Source: Verrucomicrobiota bacterium (lineage in GTDB: Bacteria > Verrucomicrobiota > Verrucomicrobiia > Chthoniobacterales > Terrimicrobiaceae). From it: DNA of 34,157 bases. The position numbers and the translations under genes were made by a program. Shown in pieces: positions 1 through 34,157 of this stretch (its first letter is position 1; every line of letters begins with the position of its first letter). The notes beneath the pieces were generated by a model. That model was not told the origin of the DNA. It saw only the letters and a program-made list of their open reading frames with translations, and made no database searches. The stretch spans positions 1 to 34,157 of the forward strand of contig JAPLTF010000096.1 of NCBI GenBank assembly GCA_026398275.1. Reading direction: 5' to 3'.

Positions 1-2
1 AC

Positions 3-116
3 GGAATCCTCCAGATCGCCAAGCGCATGGCGCGCGGCTTCCGTAACTTCCATTACTTCCGCATCGCTGCCTACCTCAAAGCGGGCGGTCTTCAACTCAA
101 TATTGTTCATGCTTGA
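3..116 (+). pseudogene. C-terminal fragment of an ISL3-like transposase (5' end outside window)
   Basis: Frame 3 is open from the window edge to a TGA at 114-116 and encodes 37 residues. The run ARGFRNFHYFRIAAYLKAGG resembles the C-terminal end of ISL3-family (DDE_Tnp_ISL3) transposases, where an arginine-rich Arg-Gly-Phe/Tyr-Arg segment precedes a hydrophobic end. No terminal inverted repeat is visible downstream; the stop lies within the presumed first codons of the next gene (ATG at 109). That suggests a transposase remnant joined to the neighbouring gene by a rearrangement. The rest of the gene lies upstream, so it could also be an intact transposase. The family call rests on this short C-terminal piece only. 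Confidence 0.45.
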
Positions 117-170
117 ACCCACTCAAAACGTCGAAGCGGCAGAATTCCAGAAGACGGGAAAGATTATCCG

Positions 171-1994
171 TTGCCGGCAGATTTTGGCCGGTTGCCAATC
201 TGCCGTGTTGAGGACTATGCGGAAAAGGTTCCTGAAAAATGGCTTTCCGAGGGCGGCTTTATTATACCGTTGTATCAGAAGGAAGCGCTATTCCTCGAAT
301 TCGAGGGGAAAAAGTGGCGGCCTTGCGCTGCCAAAATTGCCGTTGGCCGAGTGAATGCAGTCACCGGCGATGAATACGACGAGAAAATCCGGACTCACAA
401 ACAGGACTACGTTGTCATTCCCGATCAAAAGTGGCTTGATGGCATCAACTCTGGTGATGGCCGAGTCGGTCAGTTTGTTGCGATGCCACTGGGCAAAGGA
501 TTTACTGTCGAAGCGCAAGTAACTGATGAGGAGATTCACGGTGGGTTTCAGCTTACAATATTTGATCCTAGAAAAGATCGATTTCCTTCTGAAGATCCTG
601 AACAGCTAGCACTGCGGAAAATGAAAATGAATGAGAGAAAGTTTTCTCATGTGGCTCTGTTTTCAGGCGATCTTGGACAGCCAGTCCAGAGAAAGTTCTC
701 TCAAGGGACATTGTTTTCTGGTGGACGCACTGACAGCCATCAACAATTAATGGCTCGAGGAGACCGAGGGTATAGCGATCTTTGCAGCAAGCCGAGCATG
801 GGTGAAGAAACCCCGGAAGGAGTCGGCGGGAAAGTTGGGGAGACCATCGACGAGTATATCGCCCGGCTCATGGCCGACCAGCCTGACAAAGGAAAGGAGG
901 CAAGTCCTAGAGTTGTTGAAATGGGCATAGCGAAAGGGGGAAGTATCAGTCAAAAAATCGTAGAAGACACTTACGGATCAGAATCATGGGATGAAGATTA
1001 TTGCGGCTCAATAGTAATCCACTTGGTAAATAGCGAGGTTTACCAGTTCATCACAGGGCGGGAGGCTCCACCAACACCAGTAACGGCGGAACAATACGCG
1101 AAGCACGAAATCCCCTGGTTTGAATGCTACGATGAGTCAGTTCCTGCTCTCGCTCCAGCCAAGCCTCTCCAATATGTGAGATCCATCGGAGTCATCGAAA
1201 AGGCGCGAGGAATCACTTCCTCCAGTTCAGTAAAATCGATCCCAGTCCTTCCAGAGAGGCTTCGAAAGATCAAGACCCCGACTCAACAAGAGCGAATTGC
1301 GGACTTTGTTCAACGAGCAGAAAGAAGTAACGCCGCCTCGCGCTATCAGATCGCATCACGGGAAGCTACATTTGCAATCGATATGCTTCTTAGTTTAGAC
1401 AACAATGAAGACGGTGCACTTCTTGAAAAGGCCTTTCAATTCCGCGCCGAAGCACATTTCTTTCTAAACCGTTTCCCTGACGCAGAGGGAGATGCGTCCG
1501 AGTGTATCGAAATAAACGCATCAAATCTATCCGCATTGACTGTTCGCGCCAGTTCGTTGGTCTGGATCGGCGAGCATGAGCTGGCGATTAGCGATGCAAA
1601 AAGGCTTCTTTCATTATCCCCTGCAAATGCGGAGGGTTTAAGGATCCTCGCCGAAGCATATTTACAAACCGGGGACAATGATCAGGCTATCAACAACGCA
1701 TCGTCGGTCTTACTCCATCTTCAAAAAGATGCGATCGCATATCGGATCAGAGCCGAGGCTCAACTTAACAAGGAGAAATACGCCGATTGCATAAAGGACG
1801 CCACAGCTGCCTTGATATATGGTGGCTTTGATGATCGAGTGCTTCTTGCCCGCGCGAAAGCATTTGCTGCACTCGGCAATTCCTATGATGCCCGTCAGGA
1901 TGCAGAAGATATTTTACGCATAGACGCTAACAATGAAGAAGCCCGGTTGGTCCTGACAAAGCTTCCAAAGGAAATGAAAGGAAGACGTCATTGA
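171..1994 (+). CDS. Uncharacterised two-part protein with C-terminal TPR repeats; probably 5'-damaged
   Basis: From TTG 171 this encodes 607 residues. Residues about 1-140 (motif VGQFVAMPLGKGFTVEAQVT) and about 260-325 (motif IVIHLVNSEVYQFITG) resemble an uncharacterised family I recall beside kinase and Clp-like genes; this is recall, not a search. A low-complexity linker holds a short duplication (RKFSHVALFSG and RKFSQGTLFSG, about residues 160-186). Residues about 375-600 form TPR-like helical pairs, suggesting a protein-protein scaffold. The frame is open upstream of 171 to the stop at 114-116, and residues just before TTG (RIPEDGKDYPLP) look like genuine family sequence. A likely N-terminus (MLEPTQNVEA, ATG 109) lies in another frame, so a frameshift near 145-165 is suspected. 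The gene ends 1 bp before the kinase start, implying co-translation. Its G+C looks lower than that of the core genes. Confidence 0.6.
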   Translation: MPADFGRLPICRVEDYAEKVPEKWLSEGGFIIPLYQKEALFLEFEGKKWRPCAAKIAVGRVNAVTGDEYDEKIRTHKQDYVVIPDQKWLDGINSGDGRVGQFVAMPLGKGFTVEAQVTDEEIHGGFQLTIFDPRKDRFPSEDPEQLALRKMKMNERKFSHVALFSGDLGQPVQRKFSQGTLFSGGRTDSHQQLMARGDRGYSDLCSKPSMGEETPEGVGGKVGETIDEYIARLMADQPDKGKEASPRVVEMGIAKGGSISQKIVEDTYGSESWDEDYCGSIVIHLVNSEVYQFITGREAPPTPVTAEQYAKHEIPWFECYDESVPALAPAKPLQYVRSIGVIEKARGITSSSSVKSIPVLPERLRKIKTPTQQERIADFVQRAERSNAASRYQIASREATFAIDMLLSLDNNEDGALLEKAFQFRAEAHFFLNRFPDAEGDASECIEINASNLSALTVRASSLVWIGEHELAISDAKRLLSLSPANAEGLRILAEAYLQTGDNDQAINNASSVLLHLQKDAIAYRIRAEAQLNKEKYADCIKDATAALIYGGFDDRVLLARAKAFAALGNSYDARQDAEDILRIDANNEEARLVLTKLPKEMKGRRH

Positions 1995-1995
1995 T

Positions 1996-3267
1996 ATGCG
2001 GATAAGTTGGCAAGTTGGGTCGGTAATTGATGGCCTTTACGAAATCCTTGCCGTTTTCTCGTCGGGTGGTATGGGAACCGTGTATCGAGTCCGGCATCTT
2101 GGATGGAATATCGACTTGGCATTGAAGCATCCGAAACCCGAACTTCTTGGCGATCCTGATACCGTCATACTTTTTGAGCAGGAATGTGAAGCGTGGGTTG
2201 GCATTGGGCTTCATCCCCATGTGGCGACATGCCATTACACGAAGAAGGTTTCAAATGTTCCGTGCGTATTTGCCGAGTTTGTCGATGGTGGTAGCCTACG
2301 GGACTGGATCGCTTCAAAGCGGCTTTATCACGGGGAAGAGGCAGCTATTGTTGCACGGATTATCGGCATAGCGATCCAGTTTTCCTGGGGGCTCGCATGG
2401 GCACATCAACACCGATTGATTCACAGTGATGTAAAGCCGGGAAATGTTCTGATGACATCCGATGGTCTTACGAAAGTGACAGACTTTGGTTTGGCAAAAG
2501 CGGGCAGGTGCCTCACGGCGAACGACACATCACTGTTTGTCAACGCAGGAGGAATGACTCCTGGATATTGCTCTCCTGAGCAGGCCGCTTACGGGGAGTT
2601 GACCTTTGCCACTGATGTCTGGAGCTGGGCAGTTTCGGTTTTGGAAATGTTTATGGGTGGCATTTGTTGGCAACATGGTCCCGCGGCGTGTGCTGCCTTG
2701 ACCGCTTATGGCGAACAGGGACGACGAACTCGATGCATGCCTGAAATGCCCGTCATGGTATTCAAGCTTCTTGGGGAATGCCTTCAACGTAACCCGGCGC
2801 AGCGCCCAACTGACTTCAAGAAAATCGCTGCGCTCTTGTGCGGCTTTTATCGCGAGCTTTTCGGCGAGGATTTTGAACTGGACGAACCAGACGAAAAACT
2901 ACTGATTCCAGATGCGTTGAACAACCGGGCAGTTTCTCTCGTTGATCTGGGAAGAATAGATGAAGCATCAGCACTATTAAAACAGGCTTTGGCTTTAGAG
3001 TCGGACCATCCCGAGGCGCTTTACAACTCCAGTCTTTTGATTGCGAACCTTCATCGAACAACAGCCCTGCGCCTTGCAGTGCCCAGAAGCGGGGCGGAAT
3101 ACAGCCACAATACCAGAAGATTCAAGCGACTCATGGAAAAGGCACGTATTGCTGCCGGAACTGGTCGCAGGGATGACGCGCTGCGCTATTTACATACAGC
3201 TCGTGAGTTGCCAGGTTTCGAGCGGCATCCGGCAATACGTGCATTCAATGTCTCGCTGAAACCATAA
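1996..3267 (+). CDS. Ser/Thr protein kinase with C-terminal TPR
   Basis: A 423-residue Hanks-type kinase. The glycine-rich loop is SSGGMGTVY (22-30), the ATP-binding lysine is K44 in LALKHPKP, the catalytic loop is HSDVKPGN (143-150, Asp145) and the metal-binding DFG is 163-165. The usual APE is SPE, in GMTPGYCSPEQA. All key catalytic residues are present, so activity is likely. Residues about 299-343 form a TPR (NNRAVSLVDLGRIDEASALL), and the C-terminal 60 residues look like another helical repeat. No transmembrane segment is seen, so a cytosolic kinase is expected. The start follows the upstream stop by 1 bp with AAGGAAG about 11 bases upstream. Related kinases I recall have a much longer repeat-rich middle; here the segment between the first TPR and PRSGAEYSH seems missing. 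The substrate may be either neighbour, but that is inference. Confidence 0.88.
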   Translation: MRISWQVGSVIDGLYEILAVFSSGGMGTVYRVRHLGWNIDLALKHPKPELLGDPDTVILFEQECEAWVGIGLHPHVATCHYTKKVSNVPCVFAEFVDGGSLRDWIASKRLYHGEEAAIVARIIGIAIQFSWGLAWAHQHRLIHSDVKPGNVLMTSDGLTKVTDFGLAKAGRCLTANDTSLFVNAGGMTPGYCSPEQAAYGELTFATDVWSWAVSVLEMFMGGICWQHGPAACAALTAYGEQGRRTRCMPEMPVMVFKLLGECLQRNPAQRPTDFKKIAALLCGFYRELFGEDFELDEPDEKLLIPDALNNRAVSLVDLGRIDEASALLKQALALESDHPEALYNSSLLIANLHRTTALRLAVPRSGAEYSHNTRRFKRLMEKARIAAGTGRRDDALRYLHTARELPGFERHPAIRAFNVSLKP

Positions 3268-3279
3268 AATTATAGAGCT

Positions 3280-5703
3280 GTGATAACGCACCCCCTCAAC
3301 ATTGCCTGGTCCATCGCCGAGATTGAGGCGTCAGCGGCGGGGTTTGACGCGATCCTTCCAAACCATTTCTGGATTGGCTGCTGCAAAGGCTGCGATCTTG
3401 ACTGTGCCAAATTCCTCCAAAACGCGAATCCAGAGGTGCAGAATCAGGAAGCGCAAATCGCCCAAGATTTCCAGGCCGTTCGAGATGCCCTTGCCGATGG
3501 GAAGTTGAACCCCACAACTCTCCGCCGCGCTTTACGAGCGAGTCTCGGCAAAAATGGAGAGCCCACTCCTCGCCCATTACACAGGGATCCAGATTTGAGT
3601 GCTGCGTTTGTGGCGGCAAAACACCTCGCGAAAATCGGTGGCTGCCAACCGAAGCCCGTTCATGTGCTGTTCAGTCTTTTGCGTGAACCCGATCCGATTT
3701 TTGATGACTGCTTGGCATCCATCGGCGGAGATAGGAAGTTGCTGGTAGATGCTTTGGAAATCTGCGTTCTGGCAGAGGGTTTTGCTGACTACGGTTGGGA
3801 TGCAGATGGCAAAATCCCTCTTCCTGGTGACAAGCCCAAGCGGGACGCCAAGTCCGATGCCAAACCGAAAAAGCCGTCTGCCCTTGCACATTTCGGCCGT
3901 GACCTGAACCGACTTGCCAAGGCCGGGAAACTCGCCCCGGTGATCGGTCGGAAGCCGGAGATGCTCAAAATCGCCCAGACACTCCTCCAAAGCCGGAAGT
4001 GCAACGTCATTCTTGTCGGTGAGGCGGGAGTCGGGAAGACCGGTATTGTCGAGGGCCTCGCCCAGCGGATCGCCCAGGGCAAAGTCCCTGAGGAACTGAA
4101 AGCAACCCGGATCATCGAACTCTCGATGTCGTTGCTTGTGGCCGGGACGAAATATCGTGGAGAGTTCGAGGAACGCGTGCAGGCGGTCATCAAAGAAGCC
4201 TCGACGGATTCCAACATCGTCCTCTTTCTGGACGAGATCCACACATTGATGGGTGCCGGGAAGGCCGGCGGTTCGATGGATGCGGCGAATATCCTGAAAC
4301 CCGCCCTCGCCCGTGGGGAGATCCGCGTTATCGGAGCGACGACCATCGCGGAATACCGGCTCCACATCGAAAAGGACGCCGCGCTTGAACGCCGGTTCCA
4401 GAAGGTAGATGTCGAGGAACCGACCCCGGATGAGGCACTGGAAATCCTCCGGGGCATCCGCACTCGCATGGAGGAGCATCACGGAATCAAAATCACGGAC
4501 GGGGCGATTTCCGCAGCCGTCGAGTGGTCGGTTCGCTATCTCCCCGACTTCCGGCTGCCGGACAAAGCGATTGACCTCCTCGATACCGCCTGCGCCCAAG
4601 CGAAGTTTTTGACGTTTGGAGCGTGGGCGTCCCGCCCGCATAAAGATTCTATCACGGGCGGGACGCCCATGCTCCCTTGTGCCGTGGATCGGGAGCAGAT
4701 AGCGGCCGTGGTCGCCAGCCGGTGCAAGATCCCTGTCGGCACATTGACCGAGGACGAGGGCCAGCGGCTCCGCTCAATGGAGGAAGCGCTTGGCAAACGG
4801 GTCAAAGGACAGGATGCGGCCATCAAGACGGTTTCGGAGGCCGTGCGTCTGGCGCGGACAGGATTGGGCAATCCCAACCGCCCGGTCGGCTCGTTCCTCT
4901 TCGTTGGCCCCTCGGGAACAGGGAAAACCGAACTGGCCAAGGCACTCGCGGAATTCCTGTTCCACAATGAATCAAGCCTTGTCCGTTTCGATATGTCGGA
5001 ATTCATGGAGGAGCACAGCGTCAGCAAGCTCATCGGAGCCCCGCCGGGATACAAGGGTTGTGACGAGGAAGGCCAGCTCACCGGCAAAGTCCGCACCCGG
5101 CCATACAGTGTCGTGCTTTTCGACGAAATCGAAAAAGCCCACCCCCGCGTGCTCGATATCTTTCTACAAATCTTCGACGAAGGCACCCTCACCGATGCGA
5201 GCGGCCGGAAATGCGGTTTCCGCAACGCCGTCATCATCCTGACCAGCAACCTCGGCTCGGGCGAACTCGCTGCGAAGAAAGAAATGGGCTTCGGCGCAAA
5301 ACCGGAAGACGCCGCAGAGATTCAGGCAAGGATGGACGAACGCATCCGGGCCGCGATAAAAAGCCACCTCCGCCCGGAGCTGGTCAACCGCCTGTCGTCC
5401 ATCGTCCAATTCCACCAACTCGCCCCGGCCGACATCCGCGAGATCGTGGGGAAATGCCTTGCTGCCCTGAACGCCCGCCTCGCTGAGCGCCAAATTGTGG
5501 TTTCCCTGTCCCCGGAGGTGGTGGATTTGCTCGTGAAGGAAGGGTTCAGCCCGGAATACGGAGCCAGGGAACTCGAACGCACCATCGAACGGCTGATTTC
5601 CAAGCCCCTCGCGGAAGCCATCCTCGCCGGCAGCATCAAATTGGGGGAAACCGTGCTCGCCGAGATTGCCAACGAGGAAGTGATTTTCCGAGCGGCTGGT
5701 TGA
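3280..5703 (+). CDS. Clp-family double AAA+ ATPase (ClpB/ClpC-like, no long M domain)
   Basis: An 807-residue Hsp100-type ATPase starting at GTG 3280. The N-terminal 165 residues resemble a divergent Clp N domain. AAA-1 has Walker A GEAGVGKT (247-254) and Walker B with D318/E319 (LFLDEIH). AAA-2 has Walker A GPSGTGKT (543-550) and Walker B at D615 (LFDEIEKAH), followed by the C-terminal small domain with GARELERT. The region joining the modules lacks the long coiled-coil M domain of ClpB. Residues 447-466 (within GAWASRPHKDSITGGTPMLP) are encoded by an inserted palindrome, annotated separately. Such enzymes unfold or remodel proteins using ATP. Placement 12 bp after a kinase and a TPR protein suggests a phosphorylation-regulated remodelling complex, which is inference. 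No ClpP-docking loop was identified with confidence. Confidence 0.9.
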   Translation: MITHPLNIAWSIAEIEASAAGFDAILPNHFWIGCCKGCDLDCAKFLQNANPEVQNQEAQIAQDFQAVRDALADGKLNPTTLRRALRASLGKNGEPTPRPLHRDPDLSAAFVAAKHLAKIGGCQPKPVHVLFSLLREPDPIFDDCLASIGGDRKLLVDALEICVLAEGFADYGWDADGKIPLPGDKPKRDAKSDAKPKKPSALAHFGRDLNRLAKAGKLAPVIGRKPEMLKIAQTLLQSRKCNVILVGEAGVGKTGIVEGLAQRIAQGKVPEELKATRIIELSMSLLVAGTKYRGEFEERVQAVIKEASTDSNIVLFLDEIHTLMGAGKAGGSMDAANILKPALARGEIRVIGATTIAEYRLHIEKDAALERRFQKVDVEEPTPDEALEILRGIRTRMEEHHGIKITDGAISAAVEWSVRYLPDFRLPDKAIDLLDTACAQAKFLTFGAWASRPHKDSITGGTPMLPCAVDREQIAAVVASRCKIPVGTLTEDEGQRLRSMEEALGKRVKGQDAAIKTVSEAVRLARTGLGNPNRPVGSFLFVGPSGTGKTELAKALAEFLFHNESSLVRFDMSEFMEEHSVSKLIGAPPGYKGCDEEGQLTGKVRTRPYSVVLFDEIEKAHPRVLDIFLQIFDEGTLTDASGRKCGFRNAVIILTSNLGSGELAAKKEMGFGAKPEDAAEIQARMDERIRAAIKSHLRPELVNRLSSIVQFHQLAPADIREIVGKCLAALNARLAERQIVVSLSPEVVDLLVKEGFSPEYGARELERTIERLISKPLAEAILAGSIKLGETVLAEIANEEVIFRAAG
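4618..4675. repeat. REP-like palindrome inserted in frame in the Clp-like gene
   Basis: The arms 4618-4638 (begins GGAGCGTGGGCGTCCC) and 4655-4675 are reverse complements at 20 of 21 positions, around a 16-base AT-richer loop. The single mismatch is G4623 against A4670. The element lies between the two AAA modules and encodes an arginine/proline/glycine-rich insert in a place where relatives have none. Its GC-rich arms with GGGCGTCCCGCCC resemble dispersed palindromes of the REP type; whether other copies exist in the genome cannot be seen here. Confidence 0.8.
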
Positions 5704-5737
5704 CGATTTCTGCCCTCGACCGTTTGGCTTACTTAGA

Positions 5738-5794
5738 ATGAAAATCCAAACGATCATCCTGATAGCCGTCGCCTGCGTTGCGGCGGCAATTTGA
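5738..5794 (+). CDS. Tiny hydrophobic ORF, possible gene remnant
   Basis: An ATG at 5738 opens 18 codons (MKIQTIILIAVACVAAAI, stop TGA 5792). The peptide resembles a bacterial signal sequence cut off by a stop. It may be the remnant of an exported protein between the Clp-like gene and hicB. There is no good ribosome binding site, and it may be chance. Confidence 0.15.
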   Translation: MKIQTIILIAVACVAAAI

Positions 5795-5856
5795 CTTGGC
5801 TTGTGGGAATCCATCTGAATCTCGACAGGCTGGCAGTCCGGTGTTACTTTCCGCTC

Positions 5857-6084
5857 ATGAAATACGCTGTCTTAATCGAGCCCGTTGAGGAATCGGAAGG
5901 GATGCCGGGATTCTACTACGCGCATGTGCCATCGCTGGGAATTACCACCCACGGCGGGGGAATCGACGGGGCGATGGCTGCCGCACGGGATCTCATTTCG
6001 GTCTGGGTGGAGGAGATGCGGGCCGTAGGGAAAGCCCCCCAAACTCCAGGCGAGTCCATCCTTGCGACGCTTGAGGTGGCGTAA
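5857..6084 (+). CDS. hicB: HicB-type antitoxin
   Basis: ATG 5857 gives 75 residues ([20 protein letters not shown]). It has the partial RNase H-like HicB fold: a beta strand with the early acidic patch, then [24 protein letters not shown], the conserved Gly/Glu-Ala helix of the family. The protein ends after this domain, so the C-terminal DNA-binding domain found in many HicB proteins is absent, and autoregulation may depend on other factors. The open frame extends upstream to 5791, but ATG 5857 matches the usual family start. Its TAA overlaps the hicA ATG (TAATG at 6082-6086), which couples the two. The role is to neutralise HicA by direct binding. Confidence 0.85.
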
Positions 6085-6290
6085 TGCCCTACAAGGCAAA
6101 AGAGGTTCTCGGCCGTTTGGAGCGTGCCGGATTCGAGATCCGCAGGCAAAGCGGCTCCCATGTGGTTCTGAGGCATGCCGACGGGAGGCAGACGTATGTG
6201 GCTATGCACCCCGGAGATGTGCCCAAGGGGACATTTCGTTCAATCCTCAAGCAAGCCGGGTTGGACGAGGGGGAATTTAAAAAATTGTAA
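6084..6290 (+). CDS. hicA: HicA-type mRNA interferase toxin
   Basis: A 68-residue protein of the HicA/YcfA family, a small dsRBD-like fold that cleaves mRNA independently of the ribosome. The motif [11 protein letters not shown] contains the catalytic histidine (H26) in the conserved G-S-H context, followed by the typical [19 protein letters not shown] segment. It overlaps the hicB stop by one base. The order antitoxin-toxin is the reverse of E. coli hicAB but common for short HicB forms. All expected toxin residues are present, so the module should be active. Confidence 0.92.
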
Positions 6291-6311
6291 GAAGAGAGAC
6301 ACCGCTGGTTT

Positions 6312-9300
6312 TTAAACCATAAACTCCGAAAGTTCCTCGAGCAACTCGCGCTCGTCGCCGACCGAGAACTCCTCGCCGGTCTCCATCTCGATTGTGCGCC
6401 CGTCGGAACGGACAAACTCCAGAATCAGCGGGCGTGGGCCGGGGTGGCGCTTGACGGATTCTAGAATCCGGAGCAGGTCGTCCTCCAGCATCTTCTCGCG
6501 CGAGAGGCGGAGGCGGACCGGTTTGACCGAGGCTTTGGGTTTCAGGGCGGCGACCGAGGTGGCGGTGGCGCGGACGGAGTCGTCGCGGCGCGCGATCCGG
6601 GCGTTGACGGCGAGCGCCGCCCCCGGGACCAGGAGTGCGGCATTTTTCGTGAAGGCCTCCTCCCAGACGGTGATCTCCAGCGACCCGGTGAAATCTTCGA
6701 GCAGCAGGACGCCGAACGGCTTGCCGTCCTTTTTCGTGAATTTTTTCTCCACTGTGGAAAGCAGTCCCGCGAGCTTGAACGAGGCGGATTCCTCGGTCTG
6801 CAGGGCCTGGGCAATGGTCGAGTATTTTCCGGAATCGAAATGTCCGGCGAACCGGTCCAGCGGATGTCCGCTCACGTAGTAGCCGAGCAGCTCCTTCTCG
6901 TAGGCGAGCATTTCCTGCTGCGGCCAGGGCTCGACTTTTGCGGCGCCGGAAGCGGTTCCCTTTTCGGCCGGCATGTCCAGATCCCCGAAAAGCGAGACCT
7001 GACCACTCGCCCGGTCGCGCTGGACCGATGCCGCCGCGCCCATGGCGGATTCGATCTCGGCAAACAGTTGCGAGCGGAATTTTCCAAAGCAGTCGAACGC
7101 CCCGCACTTGACCAGGCTCTCCACGATCTTCCTGTTCACCGTGCGGGAATCCAGGCGCGAGCAGAAGTTGGCCAGCGACTCGAACGGGCCGTTTTTTTCG
7201 CGCTCGGCGATGGCGGATTCCATCGCTCCGGAGCCGACGTTCTTGATCGAGCCGAGCCCGAACCGGATTGCAGCCGCGTCCTCCTGCGGGGTGAATTTGA
7301 GGTCGCTCGTATTGATGTCCGGCGGGCGGATCGCTATCTCCATGCGGCGGCACTCGCCGATGACCTCTGCCAGGCGCTCGACCGTGCTGGCGTCGAAGCT
7401 GAGCATCGCGGCCATGAACTCGACCGGGTAGTGGGCCTTGAGATACGCGGTCTGATACGAGATCCATCCGTAGGCCGCGCTGTGGCTCTTGTTGAACCCA
7501 TATTCGGCGAACTTGAGAATGAACTCGAAGATGGCGTTGGCGATCTTCGGCGTGATGGCGTTCTTTTTTTCGCAGCCGTCGACGAAGCTCACGCGCTCCT
7601 TCTCCATCTTTTCCTTGTCCTTTTTCCCCATCGCGCGGCGGCGGAGGTCGGCGTCGCCGAGCGAGTAGCCCGCCAGCACGCTCGCCGCGAGCTGCACCTG
7701 CTCCTGGTAGACGATGATGCCGTAGGTCTCCGAGCAGACCTTTTCGAGGAGGGGGTGGATGTATTCGATCTTTTTCTGACCCTTCTTGCGCTCGATGTAT
7801 TCCGGGATGAACTGCATCGGTCCCGGACGGTAGAGCGCGCCGAGCGCGATGATGTCGTCGATCGTCGTGATGTCGAAATTCTTGCAGAAGCCGGTGATTC
7901 CGCTGCTTTCCATCTGGAAAATCCCGAGGGTTTCGCCCCGGTTGTAGATCCCGAATGTTTCCTTGTCCTCCGTGGGGATGGTGGCGAGATCGAATGCCGG
8001 ATCCTTTTTGTGGATGAGCCGAACGGCCTCGTTCATCACGGTCAGCGTCTTCAGGCCGAGGAAGTCCATCTTGAGCATTCCGAGGTCGGTGAGGGGGCCC
8101 ATCGCATACTGGGTGACAACCTCGTTTTCCTTCCCGCGGCAGAGCGGGATGAACTCGTCGAGGTTGCGGTCGCCGATTACGACCCCCGCCGCGTGGATGC
8201 CGGTGTTCCGGCTCAGGCCCTCGAGCACCTTCGCGTAGTCCCAGAGCTGCTTGACGGCGGGTTCATTTTCGATGGCGGCGGCAAGTTCCGGGTTCTTCTT
8301 CGCCGCTCCCTCGAGGTCGATGTTGAGCTCGTTCGGGATCATCTTGGCGATGCGGTCGCCGTCGCCGAAGCTCCAGCCCAGAACCCGCCCGACATCCCGC
8401 ACCACGCTCTTGGCTCCCAATGTTCCAAATGTGACGATCTGCGAGACCGCCCGCTCGCCGTATTTTTTTCTGACGTAGTCGATCACCTCGCCGCGGCGGT
8501 CCATGCAGAAATCCACGTCGATATCCGGCGGGCTGATGCGCTCGGGGTTCAGGAACCGCTCGAAGATCAGCCCGTAGCGGAGCGGGTCGATATCCGTGAT
8601 CGCCAGGACGTAGGCGATGAGCGAGCCGGCCGCCGAGCCGCGGCCGGGCCCGACAGGAATGCCCCGGCTTTTTGCGTAATGGATGAAGTCCCAGACAATA
8701 AGAAAATAGCTGACGAACCCGGTCCTTTCGATGACCGAGAGCTCGTAGTCGAGGCGCGTGCGCAAGACCTCGTCAGTTTCGGCGCGCTCTCCGAACCGCG
8801 CCCGCAGGCCTTCGTAGCACAGGTCATGGAGATATTTTTCGCGGGTGATTCCAGTGGGCGGTTCGAAAGCCGGGTATTTGGCCTTGCCGAACTCCATTTC
8901 AAAATGGCAGCGCTCGGCGATGGCCAGCGTGTTGTCGCAAGCTTCCGGCAGCTCAGAGAACAGCGCGCGCATTTCCTCCGCGGATTTGAAATACAGCTCC
9001 GGGACATAGTGCAGTCGCTTTTCGTCCATCACCATCGAGCCCGTGCCGATGCAGATCATCACGTCGTGCGCGTCGTGGTGCGAGCGTTCGAGGAAGTGCA
9101 CGTCGTTCGCCGCGACCAGGCCGAGATCAAGCGCGCGGGCGATGCGCACCAGGTCTGGATTCGCGCGCCGCTGAGCGTCGATGCCGTGGTCGTGGAGCTC
9201 CACAAAGAAGTTTTCCTTCCCGAAGATGTCGCGGTATCCGGCTGCCGCCTGCCCGGCCGCTTTGAAATTTCCCGCCTGGAGGAGGGAGTTGACCTCCCCC

Positions 9301-9719
9301 TTGAGGCATCCGCTGAGGATGATCAGGCCCTTCGAATGTTTGGCGAGGAGCTCCTTGTCCACACGCGGCTTGTAGTAAAACCCCTCGAGGTGCGCTGCTG
9401 TGACCAGCTTGACCAGGTTTTTGTAACCGTCCTCATCAGCTGCCAGCGCAGTCAGATGGAAAGCCGCCTCCTTGCCCGACGACGCATTTTTGTCGGTCAT
9501 CGAACCCGGCGCGACATAGAGTTCGCATCCGATGATCGGCTTCACGCCCGAGTTTTTTTTCGCCTGATAAAACGGAACCGCTCCATATAGGTTTCCATGG
9601 TCGGTGAGCGCCACCGCCGGCATGCCGAACTCCTTCGCTTTTTTGATCAAATCCTCGACCCGGATCGCTCCGTCGAGCAGGGAGTATTCGGAATGGCAAT
9701 GGAGATGAACAAAAGACAT
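6312..9719 (-). CDS. dnaE: DNA polymerase III alpha subunit
   Basis: A 1135-residue replicative polymerase of the DnaE1 type. The N-terminal PHP domain begins HLHCHSEYSLLDG and includes LTDHGNLYG. The palm contains PDIDVDFCMDRRG with two catalytic aspartates (near residue 395), and the third should lie in the DFLGLKTLTV region. The helix-hairpin-helix part follows VEFMAAMLSFD, and an OB fold lies near residues 970-1045 (FKLAGLLSTVEKKFTKKDGK). Length is normal for the family (about 1150). Several histidines of the PHP metal site are retained, so intrinsic exonuclease activity is possible. It ends 21 bp from convergent hicA and is divergent from trxB. Confidence 0.97.
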   Translation of the reverse strand: MSFVHLHCHSEYSLLDGAIRVEDLIKKAKEFGMPAVALTDHGNLYGAVPFYQAKKNSGVKPIIGCELYVAPGSMTDKNASSGKEAAFHLTALAADEDGYKNLVKLVTAAHLEGFYYKPRVDKELLAKHSKGLIILSGCLKGEVNSLLQAGNFKAAGQAAAGYRDIFGKENFFVELHDHGIDAQRRANPDLVRIARALDLGLVAANDVHFLERSHHDAHDVMICIGTGSMVMDEKRLHYVPELYFKSAEEMRALFSELPEACDNTLAIAERCHFEMEFGKAKYPAFEPPTGITREKYLHDLCYEGLRARFGERAETDEVLRTRLDYELSVIERTGFVSYFLIVWDFIHYAKSRGIPVGPGRGSAAGSLIAYVLAITDIDPLRYGLIFERFLNPERISPPDIDVDFCMDRRGEVIDYVRKKYGERAVSQIVTFGTLGAKSVVRDVGRVLGWSFGDGDRIAKMIPNELNIDLEGAAKKNPELAAAIENEPAVKQLWDYAKVLEGLSRNTGIHAAGVVIGDRNLDEFIPLCRGKENEVVTQYAMGPLTDLGMLKMDFLGLKTLTVMNEAVRLIHKKDPAFDLATIPTEDKETFGIYNRGETLGIFQMESSGITGFCKNFDITTIDDIIALGALYRPGPMQFIPEYIERKKGQKKIEYIHPLLEKVCSETYGIIVYQEQVQLAASVLAGYSLGDADLRRRAMGKKDKEKMEKERVSFVDGCEKKNAITPKIANAIFEFILKFAEYGFNKSHSAAYGWISYQTAYLKAHYPVEFMAAMLSFDASTVERLAEVIGECRRMEIAIRPPDINTSDLKFTPQEDAAAIRFGLGSIKNVGSGAMESAIAEREKNGPFESLANFCSRLDSRTVNRKIVESLVKCGAFDCFGKFRSQLFAEIESAMGAAASVQRDRASGQVSLFGDLDMPAEKGTASGAAKVEPWPQQEMLAYEKELLGYYVSGHPLDRFAGHFDSGKYSTIAQALQTEESASFKLAGLLSTVEKKFTKKDGKPFGVLLLEDFTGSLEITVWEEAFTKNAALLVPGAALAVNARIARRDDSVRATATSVAALKPKASVKPVRLRLSREKMLEDDLLRILESVKRHPGPRPLILEFVRSDGRTIEMETGEEFSVGDERELLEELSEFMV

Positions 9720-9826
9720 GAGGACACTCTACGATGGACCCGCGCCACGTGTCGAATCCCGCGCAAAAAATCCCCGTGAATAAATGTTTTCGCGCGGGGC
9801 GGAGTTCGTGTTTACTTCCCGGTTCT
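9720..9826. promoter_or_regulatory. Divergent intergenic region between dnaE and trxB
   Basis: The 107 bp separating the divergent starts of dnaE (9719, minus) and trxB (9827, plus) must carry both promoters. An AT-richer patch at about 9767-9792 is the most promoter-like part; no clear consensus boxes were identified. Confidence 0.35.
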
Positions 9827-10744
9827 ATGGAAAACGTGATGATTGTCGGCACGGGATGTGCCGGGTTGACTGCTGCCATCTATACCGCCCGCGCGAACCT
9901 CTCGCCGCTTGTGCTGGAGGGGCGGATGCCCGGCGGCCAGCTCACGACGACGACGGCGGTGGAGAATTTTCCCGGATTCCCCGAGGGGATCGACGGCCCG
10001 GATCTGATCATGCGCATGCACCAGCAGGCGGAGAAATTCGGGGCGCGGTTCCGCTACGGGGTCGTGGAGGAATGTGAACCCGGCTCACCCCACCGCGTCA
10101 AAGTGGATGGCGAGTGGATCGAGACGCGTTCGCTCATCATCGCGAGCGGCGCATCCCCGCGCTACACCGGGATCGAGGGGGAATCCGCATTGATCGGCCA
10201 CGGGCTGACATCCTGCGCCACCTGCGACGGGGCCTTCTACAGGAATGTTCCGGTCTGCGTGGTGGGAGGAGGGGATTCGGCCTGCGAGGAGGCCACGTTC
10301 CTCACTCGATTTGCCTCCGAGGTTTACCTGATCCACCGCAGGGACACGCTGCGGGCATCTAAAATCATGGCCGACCGCGCGCTGGCCAACCCCAAGATCA
10401 AGCCGGTTTGGAATTCCGTCATCTCCGCGTTTCTCACCGATGAGGCCGGCGAGGTGCGCGGCGTCCGCCTGGAGGACACCAAAACCGGGGCCGGGAGCGA
10501 ACTGGAGGTCAAATGTGTCTTCGTCGCCATCGGCCACGAGCCGAATACGGCGGCTTTCCGCGGCATCCTGGAGACAGACGGGAATGGCTACCTGGTTCAA
10601 AAAACCGGAACCGAAACCAATATCCCCGGGGTCTTTGCCGCAGGCGATGTCGCGGACCACGTGTATCGGCAGGCGATCACAGCCGCCGGTCAGGGGTGCT
10701 CGGCGGCGATTGATGCCGAGCGCTGGCTTGCAGCGAAGGAGTAG
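9827..10744 (+). CDS. trxB: Thioredoxin reductase (NADPH)
   Basis: A 305-residue low-molecular-weight thioredoxin reductase. FAD-binding: MIVGTGCAGLTAAIYTAR, where the usual GSGPAG loop reads GTGCAG, then GGQLTTTTAVENFPGF. The redox-active CATC is at residues 130-133 (TSCATCDGAFYRN). The NADPH site is VVGGGDSACEEATFL with HRRDTLRASK, and GVFAAGDVADHVYRQAITAAGQG closes the FAD domain. The open frame runs upstream to 9734, but ATG 9827 (MENVMIVGTG) matches the family start; the extra 31 residues lack family character. It reduces thioredoxin with NADPH in the cytosol. The cysteine in the first glycine loop is unusual. Confidence 0.95.
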   Translation: MENVMIVGTGCAGLTAAIYTARANLSPLVLEGRMPGGQLTTTTAVENFPGFPEGIDGPDLIMRMHQQAEKFGARFRYGVVEECEPGSPHRVKVDGEWIETRSLIIASGASPRYTGIEGESALIGHGLTSCATCDGAFYRNVPVCVVGGGDSACEEATFLTRFASEVYLIHRRDTLRASKIMADRALANPKIKPVWNSVISAFLTDEAGEVRGVRLEDTKTGAGSELEVKCVFVAIGHEPNTAAFRGILETDGNGYLVQKTGTETNIPGVFAAGDVADHVYRQAITAAGQGCSAAIDAERWLAAKE

Positions 10745-10753
10745 CCACACTTC

Positions 10754-11962
10754 GTGCAAGCCTCCACCGCCCATCGCGCTTCCCGGGGTTTGAAGATCTG
10801 CGACCTCACGCAGTTCTACTCCCCGGTCAGCGGAGGGGTGCGGCGCTACATCGAGCAGAAATCCGCCTTCGTGCGGAACCACCGACCGGACTGCGAGCAC
10901 GTCATCATCGTTCCCGGGGAAACCACCGCACGTTCGGGGGATGACAGAGTCCGGGTCTATACGATCGCCTCCCCGCTCATCTCGCGGACATCCCGCTACC
11001 GCGCGCTCACCAGGCTCCACCTGATCGAGGAGGCGCTCGAACGCGAACGTCCTGACATCATCGAATCCGGCGATCCCTACCAGGTTGCCTGGAAGGCCGT
11101 GGCTTCCGGTCGCGGGCTCGATATCCCGGTCGTCGGGTTCTATCACTCGCATTTTCCCGAGGCCTATATCCGGACGGTCGCAAAGTTTTTTGGAAGGGTG
11201 GCGATCTCGATCACCGACGACATTTGCCGGAAGTATGTCCAGGCTCTCTACAACCATTTCGAATGCACGTTCGTGCCCAGCCCGGTTCTCGCCCGGCTGC
11301 TCGGGACGTGGGGGGTCGAGCGGATGCACACGGTGGACCTCGGTGTCGATGCGGGGGTCTTCGTCCCCGACATTTCCGACCGGGCTGAAACCCGCGAGCG
11401 GCTGGAGATCCCGGCATCCGCCAGGTTGCTCCTGTATGTCGGGCGGCTCGCCCAGGAGAAAAATGTCCGGACGCTTTTTCAGGCATTCGCCATCCTGCAT
11501 GCCCGTTCGCCGGGGAAATACCACCTGCTCTGCGTCGGCGACGGCACCCAGCGTCCGTCGGTCGTACAGCTCCGGGAAAAAACCGGAGCCGTCCACTGGA
11601 TGCCCTATTGCACGGATCCGCAGGAGCTGGCCGCGATCTACCGGGCCGCGGACCTTTTTGTCCATCCCGGCGTGCAGGAAACATTCGGGCTGGTCGCGCT
11701 CGAGAGCCAGGCCAGCGGGACCTGCGTCGTCGGCATCCGGGGGAGCTACATGGACCGGATCATTTTCAGCGACCAGCAATTGTGGGCAGCGGAAAATTCA
11801 CCCGCCGCCCTCGCCGATGCCATCGACTCCAAGTTCACGCTCGACCTCCGGTCGGCCGGGCTGAAGGCCAGCGCCGAAGCGCGCAGCCGCTATTCCTGGT
11901 CCACCGTTTTTTCCCGCCTCTTCGAAATCTATGCGCGGGTGGTCGACGGCTTCAGCCGATAA
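10754..11962 (+). CDS. Glycosyltransferase, group 1 (GT4-like)
   Basis: A 402-residue GT-B glycosyltransferase. The N-terminal half begins with KICDLTQFYSPVSGGVRRYI, the Gly-Gly loop that binds acceptor in this family. The C-terminal half has LLLYVGRLAQEKNVRTLFQAF (nucleotide-sugar site) and HPGVQETFGLVALESQASG with the two conserved glutamates. It probably transfers a sugar from a nucleotide donor to a lipid or glycan; the VDLGVDAGVF segment recalls alpha-mannosyltransferases acting on phosphatidylinositol or diacylglycerol. The exact acceptor cannot be told. No signal peptide is present. It starts with GTG 9 bp after trxB; GGAG lies about 12 bases upstream. A downstream start near residue 13 is possible. 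Confidence 0.88.
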   Translation: MQASTAHRASRGLKICDLTQFYSPVSGGVRRYIEQKSAFVRNHRPDCEHVIIVPGETTARSGDDRVRVYTIASPLISRTSRYRALTRLHLIEEALERERPDIIESGDPYQVAWKAVASGRGLDIPVVGFYHSHFPEAYIRTVAKFFGRVAISITDDICRKYVQALYNHFECTFVPSPVLARLLGTWGVERMHTVDLGVDAGVFVPDISDRAETRERLEIPASARLLLYVGRLAQEKNVRTLFQAFAILHARSPGKYHLLCVGDGTQRPSVVQLREKTGAVHWMPYCTDPQELAAIYRAADLFVHPGVQETFGLVALESQASGTCVVGIRGSYMDRIIFSDQQLWAAENSPAALADAIDSKFTLDLRSAGLKASAEARSRYSWSTVFSRLFEIYARVVDGFSR

Positions 11963-12004
11963 TCCCGGTTTGCCTTGCAGGGACCCATCGGGTAGTGTCG
12001 TCGC

Positions 12005-12607
12005 ATGAATCCCCGCGCGATACTCCCCCTGGCGTTGATCCTCTCCGCCTCCCTGCATGCCGACCTCGTCAAGGAGGTTCCCAAATCCCAGCGTGACGAG
12101 CTCGCCGAGGGGCAGACGGTGGTCAAAAGCACCGATGTCGCCGGGGTTCCCTGGCCGCAACTCAGCCTCTACCGGGTCGTCAATGCCCCGCCTGATGTCG
12201 TCTCCAACCTTTTCACAGATTACGATTCCGCCCCCTCGTATACTCCGGGGGTCATCCAGGCGCAGGTCATCGCCACGAACCCGGATGGGACAAAAGATGT
12301 CCGATACACCGTCAAGGTGCCGGTTATCCAGCGCACCAGCTATGTCGTCCGGAATTCGTATCTGAAGCAGGGCAATAATTTCACGGTGTCCTGGAAGCTC
12401 ATTCAGTCTCCTCTGGCGAAGAAGAGCGATGGCTCGCTCCGCATCGAACCCTACGATGGCAACCGGACCCTCATGTGCTACACCAACCTTTGCGTCCCCA
12501 TCACCAATATGGTCGCGGGGCTGAAGAACCAGGCCCTGGTTGAAGCGAAGAACACCGTTCTCGCCCTCGCCACCGAAGCCGAGCGGCGGGCCAACAAGGC
12601 CCAGTGA
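12005..12607 (+). CDS. Exported START/SRPBCC-like lipid-binding domain protein
   Basis: A 200-residue protein with an N-terminal signal peptide (MNPRAILPLALILSASLHA, cleavage likely before DLVKEV). The mature part contains YRVVNAPPDVVSNLFTDYDSAPSYTPGV, typical of the first helix and strand of SRPBCC/START domains, and ends with a long amphipathic helix (NQALVEAKNTVLALATEAER). Such folds bind hydrophobic ligands in a central cavity. No catalytic residues are recognisable. It lies 42 bp after the glycosyltransferase and ends 9 bp from convergent recN. It likely acts in the periplasm; the ligand is unknown. Confidence 0.75.
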   Translation: MNPRAILPLALILSASLHADLVKEVPKSQRDELAEGQTVVKSTDVAGVPWPQLSLYRVVNAPPDVVSNLFTDYDSAPSYTPGVIQAQVIATNPDGTKDVRYTVKVPVIQRTSYVVRNSYLKQGNNFTVSWKLIQSPLAKKSDGSLRIEPYDGNRTLMCYTNLCVPITNMVAGLKNQALVEAKNTVLALATEAERRANKAQ

Positions 12608-12616
12608 TCAAACGGC

Positions 12617-14338
12617 TCAGCCTTTGAGCTGCTTGGTCGGAGAATTTTTTGCCACGGGCTGAAGCGAGGTTTCCCGCTCTCTCAGCAGCGCTTTCGCATG
12701 CGGGAGGGCGGATGCCGGATTTCCGCCGAGCATGCGGGCGATTTCTGCCTCGCGGGACGGGCCGCAGGCTTCGGTGAGGCTGGTGCTGGTGCGTTTGCCG
12801 GTGGTGTCCTTGGCGACGATGAAATGCGATGAGGCGAGGGCGGCGACCTGCGGGAGATGGGTGATGCAGAAGACCTGGTGCGTGCCGCCGAGCTCCTTCA
12901 TTTTTGCGCCGACTTTCGCGCCGATTTCGCCGCCGACATTGGCGTCGATCTCGTCGAAGATGAGCACGGGCACGCTGTCCTGCGCGGCGAGGGCGGTTTT
13001 GATCGCGAGCATGACGCGCGAGATTTCCCCGCTCGATGCGATCGCGCGCAGCGGGCGCTCGGGCTCGCCCGGATTCGGCGTGAAGAGGAATTCGGCTGAT
13101 TCGCGGCCCAGTGGTCCGGGCGCATCGAGAGGTTCGAGGGAAATCGAGAATCCGGATTTGGCAAAACCGAGATCGCCGAGGTGGCGTTTCACCAAGGCCG
13201 TGAGCTTTGGCGCTGCAGTCCGCCGGGCGGCGGTGAGCTTCTGTGCGGCAGACTCCATGGTCCTGGAAGCGGAGGAGATCGCGTCCTCCAGCCCGGCCCC
13301 GTGTGCGCCGCGGTTGCGGAGCGCGGCCAGCCGGGAGGAAGCCTCCTTGCCGAATGCGATCACGTCTTCGACGGTGGCACCGTATTTCCGCTTGAGCGAT
13401 TGGAGGACATCCAGGCGGGCTTCGATTTTTGAGAGTTCGGCCGGGTCAGTCTCCAGTGCGGCGGCGTATCGGTCCACATCCCGGGCGAAGTCCTGCAGGC
13501 TTTCGAAAAGTGCATTCGCAGATTTCTCGAGTCCGTCGGCCGATGGATCGAGGCGGTGGAGCTCCCGGGCGAGGCGGTTGACATCGCCGAGCCGCGAGGA
13601 AAGGGAATCGTCGGATTCCGAGGCGAGGGCCGAGAGTTCGGTGCAGATGCCGGATATCCGCTGGCTGTTTGCCGAGGCTTTCTGGCGGGCCAGAAGCGGT
13701 TCTTCCTCGCCTGCCTGGAGCGTGGCCAGCGCGATTTCCTCCGTCTGGTGGGTGAGGAGATCGAGTTCGCGCGCCAGCGTGGCCGCATCCACGGCGAGGC
13801 GTTGCTTCTCGTCGACGAGTTGCATCCATTCCTTCCTCGCGGAGGCGTGGGCGATCCGCAGCGCATCCGCATCCGCGAAGCCGTCCACCAGCAGGAGCTG
13901 CTGATCCCTGGAAAACAGGCTCTGGTGGTCGTGCGGTCCGTGAAGATCGAGCAGCAGGTCGCCGACTTGCCGCAGCAGGCCGAGCGTGCAGGGCGAGCCG
14001 TTTGTGAATTGCCTGCCGGATCCGTTGGTCGAGAGCGTGCGGCGGATGATGAGTTGCCCGTTTTCACAGGGCTCTACGCCCCCTGCCTCCAGGATGCCGT
14101 GGAGCGGCGAGGACTTTTCGAGCAGGAAGACGCCCTCGACCGTGCAGGAATCGCAGCCCGACCGGATCACGGATTTGTCCGCGCGCTCGCCGACCAGGAG
14201 CTTCACTCCGCCGACGATGATCGATTTTCCCGCGCCGGTCTCCCCGGTGATCGCCACGAACCCCCTGTGCGGTTCCCACAGGAGGTCTTCGACCAGTGCA
14301 AGATTTCTGATTCGCAGAGAGGCCAGCGTTGCGGACAT
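12617..14338 (-). CDS. recN: DNA repair protein RecN
   Basis: A 573-residue SMC-like ATPase. The N-terminal half has Walker A GETGAGKSIIVG and the family's SVIRSGCDSCTVEGVF strand. The middle (about 150-380) is coiled coil rich in Glu, Ala and Leu. The C-terminal half has the ABC signature region SSGEISRVMLAIKTAL, Walker B VPVLIFDEIDANVGGEIG and the switch histidine in ITHLPQVAA. Length matches typical RecN (about 555). It works with RecA in double-strand break repair. It is divergent from the metallo-beta-lactamase gene, 38 bp away. Confidence 0.96.
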   Translation of the reverse strand: MSATLASLRIRNLALVEDLLWEPHRGFVAITGETGAGKSIIVGGVKLLVGERADKSVIRSGCDSCTVEGVFLLEKSSPLHGILEAGGVEPCENGQLIIRRTLSTNGSGRQFTNGSPCTLGLLRQVGDLLLDLHGPHDHQSLFSRDQQLLLVDGFADADALRIAHASARKEWMQLVDEKQRLAVDAATLARELDLLTHQTEEIALATLQAGEEEPLLARQKASANSQRISGICTELSALASESDDSLSSRLGDVNRLARELHRLDPSADGLEKSANALFESLQDFARDVDRYAAALETDPAELSKIEARLDVLQSLKRKYGATVEDVIAFGKEASSRLAALRNRGAHGAGLEDAISSASRTMESAAQKLTAARRTAAPKLTALVKRHLGDLGFAKSGFSISLEPLDAPGPLGRESAEFLFTPNPGEPERPLRAIASSGEISRVMLAIKTALAAQDSVPVLIFDEIDANVGGEIGAKVGAKMKELGGTHQVFCITHLPQVAALASSHFIVAKDTTGKRTSTSLTEACGPSREAEIARMLGGNPASALPHAKALLRERETSLQPVAKNSPTKQLKG

Positions 14339-14376
14339 GCGCGGAGTATGCCACTCTCGGCCTCGAAAGCAAAGCG
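14339..14376. promoter_or_regulatory. Short divergent intergenic region, recN / MBL gene
   Basis: Only 38 bp separate the divergent starts of recN (14338) and the MBL gene (14377), so at least one promoter must lie inside the opposite coding region. No clear -10/-35 pair or LexA-type palindrome was seen. Confidence 0.3.
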
Positions 14377-15159
14377 ATGGGCGAGTTGGATATCACATTT
14401 TTAGGAACAGGCACATCGCATGGCATCCCGGTCATCGGCTGCAACTGCCGGGTCTGCCACTCGCCCGATCCACGCGACAAGCGACTCCGGACGGCCATCC
14501 ATGTGCAGACGCCGGAGACGGCCTTCTGCGTGGACACGCCGCCGGATTTCCGCACCCAGTGCCTGAGGGAGGGGATCGCGCGGCTCGATGCCGTGGTCTA
14601 CACCCACTCGCATTGCGACCACGTGCTCGGATTTGACGATCTCCGGAGGTTCTGCGAGATCGAGGACAAAAGCATCCCTGTCTATGGGGCCGGGCGGACG
14701 CTGGATGATCTGGCGAGGGTCTTTAACTACGCCTTCGACAGCGGGCCGAAATTCCGGAACTACGTGCGGCCGGAGGCGAACGTGATCACCGGGCCGTTTG
14801 ATCTGGGCGGCACAACCATTATTCCCGTGGAGCTTCCGCATGGGCGGGCGGTCACGAACGGGTTGATCCTCCAGCGAGGCGGACGGAAGCTTCTCGCCTA
14901 CATGACAGATTGTCAGGCGGTTCCGCCCGATGCCGTCGAGGCCGCGCGCGGAGTGGAGGTCCTCGTGATCGATGCGCTCCGGCATGCCGCCCACTCGACC
15001 CATCTGACAGTCGCGCAGGCGCTCGGGATCGTTGAAGAAATCCAGCCGGAGAAAACCTATTTCATCCACATGTGCCATGAGTTGGGGCACGAAGAAACCG
15101 AGGCGGGGCTGCCGGAGAATATCCGCCTGTCATATGATGGCCTTCGTATCACGGTTTAG
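14377..15159 (+). CDS. MBL-fold metallohydrolase (PhnP / RNase Z-like)
   Basis: A 260-residue metallo-beta-lactamase fold protein. It starts MGELDITFLGTGTSHGIP, the strand typical of PhnP-type phosphodiesterases, and has CNCRVCHSPDPRDKRLR, which provides structural cysteines as in PhnP. The metal site is THSHCDH (residues 76-82), with later motifs TDCQ and HMCHELGHEE. ATG 14377 fits the family start; the open frame extends 16 codons upstream. It likely hydrolyses a phosphodiester, possibly a cyclic phosphate or nucleotide fragment. No phosphonate genes are nearby, so assignment to phnP is not justified. Confidence 0.9.
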   Translation: MGELDITFLGTGTSHGIPVIGCNCRVCHSPDPRDKRLRTAIHVQTPETAFCVDTPPDFRTQCLREGIARLDAVVYTHSHCDHVLGFDDLRRFCEIEDKSIPVYGAGRTLDDLARVFNYAFDSGPKFRNYVRPEANVITGPFDLGGTTIIPVELPHGRAVTNGLILQRGGRKLLAYMTDCQAVPPDAVEAARGVEVLVIDALRHAAHSTHLTVAQALGIVEEIQPEKTYFIHMCHELGHEETEAGLPENIRLSYDGLRITV

Positions 15160-15169
15160 GTCCGCAGGG

Positions 15170-16879
15170 ATGGGAGGGGTGGGACGCATGGGCCTGATAG
15201 GACTTATGGTGCTCGTCGTCGGGCTCCTTCCGGCCCGGGCGGGCACTCGCGACTCGGGCTCGACGGTTGTCCTCTTCAACACGAACGACCCGGATTCCAG
15301 GAGCCTCGCCCAATACTACGCGAGCCACAGGAACATCCCGCCCGCGCAGGTGGTGGGGCTTGGTTGCCCGGTCATGGAGGAGATCCAGCGCAGTGACTAT
15401 GACTCGACGATCGCGGCCCCGCTGCGGAAGCTCTTTCGTTCGAAGGGATGGTGGAAAATGGGACGCGACCCGACAGGCGAGACCGTCGTCACCTCCTCGA
15501 CCATCCACTTCGTGGCGATTATGCGGGGGATGCCGTTGAAGATTGCTCCTTCTCCCACCATCCCGCCGTCTGACCTGATCCGCGGGCTTCCCATGGAAAT
15601 TGCCTCTCGCAACGATGCGTCGGTGGACAGCGAATTGACGACCTTGGGAATGCCGCTGTCCAGCCCGGCGGGCATATTTCCCAATCCCTATTTCCGGAGA
15701 TTCACGCGGATCGTTGACGATCCGGTTTATCCCGGGCTTCTGCTGCCGGCGAGGCTGGACGGCCCGACGCCCTCCATCGTTCGTGCCATGATCGACGACT
15801 CGCTCACCGCCGAGCGCGAAGGACTGTGCGGATGGTCGTATGTCGACGGGCGGGGCATTACGAGCGGCGGCTATGCGGAGGGCGACCAATGGATGGGCAA
15901 TCTCGTCGTCTCGATGCGCGCCCAGGGGTTGCCGGTCATTTTCGACAACAACCCGCCGACATTTCCCGCAGGATTTCCCGTGACCGATGCGGCGGTCTAT
16001 TTCGGCTGGTATGCGGGATCGGTCGACGGCCCGTTTGCGGATGCGGCCTTTCAGTTCCGCCCGGGAGCCATCGCGGTCCACCTTCATTCGTTCAGCGCGG
16101 CAACGCTGCGCAGCACCACCGCGAACTGGTGCGGACCTCTGCTGGCGCGCGGGGCCGCCGCCACTCTCGGCAATGTCTATGAGCCGTATCTTTCGCTCAC
16201 GGCAAATTTTGATGTTTTTCAGGATCGGCTCATGGCCGGGTTCACCCTCGCCGAGAGCGGTTGGATGTCCCAGCGCGCGCTTTCGTGGATGGGCGTGGTA
16301 ATTGGTGATCCGCTGTATCGCCCGTATGCGACATGGCGGACGGTCGCCACCACTCCGGCGAGCGATGCCTGGCGAAGCTACCGGGAGATTGTTTTGAAGG
16401 CTGGAAATGTCCTGCAGGCGGCCGCTGCGCTCCAGCAGGCCGGCCAGCAGACAGGCAACAGTCTGTTTGACGAGGCGCTTGGAGCGGCACGGATGGACGC
16501 GAAGGACTGGGCCGGGGCCATCGCAAGCTTTGACGAGGCGCGGAAGTTAACGACGGATCCCGCAGTGAGTGTCCGGCTGGATTTGGAAACCATCGTCTCG
16601 CTTCAGGCGCTCGGCAAAAAAACCGAGGCGGGCATGCTGGCGCAGTCCGCCTCCTCCGGCTTGCCGCCCGGCCCGCGGAAGGAACTGTTCTCGCAATTTG
16701 CAATTGGACCGGTGCCAACTCCGACGGTGGTGCCGATCGCGCTTTCCTCCGGGCCGGTGCCCGAGGCTTCCCCGTCGGTGACTATTCCTGCCGCGACTCC
16801 GCCCGGAACACCGGAACCGACTCCAACGCCCGAGCCTCCTCCTGCTCCGCCTCCACCGATTCCCGAACTGCGACCATGA
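15170..16879 (+). CDS. TIGR03790-family exported protein
   Basis: About 569 residues from ATG 15170. An N-terminal signal peptide (core GLIGLMVLVVGLLPARA) precedes STVVLFNTNDPDSRSLAQYY, the diagnostic opening of TIGR03790 proteins, which occur mainly in Verrucomicrobiota, Planctomycetota and Acidobacteriota and have no known function. ASHRNIPPAQVVGL and, later, GVVIGDPLYRPYATWR are further family-like segments. The C-terminal 130 residues add a helical repeat-like part and a proline-rich tail (PTPEPPPAPPPPIPE), perhaps a cell-wall spacer. Possible starts are 15134, 15170 and 15188; 15188 has GGGAGGGG about 8 bases upstream, while 15170 supplies a basic residue before the hydrophobic core. The stop overlaps the next ATG (ATGA). 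Confidence 0.85.
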   Translation: MGGVGRMGLIGLMVLVVGLLPARAGTRDSGSTVVLFNTNDPDSRSLAQYYASHRNIPPAQVVGLGCPVMEEIQRSDYDSTIAAPLRKLFRSKGWWKMGRDPTGETVVTSSTIHFVAIMRGMPLKIAPSPTIPPSDLIRGLPMEIASRNDASVDSELTTLGMPLSSPAGIFPNPYFRRFTRIVDDPVYPGLLLPARLDGPTPSIVRAMIDDSLTAEREGLCGWSYVDGRGITSGGYAEGDQWMGNLVVSMRAQGLPVIFDNNPPTFPAGFPVTDAAVYFGWYAGSVDGPFADAAFQFRPGAIAVHLHSFSAATLRSTTANWCGPLLARGAAATLGNVYEPYLSLTANFDVFQDRLMAGFTLAESGWMSQRALSWMGVVIGDPLYRPYATWRTVATTPASDAWRSYREIVLKAGNVLQAAAALQQAGQQTGNSLFDEALGAARMDAKDWAGAIASFDEARKLTTDPAVSVRLDLETIVSLQALGKKTEAGMLAQSASSGLPPGPRKELFSQFAIGPVPTPTVVPIALSSGPVPEASPSVTIPAATPPGTPEPTPTPEPPPAPPPPIPELRP

Positions 16880-18168
16880 ACTCCGGGGGCTATGAGAGCG
16901 CACGGCATGGCAATGTCGTGAACGAAGCGCTTATCGGGCGGCTGTCCGAGATCGAGATCCAGGCGAGGCTCTTCGCCGGCGAATATGGCACGCGGTGGAA
17001 GACGGTCTCCGGCCAGGGGGTCGAAGTTGTGCATTTCGGCCAATGGAACCGGGAGGCCGGACCGGATTTCAAAGACGCGCGATTCCGCTTCGGAGAGGAG
17101 GACGAATGCTCCGGGGATATCGAGGTCGATATGGATGCCCGCGATTGGGAGCGCCACGGGCATGCGACAAATCCTGCTTACGACGGCGTCCGCCTCCAGC
17201 TCTTTGTTCAGCAAATCCCTTCGGCCGCGTTCGCGCGGACATCGGACTTTCGGGAAGTTCCACAGGCGCACCTGCACATTGAGCCGCCAGCCCCTCCGCT
17301 CCTCCGCCATGTGCCGGGGGCCGTGTGCAGGGAATCCGCTCTGGTGATGGTTGAGGAGGCGGCGGAGTTCCGGCTGCGGACGAAGCGTGCCGCGCACGCG
17401 AGGGCCGTGACGCTCCACGGGCCAGAAACAGCGCTCTTCCATCTGCTTGCAACCGGCCTTGGCTACAAGAACAACAGCATTCCCTTCCTCCTCGCCGCCC
17501 AGCGCACCGGCCTGCGGACGGCGGCGGGACCGGATGGAGAGGCGCGACTGTTCGGCCTTTCGGGATTCCTGCAGCCGCCGACGTTTGACGATGCCAATCC
17601 CGCCACCAAGGACTACCTCCGGCCTCTCTGGGAAAAATGGTGGGGGGTTCGCGACGGCCTGGCCCGCCTTGTCCTCCCGCAGGGATTCTGGAAATTTTCA
17701 GGCATCCGTCCATCGAACCATCCTCACCGGAGGATGGGCGCACTGGCAGCCACGGCAGCGAATTTCCCCAAATTGCTCTCCGGCATCCGGACTGGTGGAA
17801 AGCGCGGCTTCGAGGATTTTTTTGATTCCCTCACCCATCCGTATTGGTCGCGGCATTGGAACCTCTCCGCAGCCAGACTCGAAGGGGAGATGGCGCTCGT
17901 CGGCCCGGACCGCGTGGGAGATCTTCTCATCAACGCTTTCTTTCCCTCGCTCCCGCTCGAAAAAGCTCGTGAAGAAATGATCGCGCTGCGGGGAGGAACT
18001 CCCAGCGGACGAATAAAAAAAGCCTCCGAGTGGCTCGTGGGCTCGGTGGATCCGCACCTCATGCGAACGGCCCGGCAGCAGCAGGGACTGCTCCAGTTGT
18101 TCGCGGACTTCGGCTCGCTGTCCGCACTGGAGGCCTGGGGAAAAATTCAATCCCGCTCGACGGGGTAG
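16876..18168 (+). CDS. DUF2851 family protein
   Basis: A 430-residue protein. Near the N-terminus it has VVHFGQWNREAGPDFKDARFRFG, followed by GDIEVDMDARDWERHGHATNPAYDGVRLQLF. This is the DUF2851 signature, with acidic and histidine residues recalling a PD-(D/E)XK nuclease core. That enzymatic reading is inference; the family is uncharacterised. The later part is helical (GLGYKNNSIPFLLAAQRTGL). No membrane segment or signal peptide is seen. Four-base overlap (ATGA) with the TIGR03790 gene implies coupled translation, which is puzzling because that protein is exported and this one is not. It ends 23 bp before the first pilT-like gene. Confidence 0.85.
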   Translation: MNSGGYESARHGNVVNEALIGRLSEIEIQARLFAGEYGTRWKTVSGQGVEVVHFGQWNREAGPDFKDARFRFGEEDECSGDIEVDMDARDWERHGHATNPAYDGVRLQLFVQQIPSAAFARTSDFREVPQAHLHIEPPAPPLLRHVPGAVCRESALVMVEEAAEFRLRTKRAAHARAVTLHGPETALFHLLATGLGYKNNSIPFLLAAQRTGLRTAAGPDGEARLFGLSGFLQPPTFDDANPATKDYLRPLWEKWWGVRDGLARLVLPQGFWKFSGIRPSNHPHRRMGALAATAANFPKLLSGIRTGGKRGFEDFFDSLTHPYWSRHWNLSAARLEGEMALVGPDRVGDLLINAFFPSLPLEKAREEMIALRGGTPSGRIKKASEWLVGSVDPHLMRTARQQQGLLQLFADFGSLSALEAWGKIQSRSTG

Positions 18169-18191
18169 GGCCACTCCGTTAATATCCAGAC

Positions 18192-19268
18192 ATGATCTCC
18201 CCACTGATTGACGAAATTCTCCGCGCCGCCACGGCCAATGGGGTCTCGGATGTCATCCTTCGCTCTGGGCAGCCCGCAGTGTTCCGCATCGGCGGAGTGC
18301 TTACGGTGGTGGAGTCCGATCTTCCCGGCGAGCAGGATCTGGCCGCGCTGTGGGAGGCGTGCGGGTCGGAAGGCGGCGAGCTTGACCGGGACGCGAGTTT
18401 GACCACCGACGAAGGGGTTCGTTTTCGCGTCAATCTTCTCCGGCATCTCGGCGCGAAAGGGGCCGTGCTGCGGCGGATTCAGAACCAGATTCCCGAGATG
18501 GAGACCCTCTCGCTGCCATGCGAAATCCTCCGGGAGTGGGCGGGGCGGCCTTCCGGGATTGTGATCGTCTGCGGCCCGACGGGGTCCGGAAAATCCACCA
18601 CGCTGGCGGCCCTGCTGGAGTGGGTCAACGCGACGATGGCGCGCCACATCGTCACGATCGAGGATCCGGTGGAATATCTTTTCACCGACAAGATGTCGTT
18701 TTTCACACAGCGTGAGGTCGGCATCGACACGCCATCCTTTGCGGAGGGCTTGCGGCGTTCGCTGCGTCAGAATCCGGATATCATCTTTCTCGGGGAAATC
18801 CGGGACGCGCCCTCTGCGATCACCGCGATCCAGGCGGCGGAAACCGGCCATCTGGTCTTTGCGACCGTGCATGCCGCCGGCTGCGCGGATGTCGTGGCGC
18901 GGCTCGAGCTGCTCTTTCCTCCCGAAGAGCGGGAGTCGGTCCGCAAAACGCTCGCCGCCCAGCTTCACGGGGTCCTCTGCCAGCGGCTTCTCCCGGCGGT
19001 TTCCGGCAGCCGCGCGTTGCTCGCCGAGTATTTTTCCAACGAGGCCTCGTCCCGGCGACTGATCGTTGAGGGGCGGATGAACGAGCTCCATGATTTTATT
19101 TCGCGGGGGGATCCGCGGAGTGTGCGGTCCTTTGCGGATTCGCTGCTGCAGCTTGTCCGCGACGGGACTGTGGCCGAGGCGGTGGCTTTGGAAAATGCGG
19201 ACAACCCGCAGGAATTCGCGCGCTCGCTGCGCGGGATCAGTTCCTCGATGCAGGCGACCAGGAGATAA
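18192..19268 (+). CDS. PilT/PilU-like twitching motility ATPase
   Basis: A 358-residue secretion-type ATPase of the PilT group. The N-terminal PAS-like domain reads VSDVILRSGQPAVFRIGG. Walker A is CGPTGSGKSTT, the Asp box is VTIEDPVEYLF, and Walker B with the His box is IIFLGEIRDAPSAITAIQAAETGHLVFATVHAA. The motif AETGHLV is typical for PilT. The canonical retraction-specific C-terminal AIRE-like motif is not recognisable, so this copy may be the PilU-like partner. It acts at the cytoplasmic base of type IV pili and powers retraction. It lies 3 bp upstream of the second pilT. Confidence 0.9.
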   Translation: MISPLIDEILRAATANGVSDVILRSGQPAVFRIGGVLTVVESDLPGEQDLAALWEACGSEGGELDRDASLTTDEGVRFRVNLLRHLGAKGAVLRRIQNQIPEMETLSLPCEILREWAGRPSGIVIVCGPTGSGKSTTLAALLEWVNATMARHIVTIEDPVEYLFTDKMSFFTQREVGIDTPSFAEGLRRSLRQNPDIIFLGEIRDAPSAITAIQAAETGHLVFATVHAAGCADVVARLELLFPPEERESVRKTLAAQLHGVLCQRLLPAVSGSRALLAEYFSNEASSRRLIVEGRMNELHDFISRGDPRSVRSFADSLLQLVRDGTVAEAVALENADNPQEFARSLRGISSSMQATRR

Positions 19269-19271
19269 GAT

Positions 19272-20372
19272 ATGGAGAACAACCCGTTTGATTTGGTGGA
19301 CCTTCTGTCACGTGCAGTGGCAGCCGGTGCCTCCGACCTTCACCTTTGCGCCGACGCCCCCCCGATGGTGCGTATCAACGGCAGCCTTTCCCCGCTTGAG
19401 GACCGGGCGGTGACCGTGCAATTCTGCCGCGAGCTCATCACCGGGATCCTCACCGAGGCCCAGCGGGCAAGGCTCGAGGAGGAATGGGAGCTGGATTTCG
19501 CGCTGCAGGTCGAGGGGATCGGCCGCTTCCGCGCAAATGCCCACTACAGTCGCGGGGCCCTCGAGGCCGCATTCCGCTACATTCCCAATGTCATTCCGGA
19601 GCTGGGTCAGCTCGGGCACAGGCAAAGCATTTTTGAAATCTGCACCCTCCAGCGCGGTCTCGTGCTGGTGACCGGCATCACGGGCTCCGGAAAAAGCACG
19701 ACGATGGCCTCGATGATCCAGCAGATCAGCCGGCAGCTCAGCGGGGTGATCGTGACGGTCGAGGATCCGGTCGAGTATATCTTTCAAAATTCGAGAAGCG
19801 TGGTCAAGCAGCGGGAGATCGGAAGCGACACAAAATCGTTTTCCGAGGCGCTCCGCCACGCGCTCCGCCAGGATCCGGATGTCATTCTGGTCGGCGAGAT
19901 GCGCGACCCGGAAACGATCAGCGCGGCGATCACCGCCGCCGAGACCGGTCATCTTGTCATCGCGACCCTGCACACGATTGACGCGCCGAAGGCGATCGAC
20001 CGGATGGTTGATGCGTTTCCCGGCAGTCAGCAGCCGCAGATCGTGGCGCAGCTCGCCAACGCGCTCCAGGCCGTGATCTCGCAGCGGCTGATTCCCAAGG
20101 AAGATGGCTCCGGCCGGGTGCTCGCCACCGAGACGCTGGTGGCCAATGCCGGGGTGCAGGCATGCATCCGCGAGCGGCGCTGGGAGCAGCTCGTCGGCCT
20201 GATTGAAATTGGGGCCAAGGACGGCATGCATACGATCGACGAGGATCTCGCCGGGCTTTACCTGTCTTTGCAGATTTCGAAGGAACAGGCCGTCGCCAAC
20301 GCCCGAGACCGCGAACGCTTCGAGGCGCTCACCCGTGAGGTCACGATCAAAAAGAAGGGTCTTTTCGGATAG
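19272..20372 (+). CDS. pilT: Type IV pilus retraction ATPase PilT
   Basis: A 366-residue PilT. It starts ENNPFDLVDLLSRAVAAGASDLHL; Walker A is GITGSGKSTTMASM, the Asp box is VTVEDPVEYIF, and Walker B and the His box are VILVGEMRDPETISAAITAAETGHLVIATLHT. The C-terminal region has VANAGVQACIRE, matching the PilT AIRE motif, and GMHTIDEDL, matching the GMQTFDQ-type end. AGGAG lies 7 bases before ATG 19272. The match is better than for the upstream paralogue, so this is the probable main retraction motor. No other pilus genes are in the window. Confidence 0.94.
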   Translation: MENNPFDLVDLLSRAVAAGASDLHLCADAPPMVRINGSLSPLEDRAVTVQFCRELITGILTEAQRARLEEEWELDFALQVEGIGRFRANAHYSRGALEAAFRYIPNVIPELGQLGHRQSIFEICTLQRGLVLVTGITGSGKSTTMASMIQQISRQLSGVIVTVEDPVEYIFQNSRSVVKQREIGSDTKSFSEALRHALRQDPDVILVGEMRDPETISAAITAAETGHLVIATLHTIDAPKAIDRMVDAFPGSQQPQIVAQLANALQAVISQRLIPKEDGSGRVLATETLVANAGVQACIRERRWEQLVGLIEIGAKDGMHTIDEDLAGLYLSLQISKEQAVANARDRERFEALTREVTIKKKGLFG

Positions 20373-20479
20373 CAGGCGGGCCGGAGGCGTAAACGTGGGG
20401 CCGGTTCATTGTCCGCATTCCCGCCGGATTGGTTCTTCCACCCTTGCGTAGGCGACATCCCGAACCTACACAAAGGTTC

Positions 20480-21709
20480 ATGCCCCATTCGAACATCAGC
20501 GTTTCCGCCAGCAGAGCTTTCGTGGAAGTCTTCGAACTGCCCCCGACGGGTTCGGGGCCGCTTGACGGAATGCGTTTTGCGATCAAGGACCTGATCGATG
20601 TCGCCGGATGGAAGACGGGGTCCGGCAATCCCTCTTGGTGCGACTCGCACCCTCCCGCAGTAGTCCACGCGGTTTGCGTCGAGCAGATGCTCAAGGCCGG
20701 GGCGACGGGCGTTGGCAAGACGGTGACCGATGAGTTGGCGTTCGGTTTGCTGGGACACAACGACTTCCTTGGGACGCCGCTCAATCCCCGCGCGCCCGAC
20801 CGCCTGCCGGGCGGCTCCTCCAGCGGGTCGGCTTCTGCCGTGGCGTGCGGGCTGGCGGATTTTGCCCTCGGCACCGACACGGGCGGATCCGTCCGCGTGC
20901 CCGCGAGCAACTGCGGCATCCACGGCTTCCGCCCTTCGCACGGCTTTGTCTCGGTGGCCGGCGTCAACCCGCTGGCTCCGGGCTTCGACACGGTGGGAAT
21001 CCTGGCCGCTGACGCGGACGTCCTCGCCCGGGTCGCCGTTTGTCTGCTGGCTTGCGGCCCGGCACCGCAGGCGGAACCGGCCTCCGTGCGCCTGGTGCTG
21101 GAGGCCTTCGAGCTTTGCGACCCGGAGGTGCGCGAGGCGCTCGGCGGCGCGGTGCGCCGCCTGCGGGAATGCTTCGGGTCTCGGGTCGCAGAAGTTTCGC
21201 TGCGTGACGTGGTCGGTGACGAGGCCGGCGGGGAGATGGCTGCCTGGCGCGAGACGTATTGCGTTCTCCAATGGGCTGAGATCAAGAGCTCTCTCGGCGC
21301 ATGGATCGCCGCGGCCCGGCCGGCATTCGGTGCCGCCACGGCGGCGAGTTTTGCCCTCACCGATCAGCTGGACCGGGGCCGCGTTGCCGAAGCCGTCGGG
21401 CGCCGGGAAAGTTGGTTCCGCAGGCTCAGGCGGGCTCTGGGCCCGGCCGACATGCTCTGCCTGCCAAGCGTGCCGGCCCTTCCACCGCTCCGGGATGACC
21501 CCCTGCCCGTTCGTTCGCCCGGCAGTGGAGGCGCCAGTTCCTACTATCCGCGCACCCTCGCCCTGACCAGCATAGCTGGCATCGGGCGGCTCCCGCAGGT
21601 CTCGCTGCCCATGGGTCAGGTCGGCGGCGTGCCGGTCGGCCTGTCGCTCGTCGCGGGACACGGACAGGATGCGTTTCTGCTCGAAGTCGCCCGTCGCCTG
21701 AACTCCTGA
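20480..21709 (+). CDS. Amidase signature family enzyme
   Basis: A 409-residue amidase from ATG 20480, with AAAGG 5 bases upstream. The Ser-cisSer-Lys triad is K36 in AIKDLIDV, the cis-serine in PGGSSSGSA (S113-S115) and the nucleophile S137 in GTDTGGSVRVPAS, followed by GIHGFRPSHG. All three catalytic residues are present. The protein is shorter than GatA (about 480) and lacks gatB or gatC nearby, so it is more likely a stand-alone amide hydrolase than the tRNA amidotransferase subunit. The substrate is unknown. It is the last chromosomal gene before the mobile element. Confidence 0.92.
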   Translation: MPHSNISVSASRAFVEVFELPPTGSGPLDGMRFAIKDLIDVAGWKTGSGNPSWCDSHPPAVVHAVCVEQMLKAGATGVGKTVTDELAFGLLGHNDFLGTPLNPRAPDRLPGGSSSGSASAVACGLADFALGTDTGGSVRVPASNCGIHGFRPSHGFVSVAGVNPLAPGFDTVGILAADADVLARVAVCLLACGPAPQAEPASVRLVLEAFELCDPEVREALGGAVRRLRECFGSRVAEVSLRDVVGDEAGGEMAAWRETYCVLQWAEIKSSLGAWIAAARPAFGAATAASFALTDQLDRGRVAEAVGRRESWFRRLRRALGPADMLCLPSVPALPPLRDDPLPVRSPGSGGASSYYPRTLALTSIAGIGRLPQVSLPMGQVGGVPVGLSLVAGHGQDAFLLEVARRLNS

Positions 21710-21734
21710 AAAGGGGGGGAGCCAGCGGAGGAAA

Positions 21735-21751
21735 TGGCTCCTGAGGTAGGA
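21735..21751 (-). other. tRNA 3'-end remnant, candidate att core, copy 1
   Basis: TGGCTCCTGAGGTAGGA read on the minus strand gives TCCTACCTCAGGAGCCA. This fits the end of a tRNA: the 3' T-stem strand CCTAC, a 7-base acceptor strand CTCAGGA, discriminator G and CCA. No tRNA body follows, so it is a remnant such as site-specific integration at a tRNA 3' end leaves behind. A GGAGCCA/TGGCTCC inverted repeat overlaps its left end (from 21719). Confidence 0.5.
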
Positions 21752-21755
21752 TTAT

Positions 21756-21774
21756 CCCCGCGGCAAGCGCGGGG
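21756..21774. repeat. Hairpin between the tRNA-end copies
   Basis: CCCCGCG (21756-21762) and CGCGGGG (21768-21774) form a perfect 7-bp stem with a 5-base loop. No T-run follows, so it is not a typical terminator of the amidase gene. Confidence 0.5.
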
Positions 21775-21810
21775 CTCTGCGAGTCTGTGTGCTTCGCAAC
21801 TCTTGGGAAG

Positions 21811-21869
21811 GCGCTATCGCGCTGGCAGTCGAACTGCGTTCTCGTCATTCTACTGGAGCGCTATCGCGC
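21811..21869. repeat. Two copies of GCGCTATCGCGC
   Basis: The 12-mer GCGCTATCGCGC, itself a GCGC-TATC-GCGC hairpin, occurs at 21811-21822 and 21858-21869, between the two tRNA-end copies. It may be a recombinase arm site or a dispersed repeat. Confidence 0.45.
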
Positions 21870-21889
21870 ATCGCCAAATCCGCTGGATT

Positions 21890-21906
21890 TGGCTCCTGAG
21901 GTAGGA
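21890..21906 (-). other. tRNA 3'-end remnant, candidate att core, copy 2
   Basis: This is an exact second copy of the 17-mer, 155 bp further on. Here the match extends on the minus strand into CGAGT, the end of a T-loop of form TTCGAGT, strengthening the tRNA reading. The next bases (CCCG) no longer fit a tRNA. Two adjacent copies suggest successive integrations or a small nested insertion of about 155 bp. Confidence 0.5.
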
Positions 21907-22224
21907 CTCGGGCGTATATCTCGCTTATTTACAGATAAATATAACGAGTTTTACCCTGTTGGCAAGCGCTAATCACGCCTACTTTCCTACCACTCAAACG
22001 AACGCTTTCACTACAATCTGCTGGCAATTTTGCTGGCAGTTTGACCCTCATCTTTCAGTCCGGCCAATAAGCAGATCCTTGATTGCTCCACGTGTCTTTG
22101 GGAGAATCTGCCAACAGTTCTCAAATCCTCTATTCTCGCCATCGTTTCATCAAAGGGATAATTTCTCTCCGACAGGTTCAAAAACTGCATGAGATAACAT
22201 CATTTATGGACAGTAACTTTATTA
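21907..22224. other. Lower-G+C intergenic stretch at element left end
   Basis: About 320 bp without a convincing gene. Base composition drops markedly compared with the amidase gene. Open frames here start at non-ATG codons and have no recognisable product. It contains the tandem 12-mer at 22019-22042. At this position many integrative elements carry an integrase or excisionase; none is seen. Confidence 0.5.
22019..22042. repeat. Tandem 12-bp direct repeat
   Basis: TGCTGGCAATTT is followed directly by TGCTGGCAGTTT (11 of 12 identical), in the gene-poor left end of the element. It could be a protein-binding iteron or simple slippage. Confidence 0.5.
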
Positions 22225-23310
22225 TTGTTATCGTCCGTGATTCACGTTACATTCACTCCGTTGAAAGCACTTTTTGAAAAGCACTTGGTAGAATACCTTG
22301 ATCGGGTAACGGGATTGAAAATCACTTTTTCTCCGTGTTCCCTATCCAAGCTGCCTTTCTTTTTACGCGGGCGATATGATCTGACTGCTGGGGAATTTTT
22401 CGGGCAAAAGCTGCTGTTTTTTTCTCCCCGCAGTGATTTTGACGATTGGACGCCTTCGGTAATCCAGAATGATCGTCGGCAACTGGAAGAGATTTCCCAT
22501 CTTTCTCCTGTGTTTGTCAACGAACGCATTCCGTCGAATCAAAGAGAGCGTTTCATTCGACTGCGGCTCCCGTTTATCGTGCCGGGGACACAACTGTATT
22601 TGCCCGACCTCTTGATGGATTTGCGCGAACACTTTGTCGGCCAGCGAGCCAGCCCTGGCGAATTATTGAGCCCTTCGGCGCAACACCTTTTCCTGATGGC
22701 CGCTGAACAACGCGTCGGCCGTTTCGACAATGCCCAAGCGCTGGCGCAAAAGATCAACTATTCCGCCATGACGGTTGGCCGGGCAATGGGCGAATTGGAA
22801 GTGGCTGGCCTGGCGCGGATCGCCCGCAGTGGAAAGACCAAGGCTCTCATTTTCGGGACCGAAAATGAGCCCGTGCAATGGCGAACACTATGGGAACGTG
22901 CCCTACCCCTCCTGCGTTCCCCCGTGCGACGGGCGTTCCCGCTTTATGAATGTCCATCCCATCTGACCGCGCCAGCAAGATTGGGTGGAATCAGTGCTCT
23001 TGCCCGCTACTCCATGCTCAACGATCCGAAGATTGAAACATGGGTGGTCGGTTCAGAATGGTATCGTGGAAATGCCGTTGCATTTGAAGGGGCCGAGGCT
23101 CCCGGGCCAGACTGGGGCAACGAAAGCCTCGAAATCTGGAGTTATGATCCCGGCCTTTCAGGGACTTCCGAAAGCTCGTGGATACGTGGTGAGTATGCCG
23201 CTCGCGGTGGGATTGTAGACCGACTTTCGCTCTATCTCGCCCTGCGCGGATCCAATGATGAGCGGGTGGAACAGGCGTTGGAAAAAATGATCGGAGACAT
23301 CACGTGGTAA
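22225..23310 (+). CDS. Winged-helix (MarR-like) regulator paired with a nucleotidyltransferase
   Basis: Up to 361 residues from TTG 22225; a TTG at 22261 (KALFEKHLVEYLD) is an equally good start, and no ATG or strong ribosome site is near. Residues about 150-205 form a winged helix: QHLFLMAAEQRVGRFDNAQALAQKINYSAMTVGRAMGELEVAGLARIARSGKTKALIF. The N-terminal part (LPFFLRGRYDLTAGEFFGQKLLFFSP) is a domain I recall in regulators beside nucleotidyltransferases. It overlaps the next gene by 7 bases and is probably the antitoxin and repressor of an AbiE-like module, on analogy with AbiEi. A chromosomal regulator role is the alternative. Confidence 0.65.
   Translation: MLSSVIHVTFTPLKALFEKHLVEYLDRVTGLKITFSPCSLSKLPFFLRGRYDLTAGEFFGQKLLFFSPRSDFDDWTPSVIQNDRRQLEEISHLSPVFVNERIPSNQRERFIRLRLPFIVPGTQLYLPDLLMDLREHFVGQRASPGELLSPSAQHLFLMAAEQRVGRFDNAQALAQKINYSAMTVGRAMGELEVAGLARIARSGKTKALIFGTENEPVQWRTLWERALPLLRSPVRRAFPLYECPSHLTAPARLGGISALARYSMLNDPKIETWVVGSEWYRGNAVAFEGAEAPGPDWGNESLEIWSYDPGLSGTSESSWIRGEYAARGGIVDRLSLYLALRGSNDERVEQALEKMIGDITW
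22236..22246. promoter_or_regulatory. Palindrome CGTGATTCACG at the regulator start, candidate operator
   Basis: This perfect 5-bp-arm palindrome with a one-base centre lies at the 5' end of the winged-helix gene. It would suit autoregulation by the encoded DNA-binding protein. It falls inside the coding region if translation starts at TTG 22225, and just upstream if TTG 22261 is used. Confidence 0.3.
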
Positions 23311-24062
23311 AGGGCCTCGAAATCTTTCGCGATTACTTCGTCGAATACGCGGAGAATTACGTTCTGATCGGCGGAACGGCTTGCGACTTGGCATTTTCCT
23401 TGGCCAGCCAGGAATTTCGCGTCACCAAGGATCTTGATATTGTTCTCGTCATCGAAGCCATGAACGAAAGGTTTGCCAGAACGTTTTGGTCCTTCGTCAA
23501 AGATGGCGGCTACAAACACCGGAGGCGCGGTGAGGATGGAGAAATGCAGTTCTATCGGTTTTCGGAGCCCGACAACTCCACCTTTCCGATTCAGTTGGAA
23601 CTCTTTTCCAAAAAACCTGACCTGTTAACGCCTTTGGCTGACGGTCCGCTGACGCCGATTCCGATTGGCGGGGAAGGTTCGAGTTTGTCCGCGATTTTAC
23701 TGGGTGAAGACTACTACGGACTGATCCGACAGGAGCGCGCCATCCGCGAGGGCGTCAGTTTCCTCAAACCAGAAGCCCTGATCCCTTTGAAGGCAGCGGC
23801 CTGGCTTGATTTAACAAGGCGGAAAAGCGCTGGCGAAATCGTTGACTCCAAAGACATCCAGAAACACAGGAGGGACGTTTTTCGACTCTTCACCTTGCTG
23901 ACGGCAGACACCCGTATCGTGCTATCTCCGACGATTCAAAACGACCTTCGGGGGTTCGTGGAAGCGATGCGCACGACCCCACCTGACTTGCTGGCACTGA
24001 ACATACGGGGCATTTCGGCTGAAGAAATGTTGGCGGCGCTCGCTCAAATCTACAGCCTTTGA
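23304..24062 (+). CDS. AbiEii-like nucleotidyltransferase, candidate toxin
   Basis: A 252-residue protein from GTG 23304, overlapping the regulator's stop. It has the nucleotidyltransferase signature GG at 23-24 (VLIGGTACDLAF) and DLD at 43-45 (TKDLDIVLVI), with a possible third carboxylate in IQLELFSK. LKPEALIPLKAAAWLDLTRRKS and the later DIQKHRRDVFRL resemble the AbiEii core K...K-H-x-D segment. The family transfers nucleotides to RNA or protein acceptors. The pairing with a winged-helix protein supports a type IV-like toxin-antitoxin module, distinct from the AbiE pair at 32-34 kb. The substrate is unknown. Confidence 0.72.
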   Translation: MVKGLEIFRDYFVEYAENYVLIGGTACDLAFSLASQEFRVTKDLDIVLVIEAMNERFARTFWSFVKDGGYKHRRRGEDGEMQFYRFSEPDNSTFPIQLELFSKKPDLLTPLADGPLTPIPIGGEGSSLSAILLGEDYYGLIRQERAIREGVSFLKPEALIPLKAAAWLDLTRRKSAGEIVDSKDIQKHRRDVFRLFTLLTADTRIVLSPTIQNDLRGFVEAMRTTPPDLLALNIRGISAEEMLAALAQIYSL

Positions 24063-24167
24063 ATCTCGATTTGAACGCGCGATGCCAGAATCGTCGCCCT
24101 GGATTCAGCAGGGCCACAGTCTGGCTAAAGGATGCGCGGTTGCGGGCATTCCGACTTTCATAAATCA

Positions 24168-24183
24168 GCTCCCAACTGGGAGC
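24168..24183. promoter_or_regulatory. Inverted repeat upstream of the element operon, candidate operator
   Basis: GCTCCCA and TGGGAGC flank a 2-base centre (AC), giving a perfect 7-bp palindrome in the 155-bp gap before the small gene at 24218. The AT-rich TTCATAAAT directly upstream (about 24158-24165) may be part of a promoter. The short spacer suits a dimeric helix-turn-helix protein. Confidence 0.4.
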
Positions 24184-24200
24184 AGGCAGTGCGTTTTTAT

Positions 24201-24215
24201 CCGCCAGAGTGGCGG
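24201..24215. promoter_or_regulatory. Inverted repeat over the ribosome binding region of the operon's first gene
   Basis: CCGCCA and TGGCGG with a GAG centre end 2 bases before ATG 24218 and include the G-rich stretch that would serve as ribosome binding site. It could be an operator or an RNA hairpin that hides the site. Confidence 0.4.
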
Positions 24216-24217
24216 GG

Positions 24218-24532
24218 ATGAAAGCACACATACATCCCGAAAACGACATCCGCCACTCCGACCGCCGTCACCCGGTGGACTTCCTTGAACCCCTCCCGAC
24301 ACCCGATGATCAGCTTCACCGCATTTGTGAAGTCCTGAGCCGGACTTTCGGCTGGGTGGCTGCGGCGGACACCGTTGAACAAAAAGGACTCCGGGCTTCC
24401 GTGGTTCTCTACTGCGTCAGGGCCGACTTGCTTGGCACGGACACCCTGGAGGAACTCGGGGCAACGGCTGGAATGCCACAAGCTGTGGTTGACGAGCTTG
24501 TGTCCGATTTCTGCCACACCATCGGCTGGTGA
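24218..24532 (+). CDS. Hypothetical protein, first gene of the element operon
   Basis: A 104-residue protein from ATG 24218 (GGCGGGG lies directly upstream). No known domain is recognised. The N-terminus is rich in His, Asp and Arg; the remainder is helical and acidic (QLHRICEVLSRTFGWVAAADTVEQKG and LGTDTLEELGATAGMPQAVVDELVSDF). The last part, with a short helix-turn-helix-like spacing (LEELGATAGMPQAVVDEL), could bind DNA, but this is weak. The stop overlaps the Toprim gene's ATG (TGATG), so they are co-translated. Confidence 0.6.
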   Translation: MKAHIHPENDIRHSDRRHPVDFLEPLPTPDDQLHRICEVLSRTFGWVAAADTVEQKGLRASVVLYCVRADLLGTDTLEELGATAGMPQAVVDELVSDFCHTIGW

Positions 24533-25512
24533 TGAACGCGGAGGATTTCAAACTGGCCGGTGCCAGTGGGCCGGATCGCGTGTCCGACCGGGTTCGGTCG
24601 ATTCCCTTGCGCGACTTGCTCGCCTGGCACGGGTTCACACTGAAACGCGAGGGCGTCAGTTTCCGGGCGAAGGATGATCGATACAACATCGTCATCCACG
24701 GCGACAAATGGTTCGACAACCGGGCGGGGGTTGGGGGCGCTGGGGCGATTGACCTTCAGATGCACCTGTGCGGCGGGGATTTCCGGACGACATGCCGGGT
24801 TCTGGCCGAACAATTCCGGCCGGCGGTCGGTGGCTTAGCATTCCCGGAAAGTCGCATCCGCGAATCATTCTCCACACGCCGGTCATTCGAGGAACTGGCC
24901 TCGCAATACGCCGTGCCAAGCGAATCCAACTGGCCGATTGCTCACGAGTATCTCGTGAAAACCCGCGGGCTTGATCCGGATTTGATCGATCCCTTGCACG
25001 ACCGAGGATTGATCTACGCCAATAGCCACCGTCCGAATCCGAGCCTGGTTTTTCTCCACCGGACGACCGAGGGCAAGATCGAGGGGGCAACGCTCCGGGA
25101 CACCCGGCACGAATCGACCTTCCGCCCATGTCTGGGAAACAAGATGAGTGCTTGGTTTTCTGTGGGGGATCCGACGAACGCAGAACAAATCGTGGCGGTC
25201 GAAGCTCCGATTGATGCCCTGAGTTACTACCAGCTCAATCCATCCAATCAGCTCGCCGTCGTGAGTTGCGGCGGGAGCCATGTCCCGGACGAACTTCTCC
25301 ACCTGTCCTACATGCGCCGCCAGTCATTTGTCGTGGCACTCGATAACGATTGCGCCGGAGAACGCGGTTGGCTGAAGGCATGGGATGATACCGCCGATTG
25401 GGCGGGATTCAAAATCTCCTCCGATTGTCCCCGACTCAAGGACTGGAATGCGGATCTCATGTCCATGCGGTCCGCCGGTCAGAACCACCACATGGCTCTC
25501 ACCCATGCCTGA
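24532..25512 (+). CDS. DUF3991/Toprim-domain protein
   Basis: A 326-residue protein. Residues about 20-95 (IPLRDLLAWHGFTLKREGVSFRAKDDRYNIVIHGDKWFDNRAGVGGAGAIDLQ) match the DUF3991-type primase-associated fold, which looks like a CHC2 domain without its zinc-binding cysteines. A Toprim domain follows, with the conserved Glu in VAVEAPIDALSYY and the DxD-like pair in FVVALDNDCAGERGW. Such proteins are frequent on plasmids and ICEs and are thought to act in primer synthesis or strand processing during transfer. No helicase domain is attached. It overlaps the next gene by 8 bases (ATGCCTGA). Confidence 0.8.
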   Translation: MNAEDFKLAGASGPDRVSDRVRSIPLRDLLAWHGFTLKREGVSFRAKDDRYNIVIHGDKWFDNRAGVGGAGAIDLQMHLCGGDFRTTCRVLAEQFRPAVGGLAFPESRIRESFSTRRSFEELASQYAVPSESNWPIAHEYLVKTRGLDPDLIDPLHDRGLIYANSHRPNPSLVFLHRTTEGKIEGATLRDTRHESTFRPCLGNKMSAWFSVGDPTNAEQIVAVEAPIDALSYYQLNPSNQLAVVSCGGSHVPDELLHLSYMRRQSFVVALDNDCAGERGWLKAWDDTADWAGFKISSDCPRLKDWNADLMSMRSAGQNHHMALTHA

Positions 25513-25768
25513 AAAACTCCCCAACTTCATCTTCGAGGCAATCTATCGTTCGAGGTCCGGTCTAAAGGATGCCTCGGCAACAGCCGCCCGGTTCAATTGC
25601 TACACGCCCGCCTCGCGGGAAATTCCGCGAGACGCCTTCGTTGCCGACTGCTGGGTTTGCGACGCCCACGGGCGAACTGATCCGGGTCTCAACGTTTCAC
25701 CAATTCCGGTCCGAAAGGAAGACCTCGGGAAAATCCTCAACACCATCACTCACGGCCAGCGGTTGTAA
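25505..25768 (+). CDS. Hypothetical small protein
   Basis: An 87-residue protein from ATG 25505, overlapping the Toprim gene's stop. It begins MPEKLPNFIFEAIYRSRSGLKDASATAARFN. Two cysteines lie close together (DCWVCDAHGRTDPG), which could bind metal with histidine, though no known finger matches. It is not a recognised family. Operon position and the overlap support it being real. Confidence 0.6.
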   Translation: MPEKLPNFIFEAIYRSRSGLKDASATAARFNCYTPASREIPRDAFVADCWVCDAHGRTDPGLNVSPIPVRKEDLGKILNTITHGQRL

Positions 25769-25788
25769 CTCCGAACCCCATTCTCACC

Positions 25789-26001
25789 ATGCCACATCTG
25801 ATTGCAGACACCCACACGTCCATCCTTGAAACGTATTTTTTCAGCCATATCGACCGGGGAATCGGAGCGGACGAGACCCCCCTTTTCACATTGATCGAGG
25901 AAGGGCAGCACCTTTCCACGGTCGTCGCCGCGAAATTTCAACTCTCCGAAACGGAGGCTCAATCCGCGATCGAGGCGGCCCGGCAGGAGGTCTGGCTATG
26001 A
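25789..26001 (+). CDS. Hypothetical small protein
   Basis: A 70-residue acidic protein (MPHLIADTHTSILETYFFSH). The C-terminal half (VVAAKFQLSETEAQSAIEAARQEVWL) is an amphipathic helix pair that could be a helix-turn-helix or a dimerisation element. It has no known family. Its stop overlaps the ArdC gene's ATG (ATGA at 25998-26001), implying coupled translation. Confidence 0.6.
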   Translation: MPHLIADTHTSILETYFFSHIDRGIGADETPLFTLIEEGQHLSTVVAAKFQLSETEAQSAIEAARQEVWL

Positions 26002-27026
26002 ACCGGGATATTTATCAGACCATCACGGATCGCTTTGTCGAGCAGTTGAAAAAGGGCACGGTGCCCTGGCAAAAGCCGTGGTTCGGCGTCCAAAACATGG
26101 TTTCCCGGAAACAGTATCGGGGCATCAATGCGCTCCTCCTCGGTTCCACCGAATTCCAATCTCCATTCTGGGTGAGCTTCAAACAGGCGCTCGACTTGGG
26201 CGGACACATCAAAAAGGGCCAGAAATCCACGCCCGTCATTTATTACAAGCTCTTTGATAAGCACGACGAAGCGGGCAATGCGATCATCCGGGTGGACGGA
26301 CGGGCGGCCAGAGTTCCTTTCATCCGCTGGGCGAACGTTTTCAATTTGGACCAGACCGAAGGCATCACGCCTCCGGCGATTACCACCGGCCAAAGCACCG
26401 GGCAGCCGCTGGAAAAAGCCGCTGAGATTGTGGCAAACGCGAAACTCTGTCCGATCCATCACACCGGGTTCGCTGCACTCTATTCCCCCCAAGATGACGT
26501 TATCCGGATGCCGTCTCCCACGTCATTTCGCAGTCCGGAAGACTACCACCTGACGCTTTTTCACGAAATGACCCATGCCACGGGCCATTCGTCCCGGCTC
26601 GACCGCGAGGGGATCACCCAGCCAGCAAAGTTCGGATCTGAGCGATATTCCAAGGAAGAATTGATCGCGGAACTCGGGGCCGCGTTCCTTTCCAACGAGG
26701 CCGGAATTTTCACCAATCTCCAGTTTGAAAATTCTTCCGCCTATCTGGGTTCGTGGATTCAAAAATTCCAGAACGATCCACGGATGATCGTATCCGCTGC
26801 CTCCCAGGCGCAGCGCAGCGCAGATTTCGTGCTCGGGATTGAGCACAAGGAAACACTGAACGAGGTTCAGATGGATTCTGAGCCCATCTCGGTTCTTTCG
26901 ATGTCCAAGCCGGATCTCGCCATTTCTGGCATATCCCGCCTGGGCCAGTCAGCCGCCCGGAACATCATTCCCACCAGAGTTCGAGAGGGCACCGATGGCA
27001 TTCGTCAAATGGGATTGGGGCTATGA
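25998..27026 (+). CDS. ArdC-like antirestriction / ssDNA-binding metallopeptidase-fold protein
   Basis: A 342-residue protein. The N-terminal domain (NRDIYQTITDRFVEQLKKGTVPWQKPW, then YRGINALLLG) is the ArdC-type single-stranded DNA-binding domain (DUF1738). The C-terminal domain has the zincin motif HEMTH (H189, E190, H193) in LTLFHEMTHATGHSSRLDR, then YSKEELIAELGAAFLSNEAGI, typical of MPTase-PolyVal-type peptidases. ArdC proteins protect incoming single strands from host restriction; the peptidase substrate is unknown. Its position between the Toprim and mobilization genes agrees with entry-stage expression. The stop overlaps an ATG of a doubtful ORF. Confidence 0.9.
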   Translation: MNRDIYQTITDRFVEQLKKGTVPWQKPWFGVQNMVSRKQYRGINALLLGSTEFQSPFWVSFKQALDLGGHIKKGQKSTPVIYYKLFDKHDEAGNAIIRVDGRAARVPFIRWANVFNLDQTEGITPPAITTGQSTGQPLEKAAEIVANAKLCPIHHTGFAALYSPQDDVIRMPSPTSFRSPEDYHLTLFHEMTHATGHSSRLDREGITQPAKFGSERYSKEELIAELGAAFLSNEAGIFTNLQFENSSAYLGSWIQKFQNDPRMIVSAASQAQRSADFVLGIEHKETLNEVQMDSEPISVLSMSKPDLAISGISRLGQSAARNIIPTRVREGTDGIRQMGLGL

Positions 27027-28153
27027 AGAGCCATCGACACCCATCGCATACGCGTTCTCCTGCCGCTCATTGTTCCCATCCGGCGACGGCACCGGGGGCG
27101 GCGCAGGCTTGCCCCTTGTGCCTGCCGTCTGGTTCCAATCAGCGCACCAGTGGCGGCGATCCACTCCCTGGCCGCCCAGTTGAGAAGTCCTTCCGCTTCG
27201 CGTTCAGGACTTCTCAACTCGGCAGCTTCATACCAGGAACAGCGGGTTCCCTGCCATGCCTGAGCCATATTGTTCATATCCCGGTCCACGCAGTAAGCGA
27301 GAGACGCACTTGCGAAACCGGCCTGCCCATTTGCCACTTCGCGGCCGGCGTCAGCGGGTTCCCCGCACCCGCCCTCCGCTTCGGGCAAATCGGCGCACCT
27401 GTGATGACGACCGGCTTTCGGGTCGTTCATCTGAATGGGCCTGACGCTTCGCTGCCCATTCAGATCAACGCCTGGACCTCCCGACCGGCGGATTGGTCGC
27501 GACTTCTTGATTTTTTCCCGCTCATGAGCATCCCCTGTTCCGGGAGGCAGGGGCTGCGACCTCTCGCCCCGCCTCTCCTCACTGGGGCCGCTCATCAGCT
27601 CACCTGTCCCACATACACCGGTTTATGCCGCCCAATTGAGAGAGCCGTCCGCTCCGCTTCCGTGCCTTCTCAATTCGGCTGCTTCACCCTTATGCATCTG
27701 TCATTCCCTCCGGCACCCGTGCGAAAAGTCGCCCCAGTCGCGCTGATTTGCGGCCACTGCTCAGGACGGCGGGCGCTGCGATTCCTTGGCCCTTCCGCCT
27801 TCGCAGACGCCGCAAGCCAGCGCAGCATCCCCAAACTTTCGGGCTCCATCCGCCCATTCTCTCCGTCCTCGCTTTCCCCCAAGCCCCAGCTCCGGACGCA
27901 AAGAAAGGGCGTGGGCATCCCCTTCGACCTCTCAATCGGAGTCTTCGGAAACCCGCTCCAAGACTCCTCCATTCACCGGCCCCGACCAGTCGATCCTTGC
28001 ACCTTTGCGGTCGTTTTACCCGGACCGAACGACCGACAGGATAGCACTTTTCCCCGGAAAAGTGCGGGCGGGCCGCTGACGCTCATTTTCCCGCCGCTCC
28101 TCCGCGTGTCAGGCACGCTTCGGAGGCATCAACATTTTTTTCAAAACCGCTGA
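27023..28153 (+). CDS. Doubtful 376-codon ORF over a hairpin-packed region
   Basis: This frame is open for 376 codons and its ATG overlaps the ArdC stop (ATGA), the same junction used upstream in the operon. The predicted protein is odd: very rich in Pro, Ser, Arg and Leu, few acidic residues, no recognisable fold. The plus strand here is pyrimidine-rich, which lowers stop frequency and can produce long false frames. At least ten hairpins lie inside it. The paralogous hairpins at 27178 and 27634 are in the same frame and encode related peptides (RPVEK, then SQLGSF; RPIER, then SQFGCF), so a real protein is not excluded. Opposite-strand frames of 196 and 100 codons also exist. I favour a non-coding structured region. 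Confidence 0.25.
   Translation: MKSHRHPSHTRSPAAHCSHPATAPGAAQACPLCLPSGSNQRTSGGDPLPGRPVEKSFRFAFRTSQLGSFIPGTAGSLPCLSHIVHIPVHAVSERRTCETGLPICHFAAGVSGFPAPALRFGQIGAPVMTTGFRVVHLNGPDASLPIQINAWTSRPADWSRLLDFFPLMSIPCSGRQGLRPLAPPLLTGAAHQLTCPTYTGLCRPIERAVRSASVPSQFGCFTLMHLSFPPAPVRKVAPVALICGHCSGRRALRFLGPSAFADAASQRSIPKLSGSIRPFSPSSLSPKPQLRTQRKGVGIPFDLSIGVFGNPLQDSSIHRPRPVDPCTFAVVLPGPNDRQDSTFPRKSAGGPLTLIFPPLLRVSGTLRRHQHFFQNR
27178..27219. repeat. Hairpin 1, perfect 14-bp stem
   Basis: AGTTGAGAAGTCCT (27178-27191) pairs perfectly with AGGACTTCTCAACT (27206-27219) around a 14-base loop TCCGCTTCGCGTTC. The flanks CCGCCC on the left and CGGCAGCTTCA on the right recur at hairpin 4. Confidence 0.9.
27425..27469. repeat. 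Hairpin 2, 15 pairs with one mismatch
   Basis: ATCTGAATGGGC (27429-27440) pairs perfectly with GCCCATTCAGAT (27454-27465). After one C/C mismatch, GTT (27425-27427) pairs with AAC (27467-27469). The loop is CTGACGCTTCGCT. Confidence 0.9.
27544..27575. repeat. Hairpin 3, 10 pairs with one bulge
   Basis: GAGGC-A-GGGGC (27544-27554) pairs with GCCCCGCCTC (27566-27575), leaving one bulged A and an 11-base loop. Confidence 0.75.
27634..27675. repeat. Hairpin 4, paralogue of hairpin 1
   Basis: AATTGAGA (27634-27641) pairs with TCTCAATT (27668-27675); after a G-T wobble and one mismatch, GC pairs with GC. Flanks and overall span (42 bases) match hairpin 1. The second stem pair is A-T here and G-C in hairpin 1. 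Confidence 0.8.
27773..27810. repeat. Hairpin 5, 9 pairs with one bulge
   Basis: GCGCTGCGA (27773-27781) pairs with TCGCAG-A-CGC (27801-27810), one bulged A, loop of 19 bases. Confidence 0.65.
27938..27967. repeat. Hairpin 6, perfect 8-bp stem
   Basis: GGAGTCTT (27938-27945) pairs with AAGACTCC (27960-27967) around a 14-base loop. Confidence 0.75.
28008..28035. repeat. Hairpin 7, perfect 8-bp stem
   Basis: CGGTCGTT (28008-28015) pairs with AACGACCG (28028-28035) around a 12-base loop. Confidence 0.75.
28044..28126. repeat. Cluster of three consecutive hairpins before mobC; candidate oriT region
   Basis: Three stems follow each other. GCACTTTTCC/GGAAAAGTGC (28044-28065) has a 2-base centre. 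GGCGGG/CCCGCC (28067-28095) has a 17-base loop containing CTGACGCTC. CCTCCG/CGGAGG (28099-28126) encloses an inner GCGTG/CACGC. An AT-rich stretch (28127-28174) then leads to the MobC-like gene. This arrangement is typical of relaxase origins, but no nic site can be named. Confidence 0.5.
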
Positions 28154-28174
28154 ACAACAACCGAACAAATCCCT

Positions 28175-28405
28175 ATGAAACGCCAACCAACATCCGCAAC
28201 GGCCCGCATCGACTTGGAGATCACTCCCGAAACGCGAGCCCGCTTCAATGCTATTCACAAAAATCTCGGTTTCAAAACAAAACCCGAAACGTTCGAGGCT
28301 CTCGTTTTTTCCATCACCACAAAGGACATCCTTCGCCCTGATGTCGTCGCGCGAATCGAACGCAAAATCGATGAGGCGATCAAGATCCTCGACACCGTGT
28401 TGTGA
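28175..28405 (+). CDS. MobC-like relaxosome accessory protein
   Basis: A 76-residue protein (MKRQPTSATARIDLEITPETRARFNAIHKNLGFKTKPETFEALVFSI). The pattern of a short strand (ARIDLEI), a helix (TPETRARFNAIHKNLG) and a second helix (KPETFEALVFSI) resembles a ribbon-helix-helix DNA-binding protein. Such proteins sit next to relaxase genes and bind oriT to help the relaxase nick. Its stop overlaps the relaxase GTG by two bases, implying coupling. The family call is from position and fold pattern, not from a specific motif. Confidence 0.6.
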   Translation: MKRQPTSATARIDLEITPETRARFNAIHKNLGFKTKPETFEALVFSITTKDILRPDVVARIERKIDEAIKILDTVL

Positions 28406-29523
28406 AAAACGGCCAAATCTTCGCTCACAAGTCCACCGCTCGCGGGCGACTGGATTTGGAATACCTCGACGAACTTTCCAATCGCAAAGCGTCCTTGCGC
28501 AAACGCTCCGAGATTGAGCAACAGATCGGCAAAAAACTGAGAGGTTTCACGGATTACGCATCACGCGGTTCGCTGGGGCAAGTTCACGCGGGCGGATTTC
28601 TTCACAACGACATCCGTCGCAATGCTGACGGCACAAGTATCGCACCCGCTAACCTGTCCAACGATGAACGAAAGCGCCGAATCACCGAAGCATGGCAACA
28701 CCATTTGACGAAATATCCATCGCAGGCCAAAAGCCCGGTCATTGCTCATCGGCTCACGTTCTCCATGTCAACCGAGCAACACAACGCGCTCGTAGCTGCG
28801 GGACTCAATCCAGATCAAGTTCTCCACTCGACCATCAAGAACGTCATGCGGAAATTCGGCGAGGCGTTCCATCCCGGCGACTCCATCGGTTACGCCTACG
28901 GGTTGCATCACGACACTGCACATCTCCATGCCCACATCGCGCTCTGTCCACGAACAGCATCGGGTGCCTACGTCGGATGCAGCACGTCGCGCAATCCACA
29001 CTCGAAACATAAACGGCAGATGGATTCGATTCGCGGTTGGTTTGAAAACGAAAACAACCGCTGGACTCAAATACTCGGCTCGCCTGAGCAACTCACGGAA
29101 ACAATTTCCAAGCGCCTCGACTCTGACCGCATGACATTTGTTCCCCGGCTCACACCGAACCAAATCGCAGCATTGCAGAGCACACAAACCGCCGAGGCGA
29201 TCCGGTTGCAACAGTCGTATCAAAGCATCCGCAATCTCGAAGCGGCCATCGTTGCGAAGCGGCAATTTCTCAATGCAGAACGGAACTCGATCTTTGTTTC
29301 GCGGTTGCTGGGCATGCGGAAGCCGAAACTCCCACGCACGGTGGAGAAACTCGCCAAAGCGGTTGACCGCCGCTCGCTCCGGGAAATGCAGAATCTGCTC
29401 TTCAAAATCAAACGCGAATACCGCTCCGCTCACAAACGCTACTCACAAACCCACGGATTTACTTCTTATGCCAATCGAAGCACCCAGTCACACGCCCATC
29501 GGGATCAAGGCCACAAACTCTGA
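28402..29523 (+). CDS. Relaxase / mobilization nuclease
   Basis: A 373-residue relaxase from GTG 28402. The metal-binding three-histidine motif is HHDTAHLHAHIAL (residues 169-181, with H174, H176 and H178), the MobA/VirD2-type motif III. Upstream HRLTFSMSTEQHNALVAAGL and downstream RQMDSIRGWFENENNRW agree with a compact relaxase domain. The usual N-terminal catalytic tyrosine is not obvious: the first part has Y20 and Y53 as candidates. The C-terminal third is basic and coiled (LEAAIVAKRQFLNAERN). It should nick oriT and lead the strand through the coupling protein. No primase or helicase domain is fused. It overlaps the next small gene by 56 bases. Confidence 0.82.
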   Translation: MKNGQIFAHKSTARGRLDLEYLDELSNRKASLRKRSEIEQQIGKKLRGFTDYASRGSLGQVHAGGFLHNDIRRNADGTSIAPANLSNDERKRRITEAWQHHLTKYPSQAKSPVIAHRLTFSMSTEQHNALVAAGLNPDQVLHSTIKNVMRKFGEAFHPGDSIGYAYGLHHDTAHLHAHIALCPRTASGAYVGCSTSRNPHSKHKRQMDSIRGWFENENNRWTQILGSPEQLTETISKRLDSDRMTFVPRLTPNQIAALQSTQTAEAIRLQQSYQSIRNLEAAIVAKRQFLNAERNSIFVSRLLGMRKPKLPRTVEKLAKAVDRRSLREMQNLLFKIKREYRSAHKRYSQTHGFTSYANRSTQSHAHRDQGHKL

Positions 29524-29719
29524 GTTCGTTGTCTGCCAGAATTTTGTTTTTCGGCCCGCCAACGTGGACGCCTTTTCGCATCAACCATATGACGACGGTT
29601 CCGCCATCACGACGGTCAACTTCAAATCCTACACCCAGAGCATTCCCGATGCGGATCGCCGATTGTTTGACTTCCTGACTTCAAAGCTCAACCCGAAGCC
29701 GACCGATGAAAATCATTGA
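29468..29719 (+). CDS. Hypothetical small protein between relaxase and coupling protein
   Basis: An 83-residue protein from ATG 29468 (MPIEAPSHTPIGIKATNSEF). It overlaps the relaxase end by 56 bases and the coupling-protein start by 14. The sequence is mixed, with aromatic strands (VVCQNFVFRPANVDAF) and a C-terminal DADRRLFDFLTSKL helix. It is not recognised. The double overlap and lack of another gene in 29524-29705 support it being translated; it may be an adaptor between relaxase and coupling ATPase, which is inference. Confidence 0.6.
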   Translation: MPIEAPSHTPIGIKATNSEFVVCQNFVFRPANVDAFSHQPYDDGSAITTVNFKSYTQSIPDADRRLFDFLTSKLNPKPTDENH

Positions 29720-31238
29720 TGGCCTCATTTTCAGTTTCTGTGTCGTGGGCGCGTTGGTCGGATACTTTCTGCTCGCTCCGCCGCTCTCGTTCGCGGTCAT
29801 TGGACTTTGCGCGGTGTTCGCCGCCTGGAGTTTGATGGCCCCGGACAATTCCGGGCAAATCGTTCTTCGACTCGGCGGGCTGGCTTGGACCATGGAGGAT
29901 TTTGTTCGCGGATGGCTCATCACCGGGCGGACGGGATCGGGAAAGACCCAGTGCGCGATCAACGCAATTACGTTCCAGATTTTCCAGAACGTCAAAAACT
30001 GGGGAGGTATCTGTCTGGATCAAAAAGGCCTCTATTGGGAGATCCTGACCAAGATGGCGTCGTATTCTGGGCGCGGCCACGATCTCGTTTTGCTTCAAAC
30101 CCGGCCCCCAGGTGAAGATGCTCTTTGGCGTCCGCCTCACACGATCAACATCACCGGCAACCCGAATGTCCCGGCATCGACGTATGCGAAAGTTATCGTG
30201 GATACGGCGGTTTCGTTAACAGGCGGACGTGGTGGCAATCCGTTTTTTCCGACGAAAGCGCAGCTCGCCATCCAGACGGGGTTTGAAATTCTCCGGCATA
30301 TCGAGGCATTCGTCACGATTCCGAATATTCACCGACTGTTGCTTAATGCCGAAGACGCCAATGCGACGATTGAACTCCTGATGAACAAGGGTGACCAGCG
30401 GTCTCACGAACTTGTCGGCGCGTTCCGCAGCTACCTCGACCAGCCGGTGGAACAACTGGGCGGAGTTCAAGGCACGCTCAGCACGTATCTGGAATTCTTC
30501 CTGAATCCAGAAATCTCCGAGGTCTTTTGCGCGAATGAACCGACATTTTCGATTTCGGAGATCGACGCCGGAAAAATCGTGTGCCTTGCCATGCCCCAGA
30601 AATTCCAGAGCGAGCGCCTCTATATCAATACGATCCTGAAGCTCTCGTATTATTTCCATGCGTTGAGCCGGTTCGACAAATCCGCCGAAGATCGCGGCAA
30701 AGACAACCTCATCATCCTCTTTGCGGACGAAGGACAGGAAATCATCACTGGTGCGGAGTCCGCGTTTGCAGACCACCGGGCAGTTGGTGTCATCCGGGAG
30801 GCACGGGCCACCATCGTTCTCGCCACCCAAGCCTACACCTCCCTTCATGGTGCTCTCGATAAACGCTACGCCGATGTTCTCATGCTCAATTTGAGCAACG
30901 AATTGATTTTTACCGTGGCGAATCACGATTCGGCGATGCTCGCCTCGAAAAATATCGGCGAACGGGAAGTGACGGAGAAATCGTGGGGAGTCTCGGGTAG
31001 CCGGAATTCCTACAACTACCAACGGAAGATCAAACCCTTCCTTGAGGCGTATCAGTTGAGGAAGCTCCCCAAGTTCACCGCCGTCATCCGCCATTGCGAG
31101 AAACCGTTCCGCAAACGACTTGTGCCGCCAATCAACCCCGATGGCAGCTATCCGAAATGGTTCACGAATTTCCGCCCCGACTACGCGATCCGCCAGTGGC
31201 TCCGAGGTAAGAAAAACCATCCCACTCCCAATCCATGA
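29706..31238 (+). CDS. VirD4/TraG-type coupling ATPase
   Basis: A 510-residue type IV coupling protein. Two N-terminal membrane segments (about residues 5-45: LIFSFCVVGALVGYFLLAPP and SFAVIGLCAVFAAWSLM) anchor it in the inner membrane. Walker A is GRTGSGKT (74-81), Walker B is in NLIILFADEGQEIITG (the TraM-recognition/TraG-D C-terminal region), and VLATQAYTSLHGALDKRYADVLMLNLSNELIFT is the conserved motif following it. It pumps the relaxase-DNA complex to a mating pore. No pore genes are nearby, so the element may borrow one. The stop overlaps the next ATG (ATGA). Confidence 0.92.
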   Translation: MKIIDGLIFSFCVVGALVGYFLLAPPLSFAVIGLCAVFAAWSLMAPDNSGQIVLRLGGLAWTMEDFVRGWLITGRTGSGKTQCAINAITFQIFQNVKNWGGICLDQKGLYWEILTKMASYSGRGHDLVLLQTRPPGEDALWRPPHTINITGNPNVPASTYAKVIVDTAVSLTGGRGGNPFFPTKAQLAIQTGFEILRHIEAFVTIPNIHRLLLNAEDANATIELLMNKGDQRSHELVGAFRSYLDQPVEQLGGVQGTLSTYLEFFLNPEISEVFCANEPTFSISEIDAGKIVCLAMPQKFQSERLYINTILKLSYYFHALSRFDKSAEDRGKDNLIILFADEGQEIITGAESAFADHRAVGVIREARATIVLATQAYTSLHGALDKRYADVLMLNLSNELIFTVANHDSAMLASKNIGEREVTEKSWGVSGSRNSYNYQRKIKPFLEAYQLRKLPKFTAVIRHCEKPFRKRLVPPINPDGSYPKWFTNFRPDYAIRQWLRGKKNHPTPNP

Positions 31239-32131
31239 ATCCCCAAATCGAAAAACTTACCGGCCTTGAACCCCATCTGCTTTCCAAAATCAAAGGCCAG
31301 GATCATGCCATTTCCCGTGTCTGTTCAGTGCTGGAGCGCGGCCAACTCGGATTGCAACCTGCGGGCAGGCCGCTCGGTTCGTTCCTTTTTCTCGGGCCAA
31401 CCGGGGTGGGGAAGACCGAATTGACACTGGAATTCTCCCGCTACCTTTTTGGGGAGGATTCCGTGTTTCGGTTCGACATGTCCGAATTCCTCCACTTGGA
31501 CAACGTGAAGCTATTTATGGGTGACGAGACCGGCAGCTCCGGTCGCTTGGGAAAAGTTCTTTCCGAACACCGGCACGGCGTTCTCCTGTTCGACGAAATC
31601 GAAAAGGCCCACCGCCTCATCTGGGATTTATTCTTGCAAATGCTCGATGCCGCCCGGATCACGCTGGCCGATCATCGATCCTACGACCTTTCCGGATTCT
31701 ACATCGTATGCACCAGCAACATCGGCTCGCAGCAACTCCTCCGTCCGACGAGACTCCCATTCTCGACGTTGGAACGAGCCGTCCTTTCGGAACTCCATCG
31801 GGTGTTCCGTCCAGAACTCATCGGACGCTTCGACGAAAAGATCGTATTCAAACCATTGTGTCCCGATACCCAGCGACAGATTGGCCGACTGGCCATTGAC
31901 GAGGAACTCGCCCGATTACGCCAGAAGGGATTCGATCTGACTGTTTCCGAAGAAGCATTCGAGTTTCTCCTCCGGCGAGGCATCCACAAAACGCTTGGTG
32001 CCCGTCCCATGAAAAAAACCGTGCAGAAACTCCTGGGAGACGCGATTCGGCACGTCCTCAAATCAGGTCAGGAACCTACCGGCACGCTGACTGATTCTCC
32101 TCTTTCTGATGCCTTGACTATTGAGCCGTGA
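31235..32131 (+). CDS. Single-module Clp-type AAA+ ATPase coupled to transfer genes
   Basis: A 298-residue protein equivalent to only the second AAA+ module of ClpA/ClpB. Walker A is GPTGVGKT (54-61), Walker B is VLLFDEIEKAH (D120/E121), sensor 1 is in CTSNIGS, the arginine finger region is FRPELIGRFDEKIVF, and the small domain ends with GARPMKKTVQKLL. There is no N domain and no first AAA module. It overlaps the coupling-protein gene by four bases, so it belongs to the transfer operon. Single-module Clp proteins are known (ClpX, HslU), but this one is closest to the ClpA/ClpB D2 type. It may unfold or remodel a relaxosome component; this is inference. Confidence 0.88.
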   Translation: MNPQIEKLTGLEPHLLSKIKGQDHAISRVCSVLERGQLGLQPAGRPLGSFLFLGPTGVGKTELTLEFSRYLFGEDSVFRFDMSEFLHLDNVKLFMGDETGSSGRLGKVLSEHRHGVLLFDEIEKAHRLIWDLFLQMLDAARITLADHRSYDLSGFYIVCTSNIGSQQLLRPTRLPFSTLERAVLSELHRVFRPELIGRFDEKIVFKPLCPDTQRQIGRLAIDEELARLRQKGFDLTVSEEAFEFLLRRGIHKTLGARPMKKTVQKLLGDAIRHVLKSGQEPTGTLTDSPLSDALTIEP

Positions 32132-32165
32132 CCATTTGAATCTTGCAATCCCAGCATAAAGTGTG

Positions 32166-32220
32166 ATTGTTTTATATCGCAATAAGTCCCATGAAGGTGC
32201 AAAACGATATAGAAAACAAT
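32166..32220. promoter_or_regulatory. Inverted repeat spanning the abiEi start, candidate autoregulatory operator
   Basis: ATTGTTTTATATCG (32166-32179) and CGATATAGAAAACAAT (32205-32220) are inverted copies; the second has two extra bases (CT on the complementary strand) between the blocks ATTGTTTT and ATATCG. They flank ATG 32191. AbiEi proteins are known to bind inverted repeats upstream of their own operon, which fits. Confidence 0.6.
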
Positions 32221-33051
32221 CTCAGGACTCTTGGCCATAATGAGTCTAAGGTGGTCCTGTCGTTTCGGGAGCAGGGCCGGGACGTGGTGACGAGTTCGGA
32301 CGTGATTTCTCTTCTGCAAAGCAGGGACACCGCCAGAAAAGTCATCCACAACTTGCTTCGCAAGGGGTGGTTTGCACGGCTCAAAGCCGGGCGTTACCTA
32401 CTCCTACCCCCTGAATACGGTCCCGAGAATTTCGGTGAAAACAATCCGCTCGCCCTCGCATCCGCCATCGTGGATCCCTCCTATGTGGGCTGGTGGTCTG
32501 CAGCTTCCTTTCACGGATTCACCACTCAGAAACCGATGACCCTCACGGTTGCCACGCTCCGCCAAATGCCGAACCGAACGGTTGAAGGCAGTGCGGTTCA
32601 TTTTGTGAAGGTTGTCCCACGCAAGTTTTTCGGATTCAAAACGTATGACACCTACGGGCGAAAAGCCACGATTTCGACCCCGAGCAAGACTCTTCTTGAT
32701 TGCGTTGACAGACCTGAACTCGCCGGCGGGCCGGCAGAAGTTGCGCGCATTACTCACGGAGCTTCCAGCGTGGTATCCCCGGAGGAATTGGCCGACACCG
32801 CATTCCAGATGAAATCGACCGCAGCCTTACAGCGGCTCGGTTTTCTTGCCGATCTCGTCGGCTGGAAATGGCAACCCGGCATTCGCCAGCGGGTGCGTGA
32901 TGCCATTCCGCCATCCACCCGCTCTACCTTTGGCCGCTCCACTCGGAAGCCAGACGATATCGGCTACGTAAACGCTTGGGGTGTGATTGTTCACGCCAGC
33001 GAATCGGACTTGCTCGTCGACGTGCCGGTAACACAGAAAGACTCCGCCTGA
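32191..33051 (+). CDS. abiEi: AbiEi-type antitoxin / transcriptional repressor
   Basis: A 286-residue protein from ATG 32191. The N-terminal winged helix (VVTSSDVISLLQSRDTARKVIHNLLRKGWFARLKAGRYLLLPPEYG, about residues 30-75) is the AbiEi antitoxin domain. LALASAIVDPSYVGWWSAASFHGF and TPSKTLLDCVDRPELAGG are typical of the second domain, also seen in DUF6088/AbiEi proteins. It binds DNA at the operon promoter and counteracts AbiEii without direct contact in studied systems. The stop overlaps the abiEii ATG (TGATG). The open frame runs back to 32167, but only ATG 32191 fits. Confidence 0.88.
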   Translation: MKVQNDIENNLRTLGHNESKVVLSFREQGRDVVTSSDVISLLQSRDTARKVIHNLLRKGWFARLKAGRYLLLPPEYGPENFGENNPLALASAIVDPSYVGWWSAASFHGFTTQKPMTLTVATLRQMPNRTVEGSAVHFVKVVPRKFFGFKTYDTYGRKATISTPSKTLLDCVDRPELAGGPAEVARITHGASSVVSPEELADTAFQMKSTAALQRLGFLADLVGWKWQPGIRQRVRDAIPPSTRSTFGRSTRKPDDIGYVNAWGVIVHASESDLLVDVPVTQKDSA

Positions 33052-33950
33052 TGTTGATCACATCGCAATTGCGCCAAAGCGCAGCCCTCTCCGGTGTGCG
33101 TGACATTGGCAGCATCGAGATCGATGTGATACTCACCCATCTCCTGCAGCTTTTCCATGACCGCGGATTGACCGAACACCTTGCGTTCAAGGGAGGAACA
33201 TTCCTTCGTAAAATGGTTTTTGGCCCGCGCGGGCGGCTTTCCACCGATTTGGACTTTACCCGTCGCTCAAAGATCAGCCTCGACGACCTGACTCTGCGAT
33301 TACTGGAAACGCTGGATCTGCCCTATCAAGGAATCAGCTTTCGTTTCGACAGGGATAAGGACTGGTATCTGACCGATGAGGGATGCGCTGCAAATCCCGT
33401 TTGCGCACATGAAGGCAACATCACCGGGGTTAAAATCAAAATTCAAGTCAGCATGAGAGAAAGCCCCATCTTGCCTGTTCGAGAAATGCCCCAAATCGAG
33501 CAGAGCTATTTCCGATTCTTGGGATTCACCCCGGTTTCCATTCCGTCTCTCGCCCTCGAAGAGGTCATTGCCGAAAAAATCCGTGCGGCCAGTCAGCGCT
33601 CGAAAATCCGCGATCTTTACGACTTGGCTGAAATCTCCCAGCGTCCTCTCAATCAGGGAGTCATCCGTTCCCTGGCGGTCTTGAAGCTTTGGCAAGGTGG
33701 CGGGGCCGGATTGGATTTCGACCGCTTTCGCCAGCGTGTCCAGGCGGGTGACGAATATGACGTGAAGGACTTGCAGAACCTGCTTCGCAAGGATCAAAAG
33801 CCCGACCTCGCCAAAATGATCGGGACGGTTTGTTCCGCATTTCGATTTCTGGGACAGCTCACAGATATTGAGAGAATCCTGACCGGAGACTCGACAATGC
33901 GCCTCAAAAAAGATGCAGATTTTCTTCGCGAGAGCATCGTAAAGAGTTAA
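33051..33950 (+). CDS. abiEii: AbiEii-type nucleotidyltransferase toxin
   Basis: A 299-residue protein. Motif I is FKGGTFLRK (G48/G49), motif II is RLSTDLDFT (62-70, with D66 and D68), and motif III/IV is in LALEEVIAEKIRAASQRSKIRDLYDLAEI, with the conserved Lys and Arg-Asp-Tyr-Asp. All residues expected for an active DNA polymerase beta-like transferase are present. AbiEii toxins inactivate tRNA by adding nucleotides to the acceptor end in some members, causing reversible growth arrest and phage defence. The gene overlaps abiEi by one base, the classical arrangement. Confidence 0.92.
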   Translation: MLITSQLRQSAALSGVRDIGSIEIDVILTHLLQLFHDRGLTEHLAFKGGTFLRKMVFGPRGRLSTDLDFTRRSKISLDDLTLRLLETLDLPYQGISFRFDRDKDWYLTDEGCAANPVCAHEGNITGVKIKIQVSMRESPILPVREMPQIEQSYFRFLGFTPVSIPSLALEEVIAEKIRAASQRSKIRDLYDLAEISQRPLNQGVIRSLAVLKLWQGGGAGLDFDRFRQRVQAGDEYDVKDLQNLLRKDQKPDLAKMIGTVCSAFRFLGQLTDIERILTGDSTMRLKKDADFLRESIVKS

Positions 33951-34100
33951 ACGACTCAACATCAGTCCATTGGACATTGTTTTCGTGCGCTCATTCTCGA
34001 TGCTGAAAGAAGCGACGGGGTGCATGACGGCAGAATTATAAAGAGCAGATACGAGAGGGATTTTTCTTGTAAATGTCTAGCGGCGAGACAGATTTTGCTT
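33951..34100. other. Gene-free stretch after abiEii
   Basis: This 150 bp contains no supported gene. A weak GTCCA/TGGAC hairpin (33966-33976) is followed by ATTGTTTT, which might terminate abiE transcription. Confidence 0.4.
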
Positions 34101-34157
34101 GTGAACGAAAAAATCGCACAGCAACGCCGGGATCTCCTCCGGGAGATGTCACTCATC
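34101..34157 (+). CDS. Start of a possible further gene (cut by window end)
   Basis: A frame from GTG 34101 (NEKIAQQRRDLLREMSLI) stays open to the window end. The Arg/Leu-rich helix recalls the opening of DUF6788-type small proteins found near transposases, but 19 residues are too few to be sure. TTG 34095 is an alternative start. The opposite frame is also open, so the strand is not certain. Confidence 0.25.
   Translation, partial: MNEKIAQQRRDLLREMSLI

Follow-up and report, generated by a model that had tools for sequence, protein, structure and literature searches.

Gene content on both sides of the element edge

The window, i.e. the whole stretch of 34,157 nucleotides that was analysed (contig C89 of its genome), carries chromosomal genes in its left part, encoding DNA polymerase III alpha, a RecN/SMC-type protein, two T2SSE ATPases and, as the last product before the edge, an amidase (20429-21709, + strand). 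The amidase gene is followed by two exact copies of a 17-mer, TGGCTCCTGAGGTAGGA, at positions 21735-21751 (the outer copy) and 21890-21906 (the inner copy) of the + strand, with a start-to-start distance of 155 bp. The original prediction had placed these copies correctly and had regarded them as marking the edge of a mobile element with transfer genes on its side; such an edge is indeed present, with the inner copy as the boundary.

To the right of the inner copy lies the left part of an ICE (21907-34157), which is ended by the end of the contig. An AbiEii-like protein (below cut-off) is the first product in order, followed by a Toprim_2/DUF3991 protein (24529-25512), an ArdC-type anti-restriction protein (25998-27026), a probable MobA/VirD2-like relaxase (28402-29523; E 1.9e-4, 22.2 bits, below the Pfam cut-off of 24.6), a type IV coupling protein of the TrwB/TraG/VirD4 type (29706-31238), an AAA_2 ATPase with a ClpB_D2-small domain (31235-32131) and an AbiEi/AbiEii toxin-antitoxin pair (32167-33950, with genes at 32167-33051 and 32976-33950). 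From the Toprim_2 protein onward all of these are encoded on the + strand. The other end of the element is found on contig C88 (16810-24712), where a tyrosine integrase (Phage_integrase, PF00589; C88:16996-18069, E 5.9e-12) adjoins attL, beside a tRNA-Asn gene ending at position 16809, and where a TrbI-like protein is encoded farther along, beyond the integrase gene. The coupling protein and TrbI matches are clear, whereas that of the relaxase stays below cut-off. The GC content is 60.6% to the left of the two copies and 55.2% to their right; the corresponding values for C88 are 58.9% on the tRNA side and 56.0% on the element side.

ICEKp1 is an ICE tied to tRNA-Asn. The present element resembles tRNA-integrating ICEs of the ICEKp1 type in having an integrase gene beside the tRNA gene, a block of 3'-end identity serving as attL and attR, a relaxase-like protein, a coupling protein and TrbI. 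It differs from them in that no VirB4 or other mating-channel ATPase was found among the scanned ORFs (12 on the element side of the window and 4 on C88); as both contigs end inside the element, it may be represented only in part.

Identity of the 17-mer

When read on the - strand, TGGCTCCTGAGGTAGGA is composed of a T, 5 nt of a T-stem, 7 nt of an acceptor stem, the discriminator G and CCA, which agrees with the tRNA 3'-end geometry proposed for it at the outset. In 100 shuffles of the window a mean of 0.01 matches was obtained, even at up to 3 mismatches. A search of the whole genome (117 contigs, 4.66 Mb; up to 1 mismatch) located the 17-mer in three places, two in the window and one on C88, where an intact tRNA-Asn(GTT) gene recognized by ARAGORN (C88:16735-16809, + strand) has it as its 3' end. 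Since there are only three places, one of them inside an intact tRNA-Asn gene, the 17-mer is not a dispersed repeat, the identity that would have spoken against the original prediction, and the tRNA whose existence was foreseen is present. ARAGORN detected no tRNA gene in the whole window, so that a tRNA body is lacking locally, as had been noted, and the functional gene resides where it was expected, at the other end of the element.

The two copies are not equivalent. In the inner copy the identity with tRNA-Asn extends to 21 bp (CGAGTCCTACCTCAGGAGCCA), while in the outer copy the first base upstream of the 17-mer already differs (AATCC versus AGTCC in tRNA-Asn). Outside the 17-mer the copies diverge from each other.

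The boundary of the ICE

A genome of another genus (G007) contains tRNA-Asn, the integrase gene and the 17-mer on one contig, the two ends of the element being 7.9 kb apart. Its integrase is nearly identical to that of C88 (356 of 357 amino acids, 1056 of 1071 nucleotides). The aligned identity amounts to 94.2% with C88 16735-21709, from the tRNA gene onward, and to 95.7% with window positions 21890-24465; the presence of DNA that is 94-96% identical in another genus suggests that the element was transferred recently. With the whole window as the query, the match to G007 begins exactly at the inner copy (21890), and the sequence outside it is unmatched.

We also rebuilt the empty site by joining the tRNA gene of C88 to the window sequence from position 21889 outward. 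In this joined sequence 124 of 137 columns match the uninterrupted tRNA-Asn site of G001, a genome of the same genus, and the match runs from the tRNA through the hairpin that follows into the core of the repeat unit described below, within which it ends. As a second 17-mer, or tail copy, was also not found in the G001 unit (up to 1 mismatch), that unit is itself shortened or altered at the core. The synteny of amidase and tRNA-Asn genes in relatives was uninformative, as these genes lie on different contigs in G001.

The starting point of the G007 match, the 21-bp identity and the rebuilt G001-like site together show that the inner copy (21890-21910, - strand) is the attR of the ICE and that the sequence outside it is native chromosome. 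Its counterpart, an attL with a restored tRNA-Asn gene, is located at C88:16735-16809 (+ strand). The element is thus bounded by direct att repeats sharing 21 bp, and in G007 a single contig contains both of its ends. C88 and C89 are not joined in the assembly, and their link is provided by G007 and the rebuilt site.

A structured repeat between the two copies

The 155-bp stretch between the start points of the two copies (21735-21889, - strand) has an organization of its own. It comprises, in this order, a leader hairpin, a T-stem-like strand, a conserved core (GACGAGAACGCAGTTCGA, 21829-21846, - strand), internal hairpins, a terminal hairpin and a tRNA tail, the tail being the outer copy (21735-21751, - strand). 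This stretch is matched at 21853-21743 (- strand; 55.9 bits, E 4.5e-15, genome-wide E 1.9e-13) by R1, a covariance model derived from 8 units in six genomes other than that of the window; R1 E-values are rough by the tool's own account.

Units of this kind are known from Escherichia coli as tRNA-linked repeats (TLRs), e.g. the 178-bp repeats of tyrT, rttR/RtT RNA (RF00391) and rrA, rrB and rrF. According to the published description (PMC8144298), E. coli TLRs have a tail of 18-19 bp identical to the upstream tRNA or rRNA, comprise 22 genes at ten loci, occur as tandem copies at some loci, show a spacing of 150 bp in the case of rrB, and were without known function as of 2021. Like these repeats, the units described here follow a tRNA gene directly, are encoded on its strand and end with a copy of the tRNA 3' end. 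By eye, the common layout is a T-stem strand followed by ATGAGAA, a hairpin and GTTCGA, and further on by AATCC and the tail. For the window unit the position directly behind tRNA-Asn appears after joining across the ICE, in a sequence that matches G001. Its tail is identical in 17 of 17 positions, and in 18 of 19 when two more bases are included, which misses the E. coli rule by a single base.

The Rfam model of RtT (RF00391) did not match the window unit (E up to 10), nor any unit in seven of eight sources, the window's included; the best matches in the eight sources came from G015, where two units reached 37.9 and 37.7 bits against a cut-off of 45. Conversely, R1 weakly matches four units of the E. 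coli tyrT region (scores of 22.5, 21.9, 21.6 and 15.7 bits, with approximate E-values between 1.3e-4 and 0.017). In the sources given to Rfam nothing besides tRNA exceeded the cut-off, and a match to sX4 (43.2 bits, cut-off 70) overlaps a tRNA-Ser gene. We therefore file the window unit as a TLR by its position and its tail, and consider it related to RtT only through its family and not by its own score. It further differs from the E. coli TLRs in being split from its tRNA by the ICE, and its relatives differ in belonging to Verrucomicrobiota, in standing behind several tRNA types and in having short and long forms. A coding ORF starting at the ATG of the core was rejected by eye, since changed hairpin loops in the Ser-GCT and His units break the frame.

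Conserved structure

Of 31 family units, 27 (87%) show pairing at T-stem position 4 and 25 (81%) at position 5 between the tail and the strand preceding the core, compared with 28% and 54%, respectively, in 754 control cross-pairings with different tails; positions 1-3 are nearly invariant and hence carry little information. The closing stem of the window unit is poorly paired (3 of 8 inspected positions in strict register). A four-helix structure was paired in 94.1% of cells over 8 units of six other genomes, and 7 of its 19 pairs had changed on both sides, figures which are favoured by the fact that the structure was hand-written from the same alignment rows, leaving out the badly aligned Ala110 unit and a Ser subtype. 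This number of both-side changes was equalled by 5 of 500 shuffles and the covariation score by none of 500.

Distribution of TLR units

Among the 45 tRNA matches listed for the own genome, 38 distinct genes were scanned, and four of them (Ser-GCT, His, Ser-TGA and Tyr) have a copy of their own tail, with up to 2 mismatches, within 400 bp downstream. No own-tail copy was found upstream or on the reverse strand of any of the 38 genes (6.7 kb scanned upstream versus 15.0 kb downstream). Together with the Asn unit of the window and a Pro unit, the genome contains six TLR-like loci. By eye, the TLR at tRNA-His (locus L186, contig C60) has an insertion of about 100 nt in the hairpin loop between the two core halves.

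A survey with R1 covered 9 chosen genomes with 150 candidates scored per genome, and its counts are thus lower bounds. It yielded at least 57 matches, 5 of which are the model's own units. The surroundings of 30 matches (including these 5) were fetched. In 24 cases a same-strand tRNA gene precedes the match by no more than about 300 bp, and among the 25 new matches this holds for 19; the other six of the 30 comprise three near contig ends, the two displaced units of the window and of contig C51, and a weak one without a tRNA. At least 5 matches come from the own genome, those behind the Tyr, His and Ser-GCT tRNA genes among them. Overall, in this genome and its relatives, R1-family units adjoin Tyr, Ser, His, Ala, Glu and Pro tRNAs.

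The core was traced more widely. The form GATGAGAACGCAGTTCGA is common to the window and to G048 (1 and 0 mismatches, respectively). Among 213 genomes of the order, 31 contain the core at up to 1 mismatch, and none contains the reversed pattern. Of 30 inspected core loci, that of the window included, 22 have a same-strand tRNA (Ser, Ala, Glu or His) 11-69 bp before the core, and in 15 of these the 3' end of that tRNA recurs behind the core with up to 2 mismatches; four of the remaining eight start at a contig end. A longer core pattern was found in 9 of 387 genomes drawn from the phylum, all of the same class; 10 of 12 places were inspected, and loci L213 and L216, the sole places of their genomes, are without a tRNA. 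The open-access titles and abstract beginnings among the matches listed contained no TLRs of Verrucomicrobiota. The kind of repeat described from E. coli is present in a distant phylum.

Extra copies of the tRNA-Asn 3' end stand behind tRNA-Asn in several members of the order (four in G073, others in G048, G041, G027, G106 and further genomes), and they are of more than one kind. R1 matches the Asn units of G041 and G027 weakly (14.9 and 13.2 bits). In the Asn arrays of G073, G106, G105, G096, G046 and G009 neither the core nor an R1 match (E up to 1) was found, and therefore not every tail copy belongs to the R1 family.

Small GIY-YIG proteins are encoded close behind tRNA-Asn or the last tail copy at loci L091 (G105), L064 (G009), L096 (G097) and L090 (G106), and a partial match (L074:1853-2104, - strand) lies just outside the attR of the ICE in G007. 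The PF01541 domain was matched in G105, G009, G097 and G007, and the G106 protein was recognized by eye. In G105 and G009 a degenerate tRNA-Asn copy follows the GIY-YIG gene. It is possible that this arrangement of GIY-YIG and tRNA-Asn represents a homing-like cassette; in the open-access literature nothing was found on GIY-YIG together with Verrucomicrobia and tRNA genes.

One integration or two

The original prediction attributed the two copies to repeated integration at the same tRNA. In terms of the present data, the outer copy would be the attR of an older tRNA-Asn element, reduced to 138 bp, and the inner copy that of the younger ICE. In favour of this view, the 17-mers agree in sequence and orientation and are situated where an integrated element ends. 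Moreover, tRNA-Asn seems to have been targeted repeatedly in this order, since G007 and G012 contain this element or a related one and G043 and G058 have 17-mer copies far from the tRNA. However, the interval separating the two copies belongs to a structured repeat family (E 4.5e-15) whose members stand beside tRNAs of six other types, and R1 finds no unit beside the far 17-mers of G012, G043, G058, G006 and G007 (E up to 1 or 5); the sole matches there score low and lie kilobases from the 17-mers (14.8 bits in L102; 14.0 and 8.7 bits in L074). We therefore regard an older integration as improbable. The claim of repeated integration is the part of the original prediction that did not hold, as only the inner copy bounds the element and the outer one is the tail of a repeat also found behind other tRNAs. 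The copies in G043 (L102, contig C11) and G058 (L092/L093, contig C11), which lie about 11 kb and 87 kb from the intact tRNA-Asn gene, suggest further islands at this tRNA.

Even less credit can be given to the view that the outer copy was left by a decayed tandem tRNA-Asn gene, as the 3' end of the resulting pseudogene. Degenerate tandem copies of tRNA-Asn are visible in the relatives G046, G009, G106 and G105; the window unit, against this, shows no visible D-arm or anticodon arm and matches the TLR model across its full length. In the degenerate copies themselves (L044, L064, L090 and L091, respectively), short palindromes replace part of the anticodon arm, as judged by eye.

We are thus confident that a single ICE integration beside a native tRNA-linked repeat explains the double 17-mer, the outer copy being the tail of a TLR of about 155 bp and not the scar of a second integration. 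According to the proposed course of events, an ICE with a tyrosine integrase would have recombined into the 3' end of tRNA-Asn(GTT), the trailer of which consisted of one TLR (21735-21889), now outside attR. The ICE would have come between tRNA-Asn and TLR, so that the tail of the latter now mimics a second att site. In units of this family the T-stem-like 5' strand closes the structure by pairing with the tail, which is a copy of the tRNA 3' end and may have arisen by local duplication or by conversion from the tRNA. The TLR is expected to be co-transcribed with the tRNA and processed, and the ICE may still be mobile.

A second displaced TLR

The Pro unit of the same genome has had a comparable fate. 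It was detected with R1 at C51:1781-1882 (- strand), has a tail 3 mismatches from tRNA-Pro ends, and is directly preceded by 48 bp that repeat the 3' part of tRNA-Pro(GGG) except at one position (the longest exact match covers 26 bp, the rest having been read by eye). The complete tRNA-Pro(GGG) gene is located at C51:17419-17492 (- strand). The interval of about 15.5 kb (inspected as L260, C51:1001-19000) encodes a Phage_integrase protein beside the far copy and an MmeI-type restriction-modification protein. A second integrated element therefore separates tRNA-Pro from its TLR, and two elements at different tRNAs of one genome have each come between tRNA and TLR.

Inheritance and movement of TLRs

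A tree of unit bodies was calculated by a quick method. Of the 30 R1 loci with fetched surroundings it includes 21, after omission of 4 for which no tRNA is known and of 5 with short bodies, and support was low, stars being assigned to 3 of 18 inner branches. The tree as a whole requires 6 changes of tRNA type, which is as few as 7 types permit, and 10 changes of genome; most units therefore look inherited together with their tRNA. The unit bodies of G132 (Ser-CGA twice, Ser-TGA and Ala) form one starred clade and have different tails, which suggests movement or conversion between tRNA loci in that genome. As a tentative and rather doubtful generalization, TLRs, rather than being confined to enterobacteria, might be widespread small mobile or converting RNA-like units that pass from tRNA to tRNA, perhaps via the universal T-loop, and copy the local 3' end each time.

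Significance

Two copies of a tRNA 3' end at the edge of an island need not mean two integrations, because the tail of a TLR resembles an att site. In such a case, an island boundary defined by searching for att repeats could be off by 155 bp. Two elements in one genome lie between a tRNA and its TLR, which makes it possible to study directly how the tRNA-TLR link is lost. Moreover, the finding extends TLRs to Verrucomicrobiota, and their conserved fold provides comparative material for seeking the function of these repeats.
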